Assembly (NCBI RefSeq): GCF_003286415.2
Contig: NZ_CP043450.1
Coordinates: forward strand, 2,480,001 to 2,544,000
DNA from: Mucilaginibacter rubeus
Lineage (GTDB): Bacteria > Bacteroidota > Bacteroidia > Sphingobacteriales > Sphingobacteriaceae
Direction: 5' to 3'
DNA length: 64,000 nucleotides
Shown here: positions 1 to 64,000 of the stretch, one piece after another
How the letters are laid out: every line of letters starts with the position of its first letter
Position numbering within the stretch: position 1 is the stretch's first letter
Notes under the pieces: model-generated
What the model was told of the DNA's origin: nothing
The model's input: the letters and a program-made list of their open reading frames with translations, nothing else
Databases searched by the model: none
Made by a program: the position numbers and the translations under genes

Positions 1-59
1 TGTAAGGGGCAAATTACACATCATATAGGCAAGTTGGAAGTAATAAGCCTAAACAATCC

Positions 60-71
60 ACGCAAACGTTT
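60..71. promoter_or_regulatory. LacI-type operator-like site (left copy)
   Basis: The 12-mer ACGCAAACGTTT with an imperfectly palindromic context (CGCAAACGTTTTCG). The same 12-mer occurs at 55104-55115 and, inverted, at 55298-55309, both upstream of the ECF sigma gene. Alternating CAAACG/CGTTTG halves around a central CG are typical of LacI-family operators. It lies beyond the 3' end of the symporter gene, so if functional it more likely serves a gene left of the window. The sequence identity is seen; the operator role is inferred. Confidence 0.4.
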
Positions 72-100
72 TCGTTCAACGTTAAAACACATTTATTATA

Positions 101-139
101 ATAAAAAAAAGGCGACAGGTACTAAACCCATCGCCTTTT
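101..139 (-). terminator. Rho-independent terminator of the xylose operon
   Basis: AAAAGGCGA (107-115) pairs with TCGCCTTTT (131-139). Read on the minus strand, the stem is followed by a run of eight T. It lies 23 bases past the symporter stop codon, where the xylB-xylA-symporter transcript should end. Confidence 0.75.
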
Positions 140-161
140 ATAGCTATTGGTAAAATTTATG

Positions 162-1868
162 CTACCAGAAAATAGAGTACAATGCTACTACGATACCTGT
201 TACAATTAGTGCACCGGCTAAAAATCCTCTTGAGGTTTTAAACATCGAACTTTCAATTTCAAGACCATTTGTAGTAACGCCCCTGGCCTGATCAATTTTG
301 GATATAATGTACATACCGATAACGCAGATGATAAATACAAAGCCCATACGATCAAGGAAAGGGATTTCATAAAGCTGGGTTACCTTATCATCCTGTAGTG
401 CCAACTTTGAAAAGCCATATGGAGAAAGGAAGCTCAGATCAATAAACCTTGGGCAAAGTTTAAAGAAACATGAGAAGATGAAACCACCAACGGTTGCAAA
501 TAAAGCCGCGTTTGATGTAGCCTTTTTCCAGAAGAAACCAAGAATGAACATGGCAAAAATACCCGGAGATACAAAGCCTGTATATTCCTGAATGTACTGG
601 AAGCCTTGTTTACCTTCGCCCATTAAGGCTTTACCGATAAGCTCAGATAACAGGATACCTAATAATAAGGCTACAAGAACAGAGATCTTACCCAGGTTAA
701 CCAGTTTCTTATCGGTAGCTTCAGGGTTGATAGCTTTTTTGTAAATATCTAACGTAAAGATAGTAGCGATACTGTTTGCTTTACCTGCTAACGAGGCTAC
801 AATTGCGGCAGTTAACGCGGCAAATGAAAGACCTTTTAAGCCGGTAGGCAATAAGTTTAACAACGATGGATATGCTTTGTTAGGATCCAATACACCCGAT
901 GAACTCGCCATTTCCTGGTGGAACATACCTTTTTGATATAACAGGTAAGCTGCAATACCCGGCAACACCACAATAACAGGCATCAGCAATTTAAGGAATG
1001 CAGCAAACAAGATACCACCGCGGGCGGTTTTTAGGTTTGCACCTAAAGCCCTTTGGGTGATGTACTGGTTACAGCCCCAATAGTTAAGGTTGGTGATCCA
1101 CATACCACCTATCAATACTGATAAGCCAGGCAGGTCCATATAGTTTGGATTATCCTTTTTGAAGATCATATGGAAGTGGTCAGTAGCTTCGCTGTGCAGA
1201 ATTTTGAAACCGTTCAGTAAGCCTGTGGTACCTTCTTTTTCGCTTAACAACGTAAGTGCGAGATAAGATGCCATTAAACCACCCAGTATAAGTACAGCTA
1301 CCTGAATAACGTCGGTATATCCAATAACCTTCATACCTCCCAGCGTAATAACCGCCGAGAATATAGCAAGCAACCAGATACACAGGTGTATATCCAAACC
1401 GGAGATACCACTGATGGCCAAGGCGCCAAGGTAAAGGATTGACATTAAATTAACCACAATGTACAGCAGCAGCCAAAAGATAGCCATGATCATGGCTACT
1501 GTTCCGTTGTACCGCTGGTGCAGGAACTGTGGCATGGTAAAGATCTTATTTTTAAGATATACCGGGATAAAGAAAACCGCCACAATGATAAGGGTAATAG
1601 CAGCCATCCACTCGTAAGTAGATATAGCTAAGCCCATTTTAAACGCAGACCCACTTGTACCTATAAATTGTTCGGCAGAGATATTTGAAGCGATTAACGA
1701 TGCTCCGATGGCCCACCAGGTTAACGACCCTTCGGCCAAAAAATAGTCTTTTGAAGTGGCATCGGCGTTGTGTTTACGCTTATACACCCACCAGCCATAG
1801 CTGGCAACAATTATAAAGTAGATAAAGAAAACAGCATAATCGCCATTCGAGAGGGTTTTGAGGTTCAT
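162..1868 (-). CDS. Sodium/solute symporter (SSS family), probable xylose transporter
   Basis: A 568-residue inner-membrane protein of the sodium:solute symporter family (SGLT-like), with about 14 hydrophobic segments spread over the whole length and a conserved N-terminal stretch around residues 45-75 (AEGSLTWWAIGASLIASNIS) that is characteristic of the family. It would couple sodium entry to uptake of a sugar. It is the last gene of a minus-strand run after xylulokinase and xylose isomerase, 48 bases behind xylA, so xylose is the most likely substrate. Substrate is inferred from position; SSS sequences alone do not separate xylose from glucose or galactose. A terminator follows at once. Confidence 0.88.
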   Translation of the reverse strand: MNLKTLSNGDYAVFFIYFIIVASYGWWVYKRKHNADATSKDYFLAEGSLTWWAIGASLIASNISAEQFIGTSGSAFKMGLAISTYEWMAAITLIIVAVFFIPVYLKNKIFTMPQFLHQRYNGTVAMIMAIFWLLLYIVVNLMSILYLGALAISGISGLDIHLCIWLLAIFSAVITLGGMKVIGYTDVIQVAVLILGGLMASYLALTLLSEKEGTTGLLNGFKILHSEATDHFHMIFKKDNPNYMDLPGLSVLIGGMWITNLNYWGCNQYITQRALGANLKTARGGILFAAFLKLLMPVIVVLPGIAAYLLYQKGMFHQEMASSSGVLDPNKAYPSLLNLLPTGLKGLSFAALTAAIVASLAGKANSIATIFTLDIYKKAINPEATDKKLVNLGKISVLVALLLGILLSELIGKALMGEGKQGFQYIQEYTGFVSPGIFAMFILGFFWKKATSNAALFATVGGFIFSCFFKLCPRFIDLSFLSPYGFSKLALQDDKVTQLYEIPFLDRMGFVFIICVIGMYIISKIDQARGVTTNGLEIESSMFKTSRGFLAGALIVTGIVVALYSIFW

Positions 1869-1916
1869 TGTTTTGGTTTGTCTTTGGGTTTAATATGTAT
1901 GATTGACAATTATAAA

Positions 1917-3245
1917 CTATATATATCGATTTATCAAATTTTCGATGTATTCTTGTTTACCGCTTGTCACTTTTGGTTCGCCGTTAGCTATCGCATAGTT
2001 ACGCAAATCTTCCAAAGAAACCTTACCCGCTTCAAAATCTTTTCCTGTACCTGAATCAAATGAGGCATACCTTTCGGTACGTAATTTTTTGTATTCTGAT
2101 TTTTGCAGGATATTGTCGGCCGTTACCAATGCCCTTGCAAAAAGGTCCATACCACCAATATGGGCATAGAACAAGTCTGCCGGATCGGTTGAGTTACGAC
2201 GGATCTTGGCATCGAAGTTAATACCACCACCCTGGAAACCGCCAGCCTCAAGGATGATCAGCATACATTCCGTGATCTCATTGATGTCGTTCGGGAACTG
2301 ATCGGTATCCCAGCCGTTTTGCGAATCTCCACGATTAGCATCAATCGAACCTAATAAACCTGAGTCAGCAGCAACCTGCAATTCGTGCTGGAAAGTATGG
2401 CCGGCCAAAGTAGCATGGTTAACCTCAAGGTTCAATTTAAAATCATTGATGAGATCGTATTTCTGTAAAAAGCCCAATACTGTGGCCGCATCATAGTCAT
2501 ACTGATGTTTTGTTGGCTCACATGGTTTTGGCTCGATAAAGAAAGTGCCCTTAAAGCCTTGTTTGCGGGCATAATCTTTAGCGGTATGTAAAAACTTAGC
2601 TAAATGCTCCTGCTCGCGTTTCATGTTGGTGTTAAGCAGGCTCATATAACCTTCGCGGCCACCCCAGAACACATAGTTTTCACCACCCAGGGCAATTGTA
2701 GCGTCAAGCGCTGCTTTTACCTGTGCACCTGCATGGGCCAATACATGAAAGTCAGGATTGGTTGAAGCACCGTTCATATAGCGTTTGTGGCTGAACAGGT
2801 TTGCAGTGCCCCAAAGCAGTTTTACACCGCTGGCAGCCTGTTTTTGTTTAGCATATTCAACCAAAGCCTGTAAACGACGGTCGTTTTCAGCAACATCGTT
2901 ACCATAGTCAACCACGTCAACATCGTGGAAACAGTAATATGGCAGGTTCATTTTGGTAAGAAACTCAAACGCAGCGTCCATTTTATCTTTAGCGCGCTCA
3001 ACGGCATCCGCTTTTTCATCCCATGGGAAAACATGCGTAGCGCCGCCAAACGGATCGGCACCGGTACCGCAGAACGAATGCCAGTAAGCTCCTGCAAAAC
3101 GCAAATGATCTTTCATGGTTTTACCGGCTACTACCCTATTCGCATCATACCAGCGAAACGCCAGCGGGTTATCTGATTCAAGGCCTTCAAATTTTACCTG
3201 GCCAATTTCTTTGAAAAATTCCTTTTCGCCTGTTACTATGCTCAT
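1917..3245 (-). CDS. xylA: Xylose isomerase (class II)
   Basis: Cytoplasmic enzyme converting D-xylose to D-xylulose. At 442 residues it fits the longer class II isomerases. Visible signatures are the catalytic histidine/aspartate in YCFHDVD (His107, Asp110), the metal and substrate residues in [10 protein letters not shown] (Glu238, Lys240), the metal-binding [12 protein letters not shown] segment, and [17 protein letters not shown] near residue 315. The start at 3245 gives the normal class II N-terminus. It lies between xylulokinase (94 bases upstream) and the symporter (48 bases downstream) on the same strand, so the three are very probably one operon. Confidence 0.97.
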
Positions 3246-3329
3246 ATTGTTTTAATTATTGAATTATCGGATTAGTGAATTATTGATTTTCTTGTTGAAT
3301 TATTAATTGGTTTTTATAAAAAGCTTTGT

Positions 3330-3354
3330 GCCTTCGGCCTTAAGCTTTCAGCCT
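3330..3354 (-). repeat. GGCTTAAGGC-type micro-repeat overlapping the xylB stop codon
   Basis: On the minus strand, AGGCTGAAAGCTTAAGGCCG and the following AAGGC make up a purine-rich run in which the xylB stop TAA lies. The 13-mer GCTTAAGGCCGAA recurs at 12827-12858, and a related motif sits inside prmC at 36528-36557. The last residues of XylB and its stop codon are thus part of a dispersed short repeat. Confidence 0.45.
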
Positions 3355-4818
3355 AAGATCAAGCAAAGTTTTCCACTCCTGGTAAATAGGTTCAAACTGA
3401 TCTGTTGTTGGTTCTACCAGTTTAATAGCTTTGATATTGCTGAATGCTTCAGATGGCGATTTGAAAATGCCTGCGCCGATTCCTGCTCCTAAGGCCGCGC
3501 CAACGCTGCCGTCATTATTATAAAGCTCGACGGGTACGCCCGTAGCATTTACAAATGTTTGTGTAAACAGATCGCTCAGGAAGAGATTGCTTTTACCTGC
3601 GCGGATCACAGTTGGGTTCATGCCATTCCCCCGCATAATATCAAAACCGTAACGGAATGACGAGGCTATACCCTCCTGCACAGCCCTGAAAATATGGGCA
3701 GGTGTATGCAGGTTAAGATCGATGTTTTGGAAATGTGCGCCTACCTGCTTGTTGTTTAACATGCGCTCGGCACCGTTGCCAAAAGGAAGCACCTGTAAGC
3801 CATCGGCACCTAATGGGGCTTTTTCGGCTTCGGCATTCATTTGATTGTAGCTATAGCCTGTACCGAATGTGTTTTTTACCCAACGGTACAAACTGCCGGT
3901 GCCATTTATGCACAGCAATACGCCAAGCCTCTTTTGTTCGTTGGTATAGTTAACGTGAGCGAAAGTATTGATGCGGGATTGCTGATCGTAAACCAATTGA
4001 TCATTTACCCCATAAATAACACCAGAGGTGCCTGCGGTAGCCGCTACTTCGCCGGGATTAAGGACATTTAGTGATAACGCGTTGTTAGGCTGATCGCCTG
4101 ATTTATAAGTAACCGGGATACCCGCCTTTAAGTTCAGTTTTTCGGCAACCGATGCCTGCAATGTTCCGTGCGATGAAAACACAGGATTGATAACGGGGAA
4201 TAAATTCTCATCAAAACCAAAGTAGTTAATGATTTCTTTAGAGATGCCGTTGGTTTTGAAATCGAAAAATACCCCCTCAGAAAGTGCTGATACCGATGTG
4301 GTGATCTCGCCGGTAAGTTTCATGGCGATATAATCGCCGGGTAGCATGATTTTGTCAATTTTATTATAGATCTCTGGTTCGTTTTCTTTTACCCAGGCCA
4401 GTTTTGAGGCCGTGAAGTTACCGGGCGAATTGAGCAGATGAGATAGGCAGTGTTCTTCGCCAATTGTGGCAAATGCCTTATCGCCTATTTCAACAGCGCG
4501 GCTATCGCACCAAATGATACTATCGCGCAATACGTTTTGATCTTTATCAACAAGCACAAGGCCGTGCATTTGATATGCTATGCCTATTGCAGCAATATCC
4601 TTTGAATTATAACCACCTTTGGCATGGCAGCGCTCAAGTGCCTTTTGTGCCTGTTGCCACCACATGGACGGCGATTGCTCGGCCCAGCCGGCATGCAATG
4701 CTTTTATTGGTGACTCCTCATCGGGATATTGCGCAGACGCAACTGTGTTTTGTGTAGCAGCGTCCACAACACTTACTTTTACCGACGAAGTACCTATATC
4801 AATCCCTAATAATAGCAT
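3340..4818 (-). CDS. xylB: Xylulokinase (FGGY kinase family)
   Basis: Cytoplasmic ATP-dependent kinase phosphorylating D-xylulose to xylulose 5-phosphate for the pentose phosphate pathway. It has 492 residues, normal for the family. It shows the N-terminal phosphate-binding GIDIGTSSVKVSV (residues 5-17), the substrate-site MHGL (84-87), the catalytic aspartate in GDQPNN (Asp242) and the C-terminal nucleotide-site segment NNDGSVGAALGAG near residue 440. First gene of the minus-strand xyl operon; the LacI-type regulator starts divergently 131 bases away, with a perfect 12-bp palindrome in between. Confidence 0.96.
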   Translation of the reverse strand: MLLLGIDIGTSSVKVSVVDAATQNTVASAQYPDEESPIKALHAGWAEQSPSMWWQQAQKALERCHAKGGYNSKDIAAIGIAYQMHGLVLVDKDQNVLRDSIIWCDSRAVEIGDKAFATIGEEHCLSHLLNSPGNFTASKLAWVKENEPEIYNKIDKIMLPGDYIAMKLTGEITTSVSALSEGVFFDFKTNGISKEIINYFGFDENLFPVINPVFSSHGTLQASVAEKLNLKAGIPVTYKSGDQPNNALSLNVLNPGEVAATAGTSGVIYGVNDQLVYDQQSRINTFAHVNYTNEQKRLGVLLCINGTGSLYRWVKNTFGTGYSYNQMNAEAEKAPLGADGLQVLPFGNGAERMLNNKQVGAHFQNIDLNLHTPAHIFRAVQEGIASSFRYGFDIMRGNGMNPTVIRAGKSNLFLSDLFTQTFVNATGVPVELYNNDGSVGAALGAGIGAGIFKSPSEAFSNIKAIKLVEPTTDQFEPIYQEWKTLLDLRLKA

Positions 4819-4905
4819 AGCCTATTCAGATTTTTGTGTGATTTTTTGGTTGTATTTATTAATTGGTAACTTAACGCAACGAAAATAAATAAATAAATAA
4901 AAATT

Positions 4906-4917
4906 GCAATCGATTGC
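4906..4917. promoter_or_regulatory. Palindromic operator GCAATCGATTGC between xylB and its regulator
   Basis: A perfect 12-bp palindrome with a central CG, the usual form of a LacI-family operator. It lies in the 130-bp divergent spacer, 88 bases upstream of xylB and 32 bases before the regulator ATG. One site here could control both directions. Binding by the adjacent LacI-type protein is inferred. Confidence 0.6.
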
Positions 4918-4948
4918 GTAAAATATTTTTTCCAAATTGCACTCACCA

Positions 4949-5980
4949 ATGAAGAAAGTAAAACGCACAACCATTTATGACATTGCCGCCAAGCTCGGCA
5001 TAACTGCATCCTCGGTATCAAGGGCGCTGAACAACAGCAGCCAGGTAAATGAAAAGACCCGCGAGCTGATCATTAAAACCGCCGACGAGCTCAATTATAA
5101 ACGTAATACGCTTGCCTCCAATCTGCGAAAGGGGCATTCAAAAACCATTGGCGTTGTGGTACCCCGCATCAACCAGAACTTTTTCGCCAATGTAATAGCC
5201 GGGATTGAGGAAACAACCTATCAAAAAGGCTATAACCTGATCATTTGCCAATCAGGCGAGGTACATGATAAGGAAATTCAATGCGTAAACACCCTTATTA
5301 ATCAGCATGTGGATTGTATCGTGATCTCTGTATCGGCCGATAGTTATGATTATCAGCATCTGCAGAATGTGCTCGACCACGGCATACAACTGATCCAGTT
5401 TGACCGTGTTGCCGAAGAGCTGGAAACCCTTAAAGTGATCAACGACAATGAGCAGGCTTCGTACGAGGCGGTATCACACCTGATAGAAAATGGCTACAAG
5501 CGTATTGCTCTGCTTGAAGGCCCACAAAACCTGAACATCTTCCGCCAGCGAAAAACTGGTTATCTGCGGGCGTTGGAAACCCACAAGGTTGCCGTTATTG
5601 ATGAATTGGTAGTAGAAAACGCCTGGACAAAAGAACTCGGTGCCGAAGCCACACGCAAACTGCTTAACCTCCCCCAGCCTCCTGATGCGATATTCGCTTC
5701 CACTTCGGATTTTTCAGCACTGGGCGTTTTGGAAGTAGCTAATGCGATGGATATCAAAGTTCCTTCGGAGCTGGGTATTTGCGGTTACTCCAATGAAGCG
5801 TTTACAGAGATCACCAGTCCGTCTATAACCTCTATAGATCAGTTTAGTGTATATATGGGCAAAACCATCGGTAACCTGTTTTTTCAGGAGAATGCCAATA
5901 CTGAGGTTTCAGTTAAACCTAAGATTATCAGCATAAAACCAGAATTGATCATCAGGGGATCTACAGCGAAGAAGGGATAG
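4949..5980 (+). CDS. LacI-family transcriptional regulator of the xylose operon
   Basis: A cytoplasmic one-component repressor/activator. The N-terminal helix-turn-helix (TIYDIAAKLGITASSVSRAL, residues 6-25) is followed by a hinge and a periplasmic-binding-protein-like sugar sensor domain to the end. ATG at 4949 is preferred over an in-frame TTG at 4937 because it gives MKKVKRTT directly before the HTH; length is then 343 residues. It is divergent from xylBA-symporter, so a xylose-responsive XylR role is likely. It is LacI-type, not the ROK-type XylR of Firmicutes. The effector is inferred from neighbours only. Confidence 0.92.
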   Translation: MKKVKRTTIYDIAAKLGITASSVSRALNNSSQVNEKTRELIIKTADELNYKRNTLASNLRKGHSKTIGVVVPRINQNFFANVIAGIEETTYQKGYNLIICQSGEVHDKEIQCVNTLINQHVDCIVISVSADSYDYQHLQNVLDHGIQLIQFDRVAEELETLKVINDNEQASYEAVSHLIENGYKRIALLEGPQNLNIFRQRKTGYLRALETHKVAVIDELVVENAWTKELGAEATRKLLNLPQPPDAIFASTSDFSALGVLEVANAMDIKVPSELGICGYSNEAFTEITSPSITSIDQFSVYMGKTIGNLFFQENANTEVSVKPKIISIKPELIIRGSTAKKG

Positions 5981-6006
5981 TTCTTTTCCGTTCTTTCTTA
6001 ACAATC

Positions 6007-6094
6007 GTCATTGCGGGGCACGAAGCAATCCCAAACTTACAGAGAGACTTACTTGGTCACTTTGTAACCTGTGAGTTGTGTTCCGCGCAATGAC
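6007..6094. repeat. REP-like inverted repeat, copy 1
   Basis: An 88-bp unit with ends GTCATTGCG and CGCAATGAC, containing GGCACGAAGCAATCCC next to the left end. It shares this end structure with units at 9731-9825 and 11249-11343. It lies between the LacI gene and cydA. The right arm is more diverged than in copy 2. Confidence 0.7.
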
Positions 6095-6232
6095 ATTTTT
6101 TTACTAAATAATCCCCATTAATCCAATTTCTTTGGATTGGTATTTTCATTTTAAATTCAATATCGATAAGCATTTAGTTACATATTTGTTACATTAAGCT
6201 TTAATTTCAGCCATTATTTAATTATAATACGT

Positions 6233-7549
6233 ATGGATGATTTTTTAGCGGCCAGATCCCAAATGGCCTTATCGTTAGGGTTTCATATCATATATTCCTG
6301 TATCGGTATGGTGATGCCTGTTTTTATGGCTATATCCCACTTTAAATGGATAAAAACGCAGGATCCCGTCTATAAAAATATTACTGTTGCCTGGAGCAAG
6401 GGCGTGGCTATATTTTTCGCGACCGGCGCCGTATCCGGCACGATGCTTTCATTTGAACTCGGGTTGCTTTGGCCTGGTTTTATGAAGCATGCCGGGCCTA
6501 TCTTCGGGATGCCATTCTCCCTTGAAGGAGTAGCCTTTTTTATTGAGGCAATAGCGCTGGGCTTGTTCCTGTATGGCTGGAACCGACTAAACAACTGGGT
6601 ACATTGGACAGCCGGGATCATCGTAGGTGTAAGTGGTGTCGCATCGGGCATCTTAGTAGTAGCTGCCAATTCATGGATGAACAGCCCCTCCGGTTTCGAC
6701 TTTGTGAACGGGCAATATATTAATATTGATCCTGTAAAAGCCATGTTCAACAAGGCTTGGTTTTCAGAATCGCTGCATATGATCATAGCGGCTTTTTCAG
6801 CTACGGGTTTTGCTGTGGCTGGCATTCATGCGCTCATGATCTACCGCAAACAGAATGTGCTTTTCCATACCAAGGCTTTTAAAATCGCTATCATTTTTGG
6901 CGCTGCTGCTGCCATTTTACAACCGTTCAGTGGCGACCTGTCGGCTAAAAACGCAGCTAAACGGCAACCTGCAAAACTGGCCGCAATGGAAGCTTATTTT
7001 CATACCCAGGAATATGCACCGCTCGTTATAGGTGGTATACCAGATACAGCGGCAAAAAAAGTTAATTACGGCATAGAAATCCCGGGCTTGTTAAGCTTTT
7101 TGGTCCATGATAATTTCAAAACGCCTGTAAATGGTTTGGATAAAATTCCGGTGAAAAATCAGCCCCCGGTAGCTGTTACCCATTACGCTTTTCAAATTAT
7201 GGTAGGTATAGGTGTTTTGATGATGCTGATAGGGATCATCTACTTTTATGAGCTCTGGAAGAAGAAAGATCTGCTTTCTAAATCCTGGTTCCTGAAAACG
7301 TTCATCTGGGCAACCCCGCTTGGTTTTATCGCTCTTGAAGCCGGTTGGACGGTGACCGAAGTTGGTCGCCAGCCCTGGATCATACAGGGTGTTATGCGAA
7401 CCAGCGAAGCGGTTACACCTATGCCTGGAATCCAGTATTCGTTTTACCTGTTCAGCTTTATTTATTTTACGCTGAGCGTGGCTGTTATATTTTTATTAAA
7501 AAGGCAGATCCAGATGGTGCCAGAATTGTATGACCGTAAAACCGCCTGA
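6233..7549 (+). CDS. cydA: Cytochrome bd ubiquinol oxidase subunit I
   Basis: Membrane subunit of the bd-type terminal oxidase, which oxidises quinol and reduces oxygen to water with high affinity. At 438 residues it is the short form, with a short Q-loop, compared with about 520 in E. coli. Visible landmarks: His18 (heme b595 ligand), the glutamate-rich GTMLSFELGLLWPGF segment, the SESLHM histidine for heme b558, and the conserved GRQPW motif followed by QGVMRT near residue 380. Many hydrophobic helices. cydB begins 2 bases after the stop, so the two are co-transcribed. No small CydX-like ORF was recognised. Confidence 0.95.
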   Translation: MDDFLAARSQMALSLGFHIIYSCIGMVMPVFMAISHFKWIKTQDPVYKNITVAWSKGVAIFFATGAVSGTMLSFELGLLWPGFMKHAGPIFGMPFSLEGVAFFIEAIALGLFLYGWNRLNNWVHWTAGIIVGVSGVASGILVVAANSWMNSPSGFDFVNGQYINIDPVKAMFNKAWFSESLHMIIAAFSATGFAVAGIHALMIYRKQNVLFHTKAFKIAIIFGAAAAILQPFSGDLSAKNAAKRQPAKLAAMEAYFHTQEYAPLVIGGIPDTAAKKVNYGIEIPGLLSFLVHDNFKTPVNGLDKIPVKNQPPVAVTHYAFQIMVGIGVLMMLIGIIYFYELWKKKDLLSKSWFLKTFIWATPLGFIALEAGWTVTEVGRQPWIIQGVMRTSEAVTPMPGIQYSFYLFSFIYFTLSVAVIFLLKRQIQMVPELYDRKTA

Positions 7550-7551
7550 CC

Positions 7552-8562
7552 ATGATGCTTTATATTGTAATCCTTTTCCTGTTCGCGGCCATTACCCTTT
7601 ACTTTTTATTGGGCGGGGCTGATTTCGGCGCGGGTATAATTGAGCTTTTTACATCAACTGACAATAAACACCGTACCCGTAAAATCATGTACCAGGCCAT
7701 CGGCCCTATTTGGGAGGCCAATCACATGTGGCTTATTATTACCGTGGTGGTGCTGTTTGTGGGTTTTCCTGTAATTTATAGCGAAATGTGTATTTACCTG
7801 CACATTCCTTTGTTAATCATGCTGCTTGGTGTAATAGCCCGAGGTACCGCATTTTCGTTCCGGAATTATGATGCTGTTAAGGACGAAAAAACACAGGCAT
7901 TTTATACGCACATATTTGTTTATTCAAGCTTTGTTACCCCTTTATTTTTAGGCATTATTGCAGGGAGTGCGCTATCCGGACAGATTGATCCTAAAGCTAC
8001 AGATTTTGCCCATGCTTACATTTTTAGCTGGTTTAATTGGTTTTCGGTATCAGTTGGCTTCTTTACGGTTGCACTTTGCGGCTTCCTTGCTGCTATTTAT
8101 ATAGTTGGTGAAACGGAAGATATAGACGAAATTAAGCGTTACATCCGTAAAGCGAAAATTATGAACATTGCTGCTGTGATTTGCGGCGCGCTGGTATTCT
8201 TAGCTTCTCATTTCGAGCGTGTTCATCTGGCCAACTGGATTTTTGGCAACCCGGTAAGTTTAGTTGCGGTAATAGCAGCAACTATTTCATTGGTAGTGCT
8301 TTATCTGATCATATCGCATCGGAAAAACAGGCAATGGATCAGGGTGTTGGCTGCATTCCAGGTTTGTATGATCCTGATATCGGTTGGTTTCTCGCGCTTC
8401 CCAAGGTTTGTTATTTTTAAAGATGGCAGTTCGATGTCGTTGCTTACAGAGCATGCTAACAGCAATAGTATTGATGATCTGGGGATTGGCCTGCTGGTTG
8501 GTAGTTTGTTTATATTGCCGGCTCTGGGGTATTTATATTATGCGTTTAAGAAGAAGGCTTAA
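7552..8562 (+). CDS. cydB: Cytochrome bd ubiquinol oxidase subunit II
   Basis: The second membrane subunit of the bd oxidase, 336 residues, about nine hydrophobic segments. Family landmarks are GGADFGAGI (residues 21-29) and GPIWEANHMWLI (about 51-62). It follows cydA after 2 bases. The transcript probably ends at the inverted repeat at 8567-8618. No cydCD assembly exporter genes lie nearby in the window. Confidence 0.95.
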   Translation: MMLYIVILFLFAAITLYFLLGGADFGAGIIELFTSTDNKHRTRKIMYQAIGPIWEANHMWLIITVVVLFVGFPVIYSEMCIYLHIPLLIMLLGVIARGTAFSFRNYDAVKDEKTQAFYTHIFVYSSFVTPLFLGIIAGSALSGQIDPKATDFAHAYIFSWFNWFSVSVGFFTVALCGFLAAIYIVGETEDIDEIKRYIRKAKIMNIAAVICGALVFLASHFERVHLANWIFGNPVSLVAVIAATISLVVLYLIISHRKNRQWIRVLAAFQVCMILISVGFSRFPRFVIFKDGSSMSLLTEHANSNSIDDLGIGLLVGSLFILPALGYLYYAFKKKA

Positions 8563-8566
8563 CCAT

Positions 8567-8618
8567 GATTTACTTGATTTCAGGATTTCATGATGTTATA
8601 CCTTAAATCAAGTGAATC
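8567..8618. repeat. Inverted repeat downstream of cydB
   Basis: GATTTACTTGATTT (8567-8580) and AAATCAAGTGAATC (8605-8618) pair at 13 of 14 positions. More AATCA-type units (GAAATCAGGAGAATCAGGG) follow up to about 8640. It starts 4 bases after the cydB stop and could end the cydAB transcript. It resembles the AATCA-rich intergenic repeats common in this group (from memory). Confidence 0.5.
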
Positions 8619-8645
8619 GTGAAATCAGGAGAATCAGGGTTCTGA

Positions 8646-8678
8646 TTGATAAAGATGTGCTGTCAAATATTACATTTG
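8646..8678 (+). promoter_or_regulatory. Bacteroidota-type promoter immediately before the GntR gene
   Basis: TTG at 8646-8648 and TACATTTG at 8671-8678 (matches TAnnTTTG exactly), spaced 22 bases. The -7 element ends only 4 bases before the GTG start at 8683, so the transcript would start at or next to the start codon. Confidence 0.55.
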
Positions 8679-8682
8679 TGTT

Positions 8683-9711
8683 GTGAAGAATTATTTAAAG
8701 ATCTTATCAATAGACGAGTATTCGATTACGCCTAAGTACCTGCAACTATCTAATGCCATTATCAGGGCTATTGAAAGCGGGCAGATTGTGAAGGATGATA
8801 TGCTTCCGTCTATCAATGATTTGAGTTATGCGCTGGATACTTCACGCAATACTATTGAACGTGTTTACAAGGAATTGAAAGAGAAAGGAATTGTAAGCTC
8901 AGTACCTGGTAAAGGGTTTTTTATATCGAATACCGATTTTCAGAAGCCGCTTAAAATATTTCTGCTATTCAATAAGCTTAGTGCGCACAAGAAAATCATC
9001 TATGATGCCTTTGTTGCTACTATAGGCGAACAGGCAGCCATAGATTTTTATATCTACAATAACGATTTCTATTTTTTCAAAAAGATCATTACCGAAAGTA
9101 TCCAGAGTGACTATGCCAAATACATCGTTATTCCGCATTTCCTGGATAATGAAACCAAAGCCCATGAGATCATTAACACTATCCCTAAGGATAAATTGAT
9201 CTTACTGGATAACATGGTGCCTGGAGTAAGCGGCAAATTCGCGGCTATTTATGAAAACTTTGCTACAGATGTTTACGAGGCACTGAAAAGCATGCTGGAA
9301 AGCCTGAGCAAATACCATACGCTCAAACTTATCTTCCCCGGTAAAACCTATCATTCTAAAGAGATCATGAAAGGTTTCCTGAATTTTTGTCGACAATACG
9401 CTTTTGAATATGATATAGTTGAAACGCTATCCACCGAGTCTATTCAGAAAAACACGGTATACATCAGTCTTACAGAAGACGACCTCGTTGAACTCATCAA
9501 AAAGATCCTCGCCTCCGATTTAAAAGTAGCCAAGGATGTAGGTGTGATCTCTTACAACGAAACCGCACTTAAGGAAATTATTCTTGATGGTATCACCACC
9601 ATTTCAACCGATTTTAAATTGATGGGCAGCAAAGCGGCCGAGTTTGCGCTGAACAATTGCCATGAGCATTTTGCTGTGCCGTTTACGGTGAGGTTAAGGA
9701 GCTCGTTGTAA
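8683..9711 (+). CDS. GntR-family regulator with a LacI-like sensor domain
   Basis: 342 residues. The N-terminal winged helix (about residues 10-78; PSINDLSYALDTSRNTIERV is the recognition region) is of GntR type. The remainder has the length and pattern of a periplasmic-binding-protein-like effector domain, as in other Bacteroidota GntR/LacI hybrids for carbohydrate genes. GTG at 8683 is the first possible start after an in-frame stop at 8650-8652; a promoter element lies 4 bases before it. It converges on the DUF1080/Gfo-Idh pair, which makes those two its likely targets, but no operator was seen. Confidence 0.88.
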   Translation: MKNYLKILSIDEYSITPKYLQLSNAIIRAIESGQIVKDDMLPSINDLSYALDTSRNTIERVYKELKEKGIVSSVPGKGFFISNTDFQKPLKIFLLFNKLSAHKKIIYDAFVATIGEQAAIDFYIYNNDFYFFKKIITESIQSDYAKYIVIPHFLDNETKAHEIINTIPKDKLILLDNMVPGVSGKFAAIYENFATDVYEALKSMLESLSKYHTLKLIFPGKTYHSKEIMKGFLNFCRQYAFEYDIVETLSTESIQKNTVYISLTEDDLVELIKKILASDLKVAKDVGVISYNETALKEIILDGITTISTDFKLMGSKAAEFALNNCHEHFAVPFTVRLRSSL

Positions 9712-9730
9712 GCGCCCTATTAATGAAAAA

Positions 9731-9825
9731 CGTCATTGCGAGGCACGAAGCAATCCCAAACTGCACAGGGTCAACTTTTATAGCTGCTCTGCTAATCGGG
9801 GATTGCTTCGTGCCTCGCAATGACG
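9731..9825. repeat. REP-like inverted repeat, copy 2 (27-bp perfect arms)
   Basis: The arms 9731-9757 and 9799-9825 are perfect reverse complements over 27 bases, starting CGTCATTGCGAGGCACGAAG, with a 41-base loop. It sits between convergent genes (GntR ends 9711, DUF1080 ends 9856), so the transcript from either side would form a strong hairpin. Same family as 6007-6094 and 11249-11343. Confidence 0.85.
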
Positions 9826-9855
9826 CACTTATTAATGCTTTTCTGCTTTAGGCTC

Positions 9856-11217
9856 TTACTTCAGTTCCCTAACTTTTATGCTTCTGAAAAACACTTCGTT
9901 GCCATGGTCCTGTAACAATAAATGGCCGGAAGGAGCTTCACCGAAGTTTTTCCAGATCGTGTATTTACTGATAGCTACCAAATCGCGGAAAGCTTTTGAA
10001 CCACGCTCATATTCCAATACTTTAACACCGTTTAGATAATGCTCAACGTGATTGTTAGGATATACCACCACGCGGCCAGTATTCCACGCTCCTATTGGGT
10101 GTACAAAACGTTCTTGTTTATTAGCTTTGATGAGGTCATATAGCGATGCTAAAGTACGGTCGCCATCACGGCCAAGTTTGGCATCAGGGTGCAGTTTATC
10201 ATCAAGCACCTGGTATTCCAGGCCGATTGCCGAACCTTTGGTAACTTCAGACAGGGTAACAAAATATTTAACACCGCTGTTGGCGCCTGGTGTAAGCTTA
10301 AATTCAAACGACAGGTCGAAAGCGCTGTAATTATCATTAGTAACGATATCGCCTCCACCTGATTCTTCCTGACCGGCAGACGGTAACACATGCATGGTGC
10401 CATTTGCATATTCCCAGCCTTTTTCAGGGAACGCTTTAAGGGTTGCACCATGCCAGCCTGTATTGGTTTTGCCATCATACAATAGTTTCCAGCCGTTTGC
10501 TTTTTCGGCAGTTGTTATGCTGTTGGGCGTAAGGTTAACTACATATACATCCTTTGGAAATGGTGTGGCTTTTAAATTGGTGGTTTTCAGGTTAATGTTT
10601 TTGAAATACACTTTTTTGCCGGCTTGTTTTTCTTCACTAACAGCGTGTACCTGTAAGGCGATAAAGCCTTTGCTGTCAACAGTATCAACCACATCGCCGG
10701 CAGGTACGCCATTTACCCACGTTTTCATTTCATTGCCAATGCATTCAATTTTGATGTGATTGTATTCGCCAACTTTAAACGCGTCTTTAGCTTTTGGGTT
10801 TAGATCAAGCGGATACAGCCAATCTCTCCTACCCTCATCATAGATACCGCCGGTCCATTTGCGTGATGATGGGTCAATTTCAAATTGCCTGCCATACACT
10901 TTGCCTTTACCTTTATTGCCTTCCGGATCGTAATGGCTGCGGGTTTGCACGCCCGAATTGCTCAGTTCGCTTTCGATTTTAGCGTCCAGTTCCAGTATGA
11001 AGTTACCATACTCTTTTTCGGTAACTAAGAATGAATTACCAGAGTTAAGCACGGTGGTACCAACTATGGCCCCGTCTTCTACTTTATAGTCGGCAGAGCC
11101 GGCAAGTTGTTTCCAGCCTTTGAGCGTTTTACCATCAAATAACTTGGTTTGCGCACTTGCCGGACTTAATGCCGCCGACGCTAATAGCATAATTGCAGGG
11201 TAGATTATTTTTTTCAT
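9856..11217 (-). CDS. Exported tandem DUF1080 protein (3-keto-glycoside hydrolase family)
   Basis: 453 residues with a Sec signal peptide (MKKIIYPAIMLLASAALSPA, cleavage near SAQ) and two DUF1080 concanavalin-like folds: residues about 24-210 (KLFDGKTLKGWK) and about 240-452 (LLYDGKTNTGWHG). DUF1080 proteins of Bacteroidota have been tied to hydrolysis of 3-keto-glycosides, the product of glycoside C3 oxidation. The next gene upstream on the same strand is a Tat-exported Gfo/Idh/MocA oxidoreductase, as expected for that pathway. A periplasmic location is likely. The two halves are diverged and may have different substrates or one may only bind. Confidence 0.85.
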   Translation of the reverse strand: MKKIIYPAIMLLASAALSPASAQTKLFDGKTLKGWKQLAGSADYKVEDGAIVGTTVLNSGNSFLVTEKEYGNFILELDAKIESELSNSGVQTRSHYDPEGNKGKGKVYGRQFEIDPSSRKWTGGIYDEGRRDWLYPLDLNPKAKDAFKVGEYNHIKIECIGNEMKTWVNGVPAGDVVDTVDSKGFIALQVHAVSEEKQAGKKVYFKNINLKTTNLKATPFPKDVYVVNLTPNSITTAEKANGWKLLYDGKTNTGWHGATLKAFPEKGWEYANGTMHVLPSAGQEESGGGDIVTNDNYSAFDLSFEFKLTPGANSGVKYFVTLSEVTKGSAIGLEYQVLDDKLHPDAKLGRDGDRTLASLYDLIKANKQERFVHPIGAWNTGRVVVYPNNHVEHYLNGVKVLEYERGSKAFRDLVAISKYTIWKNFGEAPSGHLLLQDHGNEVFFRSIKVRELK

Positions 11218-11248
11218 GATTGATATTTTCTAATTATTCATAAATAAA

Positions 11249-11343
11249 TGTCATTGCGAGCGATAGCGTGGCAACCTCGTAGCCAATGTCTTTTCGACAT
11301 GTATAATTACGAGATTGCTTCGTCGTTCCTCCTCGCAATGACA
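11249..11343. repeat. REP-like inverted repeat, copy 3
   Basis: Ends TGTCATTGCGAG (11249-11260) and CTCGCAATGACA (11332-11343) are perfect reverse complements; inner GATTGCTTCGTCGTTCC resembles the arms of copy 2. It lies within the presumed two-gene operon between the oxidoreductase and the DUF1080 gene, so it could attenuate or stabilise the upstream part of the mRNA. Confidence 0.75.
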
Positions 11344-11357
11344 TAAAAAAACAGGCA

Positions 11358-12689
11358 TTATACCTTTACCTCCCAACCCTTTTCATACTCACGACTCCAA
11401 AGCTTTTGTGCCTGGGGATCATTAATGATATGACCATTATTCGGATCAATGTGCAGCACCCGGTCAACGCGATATGAGATATTGCCTAATTGCGGTAACA
11501 GTGTTGATTTGAAGCCAACTTCTATCGGGCAGTTTAATTTATCAGTTCCGCGAATCGAATCGGCAAAGTTTTTCATGTGGAAGCCGTCCAACGCTTCTGT
11601 AGGGCTTACTTTGTTGGTGCCGTCAACTTTAGTATCGTCTTTAATTTCTTTTACCAGTTTGTTGTCGCCATTATAAACCCGGTAGCTGTTACCACTGTCA
11701 TAAAACAAGGTTCCTTTATCACCATAAAACACAACTCCCCTGCTTAATTTTTCAATTTCGAAACCATTGCAACTACGGCATTCCCATTCTGCAGCAGTGT
11801 TATTAGGGAAGTTATAAAGGATATTTTGCGTATCGGGAGTTTGCCAGTCGTCATCAAAATGGAAGCGCCCACCGGTTGATACCACTTTGTTAGGATAATC
11901 AACACCCAATCCCCATCTAATTACATCCAGTTCATGCGTGCCATTGTTTAAAGCCTCGCCTGTGCCCCAGTTCCAGAACCAGTGCCAGTTATAGTGGATC
12001 AGGTTATCCTGATAAGGCTTTCTTGGTGCCGGGCCCTGCCATAAATCATAATTTAAGTTGGCAGGTACAGGTACCTGTTTGCCTTTGCCAATGCTTGCGC
12101 GATGATTGGTATACCAGCCTTTAGCATAATAAGTACGACCGATTACACCGTCATGCAATTCCTTTACCATAGCCTGCACGTTAGAAAATGAACGGCGCTG
12201 GCTACCCATTTGAACCAGGCGTTTGTACTTATTTGCAGCTTCTACGGCCATTTCCCCTTCGTGCGGGTTGTGGCTGCATGGTTTTTCTACGTATACGTGT
12301 TTACCCGCCTGGCAGGCCATGATAGTCGCGGGGGCGTGCCAATGATCAGGAGGAGCTACTACAACCGCGTCAATATCCTTTATCTCCAGCATTTTGCGGA
12401 TATCGGTTAAACCCTGCGGTTTTTTTCCTGTTTGCTTGTAGATCGCGTCAATCGTTTTAGCAACTACATTTGAGTCCACATCGCAGATATATCCAATCTC
12501 CACATTAGGCAGTTTGGCAAAGCTTTGGGCAAGGTACAGGCCACGGCTATTGGTACCCATCATGCCTAATACTACTTTTTCATTGGGCGATCCCTTAAAA
12601 AATCCGGCAGCTTTTGATAGTTGAGGCGCAAGCAGAAAACTTGTACCCGCAACGGCGGTTGATTGAATAAACTTTCTACGGTTAATCAT
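11358..12689 (-). CDS. Tat-exported Gfo/Idh/MocA oxidoreductase
   Basis: 443 residues. The N-terminus MINRRKFIQSTAVAGTSFLL is a twin-arginine signal (RRKFIQ), pointing to export of a folded, cofactor-loaded protein. An NAD(P)-binding Rossmann domain follows (VVLGMMGTNSRGLYLAQSF, about residues 40-58), with the conserved EKPCSHN segment (catalytic lysine region) near residue 135. It is about 140 bases upstream of the double DUF1080 gene and likely co-transcribed. Together they fit glycoside C3 oxidation followed by hydrolysis. The exact substrate cannot be read from sequence. Confidence 0.9.
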   Translation of the reverse strand: MINRRKFIQSTAVAGTSFLLAPQLSKAAGFFKGSPNEKVVLGMMGTNSRGLYLAQSFAKLPNVEIGYICDVDSNVVAKTIDAIYKQTGKKPQGLTDIRKMLEIKDIDAVVVAPPDHWHAPATIMACQAGKHVYVEKPCSHNPHEGEMAVEAANKYKRLVQMGSQRRSFSNVQAMVKELHDGVIGRTYYAKGWYTNHRASIGKGKQVPVPANLNYDLWQGPAPRKPYQDNLIHYNWHWFWNWGTGEALNNGTHELDVIRWGLGVDYPNKVVSTGGRFHFDDDWQTPDTQNILYNFPNNTAAEWECRSCNGFEIEKLSRGVVFYGDKGTLFYDSGNSYRVYNGDNKLVKEIKDDTKVDGTNKVSPTEALDGFHMKNFADSIRGTDKLNCPIEVGFKSTLLPQLGNISYRVDRVLHIDPNNGHIINDPQAQKLWSREYEKGWEVKV

Positions 12690-12826
12690 TTTTCAAAACA
12701 GGTTAATTGGGTTTTAATATGCGTACCCCGGCGGGCGGCGCCGCAAATTAGCTAAGATTTATAAAGGGCTAAAGCTATCGGGCAATTTTTTTATGAAGCA
12801 ATTGTAATTTAACTGTTACTTAATAG

Positions 12827-12858
12827 AGCTTAAAGCGGAAGGCTTAAGGCCGAAAGCC
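12827..12858 (+). repeat. GGCTTAAGGC-type micro-repeat, intergenic copy
   Basis: AGCTTAAAGCGGAAGGCTTA followed by AGGCCGAAAGCC. It shares the 13-mer GCTTAAGGCCGAA with the 3' end of xylB. It lies in the 279-bp gap between the Gfo/Idh gene and the CHAP-like gene, which otherwise holds only a GC-rich stretch at about 12722-12748 and the terminator at 12911-12940. Confidence 0.45.
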
Positions 12859-12910
12859 TGTATTAAAGCATTGAATGATTAGTATAGTCGTTCAATTAGC
12901 GTTAAGCTCC

Positions 12911-12940
12911 AAAAAAACAGAAAGCCCCGGCGAAGGGGCT
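12911..12940 (-). terminator. Terminator of the peptidoglycan-binding gene
   Basis: AGCCCC (12923-12928) and GGGGCT (12935-12940) form a stem with loop GGCGAA; on the minus strand it is followed, after TTCTG, by seven T. It begins 28 bases after the stop codon at 12969. Confidence 0.65.
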
Positions 12941-12968
12941 CAAGGGGGTATTAATTGCAGGATAGGCG

Positions 12969-13787
12969 TTATACAAGTGGCTGTATTGAAAATACATCCA
13001 GTTTTGAGGTTTGGAAGTTACGTACCCTTTTATATACGCCATTTCCGTTGCTGCTTCCGTCGGTGTTTGTATTTCCTTCAATGGTATCAAACAAATCGCC
13101 GTGTACAGCAGTAATAAGCCCGGTATGAAACCAATCGTTAGGCGTTTTTTGAACCAGGAAGATGTCGCCGGGCTTAACGATAGAAGGGTTGGCCCTTACT
13201 GTTGCAACACGGCTTAATAAGCCTTTGCTAATGCCGGTAGTTCCTACAGTATCACAACTGTAGGTAAGTGGCATCAGCGTGCGGAAATCTTTTCCAAGCT
13301 GACTTGCGGCCTGATCAATAATAGTTTGTACAAAGCCCATACACCAAAACCATTCGGTACCCTCGTTATTATCCATATATGCCCTCACCCATGGGCCGCT
13401 GTTGCTCTGGCCTTTAATTACAAGTTCAAACGGAGCATTGGCCAGGTGCTGCATTGCTGTATTTACAATCAATTCTCTTAATCCGGTACCGGCAACAGGG
13501 CTCTTGAAAGCATTTACCATAGGTTGGCATAAGGCTGCGAAAACGCCACTGTCAACGATGCCTGTTTGCGGAAGACCTTTTGCTTTCTGGAAATTTTTAA
13601 CTGCCGTCTCTGTTCCCGGGCCAAAGCTACTGTCTATTCCTGTTGCCGTTCCTGCTGCAGGATTGGTAACAGCATACAAGTTAAGCCAACTTTGAATTTT
13701 AGCTACTTCTTTCTGATTGTTTGAGGCGCTGCCCTTTTGTTGGGTCGCGGCTATAGCTGTTTCTTTAAGGTACTGTTTTTTGATCAT
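12969..13787 (-). CDS. Peptidoglycan-binding protein with CHAP-like cysteine amidase domain, no signal peptide
   Basis: 272 residues. Residues about 25-88 match the PG_binding_1 fold (IQSWLNLYAV, then GIDSSFGPGTETAVKNFQKAKGL cut by a turn). Residues about 105-270 look like a CHAP/NlpC-type amidase: candidate catalytic Cys149 (FWCMGFVQTI), His221 (DWFHTGLIT) and Glu237/Asn239 (IEGNTN). The VKPGDIFLVQ segment is also typical. No Sec or lipoprotein signal is visible; the N-terminus is MIKKQYLKETAIAA. It stands alone with its own terminator. It could be an endolysin-like cell-wall hydrolase released by another route, or a cargo of a contractile injection or secretion system; no such genes are in the window. 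Confidence 0.7.
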   Translation of the reverse strand: MIKKQYLKETAIAATQQKGSASNNQKEVAKIQSWLNLYAVTNPAAGTATGIDSSFGPGTETAVKNFQKAKGLPQTGIVDSGVFAALCQPMVNAFKSPVAGTGLRELIVNTAMQHLANAPFELVIKGQSNSGPWVRAYMDNNEGTEWFWCMGFVQTIIDQAASQLGKDFRTLMPLTYSCDTVGTTGISKGLLSRVATVRANPSIVKPGDIFLVQKTPNDWFHTGLITAVHGDLFDTIEGNTNTDGSSNGNGVYKRVRNFQTSKLDVFSIQPLV

Positions 13788-13907
13788 AGGTTGCAGGGTT
13801 TAATTACGATAAGTTTAGATGATATAAAACGAATGTTTTATTACTCGACGGGTTGAAATTAAACCAATACATGCAATTTAACCAGCGTAGTGATACGTAT
13901 TTAACGC

Positions 13908-13940
13908 AAAAAGCTTACGTAGTTTTACGTAAGCTTTTTT
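13908..13940 (-). terminator. Terminator after the aldo/keto reductase
   Basis: AAAAAGCTTACGT (13908-13920) pairs with ACGTAAGCTTTTT (13927-13939) around loop AGTTTT. It is nearly symmetrical and could work both ways, but the gene ending next to it is the minus-strand reductase (stop at 13972). Confidence 0.75.
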
Positions 13941-13971
13941 AAATCAAGGTTATAAAACCTATGTTCGGTAC

Positions 13972-15003
13972 TTAATATTGTATCGGCAACGGAACCAGTT
14001 TTAAATTTTGGCGCTGGTGCCAGTACGGATATATCGGATCAACTTCGCTGGCGGCATCCAGTTTTTTTACCTGATCGAGGGTTAAATTCCACCCTATAGC
14101 ACCAAGGTTTTGCTTAAGTTGTTCTTCGTTACGTGCACCAATTACCAGGTTAGCCACTGTTGGCCTCTGTAATAACCAGTTCAGCGCCACCTGTGCTACA
14201 GATTTACCGGTTTCTTCGGCAACTTCATCAAGCGCGTCAACAATGTTATATAAATGATCAAAGTTTGTAGCCGGGCCATGCGCGCCGCCCTGAACCGTTC
14301 TGGAACTTTCCGGAATTGGCGCTCCTCTCCTGAATTTACCGCTTAGTTGGCCTGATGATAGCGGGCTCCATACAATGGTGCTTACCTTTTGATCGATCCC
14401 TAATGGCATCAGTTCCCATTCAAATTCGCGGTTAAGCAGTGAGTAATATGCCTGGTGGGCTACGTAACGGCTCCATCCATATCTTTCAGACACCGAAAGT
14501 GATTTCATCAAATGCCAGCCCGAAAAATTAGAGCAGGCAATGTAGCGTACTTTGCCGCTGGTTACCAGGTCATCAAGCGCTCTTAATGTTTCTTCAACAG
14601 GTGTATTGGCATCAAAACCGTGCATGTGGTAAATGTCTATCCTGTCGGTATTTAAACGACGAAGACTATCTTCTGCCGATTTGATCAGGTGGTAGCGGGA
14701 TGAACCGAAGTCATTAACACCCTGCCCCATGGTAAATGTAGCCTTGGTGGAAATTAACACCTCGTTACGAATGCCTTCCAAGGCTTTTCCCAAAATTTCT
14801 TCAGAGGTACCTTGCGAGTAAACGTTAGCCGTATCAAATAAGTTAACTCCTGCATCAAGGCATATATTAATCAGCTTTTTTGCCTCATCAACCTGGGTGT
14901 TGCCCCAGGCTTTGAAAAACTCGTTGCCGCCGCCAAATGTGGCCGTGCCGAAACTTAAGATAGGTACCCGCAGCCCGGATGCTCCTAATTGTCTGTATTC
15001 CAT
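13972..15003 (-). CDS. Aldo/keto reductase
   Basis: A cytoplasmic NAD(P)H-dependent oxidoreductase with a TIM-barrel fold, 343 residues. The catalytic tetrad can be placed at Asp57 and Tyr62 (FDTANVYS), Lys87 (ISTKATF) and His128 (YHMHGFD). The C-terminal cofactor segment (VIGARNEEQLKQNLGAIGW, about 308-326) is intact. Similar to the YajO/Tas-like reductases. Substrate unknown. A minus-strand TAAATTTG element lies at 15044-15051, about 40 bases upstream, as a possible promoter. Monocistronic, with its own terminator. Confidence 0.92.
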   Translation of the reverse strand: MEYRQLGASGLRVPILSFGTATFGGGNEFFKAWGNTQVDEAKKLINICLDAGVNLFDTANVYSQGTSEEILGKALEGIRNEVLISTKATFTMGQGVNDFGSSRYHLIKSAEDSLRRLNTDRIDIYHMHGFDANTPVEETLRALDDLVTSGKVRYIACSNFSGWHLMKSLSVSERYGWSRYVAHQAYYSLLNREFEWELMPLGIDQKVSTIVWSPLSSGQLSGKFRRGAPIPESSRTVQGGAHGPATNFDHLYNIVDALDEVAEETGKSVAQVALNWLLQRPTVANLVIGARNEEQLKQNLGAIGWNLTLDQVKKLDAASEVDPIYPYWHQRQNLKLVPLPIQY

Positions 15004-15150
15004 AGTGTATATTTTATGATGTAAAAGGCGGTAGCCTGTTTCACAAATTTATGCGGAATCGATTGCTGAAGGCATTTTTACATATCATAAGTTTGTCATT
15101 TATGGTTGATGTTCTACCGCGTTGAGATAAACAAACATTAGTTTTGATAT

Positions 15151-15378
15151 ATGATTGCAGACCCGCTGAGCGTTTCCCTTTTTGAAATGAGGCTGGAAGA
15201 GATCCACCGTCATGACCCTATGCTGAGGTATGAAATTACTATTCGCGATTTTATCGCCCTGTTTCCACTCAAAATAAAAAACGGCAAACCTGTAAAACCT
15301 GAACACCCTGCTTCTTTCGCACTCGACAGGGATGTTTTCTTACAGGTTTTGGTTGCGTTTAACCAATCTTTTAATTAG
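15151..15378 (+). CDS. Small hypothetical protein
   Basis: 75 residues with an ATG start at 15151 in the gap between the reductase and the CDGSH gene. Composition is soluble and mixed charge (RLEEIHRHDPMLRYEITIRD), protein-like rather than random, without a signal or membrane segment. I recognise no family. A shorter ORF on the other strand (15100-15306) is Phe/His rich and less plausible. No clear promoter or ribosome-binding site was seen, so expression is uncertain. Confidence 0.4.
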   Translation: MIADPLSVSLFEMRLEEIHRHDPMLRYEITIRDFIALFPLKIKNGKPVKPEHPASFALDRDVFLQVLVAFNQSFN

Positions 15379-15434
15379 AATATCTTCCCCTGTTTTATCC
15401 AATCAGGAACACTTCTAAATAACAAATAAACCCG

Positions 15435-15462
15435 TTGAGGCTGATGCCATATTTTAACTTTG
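15435..15462 (+). promoter_or_regulatory. Promoter of the CDGSH gene
   Basis: TTG at 15435-15437 and TAACTTTG at 15455-15462 (exact TAnnTTTG), spaced 17 bases. The -7 element ends 15 bases before the ATG at 15478, so the 5' leader would be very short. Confidence 0.55.
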
Positions 15463-15477
15463 CGCAAAATTTAAGAC

Positions 15478-15702
15478 ATGGAGAAAACTAAACTTACCAT
15501 TAATAATAACGGTTCGGTTAAAATAGAGGGCGATTTTGAAATTGTGGACATGCAAGGTAATGCTTACGGTTTGCAAGGCCGTACAGTGGTATCTATCTGC
15601 CGTTGCGGGTTATCTGCAAATAAACCATTCTGTGATGGCTCTCACAAAGGCCATTTTGAGCATAATGCCATTGCATTTGATCTTCCGCCTAAAAAAGTAT
15701 AA
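15478..15702 (+). CDS. CDGSH iron-sulfur protein (mitoNEET-like)
   Basis: A 74-residue soluble protein with one CDGSH motif: Cys41, Cys43, Cys52 and His56 in CRCGLSANKPFCDGSH, which ligate a [2Fe-2S] cluster through three cysteines and one histidine. These proteins act in redox sensing or Fe-S/iron handling; the role of the small bacterial forms is not settled. Own promoter and own terminator (15723-15758), so a single-gene unit. Confidence 0.93.
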   Translation: MEKTKLTINNNGSVKIEGDFEIVDMQGNAYGLQGRTVVSICRCGLSANKPFCDGSHKGHFEHNAIAFDLPPKKV

Positions 15703-15722
15703 ACAATTGTTTTTATATACAT

Positions 15723-15758
15723 AAAGCCCGGTGTTTAACTACATTGGGCTTTTGTTTT
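15723..15758 (+). terminator. Terminator of the CDGSH gene
   Basis: AAAGCCCGGTGT (15723-15734) pairs with ACATTGGGCTTT (15741-15752), including two G-T pairs, followed by TGTTTTAT. Confidence 0.75.
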
Positions 15759-15812
15759 ATGCGGTGTTCTTAAAATAATCTGCATTTTTGAAAACTATAC
15801 TTATAAATAATA

Positions 15813-16610
15813 ATGCGTTACTTTTTTCATATCGGTTATCATGGTGCAAGGTATTCGGGCTGGCAGAAGCTTTCAAAAGCAATTACTGTACAGGAGGTAA
15901 TTGAAACAGCCCTCGAAAAAATCCTGAAACACCCCGTAGCCATTAATGGTTGTGGCCGTACCGATGCGAAAGTACATGCAAGTCAGTATTTTTTTCATGC
16001 CGATATCGATGATAATTTAGACTTCGACCTGTTGTTTCGCCTAAATAAACTGCTTCCTGATGATATCGCCGTATTTGATATTATCCCGATGCAGGGCGAT
16101 CCGCATGCCCGTTTTGATGGTGTGATCCGATCATATGATTATTTCATCCATAATTATAAAGATCCGTTCCTGAGCCGTTTCAGCTCGCACTATCCCGATC
16201 AGGACCTTGATCTGGATGCCATGAAAAAGACTGTATCTATTCTGCCAAATTATAATGATTACCGCGCCCTATGTAAAACGCCCGATAAAATAGAGCATAC
16301 TATTTGTCACGTGAAATCTGCCGGGCTTTATATTGATGGCAATGGCAGTAAATTAAGGTTTAATATTACCGCCAATCGTTTTTTGTACAAGATGATCAGA
16401 ATTACTGTAGGGCGCTTGCTTGAAATTGGCCAGGGGAAGATGAGTACAGATGAATTTGAATTTTATCTTGCCAACAAACAAACACCCAAAATCATTATCC
16501 CCGCCCATCCTCAAGGCTTATACCTTTCAAAAGTAACTTATCGCTATCTTGATCTCGAACCGCGGTCGGCTTTTTCATTACTTAACAGTACTGATTGGTA
16601 TCCCCTATAA
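15813..16610 (+). CDS. truA: tRNA pseudouridine synthase, TruA family
   Basis: 265 residues. TruA converts uridines 38-40 of the tRNA anticodon stem to pseudouridine. The catalytic Asp51 lies in GCGRTDAKVHA (47-57), the family hallmark. The N-terminal YFFHIGYHGARYSGWQ and the C-terminal NRFLYKMIRITVGRL segment (about 188-202) are also typical. Many Bacteroidota carry two TruA-like proteins, so this could be a paralogue with a narrower target. It is followed 82 bases later by the degenerate DEAD-box gene on the same strand. Confidence 0.9.
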   Translation: MRYFFHIGYHGARYSGWQKLSKAITVQEVIETALEKILKHPVAINGCGRTDAKVHASQYFFHADIDDNLDFDLLFRLNKLLPDDIAVFDIIPMQGDPHARFDGVIRSYDYFIHNYKDPFLSRFSSHYPDQDLDLDAMKKTVSILPNYNDYRALCKTPDKIEHTICHVKSAGLYIDGNGSKLRFNITANRFLYKMIRITVGRLLEIGQGKMSTDEFEFYLANKQTPKIIIPAHPQGLYLSKVTYRYLDLEPRSAFSLLNSTDWYPL

Positions 16611-16652
16611 TGCTTATCTGCTGATTTTTAAAAATATGACGCGGTAATTTGG

Positions 16653-16660
16653 TATTTTTG
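16653..16660 (+). promoter_or_regulatory. -7 element upstream of the DEAD-box-like gene
   Basis: TATTTTTG, an exact TAnnTTTG match 32 bases before the ATG at 16693. No TTG at the expected -33 distance was found, so this is a weaker call. Confidence 0.35.
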
Positions 16661-16692
16661 CACCCTCATTTTAATTTTTAATAAGTATCCTG

Positions 16693-17991
16693 ATGGCGTG
16701 GTCTGATAAATTGAAGCTTAATAAGCAACTGTTACGTTCTGTAAATGAAGTAGGTTTTACAAACCCTAAAGAGTTGCAGCTAAAAACCATCAACCGTATA
16801 ATTGGTGGGCAGGACATTATAGCTATTGGCCCCGAAGGCAGTGGAAAAACCACTACCTATGTGTTAGGCGTTTTAAACCGCTTCAACTATGCTCCGGAAG
16901 GTGTTCCGCGTGTGTTGATACTTGTGCCTGAAAAAGAGAACGTATTTGCGGTTATTGAACAGTTTGACCGTCTCAATAAAAATAAATCCATCCGCATAGT
17001 TGGTTTATATGTTACCCCCGGCTTTGAAAGCCAGATGGATGACTTAGCTGATGGCGCCGATATTGTTGTGGCAACCCCCGACAGGGCAAGGGCCATTTAC
17101 CTCAAATTGGCTTTGAATTTAAATAAAGTTGACCTGCTGGTAGTTGATGATGCCGACCAGATAGTAAAAAAGGGTTTACAATTACCCGTTGTTGAACTTG
17201 CGAACAGTATTGATAAAGCACAGCACCTTGTGTTTACCGAGGTTATTCACGCTAAACTGGAAAAAATGCTTGATCCGTTCATGAGAGATCCTGCTATAAT
17301 TGAGGTTGACGAACTAAGTGATACTGTTATCGAAACGCACGAGCAGCTTTTATACAATGTGCCCAACTTTGGCACTAAGCTAAATCTGCTCAATTTGTTT
17401 ATGTATGATGAAGAGTTGTTTACAAAAACCGTTGTGTTTGTGAATACTCAAACAACCGCCGAAAAGCTTTTCCAAAGCCTTAAAAGTCGCTTACGTACAG
17501 GTGTAGCATACTTAAACCCAAAGTTCTTCGACACGAAGGGCTTTAAAAACATTGAAGATTTTAAAGCTGATCCGGCTACGAGAATCCTGATCGTTACTAA
17601 CGAAAACGAGGAAGAGCTTAATCTAAGTGATATTCCTTTCCTGATTCAGTTTGATTTGCCAGCAGATAACGAGTTGTTTATTAGTCGCATAGTAAATCAT
17701 GATCCTGATAGCGAGGAAGAAACGCTGGCCATGACCTTTGCTACCGATATTGAGTTGGGGCAGGTAAAAAAGATTGAACAGCTAATTGGACATAAGATCC
17801 CGGTAGCTGAGCTGCCTGAAGACTTGGTAATTGTAACCGAATCGAAGTCGAAGAAAGCGGATGCAAAAGAAGATAAAAAACCGGCAGGTGTTGGTGAGGC
17901 TTTCCACGAAAAAAAGGCATCAAACGCCAAAACATATAACCTGAGCGCCAGTACCAAGGCTAAAATGAATAAGAAGAAAAAGCACGGGTAA
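16693..17991 (+). CDS. Degenerate DEAD-box helicase-like protein
   Basis: 432 residues, two RecA-like domains plus a lysine-rich tail (KMNKKKKHG). The Q-motif glutamine (Gln29), Walker A (GPEGSGKTT, 46-54) and a DDAD version of the DEAD box (152-155) are kept. Motif III, usually SAT, reads FTE near residue 200. Motif VI, usually HRIGRxxR, reads ISRIVNHDPDSEEE near 325-338, so the arginine finger pattern is missing. This suggests an RNA-binding protein with weak or altered ATPase coupling. Near TruA it may act in RNA or ribosome metabolism, which is inference. Confidence 0.85.
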   Translation: MAWSDKLKLNKQLLRSVNEVGFTNPKELQLKTINRIIGGQDIIAIGPEGSGKTTTYVLGVLNRFNYAPEGVPRVLILVPEKENVFAVIEQFDRLNKNKSIRIVGLYVTPGFESQMDDLADGADIVVATPDRARAIYLKLALNLNKVDLLVVDDADQIVKKGLQLPVVELANSIDKAQHLVFTEVIHAKLEKMLDPFMRDPAIIEVDELSDTVIETHEQLLYNVPNFGTKLNLLNLFMYDEELFTKTVVFVNTQTTAEKLFQSLKSRLRTGVAYLNPKFFDTKGFKNIEDFKADPATRILIVTNENEEELNLSDIPFLIQFDLPADNELFISRIVNHDPDSEEETLAMTFATDIELGQVKKIEQLIGHKIPVAELPEDLVIVTESKSKKADAKEDKKPAGVGEAFHEKKASNAKTYNLSASTKAKMNKKKKHG

Positions 17992-18016
17992 GAAACTCCA
18001 CCTTTAAGTTCTGCCC

Positions 18017-18049
18017 AGACTTACGAAGTTTTTAAAACTTCGTAAGTCT
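18017..18049. repeat. Perfect 33-bp palindrome between convergent genes
   Basis: AGACTTACGAAGTTTT (18017-18032), one T, then AAAACTTCGTAAGTCT (18034-18049): 16-bp perfect arms. It lies between the DEAD-box-like gene (ends 17991, plus) and the VF530 gene (ends 18064, minus) and could stop both transcripts, although no long T-tract follows. The sequence reads like a mobile REP-type palindrome. Confidence 0.75.
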
Positions 18050-18063
18050 TAACTTTAGTAATA

Positions 18064-18276
18064 TCATACTATCTCCAGATACAAGTCTTCCACCTTCTTC
18101 CTCGCCCAATCGGTTTTTCTCAAAAACTTAAGGCTTGATTTTACGCTCGGGTTATCATTAAAGCAATTGATTCTGATCCGTATACCCAATTCTTTCCAGC
18201 CAAAATGAGCTACCAGTTCATTGAGTATCATCTCAAGTGTTTTGCCATGTAAAGGGTTGTTGGGCTGTTGCTGCAT
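18064..18276 (-). CDS. VF530 family (DUF2132) small protein
   Basis: 70 residues from ATG at 18276. The protein carries [37 protein letters not shown] and WARKKVE, a near-complete match in memory to the VF530 family, a small conserved DNA-binding-like fold. An upstream in-frame start at 18330 would add 18 unrelated hydrophobic residues and is rejected; a -7 element at 18281-18288 lies exactly between. Function unknown beyond the fold. Confidence 0.9.
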
Positions 18277-18280
18277 GGGG

Positions 18281-18288
18281 CAAAAGTA
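18281..18288 (-). promoter_or_regulatory. -7 element 4 bases before the VF530 start
   Basis: TACTTTTG on the minus strand (TAnnTTTG), followed by CCCC and ATG. The spacing implies a leaderless or nearly leaderless mRNA. No good TTG at 19-22 bases upstream. Confidence 0.45.
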
Positions 18289-18450
18289 AAGGTTTGTTTC
18301 GGTAAAATACCATAACAAAATTTGCAGCAAAGTCGTTTAACTACTAAATTATGTTAGCTGATATTTAATAAACGGTAAATTTTGTTTAATTTAATGCAGC
18401 TAATAAAGCACGTTTAAAACCACTTCTTCAAGTTGCCCAAAAATATTTTA

Positions 18451-21400
18451 ATGAATAGCTATAAGTGTTACCTTGTTTTGTTGTTGCAAGCTATTTCGTT
18501 ATGCGTGTTCTCACAAAGCCGCCCTATTCATTTTCAACATATTGGCAGTCGCGAAGGGCTTTCCGAATTAAACATTAATTGCATTATACAGGATAGCCGC
18601 GGCTTTATATGGGTAGGTACACGTGATGGCCTTAACCGCTATGACGGTAACAAATTCAAAATATTTAAGAATATTATTGGCGACAATAACAGTATCAGTA
18701 ACAGCTTTGTTCAGGATATAGTTGAAGACAAAAACGGAAATCTGTGGATCTCCACCAGCGGCGGCGGCTTAAATATGTACGACCGCAAACTTGATCGTTT
18801 TGTCCATTACCGTCACAATCCCAATAACAAAAACTCAATTGCAAGTGACATCCTGGTTAAGATAGCCCTTGATAAAAGTGGCAACCTGTGGATCTGCAAT
18901 CAAAAGGAAGGACTTGATCAGTTTAACATCGCTCAAAAGAAATTTACTCATTACGGCTATAATGAAGCAGATAACAGCAGTTTAAGCGATAATAATGTGC
19001 GGGTTGTATATGTAGATAGTCAGGATAAATTATGGGTAGGCACAACTTATGGCGGTCTGAACCTTTACAATCCGCAAAGCCATAATTTTACGCGTTTTGT
19101 TCATGATGAGAATAAATCCTCATCCCTTTCGGCAAATAAGGTTAATGCAATTTTAGAAGATAGCGGCCACCGTTTATGGGTTGGTGTTAGTGATGGCGGG
19201 CTTAACCTGTTTAACCCGGCCGACAAAACTTTCACCCATTATAAAAACGATCCGAACAACAAGAATTCGCTTTCATATAATAGTGTACAATGCCTTGCGG
19301 AAGATAGTAATCATGATTTATGGATCGGCACGGAAAACGGCGGCCTGAATATTTTCAATTACGCCCTCAATATATTCAATAACCACCAGGAAGATGATGT
19401 AGATAACAGCAGTATCGCTAATAACTCGGTAGACGTGATCCTGAAAGATAAAAGCGGGAATATGTGGATAGGCGCTTTTGCATCGGGGCTTAACTTTTAT
19501 AAAAAAACAAGTGAAAACTTCACTCACTATCAACATGGCGCGCAATCCATTAGCTTGTCCAACAATTTTGTGCTGAGTGTATATGAAGACAAAAAGAACA
19601 ACATATGGGTAGGCACAGACGGTGGCGGTTTAAATCTGTTTAACCCTGAAAAGGGTGAGTTTAAATATTATAAAAGAAGTAATAGCAACATATGTGGTGA
19701 TTATGTTTTAACCATTCAGGAAGATGCTAAAAACAACCTGTGGATAGGTACCTGGGGCGATGGGGTAAGCATGATGAACCCGCAGACCCGTACTTTCAAA
19801 TCGTTTAAACACAACCCGGATGACAGTACAAGCATAAGTGGTAACAACATTTACGCTATAGCTAAAACCCTTGATGGAAAACTATGGTTTGGTACCCTTG
19901 GCACTGGGCTTGACCTGTTTGATCCTAAAACCAACAAGTTTATTCATTACCGCCATGATACCGGCAATCCTAAAAGCATCAGTAGCGATAATATCAATTC
20001 ATTGCTCGGCGATTCAAAAGGCAACCTTTGGGTAGGTACTAATGATGGTGGTGTAAACCTGTATGATGCCACCACCAATTCATTTAAACCGGTACAATAC
20101 GAAAAACTGAACAGCGCGCTTGGCAATAATACGGCACTTGATCTTTTTGAAGATCATTTGGGTAATATCTGGATTTGCACTTATAGTGGTATTTACAAGT
20201 TAAACCCGGTTACCGGTAAGGTTACAAACTTTAAAGCAAAAGATGGCCTGCCAAACGACTACACTTATGCTATTGAAGAAGACGCAGCCGGTAATTTATG
20301 GATCAGTACCAACAGGGGGATTTCAAGGTATAATCCTAATACCAATAAATTCAGAAACTTCACTATTGCCGATGGCTTACAGGCAGAAGAGTTTAAGCCT
20401 CACTCTGCAGTAAAAGCTCATGATGGTATCATGTATTTTGGTGGCGTTAACGGGTTTAACATGTTCGATCCGGCAGGAATAAGGAACAGTATTTACGATC
20501 CTCCATTGGTGCTTACCGATTTTCAGATCTATAATAAATCTATCCATGTAGCACAAAACAATGATGATCCGTCGCCCTTAAAGCAAGACATCGCGGAAAC
20601 CAAGTCCATAACATTAACACACGATCAATCGGTTATATCATTCGAGTATGTATCGATGGATTACAGTTTAAGCAATAAAGAGTCATATGCTTATCAGCTT
20701 GAAGGATTTGATAAAGGCTGGAATTATGTTGGGAATAAAAACACGGCAACCTACACTAATTTGCCGGCAGGTAATTATGTGTTCAGGGTAAAAAGTCGCA
20801 GTGCAGATGGTAAATGGTCGTTAAGGGAGGTGAGCCTTAATGTTACTGTTCTTCCACCCTTCTGGCTTACATGGTGGTTTATAAGTTTGCTTGTTTTAGT
20901 TACAATAGTGGTTGTTTATACCTGGCACAGGCTTAGGGTAAAAGCCATAATAGAACAAAAGAACCTGCTTGAAGAACAGGTTACCGAACGTACGGCCGAG
21001 GTTATGCAGCAATCGGAAGAATTGAAAGCGCAGTCTGAAAACCTGCAGACACTGAATGTTGAACTTCAAAATCAATCGGAAGAGTTACAGGCCCTGAATG
21101 AAGAGTTGCAGGCACAGTCAGAAGAATTGCAGCTGCAGAAGGAACAGGAGCGCGAAGCCCGAGAGGAAGCCGATAAAGCCAACCAGGCTAAAAGTATATT
21201 TTTAGCTACCATGAGCCACGAAATCAGGACGCCCATGAATGGCGTTATTGGCATGGCTTCCCTGCTGGGCGAAACCGAATTGAATACCGAACAGCGTGAA
21301 TATACAGATACCATCATTTCATGCGGTGATAGTTTGGTAAACGTAATCAATGACATCCTTGATTTCTCCAAAATTGAATCAGGAAAAATGGAAATGGAGC

Positions 21401-22746
21401 AGGAAGATTTCGATCTGCGCCAGTGCATTGAAGAGGTGATGGACATTTTTTCGCAAAATGCTGCCAAGCGTGAGCTGGAACTGGTTTACCAGATTGACCC
21501 AGCCCTCCCCCAGCAAATTATTGGCGATAGTTTGAGGTTGAAGCAGGTATTAACCAATCTGACGGGTAACGCACTCAAGTTTACGGAACACGGCGAGGTA
21601 TTTATCAAGGTTTTTTTATCTAAAAATATTGGTGATAAAGAAATTGAAATCGGATTTAGCGTAATGGATACTGGTATTGGCATTCCTGAAGATAAACTGA
21701 TAACGTTATTTAACGCGTTTTCGCAGGTTGATTCATCTACTACGCGTAAATATGGCGGTACAGGTTTGGGTTTGGTGATCAGTGAGCGCCTGGTAAAATT
21801 AATGGGTGGCGAAATTTGGGTTGAAAGTGTTTTTGGCGAAGGCTCTGTTTTTGTATTTACCATTAAGTCGGCAATAAGCAAAAAGCAATCGAAACAAATC
21901 CCTATTGTTTTTAATGCTGATGAACTTGAAGGCAAAAAAGTACTTATTGTTGATGATAATAAAACCAACCGCTTCATTCTGCAAACCCAACTTGAACAAT
22001 GGGGCATACAAACGGTAGCTGCTGCATCCGGCAGGCAAGCACTTGATATTTTAGGTGCCAACAACGGCTTTAACCTGGTTATAACCGATATGGAAATGCC
22101 GGAAATGGATGGCGTTGGGCTGGCCAGAGAGATAAAAGATAATTACAAAAACTTGCCGGTGATTATGCTGAGTTCTATTGGCGATGGTTCAAAGAAGAAA
22201 TATCCCGGTTTGTTTTCTGCTATCTTAACCAAGCCAGTTAAGCAATCTCAATTAGGTAAAAGTTTGCAGGCCGAGTTTCAGGGTAAAACACAAGTTCAGG
22301 TTGTAGAAACCAAACCGGATAAGCTTTTTGATGCCAACTTTGCCAATGAACATCCACTTAGTATCCTGGTGGCCGAGGATAACACGGTTAACCAAAAACT
22401 GATCAGCCGGATGCTGGAGAAGCTTGGCTATGATTTTGAACTGGCACATAATGGTTATGATACCCTTGAAAAATTAAAAGCTAACCCAACTTTCGACGTG
22501 ATATTTATGGACGTACAAATGCCAGAGATGGATGGCTTTGAGGCAACCCGCCATATCAGGCAGTATGCCTTCAAACAACCTTTCATCATTGCAATGACCG
22601 CGAATGCCGGTCCGGATGATCGCGATATGTGCATAAGCGAAGGCATGGATGATTACATTGCCAAGCCTATGAAAACCGACGCGCTTATTAATGTATTAAA
22701 AGGGGCGTACAAAATGATGAAAAACGTAAAAGGTAAATACGTTTAA
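18451..22746 (+). CDS. Giant hybrid histidine kinase with periplasmic propeller sensor and two receiver domains
   Basis: 1431 residues from ATG 18451 (a TTG at 18433 is possible). Order: signal peptide (cleavage near VFSQS); two seven-bladed-type propeller modules with recurring NLWIGT / DGGLNLFN motifs (about 30-700); Y_Y_Y domain (about 740-795); transmembrane helix (about 803-828); a heptad coiled coil rich in [13 protein letters not shown] (about 835-905); HisKA with MSHEIRTP (His about 921); HATPase with GGTGLGL (about 1100); receiver 1 ([17 protein letters not shown]); receiver 2 ([17 protein letters not shown]). Classical Bacteroidota HTCS proteins end in an AraC DNA-binding domain; this one has none, so its output must pass to another protein. 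No partner regulator or SusCD pair is adjacent. Confidence 0.93.
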
Positions 22747-22749
22747 GCA

Positions 22750-23280
22750 TTATCGCGAGGCTACGCCCCAGTAACAGCTATTCCGGATTTTTTTGAGGAT
22801 AGCAGGTGTGATACTTGAAATTTCGTGCTCATACTTGTTTTGGTTGTTGAGCAGGTACATGGTACCGCTGCTGTTGTTATATACATACGAGCATAAACGG
22901 GTATCCTCTCCGTTTTCATCTTTCTTGACATCTATCCTTATGCCATTGGTTTTGTTGCTTGTATCAGGCGTTAATGCTGGGGCCGATGCCTTAACCCAGT
23001 TAATGGTATAATTTATATTCTGTGCCGAAAGGCCTTCTGTATTTTCTTTATAGCTTTTACTATCCTGTATAACTGCCAGCAGGCACTTGACACAAGGTTC
23101 GGCTACAGTTGCTGCTCCATATTTTTTACGCGGGTTGTTGATGACGCTGTCTTTTTTACCGGCTACCGTTACTGTTGTTTTTGAAATATCATTTGATACA
23201 GGCTTGGGTTTGCTTTGTTTACAGGCCGATATTGTCATGGCCAAAACACAAAAATAAATACATGGTTTAAACAGATTCAT
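22750..23280 (-). CDS. Hypothetical lipoprotein
   Basis: 176 residues. The N-terminal signal ends in a lipobox (LAMTISAC, Cys20) followed by KQSKPKP, so a lipid-anchored envelope protein. The mature part has four cysteines, including a CVKC pair at about residues 63-66, and a conserved-looking DTRLCSYVYNN stretch. No family recognised. Its stop is 4 bases from the stop of the kinase on the other strand (tail to tail). Own promoter presumably in the 303-base gap upstream. Confidence 0.75.
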   Translation of the reverse strand: MNLFKPCIYFCVLAMTISACKQSKPKPVSNDISKTTVTVAGKKDSVINNPRKKYGAATVAEPCVKCLLAVIQDSKSYKENTEGLSAQNINYTINWVKASAPALTPDTSNKTNGIRIDVKKDENGEDTRLCSYVYNNSSGTMYLLNNQNKYEHEISSITPAILKKIRNSCYWGVASR

Positions 23281-23583
23281 GGTTTATAAATTAGCACTTT
23301 ATTTATATACATCATTTTAACTGTTTTGTGTTGATGTGTTTGGATATACCAAATGTGGTTTGAATCTATAAATTAAGTTTAAACAATTTAAACATAGATT
23401 TTATTGCATTAATTGGGGCACTAAAGGACAGTTTTTCTATAAAAAATTCTTAAAATTGCCTGATTTATTTTGCCCCGGTCGGTTAGTTGCCCGACAGGAC
23501 TTAAACCATCATAACAAATTTTCAAAAACGGGGTTTACCTTGTAATAAATAACACTGCAGGCTTTGCAGGCTATAATACTAAG
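23281..23583. other. AT-rich intergenic region between divergent genes
   Basis: 303 bases between the lipoprotein (minus) and mqo (plus). It must hold both promoters. I see a TTTAAACAATTTAAAC direct repeat near 23380-23395 but no exact TAnnTTTG element with a TTG partner for either gene, and no coding sequence. Confidence 0.5.
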
Positions 23584-25083
23584 ATGACTAATAACGGTAC
23601 AGGTTCAAATTTAACAGTTGATGTGGTTTTAATTGGCGCAGGTATTATGAGCGCGACACTGGGTGTAATGCTTAAAGAACTGCAGCCCGATCTGACGATT
23701 GAGATTTTTGAGCGCCTGGATGTCATAGCGGCTGAAAGTTCGGCCCCGATGAACAATGCCGGTACCGGTCACTCCGCTTTTTGCGAATTGAATTATACAC
23801 CACAACTTCCGGACGGTAGCGTTGAAATAAAAAAAGCGATCAAAATTGCCGAGCAATTTGAAACAAGCAAAGAGTTTTGGGCCCATCTTATCGGGAAGGG
23901 CCTGATAAAAGATCCTCAAAATTTTATCCGCAAAGTGCCTCACATGAGTTTTGTTTGGGGAGCTGAAAATGTTGAGTACCTGAAAAAACGCCAACAGGCC
24001 CTTGTAAAACATCACTTTTTCAAAGGGATGGAATATTCTGAGGATAAAGCTCAGATCAAAAAATGGATCCCGCTGGTTATGGAAGGCCGCGATGTTGATG
24101 AAAAGGTATCTGCAACATTTATGGATATTGGTACGGATGTAAACTTTGGTAGCCTTACCAGTGCGCTTATAGATGAACTTAAACAGAAAGCTGACGTAAA
24201 TGTAAGTCTTAACCACGATGTTAAAGACCTTAAACGCAATGCTGATGGTACATGGAAAGTAACCGTAAAAGATAAAGCAACCGGTAACAAAAGAAAGCTG
24301 AATGCCAAATTTGTTTTTGTTGGTGCAGGCGGCGGTGCTTTGCACTTGCTGCAAAAATCGGGCATTGCAGAAAGTAAAGGTTTTGGCGGCTTCCCTGTAA
24401 GTGGCCAATGGCTGGTTTGTAATAAGCCTGAGATAGTAAAACAACATGAAGCTAAGGTTTATGGTAAGGCATCTGTAGGTTCGCCGCCAATGTCGGTACC
24501 TCACCTGGATACCCGTATGATTGACGGTAAACGTGCGCTGCTTTTTGGGCCATACGCTGGTTTTTCGACCCGCTTCCTTAAAAAAGGCTCGTTGCTTGAC
24601 TTGTTCAAATCTATTAAACTAAACAATATACTACCTCTGCTTGCTGTAGGGCGCGATAACTGGCCTCTAACCAAATATCTTATCTCTCAGGTAATGCAAT
24701 CACCTGCCGACAGGTTGAATGCGCTTAAAGATTATATGCCAACAGCTAAAGCCGAAGATTGGGACTTGGATATTGCCGGTCAGCGTGTACAGGTTATTAA
24801 AAAGGATGCTAAACATACCGGTGTGCTTGAGTTTGGTACTGAAGTTGTAACTTCTGCCGATGGCAGTATTTCAGCTTTATTAGGTGCTTCGCCAGGCGCA
24901 TCAACCTCTGTGCCTATCATGATCCAGCTTATTGAACGTTGCTTTAAAAATCATATCAAAACCGATGCATGGCAGCAAAGGCTTAAAGAAATGATCCCTT
25001 CTTATGGACAATCGTTAGCTAATAATGAAGCTTTAAGCGACGAAACCAGGGCAAGAACAAGTAAAGTGTTGGGATTAGTTTAA
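23584..25083 (+). CDS. mqo: Malate:quinone oxidoreductase
   Basis: A peripheral inner-membrane FAD enzyme that oxidises malate to oxaloacetate and passes electrons to the quinone pool, bypassing NAD-malate dehydrogenase in the TCA cycle. 499 residues, normal length. The FAD-binding [17 protein letters not shown] (residues 9-25) and the following [20 protein letters not shown] (about 51-70) are family signatures; [15 protein letters not shown] (about 440-454) is the C-terminal one. Monocistronic by position. Confidence 0.97.
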
Positions 25084-25130
25084 TAGCTATCCTTCAAAAT
25101 ATTAGTTGGCAGAAGGGTATAATTAAGAAA

Positions 25131-25628
25131 CTATTTCTTTCGGATATAGTTAAAAACATCCTTTTGCCATTTTCCTTTTTTATCCTTTTCAGTTACCGTT
25201 ACGTCCAGCTTATCAGGTGCAGTTAGTTGATAGGTAATATGAACCGACTTATCTTTTAGCTCAAATTCTGCTTTGTTTTTTTGAATTTTGGTGAGGTAAA
25301 ATAACAGCGGCTTATTTTTATCTTCCCATCCTATGCTGCCGTGGTTAAAATGCCGCATTTTAAAAACGGGTACGCCGTTTTGTTCTTCAACAACCACAAA
25401 CTCGTAAAATACTGCTTTGCCATCCTTAACTACCCTGAAGCTGCTTATCATGCTCTCTCCCATCGGCTCACCCCAAAATTCCTCCATATCTCCCCATTCG
25501 TGCTTTTGTGTCCAGGTACCGGCCATAAAGGCCAGTTGCTTAACGCTTGCTTTGTTAACCTGAGCGAAGCCGTTACCAGATATCAAAATAAAACCAATGA
25601 TTGCAGGAAAAATGTATTTAAGGTTCAT
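25131..25628 (-). CDS. Exported DUF6265-like protein
   Basis: 165 residues with a Sec signal peptide (MNLKYIFPAIIGFILISGNG, cleavage near GFAQ). The mature region begins KQLAFMAGTWTQ and contains EEFWGEPMGESMISSFR, as in DUF6265 lipocalin-like proteins that bind small hydrophobic or unknown ligands. It follows ubiX by 46 bases on the same strand; a shared transcript is possible but no functional link is evident. Confidence 0.75.
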   Translation of the reverse strand: MNLKYIFPAIIGFILISGNGFAQVNKASVKQLAFMAGTWTQKHEWGDMEEFWGEPMGESMISSFRVVKDGKAVFYEFVVVEEQNGVPVFKMRHFNHGSIGWEDKNKPLLFYLTKIQKNKAEFELKDKSVHITYQLTAPDKLDVTVTEKDKKGKWQKDVFNYIRKK

Positions 25629-25674
25629 AATATGAATTTAACAATAATTCATCGCCTGCAATAATCGCGGAGGC

Positions 25675-26238
25675 TCACATTCCCTTCCATTCGTAGCTTT
25701 TGCTCTCTAACCCGATCAGGTCAATCACCCGGTTCACTACCGTCATAGCCAGTTCCTCGATGGTTTGAGGCTTACTGTAATATGAAGGAATTGCCGGGCA
25801 GATGATCCCTCCCGCTTCAGTAACCGTGGCCATGTTGCGTATATGGATAAGGTTAAGCGGCGTATCGCGCGCTACGAGAATCAATTTGCGGCGTTCTTTC
25901 AGGACCACATCCGCTGCACGGGTTATGAGATCATCGGAGATCCCTCCCGCTATCCGGCCGAGTGTTCCCATTGAACAAGGCACTACTACCATGGTATCAA
26001 ACTTGGCCGAGCCTGAGGCAAACGGAGCCATGAAGTCATTTTTGGCATAAAACTTAAAAGGGAGCTGTGTATAATCTTCGTTATCAAGCTCGAATTTCCA
26101 GACATCTTTGGCATTGTCTGACATTACAACACCAACTTCGGCTATTTGATGCCGTAATTCATTTAGCTTTTTTAGTAGCAGGCTGGCATATATTGAACCA
26201 CTGGCACCCGTAACTGCAACAACTATCTTTTTCTTCAT
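25675..26238 (-). CDS. ubiX: Flavin prenyltransferase UbiX
   Basis: 187 residues from ATG 26238. UbiX makes prenylated FMN from FMN and dimethylallyl phosphate, the cofactor of UbiD-type decarboxylases. Visible: AVTGASGSIYA (FMN-binding, residues 8-18), VVPCSMGTLGRIAGG (about 82-96), DTPLNLIHIRNM (about 127-138). The start at 26238 is chosen over 26268 because GGAG lies 6 bases upstream (GGAGTAATTATG), a rare clear Shine-Dalgarno here, and the protein begins MKKKIVVAVTG. No ubiD is in the window. Confidence 0.93.
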   Translation of the reverse strand: MKKKIVVAVTGASGSIYASLLLKKLNELRHQIAEVGVVMSDNAKDVWKFELDNEDYTQLPFKFYAKNDFMAPFASGSAKFDTMVVVPCSMGTLGRIAGGISDDLITRAADVVLKERRKLILVARDTPLNLIHIRNMATVTEAGGIICPAIPSYYSKPQTIEELAMTVVNRVIDLIGLESKSYEWKGM

Positions 26239-26282
26239 AATTACTCCTTCAACAACCCAAACACGCAAAAAGTTAGGGGCAC

Positions 26283-26314
26283 AAAAAAGGGTCGAATAAC
26301 TTGTACCCGACCCT
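26283..26314 (-). terminator. Terminator after ppk-ppx
   Basis: AGGGTCG (26288-26294) pairs with CGACCCT (26308-26314); on the minus strand six T follow. A second short hairpin, TGCCCT-TGAG-AGGGCA at 26335-26350, lies between it and the ppx stop. Confidence 0.65.
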
Positions 26315-26411
26315 ACATCTACCTATGAAAAACATGCCCTTGAGAGGGCACTACAAATGTAGTAACACTTTTTTAATTTTTAAACAATTTCTTAAAATAA
26401 TTTTAACCCCT

Positions 26412-27290
26412 TTATTGGAGATTTTTTTCTATTAAAGTTTGAATGATTCCGTCAACTAAACCTACCCGTGGTACGTAGATATTTTTGATGTTGGCATTCT
26501 TCATTAAGGTAAGGTAAATTTCACATGCAGGGATAATAACGTCGGCCCTGTCCTGGTTAAGGCCGAGTACGTTGATCCTGTCTTTTAATGAAAACGAACT
26601 CAGGTAGGTATATAAAGACCTCAGTTTGGCAAAAGTTAGGGGCATATCTTCTTTTTCTTCAGACAATCTGAATAGCTTATTGATGTTGCCGCCGGTACCG
26701 ATACCTGACAATTGTTTAAAGTTACGGGTATTGTCGCGTACAAAGTCCTTCATTTCATTCCAGGTTTCTTCGGTATCCTGGTTATCTAAAATGCGGATGG
26801 TGCCAATGTTAAATGAACGGGAAACAATAAGCTCCCCGGCCGAAAACAACGAAAGCTCGGTGCTGCCGCCGCCTACATCAATGTACAAATAGTTTTTGCT
26901 TTTATCGATATTTTGCTCGGCGTGGCTGGCATAAATGATGCTGGCTTCTTTTGATCCATGAATAATATCAATGTCAATGTTAGCTTCGTCTTTGATCAAT
27001 TTAACAACTTCTTCCCCATTTTTGGCTTCGCGCATAGCCGATGTTGCGCAGGCCAGATAATCTGTAACCTTATATACATCCATCAGGTTGCGGAAAGCAA
27101 CCATTGATTTAACAAGTTCCGTAGTTTTTTTCTCCGAGATGTGTTGTTGTATAAAAGCATCATCTCCCAAACGCAACGGAACGCGGATCAAGGTATTTTT
27201 TTTGAATGACACCGATCCGGTGTTTTGAATTATGTCGGCAATTAACAGCCTCACGGCGTTTGAACCTATATCAATGGCGGCGTATCTCAA
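26412..27290 (-). CDS. Exopolyphosphatase, Ppx/GppA family (short form)
   Basis: 292 residues with the ASKHA-fold phosphate motifs AAIDIGSNAVRLLI (residues 4-17) and YLYIDVGGGSTELSLF (about 135-150). Ppx/GppA proteins remove terminal phosphate from polyphosphate or convert pppGpp to ppGpp. The C-terminal HD-like domain of E. coli Ppx is absent, so only the two-domain core remains, as is common in Bacteroidota. It starts 2 bases after the ppk stop, a tight two-gene operon for making and breaking polyphosphate. Confidence 0.92.
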   Translation of the reverse strand: MRYAAIDIGSNAVRLLIADIIQNTGSVSFKKNTLIRVPLRLGDDAFIQQHISEKKTTELVKSMVAFRNLMDVYKVTDYLACATSAMREAKNGEEVVKLIKDEANIDIDIIHGSKEASIIYASHAEQNIDKSKNYLYIDVGGGSTELSLFSAGELIVSRSFNIGTIRILDNQDTEETWNEMKDFVRDNTRNFKQLSGIGTGGNINKLFRLSEEKEDMPLTFAKLRSLYTYLSSFSLKDRINVLGLNQDRADVIIPACEIYLTLMKNANIKNIYVPRVGLVDGIIQTLIEKNLQ

Positions 27291-27292
27291 TG

Positions 27293-29338
27293 TTATTTGG
27301 TTTTATTTTTTAGATAATTATATATTTCAATTTGAGCCCTGTGGCTTTCGGGCGAATTTGTTTTGTGGTACTTGTTGGTGTTCTGGCTATTGATCTCACG
27401 GGCTTTCGTATTATCAGAAAGTTGGATATCAATAATGTCCCTTATCTCCTTTTGTAACTTTTCGTCATATATGGGGAAGCCAACCTCAACACGGTTATCA
27501 ATATTGCGGGACATAAAATCGGCCGAGGTAAGATAGATCAGCTCCTTGCCCCCGTTGCAATAAATATGTACACGTGCATGCTCAAGGTACTTATCTACAA
27601 TACTGATCACTTCAATATTTTCGCTGTAGCCTTTTACCCCGGCTATTAAACAGCACATGCCCCTGATGATCATCTTGATCTTTACACCGGCGTTGCTGGC
27701 CTGGTAAAGTTTGTTGATCATATCCTCGTCGGCAAGGCTGTTCATTTTCAGGATCATGTATGCCTGTTTGCCTGCTTTAGCATTTTTAATCTCGTTGTCA
27801 ATCAACCGGTAAATAGCAGGCCTTGAATCGATGGGCGATACGATAAGGCTTTTTAGGCCTTTAGCTAACTGGCCGCGGTTAATTGCTTTGAAAACATTTA
27901 CCAGATCGTCGGTAATTTTTTTGTTTGCTGTAAGCAAGGTATGATCTGCGTAGATCTGGGCGGTTTTTTCGTTAAAGTTTCCGGTTGAAAGACAGGCATA
28001 ATAAGCCAGTTTGCCTTTTTCGGTACGGCTCACCAAACAAATTTTTGAATGCACTTTATAGCCGGGAACACCATAAAGTACAGTTACGCCCTCTTCTTCC
28101 AGTCTGTTACTCCAGTGGATATTGTTTTGCTCATCAAAACGGGCGCGCAACTCCACCAAACAGTTTACTTTTTTTCCATTTTTGGCCGCGTTGATCAACG
28201 CGTGAATTACCCGTGAATTTTCGGCTAAGCGATATACGGAAATATTAATCTCTTTTACTTTTGGGTCGATAGCGGCCTCACGTAAAAAGTGGATCACATA
28301 GTCGTACGACTGATAAGGAGTGCTAACCAAATAATCTTTCTTGGCAATAAGGTCGATTAGGCTTTTGCCGAACGAGAGGTCTGAAACCGGCAGAGGTATA
28401 TACTTACTGTACTCCAACTCCGGCCCGCCCACGTTGGGAAACGAAATAAAGTTTTTGAAATTATGATACCTGTTGCCCGGAATAAGGCTTTCGCCATGTA
28501 ATCCCATTTTATTCACCAGGTACTTCAGCATGTCCATAGGCATGTCTGAATCATACAGCAGGCGCATCGGTTTGCCCTTTTTACGTTTCTGAAGGCTTTT
28601 GGCTAAGGAGTCCACAAACTTTTCACTCACTTCCTTATCCAGGTCAAGTTCCGCGTCGCGGGTAAGCTGGATGGAATATGCCTCGATGCTATCGTGTTCA
28701 AAAATGAAAAAGATATCCTCCAGGCTGTACCTGATAATATCATCAAGCAGAATAATGAACTTCAGGTTATTGGTATCGGGCAATTTAACAAAGCGCGAAA
28801 GGTTATCCGGAAATTCAATAAGCGCAAACCGTGTTTTTTTATTTGTGGTAAGCTTTACAAAAAAGTAAACTGCCCTGTCCCTAAGTTCAGGGAGCGGCAG
28901 GGTATCATTAAGCATGATAGGCACCAATGTTGCCAACAGTTTCTCCCTGAAGTAATTTTTTACGAAGGTACCACGGGTTACGTTAAGTTGCTTGTCGTTC
29001 AGGATGAAGATCTTCTCTTCGGCCAGTTGCTTAACAATAATATTTTCGTAAAGGTTATTAAACTTACGCTCCTGCCTTACTACGATGTTCTTGATCTGGT
29101 TAAGTACCTTTTTGGGGTTGTAACCTAATATCTCTTTCGACTTTTCGTTAAGGGCTGCTAAACGGCTTAATGTGGCTACCCTTACACGGTAAAATTCATC
29201 GAGATTAGATGAAAATATGGCTAAAAAACGGATCCTGTCAATCAGCGGGACTGTCGGGTCGGCAGCTTCCTGCAAAACCCTATCGTTAAAATATAACCAA
29301 CTTATTTCTCTGTTAATTAAGGGAGCCTGTTTATCCAT
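27293..29338 (-). CDS. ppk1: Polyphosphate kinase 1
   Basis: 681 residues; reversibly transfers the ATP gamma-phosphate to polyphosphate chains, at the membrane or in the cytoplasm. The N-terminal REISWLYFNDRVLQEAAD (9-26), the histidine in GYKVHSKICLV (autophosphorylated HxK histidine), the LSTGNFNEKTA segment after it, and HARVHIYCNGGKELIYLTS near residue 585 are all present. First gene of the ppk-ppx operon; divergent from yajQ across 193 bases. Confidence 0.97.
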   Translation of the reverse strand: MDKQAPLINREISWLYFNDRVLQEAADPTVPLIDRIRFLAIFSSNLDEFYRVRVATLSRLAALNEKSKEILGYNPKKVLNQIKNIVVRQERKFNNLYENIIVKQLAEEKIFILNDKQLNVTRGTFVKNYFREKLLATLVPIMLNDTLPLPELRDRAVYFFVKLTTNKKTRFALIEFPDNLSRFVKLPDTNNLKFIILLDDIIRYSLEDIFFIFEHDSIEAYSIQLTRDAELDLDKEVSEKFVDSLAKSLQKRKKGKPMRLLYDSDMPMDMLKYLVNKMGLHGESLIPGNRYHNFKNFISFPNVGGPELEYSKYIPLPVSDLSFGKSLIDLIAKKDYLVSTPYQSYDYVIHFLREAAIDPKVKEINISVYRLAENSRVIHALINAAKNGKKVNCLVELRARFDEQNNIHWSNRLEEEGVTVLYGVPGYKVHSKICLVSRTEKGKLAYYACLSTGNFNEKTAQIYADHTLLTANKKITDDLVNVFKAINRGQLAKGLKSLIVSPIDSRPAIYRLIDNEIKNAKAGKQAYMILKMNSLADEDMINKLYQASNAGVKIKMIIRGMCCLIAGVKGYSENIEVISIVDKYLEHARVHIYCNGGKELIYLTSADFMSRNIDNRVEVGFPIYDEKLQKEIRDIIDIQLSDNTKAREINSQNTNKYHKTNSPESHRAQIEIYNYLKNKTK

Positions 29339-29471
29339 AAGAATTTCTTGCTTTACAGCCAGATGTTACAAATCTGCTTATTTATTTGTTAACTTAATAT
29401 TAACTCATGAGGAATTAACCTGTTTTCGTTCACCATTATTTATTGCAGAAATTAAACAATTTGTTGCGAAA

Positions 29472-29503
29472 TTGCGATCTGTGTTAACAATATATTAGTT
29501 TTG
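29472..29503 (+). promoter_or_regulatory. Promoter of yajQ
   Basis: TTG at 29472-29474 and TAGTTTTG at 29496-29503 (exact TAnnTTTG), spaced 21 bases, the standard Bacteroidota arrangement. The predicted start is about 25 bases before the ATG at 29532. Confidence 0.65.
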
Positions 29504-29531
29504 CAAAACATTTACCACCAATATACCACGT

Positions 29532-30023
29532 ATGCCTACATTTGATATAGTTAGCAAAATAGACGGTCAAACGCTTGATAACGCGATAAATACCGCCAAG
29601 AAAGAAATCCTTAATCGTTATGATTTTAACGATTCAAAAAGCACTATCGATTTAGATAAAAAGACCAACGAAGTAACTATTGTTACCGAAAACGATATGC
29701 GCCTTAAAGCCATACAAGACAGCATTATAAGCCGTATGGTTAAACAACATCTTGACCCTAAAGCCCTGGATTTTGGCAAAGAACAATACGCATCAGGCAA
29801 CATGATCCGCAAGGAGATTAAAATCAAAGAAGGTATTGACAAGGAAGCTGCCAAAAAGATTGTAAAAAAGATAAAAGACAGCGGCCTCAAAGTACAGGCT
29901 TCTATCATGGACGACCAGGTTCGCGTGCAAGGCAAAAAAATTGATGACCTCCAAGCGGTTATTAGCCTTTGCCGTGCCGACGATTTTGGTCAGCCTTTAC
30001 AATACATTAACATGCGCGATTAA
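29532..30023 (+). CDS. yajQ: YajQ family nucleotide/c-di-GMP-binding protein
   Basis: 163 residues, full family length. Begins MPTFDIVSKID; contains LNRYDFNDSKSTI, the LDPKALDFGKEQ stretch and the C-terminal VQGKKIDDLQAVI, all typical. Some YajQ proteins bind cyclic di-GMP and act with transcription factors; a general role in nucleotide binding is safer here. Single gene with own promoter and terminator. Confidence 0.95.
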   Translation: MPTFDIVSKIDGQTLDNAINTAKKEILNRYDFNDSKSTIDLDKKTNEVTIVTENDMRLKAIQDSIISRMVKQHLDPKALDFGKEQYASGNMIRKEIKIKEGIDKEAAKKIVKKIKDSGLKVQASIMDDQVRVQGKKIDDLQAVISLCRADDFGQPLQYINMRD

Positions 30024-30046
30024 TTAAGATTGCTTACAATATTTAG

Positions 30047-30076
30047 AAAGACGCGCCGAAAACGCGTCTTTTTTAT
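30047..30076 (+). terminator. Terminator of yajQ
   Basis: AAAGACGCG (30047-30055) pairs with CGCGTCTTT (30063-30071), followed by further T residues. Confidence 0.85.
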
Positions 30077-30165
30077 TTATTCAGTTTTTCAATTAAACCA
30101 TTGTCATGGTTTAACATCATACAAAAGCAGCGGGTATCCGTTGCTTATTTCAACCAAATCTTAAT

Positions 30166-30939
30166 ATGCTATCTAAACCTTTTCTGACGCTGACTTTGTT
30201 TTTAAGCTTGAGTACACTTTGCAAAGCCCAGATCAACGCGGGCGACAATCTCCAGGTTGAAGCTTCTTCCCGAACTAAATACATAAAAAGGACAGATATA
30301 ACTAATGACGAAATTGTTCTTTATCTGCTGATTAAAGGTATTATACCGATATCTTCAGGCGATAGTCACTTAGAATATCTTACACAATATGATGGGTTTG
30401 ATAATATTGGCAGACTAAAATCCATTGGCAATACACGAATCACCTATTATGACAGGTTCGATATGGATAACCAGGGAAAGATAAAATCTATAGGACAAAC
30501 CCGGTTTACGTATTACGACAGGTTTGATATGGATAACCAGGGCAAAATCAAGAGCGTGGGCAATGTAAGCATTAAATGGTATGACAGGTTTGATCCGGCT
30601 GATAAATTTGGAAAACTGAAATCAATAGATGGTCTTCCTGTTACTTTATATGACCAATTTGATGAGTTCCCAGCCATTGGTAAGGTAAAATCAATAGGCA
30701 ATACGTTGTTTACCTATTACACCCGCCTGGATGGCCCGGATAATATCGGCAAACTGAAATCTATTGGCGGTGTCTATATCACCTGGTATGATCGTTTTGA
30801 CTTATCCGAAAATTCAGGCAAGCTAAAATCTATCGGTAATACAAGATTTGTATATTTTGACAGGTTTGATAAGGCTGATAACAAAGGAGAATTGAAAGGA
30901 ATAGTTGGGGATATCAGTACTAATTTCAGTCGGAAATAA
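30166..30939 (+). CDS. Exported protein with eight 22-residue YDRFD...GKLKSIGN repeats
   Basis: 257 residues: Sec signal peptide (MLSKPFLTLTLFLSLSTLCK, cleavage near KAQ), a unique region to about residue 70, then eight consecutive repeats of 22-23 residues (about 71-249) with consensus YYDRFDxxDNxGKLKSIGNTRF. Aromatic-acidic and Gly-Lys-Ile spacing suggests a stacked beta-strand repeat such as a solenoid or propeller. Two adjacent repeats (about 30445-30510 and 30511-30576) are nearly identical in DNA, so the array grew recently by unit duplication. I recognise no named family. Likely periplasmic or surface. Own gene, with a shared bidirectional terminator. Confidence 0.8.
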   Translation: MLSKPFLTLTLFLSLSTLCKAQINAGDNLQVEASSRTKYIKRTDITNDEIVLYLLIKGIIPISSGDSHLEYLTQYDGFDNIGRLKSIGNTRITYYDRFDMDNQGKIKSIGQTRFTYYDRFDMDNQGKIKSVGNVSIKWYDRFDPADKFGKLKSIDGLPVTLYDQFDEFPAIGKVKSIGNTLFTYYTRLDGPDNIGKLKSIGGVYITWYDRFDLSENSGKLKSIGNTRFVYFDRFDKADNKGELKGIVGDISTNFSRK

Positions 30940-30949
30940 TACCCTAAAC

Positions 30950-30983
30950 AAAAGCGACTGTCTTACCAAAGACAGTCGCTTTT
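30950..30983. terminator. Bidirectional terminator between the repeat protein and bioB
   Basis: AAAAGCGACTGTCTT (30950-30964) and AAGACAGTCGCTTTT (30969-30983) are perfect 15-bp arms around ACCA; T-tracts flank on both strands between convergent genes. Confidence 0.88.
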
Positions 30984-31004
30984 ATATTTTATACTTATAC
31001 AGTT

Positions 31005-32012
31005 TTAGCCTGCAACTTCGACCTCTTCTTTTTTAACTTCGTTAGGGCGGCCGTTTTTAAATGCTTTACGCGGCGATAAACCAAGCAATTCAAACATAGC
31101 CATATCGGTGTCAAATGACGGATTTGGTGTGGTAAGTAATTTCTCTCCTGCGAAAATAGAGTTGGCGCCTGCCATAAAGCAAAATGCTTGCTCAACAGTG
31201 CTCATTTCGGTACGGCCTGCAGATAAACGCACTACTGTTTTAGGCATGATAATACGGGTAGTAGCAACCATACGTACCATATCCCAAACAGACACACGAG
31301 GCTGATCGGCCAGCGGAGTTCCTGCTACAGGTACCAGGGCATTAATTGGCACTGATTCCGGGTGTTTAGGCAAATTTGATAAGGTTTTCAGCATAGACAC
31401 ACGGTCTTCTACAGTTTCGCCTAAACCGATGATACCACCACTGCATACGGTAATTTTTGCTTTGCGCACGTGTTCAAGCGTTTTAAGACGCTCGTCGTAT
31501 GTACGGGTGGTAATGATACGTTTATAGTCTTCTTCAGAAGTATCAAGGTTATGGTTGTAGGCGTATAAACCGGCATCGGCCAAACGTTGTGCCTGGCCTT
31601 CGGTAAGCATACCCAGGGTACAGCAAACTTCCATATCCAATTCATTAACCGCTTTTACCATGTCGATAACCTTATCAAAATCGCGGTTATCACGTACTTC
31701 GCGCCATGCGGCACCCATACATAAGCGTGATGCACCACCTGCTTTTGCCTTTTCGGCAGCGGCAATTACTTCATCTTTAGGCATCATGGCATGCACGTTT
31801 ACACCTGTATTGTAACGTGCAGCCTGCGGGCAATAAGCACAATCCTCAGAGCAACCGCCTGTTTTGATAGAGATCAACGAGCTGATCTGCACTTCGGCAT
31901 AATCCTTATTTTCACGGTGGATTGTGGCTGCCTTGTACACAAGATCCAGCAACGGCGTGTGATATATTTCAGCTATTTCTTCTTTAGTCCAGTTATGTCT
32001 AACTTCTGTCAT
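31005..32012 (-). CDS. bioB: Biotin synthase
   Basis: A radical-SAM enzyme inserting sulfur into dethiobiotin, the last step of biotin synthesis. 335 residues. The radical-SAM Cys54-x3-Cys58-x2-Cys61 (GCSEDCAYCPQ) binds the [4Fe-4S] cluster; YNHNLDTSEE and MVRMVATTRIIMPKTVVRLSAGR hold the residues around the [2Fe-2S] cluster (the conserved arginine in RLSAGR). Isolated from other bio genes in the window. Confidence 0.97.
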   Translation of the reverse strand: MTEVRHNWTKEEIAEIYHTPLLDLVYKAATIHRENKDYAEVQISSLISIKTGGCSEDCAYCPQAARYNTGVNVHAMMPKDEVIAAAEKAKAGGASRLCMGAAWREVRDNRDFDKVIDMVKAVNELDMEVCCTLGMLTEGQAQRLADAGLYAYNHNLDTSEEDYKRIITTRTYDERLKTLEHVRKAKITVCSGGIIGLGETVEDRVSMLKTLSNLPKHPESVPINALVPVAGTPLADQPRVSVWDMVRMVATTRIIMPKTVVRLSAGRTEMSTVEQAFCFMAGANSIFAGEKLLTTPNPSFDTDMAMFELLGLSPRKAFKNGRPNEVKKEEVEVAG

Positions 32013-32163
32013 CAGTTTCAGATTAAATTCGTCCCAACAATGTTATTAAGTTATTGTAAACACGCAAATATTCAAAGATTATTTATAAATATAGAACTTT
32101 TGATAGTTCCCGAAAAGAAACTAACTATATAACAAGGTTTTAAATATTTAAGGCTACCCGGCT

Positions 32164-33519
32164 TTAATTCTTTAGCAGCAACTTGGTGGCAAGATACAGG
32201 GGCAGCAAAAAGCCAATACAATCTGTAAAAGTGGTGATAATTATAGACGATGCTACCGCCGGGTCAATCCCTACCCTTTTTAATATCAGCGGAATAGAAG
32301 CCCCTGTTAAGCCTGCTATAATCAGGTTGCCGGTCATGGCCAAAAATAACACCAGGCCAAGCATAGGGTTGGCATCGTAAAAGAAGGCTACTATAAAAAC
32401 GATAATGCCATTAGCGGCGCCATTGATCATACCTACCAAAAACTCTTTTAATACGGTATTATAAGCCTGTTTATCCGAAAGGTCACTTAATGAAATACGT
32501 CTTACCGTTACCGCCAGGGCCTGTGTAGCAGCATTGCCGCCCATACCTGCAATAATGGTCATATAAGCCGAGATGATAGAAAGTTTGGCAACAGTATCAT
32601 CAAAAGTACGGATAATGGATGCGGCCAGGAATGCCGTACCGAGGTTGATCACCAACCATGGCAAACGGCTTTTTACCGCTTCTACCCAGTTACCACTTAG
32701 TTCCTCATCTTCGGATACACCGGAGATTTTCAGAATGTCCTCAGTGTTCTCTTCCTCCATTACGTCGATGATATCATCTACCGTAACACGACCGAGCAAT
32801 TTCATGTCGTCGTCAACCACCGGGATACTGGTAAGGTTATACTGCTTGATCAAGCGGGCCACTTCCTCCTGGTCAAGCTCCGCTTTTACGTAAACAAAAT
32901 CGGTAGTTACGAGATCGCTGATGCGGGCATCGGCGCGGGCTTTGATGACAGTTTTAATAGAAAGGATCCCTTTTAGGATATCATTATTGTCGACCACGCA
33001 GATGGTATAAAACTCCTCCATCTCTTCAGATTGACGGATGATCTCATCAAGGGCATCCTTCTTATCCATGTTGATGTTTACCTTGATGATCTCGGAGTTC
33101 ATCAAACCACCTGCGGTATCCTCAGCGTAGGTCATCAACGCGCGGATGCTGCTGGCATCTTCATGGTCAAGATCTTCTAAGATCTCCTGTTGGTCTTCTT
33201 CATCAAGCTGGGAAATGATGTCGGTGGCATCATCGTAGTCAAGTTCTTCAACTATTTCGGTACGTTTCTCCGGGTCGAGGTTTACCAATAGCTCGGCCGG
33301 GCCATGCTCCTCGTCCATCTCGGATAAAACTTCCGAAGCAACGTCGGCCGGAAGGATATTGATGATCCTTTCTTTTTCCTCCTGCTGAAGTTTTTCAAAT
33401 AGTATAGCAATCTCCGAGGCGTGATATTCCTTCAGAACATTCTCTAACTCAGCATCATCGGCTTCGAGCGCTGTTTTAATGCGGAGCAGGTCGGTTTTAT
33501 CTAAGTCAAAAGATTGCAT
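32164..33519 (-). CDS. mgtE: Magnesium transporter MgtE
   Basis: 451 residues, full length: acidic N-domain of helical repeats (about 1-125, rich in DEEDQQEILEDL), two CBS domains (about 130-255), a connecting helix and five transmembrane helices (about 280-450) ending in the conserved region GIDPAVASSIIITTFTD, which lines the ion path. Homodimeric inner-membrane Mg2+ channel gated by magnesium bound to the N and CBS domains. No Mg-riboswitch-like leader was recognised. Confidence 0.95.
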   Translation of the reverse strand: MQSFDLDKTDLLRIKTALEADDAELENVLKEYHASEIAILFEKLQQEEKERIINILPADVASEVLSEMDEEHGPAELLVNLDPEKRTEIVEELDYDDATDIISQLDEEDQQEILEDLDHEDASSIRALMTYAEDTAGGLMNSEIIKVNINMDKKDALDEIIRQSEEMEEFYTICVVDNNDILKGILSIKTVIKARADARISDLVTTDFVYVKAELDQEEVARLIKQYNLTSIPVVDDDMKLLGRVTVDDIIDVMEEENTEDILKISGVSEDEELSGNWVEAVKSRLPWLVINLGTAFLAASIIRTFDDTVAKLSIISAYMTIIAGMGGNAATQALAVTVRRISLSDLSDKQAYNTVLKEFLVGMINGAANGIIVFIVAFFYDANPMLGLVLFLAMTGNLIIAGLTGASIPLILKRVGIDPAVASSIIITTFTDCIGFLLPLYLATKLLLKN

Positions 33520-33611
33520 ACCCGACTAAATTAAAACAATTACACCACAATTAAGGAATTAAATCGGCACAAAAACAGTGCCCAAAGTGGTAAAATAAAA
33601 GGGTACAACTG

Positions 33612-34226
33612 TTAGATGCTATGATCGTACTTGACCTTTGTCCCGCTTACCTTGCTTATTTTAAAAAGGGCTTGTTCAACCTGTGTTTTACGGATAGAAA
33701 GCTGAATGCTACAGTCATTATCAAAAACCTGACCAAGTATTATCAGGTTTTCTTCTTTGATGATCCGCATCACATCGTTCATTTGCAGGTAATCAAATGA
33801 TACCGTGTACACGTCATTTACAGTTTTTGAAATAATTACAGCTTGATTTAACGCTTCTTCAGTAGCTACTTTGTAAGCATTAATTAAACCGGGAACGCCT
33901 AATAAGGTGCCTCCAAAGTAACGGACAACCACCACCAGGATATTGGTAAGATCTTTTGACAGCAGGGTGTTTAAAATTGGCCGGCCCGCTGTACCCGACG
34001 GCTCTCCATCGTCATTAACCCTGAATACAGAGCGATCGATAGTTAAACGCATTGCCCAGCAATTGTGATTGGCTTTTGGGTGCTCCGATTTTAACTGGGT
34101 AACGATGGCCTTGATATCATTTTCAGAATTGATAGGATATGCATAGGCCAGGAACTTGCTGCCACGGTCTCGAAAAATGCCTTCGGCAGGATTTTCTATA
34201 GTTTTATAAGTATCGTCAAAAAGCAT
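33612..34226 (-). CDS. YigZ/IMPACT family protein
   Basis: 204 residues. N-terminal UPF0029/impact domain with FRDRGSKFLAYAYP and the strongly conserved DDGEPSGTAGRPIL and VVRYFGGTLLGVPGL segments; C-terminal about 75 residues fit the DUF1949 ferredoxin-like fold. The family is linked to translation or proteolysis control (IMPACT in eukaryotes) but its bacterial role is not established. Lies 9 bases after the stop of the EamA gene on the same strand, so it may share the ribD transcript. Confidence 0.92.
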   Translation of the reverse strand: MLFDDTYKTIENPAEGIFRDRGSKFLAYAYPINSENDIKAIVTQLKSEHPKANHNCWAMRLTIDRSVFRVNDDGEPSGTAGRPILNTLLSKDLTNILVVVVRYFGGTLLGVPGLINAYKVATEEALNQAVIISKTVNDVYTVSFDYLQMNDVMRIIKEENLIILGQVFDNDCSIQLSIRKTQVEQALFKISKVSGTKVKYDHSI

Positions 34227-34235
34227 TCAGAAATA

Positions 34236-35114
34236 TTACAGGTGCAGAAAACCCAATGTCTGCGGGAAATAAATAATAACAATAGCCAGCACAGCCACAA
34301 GGATACCGATCTTGTTAAGCAGGCTCAACTTCTCTTTAAATACAAAGATGCCAATCAACGTACCTACCAAAATAACACCGATGTTCACCGACGAAAACAC
34401 TGCCGACGGACTATTGGCCAAAGCCTGGTGGGCTTTTAAATAAAACAGGATATTGCCAAAGTTTGCTATCCCCAAGATCCAGCCAATAATAATTTGAGGC
34501 AGGGAGAACTTTGTTTTTTTAATAGATACCCGGTAAAGCAGCCCTATAAAGGTTAACACAAAGGCTATAATGAAGATCACAAATATGGCCGTAGTGAAAG
34601 GCACATTGCTAACCTTGGTAAGTTGTTTTAGTAATACATCAATAACTCCAAAGCCCAGGAAAACGATCAGCAGGTAAATCCACGAACCTTTTTCAACTTT
34701 GTTACCGGCTGATTTTTGCCAGGGAACAGAGCAGATAATAGCAATGAACGCCAGTACAATACCTATTGCCTTTACAGTGCCTGTGGCCTCGCCAAATAAA
34801 ACAAACGCTGCAAGGATAGGAATAAAGAGTGACAGGCGCTGCGCCACATCTGTACGTACTATACCGGCTTTGCGTACCGATGTAGCCATGATAACAAATA
34901 TCGACGGGAATAAGATGCCCAGAGCAAGATAGTTATAAACAGGGGCGTTTTGAATGATACTTAACTGAGGCTTAAAAAAGAACCAGGTAAGCAAAATAGC
35001 CATTGAATAATTCCAGGTGATGGCCTGGTAAACATCTACATGGTAACGTTTTGCCAGTTTTAGCAAAATAGAAACGATAACACTACAGCAAATACTTAAA
35101 AAAACGAACAGCAT
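34236..35114 (-). CDS. EamA/DMT family transporter
   Basis: 292 residues, about ten hydrophobic helices in two inverted five-helix halves, the drug/metabolite transporter layout. N-terminal region contains KRYHVDVYQAITWNYSMAI. Its start codon directly abuts the ribD stop (TAA-ATG, no gap), indicating translational coupling. Because of this linkage a flavin-pathway substrate is conceivable, but DMT substrates vary widely and this is inference only. Confidence 0.88.
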   Translation of the reverse strand: MLFVFLSICCSVIVSILLKLAKRYHVDVYQAITWNYSMAILLTWFFFKPQLSIIQNAPVYNYLALGILFPSIFVIMATSVRKAGIVRTDVAQRLSLFIPILAAFVLFGEATGTVKAIGIVLAFIAIICSVPWQKSAGNKVEKGSWIYLLIVFLGFGVIDVLLKQLTKVSNVPFTTAIFVIFIIAFVLTFIGLLYRVSIKKTKFSLPQIIIGWILGIANFGNILFYLKAHQALANSPSAVFSSVNIGVILVGTLIGIFVFKEKLSLLNKIGILVAVLAIVIIYFPQTLGFLHL

Positions 35115-36170
35115 TTATATAACTGGCTTATTGTATAACAATTGCAGGCGATCGGCGCCTACAGGATATTCGTCCGCAAGTATACCGGTTATTTGTGGGG
35201 CTTTTATACCTTTTCCTAAAACTTTATCGCCGGTAAATATCCTGGCTTCATCCCACAAACCGGCTTCAATAAATGACTCAAGCGTACGGGCGCCGCCTTC
35301 AATAATAACGGATTGAATATCCTGAAGGTATAACTGGTACAAAATGTATTGAGGCACAAAGCGTTCAAAATCTTCAAGTGCTATGTACCTGTTTTTGCCG
35401 TCCAAATCAAATTTCACCTCGTTAAAGATCAATGTTTCGGCAGATTGGTCAAATATATTCAACCCTTTATTTAGCTCAAGCCGGCGGTCAATTACCACAC
35501 GTTTCGGCGATGGGCCATCCCAATAACGCACATTTAACTGTGGGTTATCGCTCAGTGCAGTGTTTTTGCCTATCAGAATGGCATCTTCTTCGCTGCGCCA
35601 TTTGTGTACCAGTTTTTTCGATTCAGGGCCGGTGATCCAAAATTGGCTACCGTCGTCCGGGGCAAAAAATCCATCCTGGGTTTGCGCCCATTTTAATATG
35701 ATATAAGGTCTGTGTTTTTGCACTTTGGTAAAAAAACGGCGGTTAAGCCATTGGCATTCCTGTTCAAGCACACCGGTTATCACTTCGATACCTACAGCCT
35801 GTAATTTTTCGATGCCTTTACCGTCAACCTGGGCAAAAGGGTCGCGGCAGCCCACTACTACCTTAGGGATTTGATGCTTAATGATCAAATCGGCGCAGGG
35901 CGGTGTTTTGCCATAGTGCGCGCAGGGTTCTAACGAAACATATATAGTGGAGTTTTTGAGCAATTCGGCATGGTTATCAAACTTTTGGGTAACCTGCGCA
36001 ATGGCGTTAACCTCGGCATGGGCCTGACCGTATTTTTGGTGGTAGCCCTCTCCTATTATTTGACCATCGTGAACCACAACTGCGCCAACCATAGGGTTAG
36101 GACTAACATAGCCGGCTCCTGATTCGGCAAGCTCCAAACAGCGGCGCATATATTTTTCATGTTCAAGCAT
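35115..36170 (-). CDS. ribD: Bifunctional riboflavin deaminase/reductase RibD
   Basis: 351 residues. N-terminal deaminase domain with zinc ligands His51 (HAEVNA, Glu53 catalytic), Cys83 and Cys92 (PCAHYGKTPPCADLI); C-terminal reductase domain from about 150 (RPYIILKWAQTQDGF, IIEGGARTLESF). It performs the second and third steps of riboflavin synthesis from GTP. First gene of a minus-strand run with EamA and YigZ. A TACTTTTG element ends 4 bases before the ATG. Confidence 0.96.
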   Translation of the reverse strand: MLEHEKYMRRCLELAESGAGYVSPNPMVGAVVVHDGQIIGEGYHQKYGQAHAEVNAIAQVTQKFDNHAELLKNSTIYVSLEPCAHYGKTPPCADLIIKHQIPKVVVGCRDPFAQVDGKGIEKLQAVGIEVITGVLEQECQWLNRRFFTKVQKHRPYIILKWAQTQDGFFAPDDGSQFWITGPESKKLVHKWRSEEDAILIGKNTALSDNPQLNVRYWDGPSPKRVVIDRRLELNKGLNIFDQSAETLIFNEVKFDLDGKNRYIALEDFERFVPQYILYQLYLQDIQSVIIEGGARTLESFIEAGLWDEARIFTGDKVLGKGIKAPQITGILADEYPVGADRLQLLYNKPVI

Positions 36171-36174
36171 GGTG

Positions 36175-36182
36175 CAAAAGTA
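36175..36182 (-). promoter_or_regulatory. -7 element 4 bases before ribD
   Basis: Minus-strand TACTTTTG, then CACC, then ATG, the same layout as at VF530 (TACTTTTG-CCCC-ATG). Implies a leaderless or near-leaderless ribD mRNA. No clear TTG partner was found. Confidence 0.45.
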
Positions 36183-36192
36183 GCTTTTATGT

Positions 36193-36199
36193 TACTTTG
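36193..36199 (+). promoter_or_regulatory. -7-like element 4 bases before prmC
   Basis: TACTTTG (one base shorter than TAnnTTTG), then TTGC, then ATG at 36204. It mirrors the ribD element 10 bases away on the other strand, so the two divergent start codons are 33 bases apart. Confidence 0.35.
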
Positions 36200-36203
36200 T
36201 TGC

Positions 36204-37067
36204 ATGATTACGATTAAGGATGTTTTTGAAGTTTACAGGCTACAGATAAACGGTATTTACGATATTAACGAAATAGAAGCCCTTACGCTGTTGGTTATTG
36301 CAGAAGTTACCGGCTTGTCAAGGGCATCCATCAAAGCTTTTCCTGAAAGGGAACTAACTACAGAACAGGCTGATCAAATCAAGAACATCCTTACAGAACT
36401 AAAAACAGGAAAGCCGGTTCAATACATTTTGGGTATCACCGAGTTTTATGGTTTACCTTTTAGGGTAAACTCTTTCGTGTTGATCCCCCGCCCGGAAACT
36501 GAGGAACTGGTGGAATGGATAATTTCAGGTGAAAGGCTAAAGGCTAAAGGTGAAGGGTTTTCTATTCTGGATATAGGTACAGGTAGTGGTTGTATCGCAG
36601 TTAGCCTGAAAAAGAATTTATCGAATGTTGACGTATCAGCGATAGATATATCTGAGGGAGCCTTGCAAACAGCTAAGGGAAATGCTCAGTTAAATGAGGT
36701 TGAGGTTAATTTTATTCATGCCGATATTTTGAATATCAAGCCTGAAAATGTGTTTCCGAAGTTTAATATCATCGTAAGTAATCCCCCCTACGTTACGCTT
36801 GAGGATAAAAAGCAGATGCATACTAACGTTACGGATTTTGAGCCGCATACCGCGTTGTTTGTCCCCGAGCATGACCCGCTGCTATTTTATCGGGCTATCG
36901 CCGATTTTACTTTGAGTAATTTAATGGCTGAGGGTTTGCTTTATTTTGAGATCAATGAAAACCTGGGCGACGAAACAGTAGCTTTATTAGCTGATAAAGG
37001 ATTTAAAAATATCGAATTAAGAAAGGACATGAGCGGCAGGGACAGGATGGTAAAAGCTGAACTTTAA
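36204..37067 (+). CDS. prmC: Release factor glutamine methyltransferase PrmC (HemK)
   Basis: 287 residues from ATG 36204; the upstream alternative at 36159 would run back into ribD and is rejected. It methylates the GGQ glutamine of peptide release factors RF1 and RF2 using S-adenosylmethionine. Motif I ILDIGTGSGCIA and the catalytic NPPYVTLED are present, with the PrmC N-terminal helical domain before them. A short charged insert (GERLKAKGEG) just before motif I is encoded by a simple purine-rich repeat at 36528-36557. Confidence 0.93.
   Translation: MITIKDVFEVYRLQINGIYDINEIEALTLLVIAEVTGLSRASIKAFPERELTTEQADQIKNILTELKTGKPVQYILGITEFYGLPFRVNSFVLIPRPETEELVEWIISGERLKAKGEGFSILDIGTGSGCIAVSLKKNLSNVDVSAIDISEGALQTAKGNAQLNEVEVNFIHADILNIKPENVFPKFNIIVSNPPYVTLEDKKQMHTNVTDFEPHTALFVPEHDPLLFYRAIADFTLSNLMAEGLLYFEINENLGDETVALLADKGFKNIELRKDMSGRDRMVKAEL
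36528..36557 (+). repeat. GGCTAAA micro-repeat inside prmC
   Basis: GGTGAAAGGCTAAAGGCTAA followed by AGGTGAAGGG. It encodes the GERLKAKGEG linker before motif I and resembles the GGCTTAAGGC-type repeats at 3330-3354 and 12827-12858. Confidence 0.5.
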
Positions 37068-37070
37068 GAG

Positions 37071-38180
37071 TTAAAGCTTATCGCTTACCACTCCCTCAAA
37101 CCTATAATAGTTATGATAAAATAGCCAGTAAGCTATTGCGATATTTAGCGGTACAAGTATCCATAGCAGCTTAAACATGATAATCCAAAACAGTACAATA
37201 AATAACCCCAGGATCCATTGCAGGTATTTATCCATATTTAGCCCGAACCAATAAAGCAGGCCATGGAAAAGCATTGCAACGCTTAAAGCTAAAAACAATA
37301 GCTCTATGGCCATCAACGGGTTAAATCTGCTAAAGAGCCAGATGCTTTCGGGGAGTAGCAGAACAAAATAGACACCAATGAAGTTCAGGAATCGCCTTTT
37401 CCTGCTGTAAGGCAAATTACGGGAGAAGCTAAGTGCGTTTTCCTCAAACTTTCTTTCCTCAAATATTAAAACGATATGCGCGGTCACAACAGCGAGTATG
37501 GCTATACCGGCAACCCGTACATCAGTTTTTACATCGGCAAATACATAAAACACTCCGGTAATGATAAGCCAGGAAAGCCCTTTGGTGATCAGATAAGGAA
37601 CCTTGCGTTTATCAAACAGGTGATAAATGTACAGGCTGAAATAAGGTTTATGCCATTTGCTGCTTAGCTTCAACAATAGCGATTGATTATTGCCGTCAAT
37701 CAGCCTATTGATCTGTTTTACATAAATAACCGCGCTCAAATAGCTAAGTATCAAAAGGTATAAGAAAATACAAACGGGCAACACATAATAATGGTTGGCA
37801 AAACCAACACCAATTGTTATGAATGCATAAACTATTATTGGTGACAGTATCGCCGCCTGTGCCCAAAACCAACTTTTTAATTGCTTTTGTTTACTTAATG
37901 AGTTACTGCTGTAAAACAAGAAGTGTTGCTCGGCGGCAAAGATCTGCCCGGATACATAATGCCAGCTTTTGATGGCGTAGATAAGCCAGATTACAAATAC
38001 AATTGCCATTACTGCCGAACTGCTATCCATAGCCAGCATTAATGTTTTGTGATAACCTATCAGGTATTGAGGTGGCACCACACCAACCATCGCCAGGAAC
38101 ACAAACAGCAGGATCCCCGCATGTACACGGAAAAAGCCACCGGCAAATATTTTTAACAATATGTTGGTTAGTGGCTTCAT
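37071..38180 (-). CDS. Membrane protein of an ABC transporter
   Basis: 369 residues with about nine hydrophobic segments and short hydrophilic loops; no signal peptide, no recognised domain name. Its start overlaps the stop of the ABC ATPase by one base (TAATG), so it is almost certainly the permease partner of that protein. Substrate unknown. The stop is 4 bases from the prmC stop on the opposite strand. Confidence 0.75.
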   Translation of the reverse strand: MKPLTNILLKIFAGGFFRVHAGILLFVFLAMVGVVPPQYLIGYHKTLMLAMDSSSAVMAIVFVIWLIYAIKSWHYVSGQIFAAEQHFLFYSSNSLSKQKQLKSWFWAQAAILSPIIVYAFITIGVGFANHYYVLPVCIFLYLLILSYLSAVIYVKQINRLIDGNNQSLLLKLSSKWHKPYFSLYIYHLFDKRKVPYLITKGLSWLIITGVFYVFADVKTDVRVAGIAILAVVTAHIVLIFEERKFEENALSFSRNLPYSRKRRFLNFIGVYFVLLLPESIWLFSRFNPLMAIELLFLALSVAMLFHGLLYWFGLNMDKYLQWILGLFIVLFWIIMFKLLWILVPLNIAIAYWLFYHNYYRFEGVVSDKL

Positions 38181-38815
38181 TAACTGATAAACTTTAGGGT
38201 TTGATCCTCAACTAAAAGTTCACCGGATACTGGCAGTGAACCGTCTTCCAATATTTGATGTGAGGATAGTAGAAAGCTGGTTCCCTCCTGTTCATGTTTT
38301 TCCCGTATCCAATTGTTTAGTATGGCTAATGAAGCTGTGTCAATGGTGATTAAAGGTTCATCAAGCAGGATCAGCTTCGGTTTACCCAAAAAGGCCAATA
38401 ACAGCGATATTTTTTTCATCATGCCGCTGCTGTAGGTACCAACCGGCCGATCAACAAAACTTTGCATACCCATACTTTTAATATAGTGATCTTGCTGGCC
38501 TGTCGGTGCATCTTTAGCATCAGCAAACAGGGCTATCATTTCTGTGCCGGTTAAAAAATCGGGAAACACTGGTTCGGCTTCGGCAAAATTCACAAGTTTA
38601 CGGTAAGGTACCGGCTGCTTTTTAATGCTGATATGGTCGGCAAGCAAAATATCACCATCAAATGCCAGTATACCTGCAATTGATTTCAGCAAGGTGCTTT
38701 TACCCGATCCATTGACTCCCTTTATCCAATAAATACCGGCTTCAAGCCTAAGGTCCTCAACTTTTAAGGCAGGATAATTGCCGTATGATTTTTTAAAGTT
38801 TTGAAATTGCAGCAT
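38180..38815 (-). CDS. ABC transporter ATP-binding protein
   Basis: 211 residues. Walker A GVNGSGKST (33-41), a Q-loop NFAEAEPV segment, signature-like YSSGMMKKISL (about 128-138, a variant of LSGGQ), Walker B KLILLDEP (about 146-153) and H-loop SSHQ (about 190). Short ATPases of this kind usually pair with one membrane protein; the next gene, overlapping by one base, is that partner. Role unknown, possibly export. Confidence 0.88.
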   Translation of the reverse strand: MLQFQNFKKSYGNYPALKVEDLRLEAGIYWIKGVNGSGKSTLLKSIAGILAFDGDILLADHISIKKQPVPYRKLVNFAEAEPVFPDFLTGTEMIALFADAKDAPTGQQDHYIKSMGMQSFVDRPVGTYSSGMMKKISLLLAFLGKPKLILLDEPLITIDTASLAILNNWIREKHEQEGTSFLLSSHQILEDGSLPVSGELLVEDQTLKFIS

Positions 38816-38853
38816 CGTGGGTTTTGATAAAAAAATGAATACGTTGTTACATT

Positions 38854-38878
38854 AAAAAAGACGCATCAAAAGCGTCTT
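38854..38878 (-). terminator. Terminator of ddl
   Basis: AAGACGC (38858-38864) pairs with GCGTCTT (38872-38878); on the minus strand a run of six T follows. It lies between ddl and the ABC ATPase, so these are separate transcripts. Confidence 0.7.
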
Positions 38879-38901
38879 CTTTAATTTGAATTCTAAATAA
38901 A

Positions 38902-38918
38902 TCCGAAATCGAAAATCC
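38902..38918 (+). repeat. ddl-flanking repeat, 3' copy
   Basis: TCCGAAATCGAAAATCC, 16 of 17 bases identical to part of the arm at 40076-40099. It lies just past the ddl stop. Confidence 0.6.
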
Positions 38919-38929
38919 CAATTCCAAAA

Positions 38930-39919
38930 TTACAAGGCTGCTCCTTCAATCAGCGCGCTATAAAACTCGCCAACGTCCATGCCGGCAGCCCGAACTTGTT
39001 GCGGGATCAAGCTGGCAGCCGATTGGCCAGGTGTTGTGTTAATCTCGATGAAATAAAAATCGTTACTGCCTTCCAGCAAAATAAAATCAATCCTCGCCAT
39101 GCCTCGGCAGTTAAGCCTTGTGTATACCTCGGTAACTATACCGGCAATTTCCTGAACTTTTTCTGGGGACAGATCTGCAGGGGTTATCTCCTGGGTTACG
39201 CCCGAGGTATACTTTGCCTCGTAATCAAAAAAATCTTTTGAAGTAATGATCTCGGTAGCAGGCAAAACTTTTATTTTGCCGTGCAAACGGGCTATGCCAA
39301 TGCTAAACTCGCGGCCTTTTATAAATTCTTCAACCAGTACCTGTGCATCTTCCTGAAATGCCCTGTTCAATGCCTCGGGTAAGCCTGCAATGTTTTGTAC
39401 TTTGCTCATACCCACGCTGCTGCCACCATTGTTTGGCTTAACAAATAGCGGAAATTTCAAATTGGCGGCAATAGTGGCAACATCATGTACATCGCGCTCA
39501 AATAAACGCATAGAATGGGCGGTGTGTAAGCCATGAATGCCATTTACAATAGCTTTTGTATAAGCCTTGTTCATGGTAATGGCCGATGTAGTAGCATCGC
39601 AGGTATTATATGGAATGCCAAGCATATCAAAATAGCCCTGTAGCTTACCATCCTCGCCGGGAGTACCGTGAATAGTGATGAAAGCGAAATCAAACTTTAT
39701 CTTTTCCTGGTTAAGGGTGATGGTGAAGTCATTCTTGTCTACATCAACCGTAGTGTCATTGGCTTCAAAAAACCACCTGTCGCGGGTAACTAATATGGTA
39801 TAAACTTTATAGTTACTATTTGACGCCAGGTTAGCGGCAATGTTTTTTGCACTGTTAAGGGATACTTCATATTCGCCGGTAAAACCTCCGGCCAAAAGGG
39901 CTATATTTTTTACACTCAT
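38930..39919 (-). CDS. ddl: D-alanine--D-alanine ligase
   Basis: 329 residues, ATP-grasp ligase joining two D-alanines for the peptidoglycan stem peptide; cytoplasmic. N-terminal ALLAGGFTGEYEVSLNSAKN (about 8-27), VKPNNGGSSVGMSKV (about 160-174) with the ATP-site lysine, EEFIKGREFSIGI (about 198-210), and the metal-site EINTTPGQSAAS (about 293-304). Opposite to the PASTA/mltG run, which is also wall-related. Both flanks carry copies of one repeat. Confidence 0.96.
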   Translation of the reverse strand: MSVKNIALLAGGFTGEYEVSLNSAKNIAANLASNSNYKVYTILVTRDRWFFEANDTTVDVDKNDFTITLNQEKIKFDFAFITIHGTPGEDGKLQGYFDMLGIPYNTCDATTSAITMNKAYTKAIVNGIHGLHTAHSMRLFERDVHDVATIAANLKFPLFVKPNNGGSSVGMSKVQNIAGLPEALNRAFQEDAQVLVEEFIKGREFSIGIARLHGKIKVLPATEIITSKDFFDYEAKYTSGVTQEITPADLSPEKVQEIAGIVTEVYTRLNCRGMARIDFILLEGSNDFYFIEINTTPGQSAASLIPQQVRAAGMDVGEFYSALIEGAAL

Positions 39920-39927
39920 ACTATTTT

Positions 39928-40099
39928 GGATTTCGAATGTTCGATTTCGGATTTATCATCGGCAGCCGTTAAGGGCGACCTGTTTTCGATGCCGAATTTA
40001 GAATAAATATCATTGCAAGTAACACCAAAGTTCAAATTTTGAGTTCTAAATTTCTAAAATACTGAAATTTTTAATTCCGAAATCGAACATCCGAAATCC
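39928..40099. repeat. Inverted repeat upstream of ddl (24-bp arms, 23 of 24 matching)
   Basis: Left arm 39928-39951 (starts GGATTTCGAATGTTCGATTT) and right arm 40076-40099 (starts TCCGAAATCGAACATCCGAA) are reverse complements except one base. The left arm is 8 bases from the ddl start codon. The 124-base centre holds TTCAAATTTTGAGTTCTAAA-type sequence and no gene. Confidence 0.75.
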
Positions 40100-40174
40100 G
40101 ACATCCTGATACCCATGTCCAAAATAATTCCTATGTTTGATACTTAATTAAAAGGTTTATCCTTACATATACTG

Positions 40175-40969
40175 ATGAGCAAATTTGGGGCTTACTTAAA
40201 ATCAAAATCATTCCGGAATAACTTATTAATGGCTATTGTTACGGTGATAGCTGTTGTTTTAATAGCATTTTTTAGTCTTGGTTATTATACCCGCCATGGT
40301 TCGGGCATACCCGTACCAAAGCTTAAGGGCCTTACCATTGATAAGGCTATGGACATATTAAAAGAGCAGGGATTTGGCTATAAAATAGATTCTGTTTATG
40401 TACAGGATGTAGCCCCCGGTACTATTGTTGAGCAGGATCCCGACCCGGGAACCAACGTTAAGGAAAACCGTGTGATTTACCTTACTATGGTTACCCTACA
40501 GGCACCAAATGTAGCACTGCCTGATCTTGAACAAAGCAATTACCGCGAAGCTATCGCCACGATATCAAACTACGGATTAAAAGTTGGTGATACTACTTAC
40601 CGCTCGGATATTGCCCGCGACAGGATCCTTGAAGTGCGTTTTGGCGGCCAGGTTATAAAACCGGGCACCAAAATTCCAAAAGGCTCAAGAATTGACCTCG
40701 TTTTGGGTGATGGCGAAGGCGCAAGCGAAGTGGAAATTCCGGAATTGGTAAACCTTGACCTTGATGCCGCGCGTTTTGCTATTAAAGGCGCCGGATTAAC
40801 CGTAGGTATCATTACTTATCAGGGTACTATTACCGACTCGACCAACGTAGTAGTTGTATCGCAATACCCAATGAAAACCGATTCGTTGAGCAAAACAAGT
40901 ATTGGTACACGTATTAACCTTACTGTTTCACAAGGTACAAAAACAGATGCAGCCCCACCGGCAAATTAA
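40175..40969 (+). CDS. Membrane-anchored protein with three PASTA domains
   Basis: 264 residues: short cytoplasmic N-terminus, one transmembrane helix (about 18-40), then three PASTA repeats (about 45-110, 112-180, 185-255), beta-lactam/muropeptide-binding modules usually found on Ser/Thr kinases and penicillin-binding proteins. No kinase domain is present. It begins a run with a rhodanese-like protein, mltG, a thioesterase and a BrkB protein, and lies divergent from ddl, suggesting a wall-related role. The exact function is unknown. Confidence 0.88.
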   Translation: MSKFGAYLKSKSFRNNLLMAIVTVIAVVLIAFFSLGYYTRHGSGIPVPKLKGLTIDKAMDILKEQGFGYKIDSVYVQDVAPGTIVEQDPDPGTNVKENRVIYLTMVTLQAPNVALPDLEQSNYREAIATISNYGLKVGDTTYRSDIARDRILEVRFGGQVIKPGTKIPKGSRIDLVLGDGEGASEVEIPELVNLDLDAARFAIKGAGLTVGIITYQGTITDSTNVVVVSQYPMKTDSLSKTSIGTRINLTVSQGTKTDAAPPAN

Positions 40970-41255
40970 AGCAACAGAACTGATTGAGCGCTTAAATAAA
41001 GGTGAAAACCTTAACCTGATTGATGTGCGCGAGGTTATTGAATATCTCACTTATAATATAGGAGGTAACAACATCCCTTTGCCAAAACTGGAAAGCGCAC
41101 TTAACAGTTTAAGCTACAACAAAACCGATGAGATAATCGTTATCTGCAAAGTTGGTTTAAGAAGCGAGACAGCACAAGCTATATTAGAACAGCATGGCTA
41201 TAGTAATGTGCGCAATTTAAGCGGCGGATTAATAGCTGTTCAAAAACTAAAATAA
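40947..41255 (+). CDS. Rhodanese-like single-domain protein
   Basis: 102 residues from ATG 40947, overlapping the end of the PASTA gene by 23 bases. An earlier start at 40902 would add 15 unlike residues and is rejected. The rhodanese fold ends in the catalytic loop CKVGLRS with Cys67, which would carry a persulfide. LIDVREVIEY is the typical CDC25/rhodanese motif. Sulfur transfer or thiol redox role; target unknown. Confidence 0.88.
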   Translation: MQPHRQIKATELIERLNKGENLNLIDVREVIEYLTYNIGGNNIPLPKLESALNSLSYNKTDEIIVICKVGLRSETAQAILEQHGYSNVRNLSGGLIAVQKLK

Positions 41256-41286
41256 ATACAAGAAAACACACTATCTATTCAATATC

Positions 41287-42339
41287 ATGACCGCGAAAAA
41301 ACAAGGATCAGGCATGCTCAAAAAATTTATCATAGCACTGGTAGTCGTTATCGTAGTGCTTTTGGGTTTTACAGGTTTTAATTACTATCTTAAGTACTTT
41401 GGCCCTAACGTTACCGGCAAGCAGGAATATTTATATATCCACACCGGCGCTACTTTTAACGATGTATTTAAAACTATCCAGGATGAGGGTATTGTTAAAG
41501 ACACGGCATCATTTGCCTGGGCAGCCCGTAATATGAATTATACTACCCGTGTAAAGCCGGGTAAATACCGTTTGCATGAAGGTTTGGGTAACCGTAAACT
41601 TATCAATATGCTGGCATCGGGTACTCAGGAGCCTGTTAAGGTTGAATTTCATGGTTTAAGGCTTAAGGAGCAATTTGCCGGTTTTATTTCCAAAAAGATA
41701 GAACCCGATTCAATGGCAATTATCCGCCTGCTTGATTCGGCAAGTTTTGTAAGTAAATATGGCTTTACTACTGATAACGTGTATACCGTGATCATGCCCG
41801 ATTCGTACCAGATGTACTGGAACACAAGTCCGGAGAAATTCTTTAAAAGGATGTATGATCATTACGAAGCCTTTTGGACTGCTGAACGGAAGCAGAAAGC
41901 GACTGCTATAAATCTGACTCCGCAGGAAGTATCTATCCTGGCCTCAATAGTTGATGCCGAGGCGCTGCATGATGATGAAATGCCTGCCGTAGCGGGTTTA
42001 TATCTTAACCGTTTAAAAAGAGGTATGACACTGGACGCTGATCCTACAGTGATCTTCGCGATGAACGATTTTACTATAAAACGTGTACTCACCCGTTACC
42101 TTTCATACAATTCGCCATACAATACTTATCTCCATAAAGGTTTACCTCCGGGGCCTATCATGATGCCATCAGTTAATGCTGTAAAGGCAGTGCTCAACTA
42201 TCAAAAGAACGATTACATTTATATGTGCGCCAAAGCTGATTTTTCGGGTTACCATGCCTTTGCTACCAATGTGGCCGACCATTTGGTTAACGCGCATAAA
42301 TTTCAACAAGCCCTTAACGAACGTAACATCCTTAGGTAA
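41287..42339 (+). CDS. mltG: Endolytic murein transglycosylase MltG
   Basis: 350 residues: one N-terminal transmembrane helix (about 11-32), then a LysM-like subdomain and the YceG catalytic domain. MltG cuts nascent glycan chains and is thought to set their length. The conserved block is LASIVDAEALHDDEMP (218-233) followed by AGLYLNRLKRGMTLDADPTVIF (two parts, 236-257). The usual E-x-E motif reads Asp223-Ala-Glu225. A YLSYNSPYNTY / GLPPGPI motif closes the domain. Its stop overlaps the thioesterase start by one base (TAATG). Confidence 0.93.
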   Translation: MTAKKQGSGMLKKFIIALVVVIVVLLGFTGFNYYLKYFGPNVTGKQEYLYIHTGATFNDVFKTIQDEGIVKDTASFAWAARNMNYTTRVKPGKYRLHEGLGNRKLINMLASGTQEPVKVEFHGLRLKEQFAGFISKKIEPDSMAIIRLLDSASFVSKYGFTTDNVYTVIMPDSYQMYWNTSPEKFFKRMYDHYEAFWTAERKQKATAINLTPQEVSILASIVDAEALHDDEMPAVAGLYLNRLKRGMTLDADPTVIFAMNDFTIKRVLTRYLSYNSPYNTYLHKGLPPGPIMMPSVNAVKAVLNYQKNDYIYMCAKADFSGYHAFATNVADHLVNAHKFQQALNERNILR

Positions 42340-42746
42340 TGTTTGAGCACACCACCAAAATACGGGTGCGTTATGGCGAAACCGATCAGATGGGTTATAT
42401 GTACTACGGTAATTATGCCGAGTTTTATGAAGTTGGCCGTGTAGAAATGCTCCGGAGTCTTGGGCTTACCTACAAGGGTATGGAAGAGTCGGGCATTATG
42501 ATGCCCGTACTTGAACTGAACTGCAAATACCTGAAACCTGCTTTGTACGACGAGGAGATCAGCATCAGGGTAATCATGGATAAATTGCCGGGCATTCGTA
42601 TTCATTTCAGGTATGAGCTTTCAAACCCGAAAGGCGAGCTCATTAATACCGGTGAAACACTGCTGGTATTCATCAACATGAAAACCAATCGCCCGTGTTT
42701 GCCGCCGCAAGATTTTACAGATAGATTAATGCCCTTTTTTAAGTAA
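42339..42746 (+). CDS. Acyl-CoA thioesterase, 4HBT/YbgC type
   Basis: 135 residues, hot-dog fold. Catalytic Asp16 in YGETDQMGYMYYGNY (12-26), followed by YEVGRVEMLRSLG. These enzymes hydrolyse acyl-CoA or acyl-ACP thioesters. Translationally coupled to mltG by a one-base overlap (TAATG). Substrate not readable. Confidence 0.92.
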   Translation: MFEHTTKIRVRYGETDQMGYMYYGNYAEFYEVGRVEMLRSLGLTYKGMEESGIMMPVLELNCKYLKPALYDEEISIRVIMDKLPGIRIHFRYELSNPKGELINTGETLLVFINMKTNRPCLPPQDFTDRLMPFFK

Positions 42747-42756
42747 ATTTGGGTAA

Positions 42757-43737
42757 ATGAAATGGCTGCACCGCTTTTTACTCCGGTTTAGGTTCTACAG
42801 GTACATCATCGAGTGGACAAAATCTGTAATCATCCCCGGTTTCAGGCCGTTGCCGCTTTATACTGTTATTGATTTCTTTGTTAAGGAGATTACCAATAAT
42901 TCGCTCATTAACCGCGCTTACGCGTTGGCTTATAGTTTTATGCTGGCCATTTTTCCGGCCACCATCTTTTTGTTTACGCTTATACCCTACGTGCCCATTA
43001 AGCATTTCAGGGGTAACCTGATGATGGTTCTGGCCTCTGTAATGCCTACAAACGCTTATATGGCCTTCAGGGAAACCCTTTTTGATATCGTGAGCAATCA
43101 AAACGGCAAATTGCTTTCATTCGGTTTCCTGTCTACCCTGTATTTTGCAACCAACGGGGTTATCAACTTGATGAAGGCGTTTAACAAATCTTCGTTAATT
43201 GAAGATAAGCGGACCTGGCTCCGACGCCGTTTAGTAGCCACCGGTATTACTGTTGCTATAAGTTTTGCATTACTACTGGCAATTTCTATCCTCATATTGG
43301 GACAATCTATTATTAAGTTTATTCAATCTCACGTGGCCTCCGAAAATCACTTCTGGGTATATCCCGTGATGCTGTTTAGATGGGTGATTATCGTGGTGAT
43401 TATTTTTGTTACTATAGGTTGCTTGTACCGTTATGCGCCTGCACACAAAAAGAAGTGGAACTTCGTAAACCCCGGTTCTATATTGGCTACAGCGTTGGCG
43501 GTTTTAACTTCCCTCGGCTTCTCGTACTACATCAATAATTTCTCGTCATATAATAAAGTTTATGGATCGATAGGAACACTTATCGTAGTGATGATCTGGA
43601 TGTATATAAACTCATTAATTTTGATCATCGGATTCGAATTAAACGCGTCCGTGGAGCTTTCCAAGCGTACAATTCGCATCGTAAAACCTCGTTTTAATAC
43701 TTTTCGGACGAAAAAAGTCACTCAGATTAAAAATTAA
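42757..43737 (+). CDS. YihY/BrkB family membrane protein
   Basis: 326 residues, about six transmembrane helices. N-terminal DFFVKEITNNSLINRAYALAYSFMLAIFPA (in two parts, about 40-70) and MWIYINSLILIIGFELNA-like sequence near 285-302 are typical of the BrkB/YihY family. Formerly called ribonuclease BN in error; real function unknown. Starts 10 bases after the thioesterase stop, so probably the last gene of the PASTA run. Confidence 0.92.
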   Translation: MKWLHRFLLRFRFYRYIIEWTKSVIIPGFRPLPLYTVIDFFVKEITNNSLINRAYALAYSFMLAIFPATIFLFTLIPYVPIKHFRGNLMMVLASVMPTNAYMAFRETLFDIVSNQNGKLLSFGFLSTLYFATNGVINLMKAFNKSSLIEDKRTWLRRRLVATGITVAISFALLLAISILILGQSIIKFIQSHVASENHFWVYPVMLFRWVIIVVIIFVTIGCLYRYAPAHKKKWNFVNPGSILATALAVLTSLGFSYYINNFSSYNKVYGSIGTLIVVMIWMYINSLILIIGFELNASVELSKRTIRIVKPRFNTFRTKKVTQIKN

Positions 43738-43800
43738 CTTTCTGTTAATCAGTAATTTATATAGATTATTTAACTAAATCAAAAAAAGTGCAATTCAAAT

Positions 43801-43830
43801 TTGGCAATTCGGTTCAGATTTGTACTTTTG
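43801..43830 (+). promoter_or_regulatory. Promoter of tRNA-Ser
   Basis: TTG at 43801-43803 and TACTTTTG at 43823-43830 (exact TAnnTTTG), spaced 19 bases; the tRNA starts 5 bases later. A textbook Bacteroidota promoter. Confidence 0.7.
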
Positions 43831-43835
43831 TCGCC

Positions 43836-43922
43836 GGAGAGTTGGCAGAGTGGTCGATTGCGGCAGTCTTGAAAACTGTTGAACTGTGAAAGGTTCCTGG
43901 GGTTCGAATCCCTAACTCTCCG
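43836..43922 (+). tRNA. tRNA-Ser (anticodon UGA)
   Basis: 87 bases. Acceptor stem GGAGAGT (43836-43842) pairs with ACTCTCC (43915-43921), discriminator G. The anticodon arm is GCAGT-CTTGAAA-ACTGT, giving anticodon TGA. A long variable arm (GAACTGTGAAAGGTTC) marks a class II tRNA. T-loop GGTTCGAATCC is intact. CCA is not encoded. Decodes UCA and, by wobble, other UCN codons. Confidence 0.95.
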
Positions 43923-43949
43923 CTGAATGAGATTATATCAAAATCCGAC

Positions 43950-43980
43950 AAAGGTTGTTCTGAAAAGAGCGACCTTTTTT
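43950..43980 (+). terminator. Terminator of tRNA-Ser
   Basis: AAAGGTTGTTCT (43950-43961), loop GAAA, AGAGCGACCTTT (43966-43977): a 12-bp stem with two G-T pairs, ending in TTTTTT. Confidence 0.82.
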
Positions 43981-44099
43981 CGTTGATGATCATTGTAACT
44001 ATGACCGACTTGAGGGGTTAGCAAGGATATTCTACATCCATCATTTTGCAATGTGGGACCACGTTTGAACATCATGTTCAAAATAGAATGGCGCTGGTT

Positions 44100-44414
44100 A
44101 AGTTATTGGTCATGGTTTCGTACCGGATGTCGATACCGGTGGTAAGCACCATGTACCCCGGTAATTTTGGGAGGCTTGCAATTCGCCCCTGCGCTGGCAT
44201 TATACAAGATTATTGGTAGGGATCAAAACGCCACCGTCAAGATTGGCAACCTTTTGGTCGGTAGCGTACCAGGTTAAATAACAAGCAAATAGTCGCTACA
44301 GTGAAAGTCGCCTTGAAGCAGGGGGATATCGACGTGGTATCCAATAACAAGAGGTACGACCTGATCGGTCTGATCGAATCACTTACCGAAGAACAGATCA
44401 GGGCGCACTTCTAA
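44100..44414 (+). pseudogene. Decayed coding sequence downstream of tRNA-Ser
   Basis: Short plus-strand open pieces in shifting frames read as protein: GHGFVPDVDTGGKHHVP (from about 44108), then LQFAPALALYKIIG...IGNLLVGSVPG (about 44176 to stop 44275), then VKVALKQGDIDVVSNNKRYD...EEQIRAHF (44301 to stop 44412). At least two frameshifts separate them and no intact start remains. I recognise no family. The rest of the 509-base gap (43981-44099) shows nothing further. The location next to a tRNA suggests remains of an inserted element, which is inference. Confidence 0.5.
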
Positions 44415-44431
44415 ACAAATTTCTTTGGCTG

Positions 44432-46528
44432 TTATTTGCGATCCGGGAATTTATACTTTATTTGAATTGAATCACTTTGCAATTTCCCCTTAAAATACCC
44501 TTCGGCCCTGAGCTTATTTACGCCCTTAACCAGGTTGACGTTTTTAAATACAAAATCGTATTTAGTTGTACCCATTTCTGCCTCATCCAATTTTTTACCG
44601 TTGAGATAAAGTGTAACGTTTGAAGTATTGGCAAATACTTTCACGGTGGTTACCGCCTCTGCCCTGTCCGTATTTCTGCGGCCGCTGATGTAGAGTACAG
44701 GCTCCTGGCTCCAATTTGCTTTATACCAATAAAACGCATCCTTTTTGATTTTACGGTCATAGGCAACCAAACCTTTCATATTACGGGCTGGTACGCCGCC
44801 ACCATTGGCCGATGGTACCGAGAAATCAAACATATTCCACACATATGAGGCTACCAGGTACGGGTGCTTTTCGATAATGCCCCATTGTACCTCGTGAAAT
44901 TTTGTTTGAAATGTTTCGGGCCAAAACTGGCTCGACGGATCACCGCTATCGCCTACATTTTCCTGCTGCTGATTAACATTGGCCTCGGTGCCGTACTCCG
45001 AAAGTACAACTTTATAATTTGGATAATCTTTTTCCAGCCCGGTAACCCAATCTTCTAAATCGGGGATCTTCCCTTCGTACCAGCCATAATACCGGTTCAT
45101 GCCTTGTATATCAGCAGCCAGGTTTGAGGGCCGGTTTATTTCGCCGTAACCGCTTACGCTGGCCGTAAATCTGCCTGGATCTTCTGTTTTGGCAATATCG
45201 TTCAGTTCTCTTGTTAAAACCGGCACAAAACCATCTGGCGAACCTGAGTACACCTCGTTATGCAAACCCCAGTTATATATGGACGGATGATTATAGTTCT
45301 GCCTGATGAGTTCGGTTAACTGCTGTTTGGCATTATCCCCCTCCTGCGTAGAAACCGCGTTTACAAATGGGATTTCGGCCCATATCACAAAACCCATACT
45401 GTCGCATTTAGCATAAATATATTCGGCTTGCTGGTAGTGCGCAAAACGTATGGAGGTGGCTCCAATTTCGTAGATCATATCAAGATCGCTTTGATGCTGG
45501 GCATTGCTCAGGGCGCTTCCATAGTCCTGCCATTCCTGGTGACGACAAACACCATACAAGCGGTACGGCTGCCCGTTCAGGTAAAAACCTTTGCCCGGAA
45601 CTATCGAAAAATAGCGGAGACCAAGGGGTTGTGTCACCTCATCTATTGTTTTACCATCTTTAACAACAGCGGTAGTAAGCGAATACAGATAGGGATCTTT
45701 CCGGCCATTCCACAAGTGCGGATTATTTACTTGTAGTTGCTGATTAACGACATTTATTCCCTGAGGCTGTACATTTTGCTGTTGCTGTACCTGCTTAATG
45801 ATGATGCCGCTTTTATCGCGGATGGTGGTTTTTACAGTAATTTGCTGTACCTGCCTTTCTTTATTCTCAATTTTAGCCGTTACCGAGATGGCCGCCTTTT
45901 TATTATTTACATCCTGTTTAATATAAATACCGGGCGATGCGTAATCTGTAGTGGTTACATTAATTTTACTGGTAACAATAAGACTTACCGGGCGGTAAAT
46001 GCCACCATAAACACCAAACAGTTTGTTGTTGATAGGGATGATATCCGGCCGCTCCTCGTTATTTACTTTGACCAAAACGGTATTGGTAGTATCGTATCTT
46101 AACGAGTTGCTGATCTCAAAACAAAATGCTGAATAAGCGCCTTTATGCGTACCTACCAGTTTATTATTAATATACACGTCGGCAACAGTTCCCACACCTT
46201 CAAAACGAATGAACACCCGTTTGTCCTTCCATTCCGGCCGGGCTACAAGGTTTTTGCGGTAAAATGCATCGCCGGTATAAAAGTTTTTCCCTTTCTGAAT
46301 ATCCTTGTTATTCCAGGTGTGGGGTACGTTGACGCTTTCCCAGTCGCTGCCTGCAATAGCAATGTTGGTTTTATAAGTTGCCTTTTTAAACTGCCAATCC
46401 TGGTTAAAGGGTATAACCTGCCGGGGGGAGTTTGAACTGTTAACATCCTGTGCATTTTGAAATGCATTCACTTTTAAACCCCAACACAGGTTTATTAATA
46501 AAAACAGGATGATGTTTGTAGTACGCAT
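44432..46528 (-). CDS. Exported GH2 family beta-galactosidase-type glycosidase
   Basis: 698 residues with Sec signal (MRTTNIILFLLINLCWGLKV). GH2 layout: sugar-binding jelly roll (about 35-200), Ig-like domain (about 205-300), TIM barrel (about 305-590) and a C-terminal Ig-like domain. Acid/base glutamate in NWGLHNEVYSG (about 427) and nucleophile glutamate in VVLSEYGTEAN (about 510). Beta-galactosidase is most likely, but beta-glucuronidase and others share the family. Last gene of the operon with GH29, SusD and SusC; 27 bases after the GH29 stop. Periplasmic. Confidence 0.92.
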   Translation of the reverse strand: MRTTNIILFLLINLCWGLKVNAFQNAQDVNSSNSPRQVIPFNQDWQFKKATYKTNIAIAGSDWESVNVPHTWNNKDIQKGKNFYTGDAFYRKNLVARPEWKDKRVFIRFEGVGTVADVYINNKLVGTHKGAYSAFCFEISNSLRYDTTNTVLVKVNNEERPDIIPINNKLFGVYGGIYRPVSLIVTSKINVTTTDYASPGIYIKQDVNNKKAAISVTAKIENKERQVQQITVKTTIRDKSGIIIKQVQQQQNVQPQGINVVNQQLQVNNPHLWNGRKDPYLYSLTTAVVKDGKTIDEVTQPLGLRYFSIVPGKGFYLNGQPYRLYGVCRHQEWQDYGSALSNAQHQSDLDMIYEIGATSIRFAHYQQAEYIYAKCDSMGFVIWAEIPFVNAVSTQEGDNAKQQLTELIRQNYNHPSIYNWGLHNEVYSGSPDGFVPVLTRELNDIAKTEDPGRFTASVSGYGEINRPSNLAADIQGMNRYYGWYEGKIPDLEDWVTGLEKDYPNYKVVLSEYGTEANVNQQQENVGDSGDPSSQFWPETFQTKFHEVQWGIIEKHPYLVASYVWNMFDFSVPSANGGGVPARNMKGLVAYDRKIKKDAFYWYKANWSQEPVLYISGRRNTDRAEAVTTVKVFANTSNVTLYLNGKKLDEAEMGTTKYDFVFKNVNLVKGVNKLRAEGYFKGKLQSDSIQIKYKFPDRK

Positions 46529-46555
46529 AAATGTAAACTTGATATAATGTATAGT

Positions 46556-48004
46556 CTATGTTTTGGCCTTTTGATACTGGGCACCGCTGTTTTTACTGTT
46601 ATCTGCGGTTTCTAAAACAATTACAAAAGGTCGCTTGAATGTTTGCTGCTTCAGGTGAATGAAATAAGCTGAAGTACCGATTTCTTCAGGCGCATAATTT
46701 TGCCCGGGGTTCCCAAGATCATACACCTTACTAATAGCTGTACGTGATGGCAATACAACATTTAACGCGCCGGAAACAGGCACATTAAATACCAGCATAT
46801 AAATTTTATTAGTACCTGTTTTTTTAACGTAATACCCCCAATCCTGTTTAACAAGACCGGCGTATTCACCGTTGTAAATAGCTTCACTATTGATGCCCAT
46901 CCACTCACCTATTCCCTTTGCAAGGTCCAGCTCTTCTGTTCTTAAAGTACCATCGGGCTTCGGCCCAAAGTTGAGCACGAAATTACCGTCGAGCGAAACG
47001 CATTTGGCCAGCATCTCCAGTAATTCATCAGTAGTTTTAATGTGGCCTTTCCATACCTTGCTATATCCCCACTGGTTTTCAGGCACGGTCATTACACAAT
47101 CCCAGTCGTTTCCGTGTACATCCGCTATCTTCTCCGGTATTTTGCGCTCCCAGCCCTGCTCATAATCCCCCATCATATTTCCATTAGAGTCAAAATGCCG
47201 TTTACCATATTCATCGGCCCTGAAACGGCTGCCAATGATCAATCCAGGACGCATTGCCCTCATCTCTTTTTCAAGCGAATCGGCAAAGGCGGCTTGTTTC
47301 ACCCATGATTTATCCCAGGTGCCATCAAACCATAAACCTTTGGCTGTGGGATACAGGGTAAGCAGTTCCAGTAGCTGGTTGCGGGTAAACTGTTTAAAAC
47401 GGTCAAAAGCTATGCTGTCTTCCCGGGTTTTAATATCATACCGCCAGTCGGGATTGTGCCAGTCCATAATAGAGAAGTATAATATCACATCGATACCCCG
47501 CTTGTCATAAGCCTTTACCAGCGGCCCTATAATATCTTTTTTATATGGAGAGTTAGCAACAGTAAAATTGGTATACTTACTTGGCCACAGACAAAAGCCG
47601 TCATGATGTTTTGTTGTAATGGTTACGTACTTTACCCCCATTTGCTTAGCTGTTTCAGCCCATGATTCAGCATTGAATTTGGTTGGGTTAAATTGATACA
47701 TCAATGAATCATAGGCCGTGGCAGAAACTTCCTTCCATGACTTTAACCATTCGGCAGCGCCGCTATATTGTTTACCGTTCCATTCACCTGCGGGGATGGA
47801 ATACAAGCCCCAATGTATAAATTGCCCTAAACCGTAAGCCCGCCATTTTTCCATGTCGGCGTCTGTTCTGCGGCCAATGCGGTGCGCGCCATGCTGCAGG
47901 GCAATAGGCTTTTGTGTCGTAGTTGCCGTTTGCTGTGCGTTTACATGGGCTGCATTTACACAGTTCCATGCAATTGCTATAACCAGGATCGCTTTTTTTA
48001 TCAT
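46556..48004 (-). CDS. Exported alpha-L-fucosidase (GH29)
   Basis: 482 residues with a signal peptide ending near VNAQQ. GH29 features: GRRTDADMEKWRAYGLGQFIHWGLYSIPAG (two parts, about 43-75), KYVTITTKHHDGFCLWPSK (about 124-142) and the nucleophile aspartate in GLWFDGTWDKS (about residue 228). It removes terminal alpha-L-fucose from oligosaccharides, retaining mechanism. Follows SusD on the same strand after a 63-base gap containing a hairpin. Confidence 0.95.
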   Translation of the reverse strand: MIKKAILVIAIAWNCVNAAHVNAQQTATTTQKPIALQHGAHRIGRRTDADMEKWRAYGLGQFIHWGLYSIPAGEWNGKQYSGAAEWLKSWKEVSATAYDSLMYQFNPTKFNAESWAETAKQMGVKYVTITTKHHDGFCLWPSKYTNFTVANSPYKKDIIGPLVKAYDKRGIDVILYFSIMDWHNPDWRYDIKTREDSIAFDRFKQFTRNQLLELLTLYPTAKGLWFDGTWDKSWVKQAAFADSLEKEMRAMRPGLIIGSRFRADEYGKRHFDSNGNMMGDYEQGWERKIPEKIADVHGNDWDCVMTVPENQWGYSKVWKGHIKTTDELLEMLAKCVSLDGNFVLNFGPKPDGTLRTEELDLAKGIGEWMGINSEAIYNGEYAGLVKQDWGYYVKKTGTNKIYMLVFNVPVSGALNVVLPSRTAISKVYDLGNPGQNYAPEEIGTSAYFIHLKQQTFKRPFVIVLETADNSKNSGAQYQKAKT

Positions 48005-48030
48005 ACTTAGTTCTCTTTGTAATACATCAA

Positions 48031-48061
48031 CATAAGCCGCCGCAAAATGCAGCAGCTTATG
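48031..48061 (-). promoter_or_regulatory. Hairpin between susD and GH29
   Basis: CATAAGC (48031-48037) and GCTTATG (48055-48061) enclose partly paired GC-rich sequence. No T-tract follows on the minus strand, so it is not a clear terminator; it may be an mRNA-processing or stability element lowering enzyme transcripts relative to SusCD. Confidence 0.4.
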
Positions 48062-48067
48062 TAAGTT

Positions 48068-49636
48068 TTAATATCCGGGGTTTTGTGTTAGGGCTGCGCC
48101 TTTATTCACATCAATTTCTGATTGCGGAATGGGCAACAGCATGTTGATATCCTTGATCGAGCCGGCCGAGGTTGGGTTGTATTTTTTCACCCGCTCAACC
48201 AGGGTCCCGGTTCGCATTAAAGTAATGCGCCTATCTTCTTCGCCAATAAGCTCACGGGCGCGCTCATCCAGAATAAAATCCATATTAATATCTGATGTCT
48301 GTACCTGCGGGGCATTTGCCCTTGTACGAAGCATGTTGATATTGCTGGCTGCCGCTGTTAAATTACCCTGCTTAAATTGTGCTTCGGCCAACAGAAGGTA
48401 GGTTTCAGCAAGACGCATATAAATCCTGTCTTTATAAGTAATTGTGCCAAAAGGGTCGGCATTGGTATACGAGTACCACTTGGTGGTGTGCGCATACATA
48501 TTTTGAATGGTATCAGTATTGGAAGTTACTACCGCCAGTTTTCCATAATTGGCAGATGAGGGGTCGTTATAGTAATATTTACGCCTGATATTATAACTGG
48601 AATTACGCATATCGTTGCTCAGGTTCAGGTTATATGTCCACCAGTTGGTCGGCCTTATCCTACCTATTCCACGCCCGCCTAATGAATCTGCTACGATCAT
48701 GCCTGGTATGTTTACGTAGAACGGCACCCAAACCCTGCGGTGCTGGTCAGTTGGACTATATCCGCCCGGTATATTAGCCTCTTCAATCACCCAAATAGCT
48801 TCGGTATTGCCCTGGCTCCGGCGCATATTGCCGTAAATAAACATATCAGAAAAAGCATCACCAGGTTTCAGGGAATTGATCCCATACCGGTTATTGACTA
48901 ACTTATACAGGCCGCCTGCTATGATCTTATTCAACTGAGCTTCGGCAAGATCAGGTTTGTTGGCCCTTAAATAGGTTACCGCCAATAGTTGCATGGCCGC
49001 AGCACTATTTATTCTTCCTTCGGCGACAACATGCGCTGCATCGGGTAGGTTTGTTGCAGCGAATGTAAGGTCGCTGACCTGCAAATTTATGATCGTATCT
49101 AAGGGTGTCCTCACATAATCTGTTTTAGGTGCGGTAACGGGCACCGTAATAAGCGGCACACCGCCAAACAAAGTAGATAGAAAATTATAAGCATATGCCC
49201 TGAAAAACCTGGCTTCGGCCACATAACCATTAACCTGGGCCGGTGTTAAACTTGTATTGCCGGATTGAGCCGCTTGTATTATTACGTTAGAGGCATTGAT
49301 AACCTGGTAGCCCCAGCGCCAAAAACCAAGGGCAGCAACATCCTGCGAATTTAATTGCGAATAGGTTTCATATGGCGCCATGGCCGCCGTGGTTTGCCCG
49401 TTACGGGCCACATCGGTACCGGTTTGCATCAGCGCTATAATTCCCTGATCACCTTCATACTGATCTCGGACCGTTTTTTGCAAACCTGCAACTGCGGCTT
49501 CAAAACTCAGGGCATCTTTTAAGGTGGACGGTGTAAACTGTGTTCTGACATCCTCATCCAGAAAACTCTTTTTACAAGAATTAAATGTGAGTACAGCTAT
49601 CAGACTTATAAAGAGTAATGAATAAATACTTTTCAT
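48068..49636 (-). CDS. SusD/RagB family outer-membrane lipoprotein (locus 1)
   Basis: 522 residues. Lipobox LTFNSC (Cys20) followed by KKSFLDED. SusD-like TPR-type helical fold with ARFFRAYAYNFLSTLFGGVPL (two parts, about 142-163) and C-terminal RLAETYLLLAEAQFKQGN. It is the surface glycan-binding lid of the SusC channel. It is 15 bases after the susC gene. The C-terminal ALTQNPGY is the family ending. Confidence 0.95.
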   Translation of the reverse strand: MKSIYSLLFISLIAVLTFNSCKKSFLDEDVRTQFTPSTLKDALSFEAAVAGLQKTVRDQYEGDQGIIALMQTGTDVARNGQTTAAMAPYETYSQLNSQDVAALGFWRWGYQVINASNVIIQAAQSGNTSLTPAQVNGYVAEARFFRAYAYNFLSTLFGGVPLITVPVTAPKTDYVRTPLDTIINLQVSDLTFAATNLPDAAHVVAEGRINSAAAMQLLAVTYLRANKPDLAEAQLNKIIAGGLYKLVNNRYGINSLKPGDAFSDMFIYGNMRRSQGNTEAIWVIEEANIPGGYSPTDQHRRVWVPFYVNIPGMIVADSLGGRGIGRIRPTNWWTYNLNLSNDMRNSSYNIRRKYYYNDPSSANYGKLAVVTSNTDTIQNMYAHTTKWYSYTNADPFGTITYKDRIYMRLAETYLLLAEAQFKQGNLTAAASNINMLRTRANAPQVQTSDINMDFILDERARELIGEEDRRITLMRTGTLVERVKKYNPTSAGSIKDINMLLPIPQSEIDVNKGAALTQNPGY

Positions 49637-49651
49637 GATTCTAATTTCTAA

Positions 49652-52600
49652 TTATTGTAAAGTAATGTTAACACCCAGCACTACGGTGGCTACCAGCGGG
49701 TAAAATGAACTGCTTTGGTTGCCTGCATAGTTATAAAAATCGGTTTCGGGGTCCCAGCCTAACCATTTCGAGAACGTTGCGATATTTCGACCGCTGGCAT
49801 AAACCTGTAAGTTAGAGATCTTTAAATCTCGCAGTACCTCTTTGGAAAAGCTGTAGCTTAAAGTAACATCCTTAATGCGGGTGTACGAACCTGAAACGGG
49901 GTACGTGTATTGCCTTGAGTTGGTATAACTTAACGATGGCCTGGTGTTACTTTGATTGGCCGCGGTCCAGTAACCTATCCCGGCCGGCAGATTGATACGA
50001 CCGGCCTGATCCCGATAATCATAAATAGGATTAGGTTTAAGCGCGCCCTGAAACGTTTGTACAAACGCGCTTAGCGAAAAGCTTTTATACCTGAAAGTAT
50101 TGGTCATACCGGCAATGTATTTGGGCAAACGTGAACCCAGGTAGGTTTTGTCGGCGGTGTTGATCTTACCGTCGCCATTTAAATCGGCGAATTTCAGATC
50201 GCCGGGCTTGGCGCTTGGGTCAACAGTAAAGTCATCACCTTTTTGCCAAACACCAATCAGCTTATAATCATATACGGCCTGCAGCTGTTTACCCAGGAAC
50301 AGGTTATTGGTGATATCATCCTTATTATCACCATAAAGTTGTACCAGTTTATTGCGGTTGGCAGAGAAGTTGACATTAGTTTCCCAGCTGAAGTCGCTAT
50401 TTTGAATATTGCGGCTGGTGATGGAAAATTCGATCCCCTTGTTAGCTGTTCGGCCTATATTATCTAAAATAGTGGTATAACCGGTGATGTAAGGTATTTT
50501 ACGCGACAATAGCAAATTGTACGTTTTAGTATCATAAGCATCAACAGAACCACTGATCCGGTCTTTTAAAATGGAAAAATCGATACCAAAGTTAAATCCT
50601 TTGGTACTCTCCCATTTTAAATTGCCGTTACCTATAGCACTCGGGTTTAACCCTATAGTTGTAGTACTACCATAGATGTATTGCGTTGAGGCCAGCGTTG
50701 TTAAGGTATTGTATGATGATACCTCCTGGTTACCCGAAATACCATAAGAAGCCCGTAATTTCAGTGCTGATATTGCTGATACGCCTTTCATAAACGATTC
50801 TTCGGTTAAATTCCAGGCTACCGCGACCGATGGGAATGTGCCATATTTATTGGCGGCGCTAAATCCCGAAAAACCGTCACGACGAGCGGTAGCGGTAAAC
50901 AGATACTTCCCGGCGTAAGAATAATTGATCCGTGCCATCTGCGACAGCAGGGTACTTTGCGTATAACTTGAAGTGGTTTGCTGTATTTGTGCCGAACCTA
51001 AATTGTAAAAGTTGGTAAGGTCATTGATAAAGGTATTAGCGTTTAAGGCATTGCTCAAAGTATAATCCTTTTGTGAGCTGTATAACCCCGTAAAATCAAT
51101 GCTGTGTTTGCCAAAGCTACGGCTGTAGTTCACAATATTTTCTATAAGCCAATGGTTACTTTCGGCATTGGTCATTGTAGCGTGACCAATGGCGTCGCCC
51201 GTGTTCCTGCCGGTATAATCACCTGTCATGGCCGGGTTATAAGCATAACCAGTATTTAGCCTGTATTTAAATCCTTTAATAAACGCAGGCTTAATTTCTG
51301 CATAAAAATTGCCGTTCCAGGTTCTGTTTTTGCTAACGGTGGGTTGGTAAAGGCCTAATAACGGGTTGGTATAGAGCGCGTCCGGATACATCGGGTAGAT
51401 CTGGTAATCTCCCTGTGCGTTATATTCCTGGCCATAGGGGCTCATCACGGTAGCCATATATAAATTACTTTTGCCGCCGTCATAATTGTTATTATTAAAA
51501 AACATATTAGTACCGGCGTTCAGCCAGTCGGTAATTTTAGCATCAAGGTTTCCGCGAACATTAAAGCGATTGAACTGATATCCTTTCAGGATGCCTTTTT
51601 CTTTGGTATAATCTCCCGAAACATAATACTTAACATCAGCTGTGCCGCCAGATACGTTTAAAGAATGATTTTGAATGAAACCCTGCTGTGATATCGCTTT
51701 TATCCAATCGGTTTCCTTACCATTTTTATAATTGTCCTGCTCATACAGGTTTGGTACCGGAGCGGCTGTTTTACCAGCCTGTTCATCATAATCAAGATTT
51801 TTTTGCACATATTCGGCCCCGCCCATAGGTTTCACCTCGTGCGACATGTATTCGGGGCCTGCCCAGGCGTTGTACTGAACCGATGGCTTACCCGTTTTGC
51901 CCTTTTTAGTGGTAACGATAATTACCCCGTTTGATCCTCTTGTACCATAAATAGCTGTAGCCGATGCATCTTTCAGCACCTGGACTGACTCCACATCATT
52001 GGTATTGATATCATTATAGGAGCCATTATAAGGCACTCCGTCCAACACAACCAAAGGAGAATTACTGGCCGTAATGGAATGCAGCCCACGAACATAAATT
52101 GAGCTTACCGAACCTGGTGCCGATGAACCGGATGTTATATTGATACCCGGGACCGCGCCTTCAATTGACTGCAGGATATTGGTGACCGGCAAATTTTCCA
52201 GCCGCTGTTTAGAAACCGAGATAATAGCCCCTGTAACGTCGCTTTTTTTCTGGCTTCCGTAACCTATCACAACAACCTGCGACAACTCTCTTGAAGTCTC
52301 TTTTAATACGACACGCAGCGTTGTTTGGTTATTTACCCCAATTTCCTGCTGAAGATAACCTATTGATGTAACGAGCAGCACCCCGGCAGATGGAACATCT
52401 TTCAATTCAAATTTACCATCAGCATCAGACATTGTTCCTTTGCTGCCGTCCTTTAGCTTTACTGTTGCTCCGGGTATAGGTCGCCCGGTTGAATCAATAA
52501 CGATGCCTTTAACAGTGATTATCGAAACCTCCACACTGCCTGCACCGGTAGTAGAGTTATTGCCCGCCTGTTTTTCGGCAGCCTTTATAACAATTGTTTT

Positions 52601-52933
52601 TTCAAAAAAAATATAGCTTAGGGCCTTGCCGTCAATGCAGTTCTTTATTACTTCATCCAAAGGGGTATTGACAAAGTTGGCATTGATCTTTACTGAAGCA
52701 TTAAGCCTGCCGGGCTGATAAAGTACATCATAGCCGGTTTGTTTCTTAATGGCTTTAAAAACCTGCTTTAACGTTACATTCTTCTGCGTTAAGTTAAGCT
52801 TTTGCCCAAACGTTGAGGCGCTTACTTGTAACATGGTAACGGTTAGTAAAAGGATGGTGAGTTTCATCATCAACAGTAATTTGGGCACGCGGCGCTTCGG
52901 CCAACGTAAAATCTCGATGTAAAATTTATACAT
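49652..52933 (-). CDS. SusC/RagA TonB-dependent receptor with N-terminal STN signalling domain (locus 1)
   Basis: 1093 residues. A long N-terminus leads to the signal segment MKLTILLLTVTMLQVSAST (an internal MMKLT start is possible). Then STN domain (about 45-115, LKQVFKAIKKQTGYDVLY), carboxypeptidase-regulatory-like domain (about 140-215), plug (VVIGYGSQKKSDVTGAI) and a 22-strand barrel ending VVLGVNITLQ. STN domains contact FecR anti-sigma factors; the adjacent fecR/sigma pair fits. It imports glycan across the outer membrane with SusD. Confidence 0.96.
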   Translation of the reverse strand: MYKFYIEILRWPKRRVPKLLLMMKLTILLLTVTMLQVSASTFGQKLNLTQKNVTLKQVFKAIKKQTGYDVLYQPGRLNASVKINANFVNTPLDEVIKNCIDGKALSYIFFEKTIVIKAAEKQAGNNSTTGAGSVEVSIITVKGIVIDSTGRPIPGATVKLKDGSKGTMSDADGKFELKDVPSAGVLLVTSIGYLQQEIGVNNQTTLRVVLKETSRELSQVVVIGYGSQKKSDVTGAIISVSKQRLENLPVTNILQSIEGAVPGINITSGSSAPGSVSSIYVRGLHSITASNSPLVVLDGVPYNGSYNDINTNDVESVQVLKDASATAIYGTRGSNGVIIVTTKKGKTGKPSVQYNAWAGPEYMSHEVKPMGGAEYVQKNLDYDEQAGKTAAPVPNLYEQDNYKNGKETDWIKAISQQGFIQNHSLNVSGGTADVKYYVSGDYTKEKGILKGYQFNRFNVRGNLDAKITDWLNAGTNMFFNNNNYDGGKSNLYMATVMSPYGQEYNAQGDYQIYPMYPDALYTNPLLGLYQPTVSKNRTWNGNFYAEIKPAFIKGFKYRLNTGYAYNPAMTGDYTGRNTGDAIGHATMTNAESNHWLIENIVNYSRSFGKHSIDFTGLYSSQKDYTLSNALNANTFINDLTNFYNLGSAQIQQTTSSYTQSTLLSQMARINYSYAGKYLFTATARRDGFSGFSAANKYGTFPSVAVAWNLTEESFMKGVSAISALKLRASYGISGNQEVSSYNTLTTLASTQYIYGSTTTIGLNPSAIGNGNLKWESTKGFNFGIDFSILKDRISGSVDAYDTKTYNLLLSRKIPYITGYTTILDNIGRTANKGIEFSITSRNIQNSDFSWETNVNFSANRNKLVQLYGDNKDDITNNLFLGKQLQAVYDYKLIGVWQKGDDFTVDPSAKPGDLKFADLNGDGKINTADKTYLGSRLPKYIAGMTNTFRYKSFSLSAFVQTFQGALKPNPIYDYRDQAGRINLPAGIGYWTAANQSNTRPSLSYTNSRQYTYPVSGSYTRIKDVTLSYSFSKEVLRDLKISNLQVYASGRNIATFSKWLGWDPETDFYNYAGNQSSSFYPLVATVVLGVNITLQ

Positions 52934-52996
52934 TTGGGTATCTGTTTAAGTTAGAAATGGTATTCAACACACTCGTTCGGTTTGATCAGATAACAT

Positions 52997-53025
52997 TACC
53001 GGGAGTGCTTCCAACACTCCTGGTA
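52997..53025 (+). repeat. Hairpin between fecR and susC
   Basis: TACCGGGAGTG (52997-53007) and CACTCCTGGTA (53015-53025) form an 11-bp stem. A T-tract follows on the plus strand only, whereas the genes run on the minus strand. It separates fecR from susC and may act as a processing hairpin. Confidence 0.5.
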
Positions 53026-53136
53026 TTTTTTACCCGATCACCGGTTTTGACAGTTCCACTACGGATATTTTTTATGGGGTTTCATTTCGGGTTGGTTTAG
53101 TTTATTAATCAGAGTTTTTATAAATTTTCGGCTGAT

Positions 53137-54264
53137 TTAATTGGATACAGTTATCCTGTTATCTAAAACTGTAAAATGAACTGCATTGGTTAGTTCCAGC
53201 GTTTTAATAACCTGCGACACATTTTGGTATTTAGATACCGTACCACTAAAAACCAGGGATTGTAGTGAGGCATCTTTGTACTCCACTTCCACATTGTACC
53301 ACCTGGATACCTTTTTCATGATACTTGCCAGGTTTTCATCATTAAAAAGAAAATAGCCGTTTTTCCAGGCTACAGCCTCATCTATGTCAACCTCCTCAAC
53401 ATTCATGGCATCACCATTAATGGTGGATTGCTCCCCCGGCTTAATGATCCTTTTTTGATTAGTTAACGCTGATGTGACCTTAACGGATCCCTCAAGCAAA
53501 GTAGTGGCAGTTGTTTTTTCGTCAGCATAAGCATTAATGTTAAAATGAGTCCCTAACACTTCTACCTGCTGCAGCCTTGTCTTTACTTTAAAGGGCATTG
53601 CTTTATTGTGCGCTACCTCAAAATATGCTTCGCCCGTCAGCTCCACCAGCCGTTCTTTACCTGTAAACACCACCGGGTATTTAAGCGTAGAAGCCGCGTT
53701 TAACCATACATGTGACCCATCAGGCAATATCACCTGGTATTGTTCGCCTTTGGAAGTAGCAAGGGTATTGATCCGGCCGGCAGACTGGTTGGCGTTGCCG
53801 GATGCCTGAGTTGTATAAATAAGTTCACCTTTAGCGTTTTTACTAACAGTAACCCCCGCCTCATTGGCAAGCTGTCCGCTAAGTGTATTATTTAATATTA
53901 GCTTTTTACCACTGGCCAGGGTAAGCGTGGCCTGGTTTCTACCCGGTTTTACATCAGTTTTACTAATACGAGGTGCTGCATCCTGTTCGTTTCGGTGCAA
54001 CAGGTAATAAGTACCTGTAAATACAAACAGCAATATGGCCGCCGCGGTTAACCGATATCTTCCATTCTGGAATTTAGAAGATTGTTTCTTTTTAATATTA
54101 TCCCAAACCTGGTCAACATCTTCCACCCGTTCATGGTCATTTACCTCAAATGGAGCCTGCTGATTATGTTTTAAGTACCAGCTTTCTAAAAACGCTTTAT
54201 CTTCCGGAGTAGCCTGGCCGGATCTGAAACGTTCCCATAATTCATTTAGTTCTTTATCTTCCAT
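53137..54264 (-). CDS. FecR-family anti-sigma factor
   Basis: 375 residues: cytoplasmic sigma-binding N-terminus (about 1-70, starting MEDKELNELWERF), a transmembrane helix (71-90), and a periplasmic FecR domain (GEQYQVILPDGSHVWLNAAS, LTGEAYFEVAHN) with a C-terminal DUF4974-type domain (about 300-375). It holds the ECF sigma factor inactive until the STN domain of SusC signals. Lies 94 bases after the sigma gene. Confidence 0.95.
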   Translation of the reverse strand: MEDKELNELWERFRSGQATPEDKAFLESWYLKHNQQAPFEVNDHERVEDVDQVWDNIKKKQSSKFQNGRYRLTAAAILLFVFTGTYYLLHRNEQDAAPRISKTDVKPGRNQATLTLASGKKLILNNTLSGQLANEAGVTVSKNAKGELIYTTQASGNANQSAGRINTLATSKGEQYQVILPDGSHVWLNAASTLKYPVVFTGKERLVELTGEAYFEVAHNKAMPFKVKTRLQQVEVLGTHFNINAYADEKTTATTLLEGSVKVTSALTNQKRIIKPGEQSTINGDAMNVEEVDIDEAVAWKNGYFLFNDENLASIMKKVSRWYNVEVEYKDASLQSLVFSGTVSKYQNVSQVIKTLELTNAVHFTVLDNRITVSN

Positions 54265-54358
54265 TATACTAAAGGCTTATTGATGCTTTAATTAATGGTA
54301 AGGAAAGATCAGGGGGCTATACAGGTAGATGAAATAAAAAAATATTTTATTGTTTGGT

Positions 54359-54937
54359 TTATAAATGCAAGAACACCAACAGGTATACAACTATTCCCAA
54401 TTTTACTTTTAAAATTTTTAATGCATTGGTAATTTGTTTACTTACGGTTTGTTCTGATATCTCCAATTTCCAGGCAATTTCCCTGTGGCTTAGATACTCT
54501 TTTCTGCTCATTATAAATATCGCTTTCATTTTAGGTGGAAGCATAGCAATTTCCCGTTCAATACTTTCCCGTAGCAGGTTTTCTCTAACACGATGGTCAG
54601 TTACTACCTGTTCATGTAATGCAAATGCTTTCATAGCGTCATGATATTTTTCATGAACCCGGTTACGGGACATTTTATTCAGGATGGCGTTCCTGACAGC
54701 GCCATATAAATAGCCCGACAAGCTTCCGGTAAACTCGATCTGTTCACGCTTAGCCCACAAATAGGTAAAAACTTCCTGGATAATATCTCTGGCTTCTTCG
54801 CGGTCGCGCAATTTATTAATTGCGTGCGCATGAAGGATAAATTTATAGCGGTCATAAATTTGGGCATAAGCTTTATGATCGCTCCCCTTTAAAAGCAGTA
54901 TCAATTTCTCATCAGTTAATTTGCTGTAATGTTCCAT
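54359..54937 (-). CDS. ECF RNA polymerase sigma factor (FecI-like)
   Basis: 192 residues with region 2 (YKFILHAHAINKLRDREEARDIIQEVFTYLW in two parts, about 29-61) and region 4 (MPPKMKAIFIMSRKEYLSHREIAWKLEISEQTVSKQI in two parts, about 135-173). It should direct transcription of the SusCD/GH29/GH2 operon when released by FecR. The C-terminus ends in a hydrophobic stretch (VVYLLVFLHL). Two operator-like sites lie 167-372 bases upstream. Confidence 0.93.
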   Translation of the reverse strand: MEHYSKLTDEKLILLLKGSDHKAYAQIYDRYKFILHAHAINKLRDREEARDIIQEVFTYLWAKREQIEFTGSLSGYLYGAVRNAILNKMSRNRVHEKYHDAMKAFALHEQVVTDHRVRENLLRESIEREIAMLPPKMKAIFIMSRKEYLSHREIAWKLEISEQTVSKQITNALKILKVKLGIVVYLLVFLHL

Positions 54938-55103
54938 TATTTCAGTATCCCAAAAGACGGCACGCCCCGGAACAGGTAACCAAAGGCGTTTTCATAAAAT
55001 TAAACATGATCAAATCCTTAAGGATTCATAAACAAATCTTTAAGAATACTGGAAGTTAGGTTATCAGACACCTGTTTTGAGCATGAGGAGCAGTGCAAAC
55101 ACT

Positions 55104-55116
55104 ACGCAAACGTTTG
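55104..55116. promoter_or_regulatory. LacI-type operator-like site upstream of the ECF sigma gene (proximal)
   Basis: ACGCAAACGTTTG containing the perfect 10-bp palindrome CAAACGTTTG (55107-55116). It lies about 167 bases upstream of the sigma start. Identical in 12 bases to the left-edge site at 60-71. Confidence 0.5.
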
Positions 55117-55296
55117 ATTAATGGAAGTCGATTGCTGCCGGGTTGGAGTAAATAAATATCATAAAATGTCTGTTATTTGTTTAACGCCGCAAAAATCCTG
55201 CAACTATGGAGTATTAAGGCAACCGGTAAAGCTTAGTACTTCATGCTATCATAGCTATATTCGAGTTTGCCGGTAACGTGAGGCCCAAACTTCAAA

Positions 55297-55309
55297 CAAA
55301 CGTTTGCGT
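55297..55309. promoter_or_regulatory. LacI-type operator-like site upstream of the ECF sigma gene (distal)
   Basis: CAAACGTTTGCGT, the inverted form of the same site; the palindrome CAAACGTTTG is at 55297-55306. The two palindrome centres are 190 bases apart, close to 18 helical turns, so looping by one repressor is possible. Confidence 0.5.
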
Positions 55310-55388
55310 AACTGAAGAGCACAACGTTTTCAGCAAATTAAAACTTTGATGCGAATGGCTATCTGTAGTTGTTTGAGGACGTTTTTAA

Positions 55389-55455
55389 CTACTCCTTAAA
55401 TTCAGCAGGCGTTTTTTCATACTGTACCGCTAAAACGAGCAAATCATTTAACTTT
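55389..55455 (-). pseudogene. Possible tail of a lost AraC-type regulator
   Basis: On the minus strand, a 21-codon piece after a stop reads KKLNDLLVLAVQYEKTPAEF-KE and ends at TAG (55389-55391). YEKTPAEFKE resembles the common C-terminus of AraC-family HTH proteins. Too short to be sure. Confidence 0.2.
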
Positions 55456-55833
55456 TTCTAAATGACAGACAGTGGTTAAAAGACACAAGAAAAAACGCGC
55501 AACCGAATTTCCGTGTTTGTTCACTGCGACTAAACCTTGTTGGGGTCGAACCATTTCATGGAAATTTAAAACTGTTACCTTCCCTACCGATTCAACGACA
55601 GTCAAACACAGGTTATTTGAAACCAGCTTAAATAATTTTATATAGCATGAGATCATTGCTATATACTTCAGGGAAAGAGTTTATTAATCATAAAAATCAA
55701 AAAATAATTAATTATATATTTTAAACTTTTCGGATTAATCTGACATATAACTATATTTACTCAAGGGTAAGGAGCATGTTAGTCGGCATTGTTAGAAATA
55801 CCTGCAATTCTTAAACCTTAAGCCATAAATATC

Positions 55834-56280
55834 ATGCCTGATCATATCACTGATGCTGAATATCTGGAATTACGCCTCGATCCGCAGCAAAAATATTTCA
55901 GCCGTAAAAGCGGAAAGAATAAAAGATACTTCTATTCATTAAAAACAACTACGATCATAATAGCATTGACTATTCCGGTTATGTCCGGATATCTGAAAGA
56001 AAATGATAGTATAAAATATATAATCAGTATTCTCAGTTTAATGCTGGCACTTTTAGCTGGATTAGAGACCATATTTCAATTTAATGAAAAATGGATCAGA
56101 GACCGGAATACATCAGAGGCTTTAAAACAGGAAAAATTTCTGTTTCTTTCTAAGGCGGGTCCTTACTCAACTACTGCTACGGTAAAGGAACTTGCAGAAA
56201 GAGTAGAAACCATATTATCTAAAGAGAATTCGAGTTGGAGTCTTTTGGTCAAGAAAACACAGCAAAAAAAGAATAACTAA
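55834..56280 (+). CDS. DUF4231/SLATT-like two-helix membrane protein
   Basis: 148 residues. Two close transmembrane helices (about 37-53 and 61-78) joined by a short loop, then a soluble helix (FQFNEKWIRDRNTSEALKQEKFL). This layout and sequence fit DUF4231, part of the SLATT superfamily, predicted pore-forming effectors linked to nucleotide second-messenger immunity. Here it is alone, with no SMODS nucleotidyltransferase, SLOG or reverse transcriptase neighbour, so the defence role is unproven. The gene is AT-rich compared with its neighbours. Confidence 0.75.
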   Translation: MPDHITDAEYLELRLDPQQKYFSRKSGKNKRYFYSLKTTTIIIALTIPVMSGYLKENDSIKYIISILSLMLALLAGLETIFQFNEKWIRDRNTSEALKQEKFLFLSKAGPYSTTATVKELAERVETILSKENSSWSLLVKKTQQKKNN

Positions 56281-56446
56281 GAAGCCGCCGCCCATATAAT
56301 TATCGCCCCAAACCTTCTAATCTCTACGAAAATTTTTATTTCCCACTCAACAGCTGGTAACAAGGATCTCATACCTGCACATCGTTTGGAAAGCTTTAAA
56401 AGCTGCCGGGAAATATCCTGAATAAAGTATTACAATACTACGAGCA

Positions 56447-58075
56447 TTAACGAGCGCCTGCACCAGTTGAAGTAGTTGATGTATTGTCGATCACTTGTAT
56501 ACCCATAATCCGGTTTATAAATTCGTCTGGACCGACGATAGCTTTTGATTTGATACGTATCTTATAAGTGTAAATGGTGCTCACCGTGTATTCAAGTATT
56601 TTGGCTATGGTCTCATTATCACTGATACCAAGCCGAAGCAATGCGAATATCCTTAAATGCGGATTCAGCACTTCATCCCCTTTCGGCCATATCTGATCCT
56701 CGGGTTTCAAAAGCGCGTTAAACAGCGTTATGAAATCAGGAAACATCAGGAGAAAAACGCGGTCGAAAGTGCGGAAAAGCTCATCCCGTTCCTTTTTAAT
56801 ATCCACGTTACCTAAAAGCTTCAGGATATCGCCATATTTTTCAGTCTTTATTTTCCGTTCGACATTCCGTTTTAGCTTTTCAAGTTTAACAATATATTCA
56901 GCGTATACATTAAAAAAGTAACCAATATAAACCTCTTTGATACGAGCATCTTCGGCTAAACGCAAATTGTTTTTTTCTAACTGCTTATTTTTATCGGCTA
57001 TGATAAGCTCTTTTACGCGCAAGCGTTTAAGTTGAATAAAAACTATAAATGAAATTGAAGTGATGACTACTATGGCCGTTAAACTGGAGAGCAGATAAAC
57101 CAGAAATTTATTCTTCTCATTCTCGGCCAACAGTATCTTGTTAGCAGCTATATCTGCCAATACCGAGGATATTTCGATTTTATGGAGCCGTGAACCGTAA
57201 AATTCTGCATTGTTAAGCGCCTCCTGCATAAATAAATAAGCGTCTTTTACCCTCCTGCCTTTGTATAGCTCACACCCTACTTTAAAAATTGCGTTGGTTT
57301 CCTTTGTAGAGGATCTGATGTCGTTGATTGCCGCTATCAATAACAATTCCATACGCTTCCCGCCCTGGTTATAGTCGCCCAAGGCAGATGCGATCATCGC
57401 TGTTTGGTGCGCTGAAAGTTTATGGTGGTATAGCAATAATTCGTAATACCTATAGTTAGGAGTTTGCTGACCGGCGGTGTCAGGCAACTCGGCTTTATAC
57501 ATCAACTGTTCGAAAGAATCGCGGTCTGTTAACGAGATAGCAGTATCCAGGTATTTTTGCGCAATTTCACGATAACCCTTGCTGTAATATTTATCATTAT
57601 TGTAATTGGCCAGATATACATAATAAGAACATTTAAGCCTGTAATAACACAATTTCGAATTTCGGTTTAGCGCTTTGGGGTCAACTTCATTAAGGCAATC
57701 CAACGTTTCTTTAAACATTCCTGATGAGATCAGTATGATTCCTAATTTGATCTTGCTGTCATATTGTTTCGGTACGTCTTTCATGATCAGGCTTAGCTTG
57801 ATTAGCTTTTGCGTATAAACATAGGCCGAATCGTACTGGTAACTCCTGTATTCTTCAAATAGCCGGCTATATAGCCCATATTTTCTTTCCAAATCTTGCG
57901 GCTGACATTCTTTTACCTGCTGCTGGAGCGAGAGTACCCTTTTTTCCTTTTGGCGGTCAAAATAATCTTTGTTAGCCAGCGTGTTTTTCAGCAGCTCCAT
58001 TAGTCGGGCATTGCCATCTGATCCGTATGCAGCCACAGCCCAAAAAGATAATAACAGCGTATAAAAGATTTTCAT
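56447..58075 (-). CDS. Membrane-anchored DUF6377-type regulator
   Basis: 542 residues from ATG 58075 (an earlier start at 58129 adds 18 unlikely residues before the signal MKIFYTLLLSFWAVAAYG). Periplasmic helical, TPR-like region (about 20-315), one transmembrane helix (about 322-346), coiled coil (IADKNKQLEKNNLRLAEDA), and a cytoplasmic domain with a LuxR-like helix-turn-helix near 460-505 (LRIFALLRLGISDNETIAKI). It would sense a signal in the periplasm and bind DNA from the membrane. It follows the second SusD gene on the same strand by 210 bases and is its likely regulator. Confidence 0.82.
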   Translation of the reverse strand: MKIFYTLLLSFWAVAAYGSDGNARLMELLKNTLANKDYFDRQKEKRVLSLQQQVKECQPQDLERKYGLYSRLFEEYRSYQYDSAYVYTQKLIKLSLIMKDVPKQYDSKIKLGIILISSGMFKETLDCLNEVDPKALNRNSKLCYYRLKCSYYVYLANYNNDKYYSKGYREIAQKYLDTAISLTDRDSFEQLMYKAELPDTAGQQTPNYRYYELLLYHHKLSAHQTAMIASALGDYNQGGKRMELLLIAAINDIRSSTKETNAIFKVGCELYKGRRVKDAYLFMQEALNNAEFYGSRLHKIEISSVLADIAANKILLAENEKNKFLVYLLSSLTAIVVITSISFIVFIQLKRLRVKELIIADKNKQLEKNNLRLAEDARIKEVYIGYFFNVYAEYIVKLEKLKRNVERKIKTEKYGDILKLLGNVDIKKERDELFRTFDRVFLLMFPDFITLFNALLKPEDQIWPKGDEVLNPHLRIFALLRLGISDNETIAKILEYTVSTIYTYKIRIKSKAIVGPDEFINRIMGIQVIDNTSTTSTGAGAR

Positions 58076-58129
58076 TTCAGGTTTACGTTTTTTAGTACGA
58101 GTTTCATTTACAATGCCTTGTACAGACAA

Positions 58130-58152
58130 AGCCGGAATGTAACATTCCGGCT
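58130..58152 (-). terminator. Hairpin after the second SusD gene
   Basis: AGCCGGAATGT (58130-58140) and ACATTCCGGCT (58142-58152) form a perfect 11-bp stem with a one-base centre (the loop must open several pairs). The T-tract on the minus strand is weak (TTTGTCTG). Probably ends the SusCD transcript before the regulator gene. Confidence 0.5.
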
Positions 58153-58284
58153 CAATTTAATACAATCAGGAACTTATAAGGTTAGGTAAACAGGTTAAAT
58201 TATAAAGCCAGCTCTTGAAGCATTCACAATCGTCAAACAGCCTCTTTTTAAAAAATCAACCGGGCCACTGTTTTGTGAAATTTA

Positions 58285-60015
58285 CTAATAACCGGGGTTT
58301 TGCTTTAGTTGGGGATTAACATTCATGATATCCCGCCCTATAGGAAAGATCTCCGTATGCTTATCTCCATCAGGTTTTTTATCCCACCAGGTTCCGGTAC
58401 TGAATACCCCCCAGCGTATCAGGTCCGTGCGCCTGCGATTTTCGCCAATAAATTCCCTGCACCACTCGTCAAGCAGCTCCTGGTCGGAAAGCTGGCTGCC
58501 GCCTGGCTCGTAAAGACTTGATGAACCGTCGGGGAAGTTACGTTTCCTGACCTGGTTCAGTAGGCCGGCAGCACCGGCTTTATCCCCTGCCCTGTAACGA
58601 CATTCAGCAAGTGTATAATAGATCTCCGAAAGGCGAATTTCCGCATAGGCTGATGTAATCCGGTTTGGATCCGGCGTTGGGTATATGGGATATTTAACCA
58701 GGAACACCCCGGAGTTGTGATCAGCATGGTTCATGTCAGACTCCTTGTCGGCTATTTTAGTGCCCGGTTTTGCACCCAGGAACATCCCTACCTGATCACG
58801 GATGAAAAGCGGATAAGGACCTTTGTTCCCTTTTACTGTGTCTGTACGGGTAACACCGTTTACAGAATGGGTATACGGCAGGTATCCGTACAAAAACATA
58901 CCTTCACGCTGACTGTTGCCCAAATTCTTATATTTCTTTAACCGCAGGTCGTCCTGGTATTTTTGAAACTTTACAAAGGGCTTACCCAATTGGAAAGTAT
59001 ACTCAAGGCTGTCTACATCGCGTCCCGGCTGCAAAGCATAACGCGGGTTTGACTGACCGAAATCGGTAAATCCACAATAAAGCGGAGCCGCATCATAAGT
59101 CATCCCCCAGAAATACATACCAGCGTCATACTGCCAATGTGTACGAGCAAGTGAACCGGGGAAGCCATAAATAACCTCCGAATTAAGCGTGGTATTGGTA
59201 TAATCAAAAGGGGCATCCCATCTCGTATCCAGCTGATACGCACCATATTTCCCGTTGATAATATCCTGGCAAACCGCCGCGCATTCCGTATACTTTTCCT
59301 GGCCTATATAAACCTTGGCATTGAGATATAAGCGCGCCAGTAATGCCGCCGAACCGGCTTTTGTCCATCGCCCTATACCGGCGGCGCCAAGTTGTGAGCG
59401 GGTTGGTAATCCGTTTATCGCATTTTTCAACTCCGATTCGATGTAAGCAAATGTTTCCTGAGGGGTAGACTGCGGATTACCCTTGGTTGAATTTTTTACA
59501 TCGGTAACAATCTCTATATTCCGATAAAAATCAAACGCCCGCAAATAAAACCAGGCCCGCAAGGTGTGCAGTTCGGCTTTAAAGTCGGTTAATTCGGCAT
59601 CAGTTACGTTTAACTTTGACGGATCTTTAATGCCCTCCATATCTGTCAATGAGTTGGTTGCCAGAACAATACCCTGATAAAAGTTATTCCACGCGCCGCT
59701 TGTGAAATTATCGGTAATGGTCCAGGTGTGATAGTGCATCCGTTGATAGTAACCACCATCCTGCCAATCTCCCTGCCTGTTGTAGGTCCCTATTTCGTCA
59801 GTACAATCTTCGCCTGCGGCGTAAACATCATTACCTTGTATACTCCAGTAAGCATGCTCAAAAGGGCGCAGAAAATCCCGGATCACATCGTCTCGACGGG
59901 TTAGGAAACCTGCCGCATCTACTTTATCATATACGTGTTCATCCAGTTTGGTACAACTGCCGGTCAGTAAGCCCGATAGTAAAATGCCGCTGATATATAA
60001 TTTATATTTTTTCAT
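58285..60015 (-). CDS. SusD/RagB family outer-membrane lipoprotein (locus 2)
   Basis: 576 residues. Lipobox LLTGSC (Cys21) followed by TKLDEHVYD. SusD landmarks: LHTLRAWFYLRAFDFYRNI (about 148-166), RLSEIYYTLAECRYRAGD near 480 and C-terminal EFIGENRRRTDLIRWGVF and PQLKQNPGY. Surface binding partner of the SusC just upstream (12 bases). Substrate unknown; no carbohydrate-active enzyme is adjacent. Confidence 0.95.
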   Translation of the reverse strand: MKKYKLYISGILLSGLLTGSCTKLDEHVYDKVDAAGFLTRRDDVIRDFLRPFEHAYWSIQGNDVYAAGEDCTDEIGTYNRQGDWQDGGYYQRMHYHTWTITDNFTSGAWNNFYQGIVLATNSLTDMEGIKDPSKLNVTDAELTDFKAELHTLRAWFYLRAFDFYRNIEIVTDVKNSTKGNPQSTPQETFAYIESELKNAINGLPTRSQLGAAGIGRWTKAGSAALLARLYLNAKVYIGQEKYTECAAVCQDIINGKYGAYQLDTRWDAPFDYTNTTLNSEVIYGFPGSLARTHWQYDAGMYFWGMTYDAAPLYCGFTDFGQSNPRYALQPGRDVDSLEYTFQLGKPFVKFQKYQDDLRLKKYKNLGNSQREGMFLYGYLPYTHSVNGVTRTDTVKGNKGPYPLFIRDQVGMFLGAKPGTKIADKESDMNHADHNSGVFLVKYPIYPTPDPNRITSAYAEIRLSEIYYTLAECRYRAGDKAGAAGLLNQVRKRNFPDGSSSLYEPGGSQLSDQELLDEWCREFIGENRRRTDLIRWGVFSTGTWWDKKPDGDKHTEIFPIGRDIMNVNPQLKQNPGY

Positions 60016-60027
60016 ATTTTGTAGATT

Positions 60028-63015
60028 TTAAAAGGTTGCCTGCAGACCAAGGATCAGTTGAAGCGTGGCCGGATAATAGTTCAGTGAAGTGTTTACGCCA
60101 GGCGTAAGCCCGTTAACCTGTACAAGGTCGGGATCGCCGCCGGTAAAGCTGGTAAAAGTGTGCAGGTTTCGGCCTGTGGCGTAGATACGTATTGATTTAA
60201 GGTATTTGGTTTTAAAGGGCTGGGTATACCCTAAGGCCACGTTATCTATTTTTACGAACGAACCGTTCTCCAGGAAATAGTCGGAGGCTATCGCCGTTGT
60301 TGCCGGATTTGTTAATAAAGAATATTTGCTCTTGCTGTCATACGCTGATTTTAACACGTTGGCATCACTCTGACTTGATGGGGTGCCAATGTAAAATGCT
60401 GTTGTGTTGAATATTTTATAGCCGAAGGTGCCGCGTAAAAAGATGCCCAGATCAAACCGTTTGTACCTGAAGGTATTTCCCATAGAGCCGATAAACTTTG
60501 GCAAACCGTTGCCTACAAACTGTTTATCATCGGCAGACGCTTGATTTGCCTGAACGATGGTGCCATCTTTCTTATATACCTGTAACGCTCCGTCTTTATT
60601 TACCCCTGCCGAGCGCAGCGTATAAAACTCACCAATGCTGCGTCCTTCCTGAATCCGCTGAATATTGCCCGGCGACCCTGGGGCCGGTAAGCCAGCCAGT
60701 TCAACAAAAGGAGCTCCCTTATAAACATCGTTAGAGAAAGAAATGAACTTATTCCGGTTATAAGCCAGCGCGAGAGTTACATTATAGCTGAAATCGCTAT
60801 GCCTGACAACAGCGCCATTAAGCGCCAGCTCCAATCCATAATTTTTCATGGTACCTACGTTGGCGAAGGTTTGGGTTTGTGAGTTTGGCGGCAAAGGCAC
60901 ATTGTAATAGCCCAATAAATCCTTGTTTTTACGAATGTAATAATCGAGAGAACCCGAAATTCGGTTGTCGAAAATTGAAAAATCCAAACCCGCGTTAAAG
61001 TTTATAGATTTTTCCCACCTCAGATCGGGGTTTACGTTTGATGTTGGTCCGTAAACCTGGTAAACCTGGCCGTTATATGGAAAATAGCCTGCACCGCCGT
61101 ACAATAGCAGGGAAAGATAGCTGTCAAAGTCCTGGTTTCCTGTAACGCCGTAGTCCGCACGCAGCTTTAGGTCATTTATCCATGGCAGCGCACCCTTCAT
61201 GAAATTTTCTTCCGAAACACGCCACGCGCCTGAAACAGCAGGGAAATTTCCCCACTTGTTTTTTATCCCAAACTTTGACGAACCTTCACGGCGTAAGCTG
61301 GCGGTAAGGATATACCGGTTATTAAAATCGTAGTTCAGGCGGCCGAAAAAAGAAATGAGCGTTGATCCATTCTGGGTTGAGCTTACAGCCGATTGACCTT
61401 GCCCGGCAGCCCCTCCGTTGTATAAGCCGGATCCCAGATTATTCCAGAGATATGAATCGAAAGGAAAATCATAATTCTGGGCGTAAAAAGTGTTATAATT
61501 ATACAAGGTGTATGAATAACCACCCAGCGCCTTAAAGTGGTTTTTACCCAGATCAAGGGAGTAATTCCCCGTCCACTCCACATTTTTCTGGTCATTTTCT
61601 TCCTGTCGCTGCGAGGCGAAATTTGTTTGCGTTATTTTGCCCGCGTGCACAATTGACGATAATGTTGATGGGGTAAAATTGAGGCTCCTGACCGATCTGC
61701 TGATCTCGGATACCGTTACCGTAGTGCTCAGATTTTTGAGGATGTTCAACTTTAGGGATCCATTGATGTCCATCTCCTTGATTTGCGCTTCCGATTTGAT
61801 CACGTTGGCATTCTCAACCGGGTTGTTGGAGAAAAAGCCGGTATTGATATAGTTATACCTTCCCGCAGTATCGTAAATAGGATAAGTTGGGTTTAAGGTG
61901 AGTGCATTGTTAAAATTGCCCTGATCTGAGTTTTTGGTATTCATGTACCTTGGGGCGATATTCAAGGTGGCTACAAAAAGGCCATTGTCGGAAATGTGGT
62001 TTACATTGATGCGTGCACCATATTCCTTTTTATGCGCCCGCAAGTCGATGCCATCGGCATTGCGGTAATCGGCGGATGCAAAGTAATTCGTTTTACCAGA
62101 GCCGCCCGACAATTGAACAGTATGTTTTTGAGCAAAAGCCGGCGAATTGGTAACTGCGTCCATCCAGTTGGTTTTTGCGCCGTAATCCTGTCCCTGGTTA
62201 TTTTTTACCCTATCGGCAATAAACTCATCAGGAGTAAGGTTTTGCAACCGGTTGGTAAGGTAATCAAAACTGGCATAGCCTTCGTAAAAGGTGCGCGCCT
62301 GCGATGAGCCTTTTTTTGTGGTGATGATTATAACACCGTTACTGCCTCGCGTTCCGTAAATAGCCGAGGCGGCGCCACCTTTAAGCACGTCGATACTTTC
62401 AATATCATTTTGGTTGATATTATCGATATTTCCCCCTGGTATACCATTGATAACGTAGAGCGGCCCTAAACCGGCGTTTCGGGAAGAAACACCCCGTAAT
62501 TGTACGTTAGGAGATGAATTAGGATCTGCCCCCGATGTGTTAGTGATACTGAGGCCTGCGACCTTGCCTTGCAGTGACATTAAGGGACTGTTAGAAGCCA
62601 CCGGTAAAAGATCTTTGGAAGAAACGTGTGTGATAGCACTTGATACTTCACGCTTATCAAGCGTACCGTAACCAACACTTACCACAACGACCTCCTGCAG
62701 CGACTTGCTCGCAACAGAAAGTGACGCATTCAGCACAGTTTCGTTAGTCAGGGGTACTTCGAGTGTAGCATAACCTATGTATGAAAAGGAAATACTTTTC
62801 GCAGATGCTGGCACTTTAAGCGTATAAATACCTTTAGTGTTGGTGGTGGTACCCGCAGACGCGCCTGTTACCACAACGCTTACACCAGGAAGTGCCGATC
62901 CGTCGGTGGCATCCGTTACGGTGCCCGATATTGTTCTTTCTTGCGCCCGGGCGGCAACGGAAAATATACAACAGAGCGCAGAAGCGCCCAGCCAGAGTAG
63001 AATTTTTTTGTACAT
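60028..63015 (-). CDS. SusC/RagA TonB-dependent receptor without STN domain (locus 2)
   Basis: 995 residues. Signal peptide ends near ARAQE; carboxypeptidase-regulatory-like domain (about 27-105, GTVTDATDGSALPGVSVVV), plug (VVSVGYGTLDKREVSSAI) with GGAASAIYGTRGSNGVIIITTKK (two parts), and a barrel ending LQLILGLQATF. Lacks the STN domain of the first SusC, so it should not signal through FecR; regulation probably comes from the DUF6377 protein. First gene of its operon. Confidence 0.95.
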   Translation of the reverse strand: MYKKILLWLGASALCCIFSVAARAQERTISGTVTDATDGSALPGVSVVVTGASAGTTTNTKGIYTLKVPASAKSISFSYIGYATLEVPLTNETVLNASLSVASKSLQEVVVVSVGYGTLDKREVSSAITHVSSKDLLPVASNSPLMSLQGKVAGLSITNTSGADPNSSPNVQLRGVSSRNAGLGPLYVINGIPGGNIDNINQNDIESIDVLKGGAASAIYGTRGSNGVIIITTKKGSSQARTFYEGYASFDYLTNRLQNLTPDEFIADRVKNNQGQDYGAKTNWMDAVTNSPAFAQKHTVQLSGGSGKTNYFASADYRNADGIDLRAHKKEYGARINVNHISDNGLFVATLNIAPRYMNTKNSDQGNFNNALTLNPTYPIYDTAGRYNYINTGFFSNNPVENANVIKSEAQIKEMDINGSLKLNILKNLSTTVTVSEISRSVRSLNFTPSTLSSIVHAGKITQTNFASQRQEENDQKNVEWTGNYSLDLGKNHFKALGGYSYTLYNYNTFYAQNYDFPFDSYLWNNLGSGLYNGGAAGQGQSAVSSTQNGSTLISFFGRLNYDFNNRYILTASLRREGSSKFGIKNKWGNFPAVSGAWRVSEENFMKGALPWINDLKLRADYGVTGNQDFDSYLSLLLYGGAGYFPYNGQVYQVYGPTSNVNPDLRWEKSINFNAGLDFSIFDNRISGSLDYYIRKNKDLLGYYNVPLPPNSQTQTFANVGTMKNYGLELALNGAVVRHSDFSYNVTLALAYNRNKFISFSNDVYKGAPFVELAGLPAPGSPGNIQRIQEGRSIGEFYTLRSAGVNKDGALQVYKKDGTIVQANQASADDKQFVGNGLPKFIGSMGNTFRYKRFDLGIFLRGTFGYKIFNTTAFYIGTPSSQSDANVLKSAYDSKSKYSLLTNPATTAIASDYFLENGSFVKIDNVALGYTQPFKTKYLKSIRIYATGRNLHTFTSFTGGDPDLVQVNGLTPGVNTSLNYYPATLQLILGLQATF

Positions 63016-64000
63016 AAGAAGATATTATTAATTGGTTTCAGTGGTTAATTAGGCTCGGAAATACATGCCCCGGCCACGGCGAAATGCAAAGCCAGTTAAG
63101 GTGGCGCATAGGTCCTGATCATATTTTTCATCACGGTAGTGTTAAAGCGATAATTGGTAGGTATCGCTAATTGGTTTCGGGTGTGCAATTAAGCCGTATA
63201 GGTATTCAGACACAAGCCCGGGCGGGCTTATCCATAAAAAATCCAACGCTTTATTGAATCAATAGCCTGATTACAAATGTGATAAAGCTTTCGCGGGCGC
63301 AAAAAATCTCACTAATAAACGGCAAAAACTGGTCGATGAAAGATAAAAAGGGCTTGCTTGGCTTCCCTTCAGAAGGCCGAAAAACGACTTCCTCCTGTCG
63401 TTAGGGCTGGTCGGTGAGATCCCGGCCATTTATTTATCCACACAGAGCAATATATCTGAACAGTTGTGTTGGCGCATTTTTCAGTTCATGAAATGCAGGT
63501 ACTGAAAGGGGGCCCACTTTGAAGAGGAGTTGAAATCGATAAGAATACGATCTCAGTATCAGGATTATTGCAACAGAGGGATTCATAAAAACTTCATAAC
63601 CAAGCGCGAACTTCGTTCATATCAATAAGTTCAATTGCTTAAGAAACAGCGGCTATGTTTGTTGATGCTGATTAAATAACCTTTCCCATCAATGTTATGA
63701 TCAAATACAACATAGAAGGCTATCTATTAAAAAGCCATTACACTTTAACCGTTTCCAAGAGCGCCCTAAAAAATATATGACTAACATACTTTTACAGTTC
63801 CCTGAGTTCTGGACAGATCTGGCTCCGCCCTGATTGAGTTGCCCTGCGTAGCAAATTACTTCAGGTATTAAGTTTTTTAAACTTTGTTATCGTTGTAGTT
63901 AGAGCCGGCGCATAGGATTTTTCAAAATCATAAAACGCAGATTAACAATAATTCACCTAAAGCTCATATCATTTATACTAATTCACAATGTTTTTAATAA
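63016..64000. other. 985-base region without a supported gene
   Basis: Upstream of the second SusC gene it must hold its promoter, but I found no exact TAnnTTTG element with a TTG partner. A plus-strand stretch near 63350-63505 stays open for about 45 codons and a 27-codon ORF begins at 63697 (MIKYNIEGYLLKS), but neither resembles a known protein. No repeat, tRNA or insertion-sequence end was seen. Confidence 0.5.

Follow-up and report, generated by a model that had tools for sequence, protein, structure and literature searches.

Two inverted sites upstream of an ECF sigma factor gene in a glycan locus of Mucilaginibacter rubeus are likely bound by one LacI-type regulator, here named LacI-A, which appears to be shared with two further sigma genes and with scattered glycan genes. 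It is reasonably probable, for the reading as a whole, that the sites at 55104-55119 and 55294-55309 are LacI-A operators, that they belong to a dispersed glycan regulon in which either a sigma gene or susC is the target, and that LacI-A acts by repression and turns the sigma circuit into an AND gate. The predicted motif, its link to the regulator, its conservation and its targets were obtained by sequence comparison.

An exact search of the window, i.e. the whole analysed stretch of 64,000 nucleotides, for the 12-mer ACGCAAACGTTT returned copies at 60-71 (+), 55104-55115 (+) and 55298-55309 (-), confirming the three copies given in the preliminary description. The perfect palindrome CAAACGTTTG, hereafter the core, starts at 55107 and 55297. 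Both cores, separated by 190 bp, lie within the 896 bp that separate the sigma gene from an ORF with a SLATT (DUF4231) domain (55834-56280, +), so that the palindromes were correctly placed in a gene-free spacer. A scan of the window allowing up to two mismatches to the 12-mer gave 11 sites against 8.9 expected, i.e. no enrichment, and the signal therefore resides in the exact copies and in the wider genome and its relatives. In a search of Rfam at gathering scores, a tRNA was the sole match. The features of the locus are collected in Table 1.

Table 1. Predicted operators and genes of the sigma locus, and the site upstream of uxaC (window positions).
Feature	Position	Strand	Description
Proximal operator (predicted)	55104..55119		Sense strand AATCAAACGTTTGCGT; ~167 bp 5' of the sigma start codon
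Distal operator (predicted)	55294..55309		Sense strand ACGCAAACGTTTGTTT; another 190 bp upstream of the proximal operator
Conserved block GATAACCTAACTTCCA	55050..55065	-	Past the proximal operator and ahead of the sigma gene; invariant over 16 columns in three species
ECF sigma factor gene	54359..54937	-	Pfam Sigma70_r2/r4_2; TIGR02985 above cut-off; target of the operator pair (predicted)
FecR-type anti-sigma gene	53137..54264	-	Pfam FecR, FecR_C
SusC with weak STN domain	49652..52933	-	TIGR04056; STN E 1.6e-5, 25 bits against a cut-off of 28.4
SusD	48068..49636	-	Pfam SusD_RagB
Alpha-L-fucosidase (GH29 type)	46556..48004	-	Pfam Alpha_L_fucos E 6e-75
GH2 glycosidase	44432..46528	-	Pfam Glyco_hydro_2_C; nearest NCBIfam model LacZ4, below its cut-off
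Imperfect site ACGCAAACGTTTTCGT	60..75		Upstream of uxaC, a gene beyond the left end of the window; doubtful member of the regulon

The core has 30 occurrences in the 7.63-Mb genome and its reversed control 19; the exact 12-mer has 11. Extension of the core by RCG on one side, or by CGY on the opposite one, gives RCGCAAACGTTTG, which occurred 15 times, against none for the reversed control. All 15 flanked core sites were intergenic, compared with 2 of the 15 without the flank (all 30 sites; Fisher p 1.8e-6); the 13 core sites that fall within ORFs all lack it. One flanked site (C1:7459861), placed where two genes converge, lacks a target. A scan with a 16-mer allowing three mismatches gave 43 matches per strand, fewer than the 56 of its control. 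The word is an even palindrome with a central CG and is found upstream of the regulator's own gene and of the targets, which supports the prediction of a LacI-type operator. The claim that the site is part of a dispersed regulon is supported. Regulon-wide sites were taken from loci chosen for holding a site or LacI-A, and the intergenic share is a fair measure only in the window's genome.

The genome contains 13 LacI-type genes. Only for one of them, LacI-A (C1:3341093-3342121, about 0.8 million bases from the window), was CGCAAACGTTTGCA found within 400 bp upstream of the HTH. The protein belongs to the LacI family (PF00356 with 46.6 bits and PF00532 with 105.6 bits, both above the cut-off). 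Its gene is flanked by five operator copies: a pair before a nearby susC, a further pair in the gap that separates LacI-A from a divergent DUF3472 gene, and a single copy before the neighbouring gene. The product of that neighbour resembles solved N-acetylhexosamine 1-kinases (4ocu, 4wh1, 4ocj; E about 1e-55) over residues 4-350 of 361, and is predicted to be a full-length homologue of this enzyme (NahK). LacI-A is thus the likely regulator of the sigma operator pair.

LacI-A counterparts in M. endophyticus, M. kameinonensis, M. gossypii and M. gossypiicola are 98-100% identical, and loci were sampled from Mucilaginibacter, Pedobacter, Pontibacter, Ferruginibacter, Segetibacter and others. In the best 80 of 236 LacI-A loci the core occurred 222 times and the reversed word once. 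The core was present within 400 bp upstream of LacI-A in 55 of these best 80 of 236, while 25 had no core in this interval (two of these hold less than 400 bp of upstream sequence) and nine had none anywhere. Among the 11 least similar loci of the same 80, with at most 66% identity, a single one had an upstream core, indicating that the link between operator and regulator fades with distance. No name for the LacI-A group was found in the Pfam and NCBIfam profile libraries; the comparison gives an assignable operator to a LacI group that is widespread in Mucilaginibacter, Pedobacter and relatives.

The number of sites follows the presence of LacI-A across genomes. In 41 genomes of the genus, LacI-A was scored as present at an identity of at least 71% (a second copy in G025 has 68%), and RCGCAAACGTTTG was found 104 times in the 14 genomes with LacI-A (reversed control 8), 10 times in seven genomes with only a LacI-B-like protein of 43-50% identity (control 6), and five times in 20 genomes with neither (control 16). 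The difference between LacI-A genomes and genomes with neither protein was significant (Mann-Whitney p 2.5e-7, a value that ignores shared ancestry). For 60 genomes of the family, the counts were 18 sites in seven genomes with a LacI at least 64% identical (control 5), 11 in five genomes with 54-56% (control 3), 13 in 14 genomes with 47-52% (control 3), and nine in 34 genomes without such a LacI (control 9); the first and last groups differed with p 3e-6, again ignoring shared ancestry. A few sites also occur in genomes lacking LacI-A. A family genome whose LacI is 66% identical had all four of its sites on other contigs. The family test leaves out G000, G004 is part of both sets, and the counts behind both statistics were copied by hand from search tables. 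As the 80 named LacI-A loci partly overlap the genomes of the genus and family, the two sets are not independent.

The nearest orthologues of the window's sigma gene are found in G021 (88% identical) and G016 (76%). In an alignment of the upstream regions of the three species, 155 of 487 columns were invariant as background. All 16 columns of the distal operator were invariant and are part of the longest invariant run (20 bp), and in the proximal operator 13 of 16 were, including 12 of 12 for the core plus CG, which form the third-longest run (12 bp). The GATAACCTAACTTCCA block is the second-longest (16 bp). Both operators are thus kept in the two nearest orthologues, whereas the preliminary description had named missing conservation at orthologous sigma genes as a refutation. 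Its proposal of a LacI-type second layer of control on an STN/FecR/sigma locus is supported. The next long ORF past the operators runs in the same direction as sigma in G021 and G016, so that no divergent gene explains the distal site and both operators most likely serve sigma. This next long ORF differs in both species from the SLATT ORF that lies by the sigma promoter in the window. Behind sigma, the G021 locus has ORFs similar in size and order, including an STN-bearing SusC. As a side observation, the word CTAATTTC(C), which resembles GATAACCTAACTTCCA, recurs about 56 bp past operators, chiefly at susC genes; the conserved word CTAAnTTCC is found at this distance from operators of several susC genes and of some others (e.g. 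L029:7597 and window 55050-55065).

Two other ECF sigma genes of the genome, C1:2807154 and C1:2820449, also have a core; in each case a second operator, itself near-perfect, lies at a distance from it of 214 and 148 bp, respectively. In their G016 orthologues (87% and 91% identical) the pairs are kept at 215 and 149 bp, and each of the three sigma genes thus has a conserved operator pair. The pair at C1:2807154 has sigma on one side and a divergent FecR gene on the other, which makes its target ambiguous. A sigma gene with an operator in G025 (L160) is 31% identical to C1:2820449; it was regarded as a related sigma and not counted as an orthologue. One member of a cluster guessed to be sigma was tested, had no Pfam match, and the cluster was excluded from the sigma count.

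The recurrence of pairs raises the possibility that a DNA loop of some 190 bp joins the two operators into a single functional unit. The core spacing at the window's sigma gene is 190, 189 and 180 bp in the three species, the pairs at the other two sigma genes are kept as well, and pairs recur at further targets. However, the spacings within the regulon (27 values, collapsed by hand) displayed no helical phasing (p about 0.8 at 10.5 bp), and LacI-A has 343 residues, close to PurR (340 in the solved chains), which leaves no space for a tetramer tail of the length found in the lac type. Helical phasing was dropped as an argument, and looping is considered a tentative, rather unlikely addition to the simple reading of two LacI-A operators.

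The window's locus resembles the ECF-sigma/FecR/SusCD type: sigma, FecR, SusC and SusD were all identified, and the STN match is below the Pfam cut-off. SusC proteins of all three sigma loci gave an STN match, two of the three below that cut-off, while no STN was found in two scanned SusC proteins with operators upstream. For one of these two the operator is 464 bp away from the susC gene, and a GH95 gene on the opposite side is closer to it. Of the other two sigma loci, one contains GH20 and three long proteins without Pfam match, the other GH20 and GH29; each of the three loci thereby has a fucosidase gene, a beta-hexosaminidase gene or both. These long ORFs (733, 779 and 857 aa; C1:2792444-2799669, L296:8445-15670) had no Pfam match at E 1e-5 and are candidate glycosidases or binding proteins in a predicted LacI/sigma-controlled locus. 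Further targets in this genome or its relatives are GH109, GH35, GH27, GH95, GH20, an endo-beta-N-acetylglucosaminidase-like protein, phosphoglucomutase, an epimerase, aldose epimerase and an MFS transporter. Others are outside the theme of N-acetylhexosamine, fucose and galactose or are uncertain: a VKOR/C39 protein, a chromate transporter, GH31, a GH43/GH35 fusion, a GH88-like protein, KduI, a HAD hydrolase, a metallophosphatase, PAP2, a short-chain dehydrogenase, a glycosyltransferase and an M1 peptidase. Two core sites 207 bp apart, C1:3986383 and C1:3986590 (L032), belong to a gene whose product combines VKOR, peptidase C39 and thioredoxin domains. Elsewhere in the window, 56447-63015 is a neighbouring locus with SusD, a large ORF in the position where SusC would be expected, and a regulator that scores above cut-off with the SusR-family model NF058541; a search of this region found no exact operator and two 2-mismatch matches (57017, 59445).

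From these targets a mechanism can be proposed, in which repression, the identity of the effector and the AND gate are inferred. LacI-A would govern a dispersed set of genes that serve the use of glycans rich in N-acetylhexosamine, fucose and galactose. Where SusC has no STN, LacI-A would act on susC directly, and where SusC carries one, on the ECF sigma gene instead. Most likely LacI-A represses, as is usual for a LacI protein, until it is released by a cytoplasmic sugar, probably N-acetylhexosamine or its phosphate, an effector suggested by the shared theme of the targets and by the kinase next to LacI-A. The sigma/FecR circuit would operate as an AND gate of a surface signal and an inner sugar signal, so that the use of surface-sensing sigma circuits for these glycans probably depends on a sugar sensor in the cytoplasm. 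One soluble regulator appears to be placed above three sigma circuits and a cytoplasmic kinase for the same kind of sugar, and hierarchical control of ECF-sigma glycan loci becomes testable by a single gene deletion. LacI-family regulators that bind DNA without ligand are mostly repressors. The majority of the family binds in this way (PMC4052901).

The position of the sites agrees with repression; two further features would allow an activator. Among 153 site-gene pairs with a single target, 131 had the site less than 170 bp upstream of the called start, where a repressor would block polymerase. Identical 70-base surroundings had been counted once; with one pair kept per similar group among these 131, 84 non-redundant proximal sites were left. 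The strong half CGY pointed toward the gene in 50 of them, away in 14 and in neither direction in 20 (p 7e-6), a bias which persisted without nahK (36, 8 and 15) and which plain repression does not require. Moreover, in 44 of 57 nahK site-gene pairs the -7 word TAnnTTTG starts exactly 36 bp past the operator start, which we take to put the nahK operator near -42 from Bacteroidota promoter spacing; five pairs outside nahK share this distance. These features would suit an activator bound in fixed orientation just upstream of the -33 element that recruits RNA polymerase. Yet 44 of the 49 spacing cases come from one gene family, so that common descent accounts for most of them, and a repressor at the same place would likewise block polymerase. 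The fixed -7 spacing was therefore rejected as general proof of activation, being found mostly in nahK homologues, and activation is judged unlikely. The same low degree of belief is given to LacI-A as a promoter-locked activator or dual regulator with a cytoplasmic veto over several STN/FecR/sigma circuits, in which the operator would sit in fixed orientation at the edge of the -33 element and sigma would be made only after entry of amino sugar into the cytoplasm. Repression by LacI-A is retained as the preferred reading.

It was also considered that a paralogue, chiefly LacI-B (C1:2979879, ~50% identical), occupies the sigma operators in place of LacI-A. The recognition helices are closely similar (ISVSTVSRALHDHPSIG and ISASTVSRALHGHPSIG), and tandem copies of the same word were found within about 200 bp behind the LacI-B gene in G001, G020 and G027, i.e. 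in three of the seven genomes with a LacI-B-like protein and no LacI-A; LacI-B may bind nearly the same word. Against its role at the sigma gene, G021 has the operator pair and LacI-A with no LacI-B-like protein among the matches listed, and sites follow LacI-A far more closely in the genus counts above. This substitution is improbable, and LacI-A remains the likely regulator. Near LacI-B in G000 (C1:2976023-2976060, L050), tandem operators about 22 bp apart are located between NAGLU and GH35 genes; they have the altered centre AACCGTT/AACGGTT in a genome that also carries LacI-A, and have possibly diverged to avoid cross-talk. Another LacI gene, C1:3378190, has the related palindrome ATAAAACGTTTTAC upstream. 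The xyl-linked LacI (window 4937-5980) was rejected as regulator because its own site differs: the near-palindrome TGCAATCGATTGCG at 4905-4918, directly upstream of its gene, is probably its own operator, in line with the different site attributed to it earlier.

Chance repeats of an AT-rich palindrome, an explanation to which the two unenriched mismatch scans would lend themselves, are very unlikely as the origin of the flanked core in view of its conservation, its intergenic placement and its tie to one regulator.

The choice among ECF-sigma glycan loci of Bacteroidota is usually explained by an outer-membrane transporter that senses its own cargo. The window's locus displays the order known from ECF-sigma/FecR polysaccharide loci of this phylum, with sigma, FecR, SusC (here with a weak STN match), SusD and glycosidases; unlike in these, a second, cytoplasmic control would act on the sigma gene itself. 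NagR and NagQ of Xanthomonas and relatives are LacI-type regulators responsive to N-acetylhexosamine that control amino-sugar, TonB-dependent transport or GH109 genes, but they have other operators and other sets of genes. Both LacI regulons and sigma/FecR loci are well-known systems. The predicted combination of the two, in which a single LacI stands above three sigma genes, did not appear among the listed titles and abstract starts of open-licence PMC papers, none of which describes a LacI-type operator on the ECF sigma gene of a glycan locus.

A survey of LacI-family regulons (PMC4052901) reports palindromic sites mostly upstream of sugar genes, as was observed here, and more than one site for about 20% of the regulated operons. 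It includes one Bacteroides group, and the word "sigma" is absent from its main text, whereas three ECF sigma genes are predicted targets here. The DNA word itself is near-identical to that of PurR of Gammaproteobacteria (RegPrecise consensus ACGCAAACGTTTGCGT; PMC4576408), including H. influenzae sites such as ACGCAAACGTTTGCTT (PMC3739930). PurR chains match LacI-A with E about 1e-33, but LacI-A is no PurR equivalog, scoring 164 bits with the NCBIfam PurR model against a cut-off of 501. The scanned LacI-A targets comprised glycan genes and none for purine synthesis.

The third copy of the 12-mer had been taken as evidence of a regulon shared with the gene left of the window, which was identified as uxaC (PF02614). 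The copy at 60-71 is part of ACGCAAACGTTTTCGT, which differs from the palindrome by one base and is not a CAAACGTTTG site. Among 30 uxaC loci examined (of 42 matches listed), a site was present in four, namely in the window's genome and three close relatives, which correspond to 4 of the 12 LacI-A genomes of this set. Sites of the type AAACGTTT precede uxaC without LacI-A in G002, G035 and G015, and in looser form in G038 (L266-L295). The shared regulon is thus only weakly supported, and a three-copy regulon including position 60 was set aside. The similar sites suggest another LacI with a similar word for uronates, and a separate uronate LacI at uxaC is the simpler reading; UxuR2 of Algoriphagus is LacI-type like LacI-A but is a predicted uronate regulator (PMC5507952).
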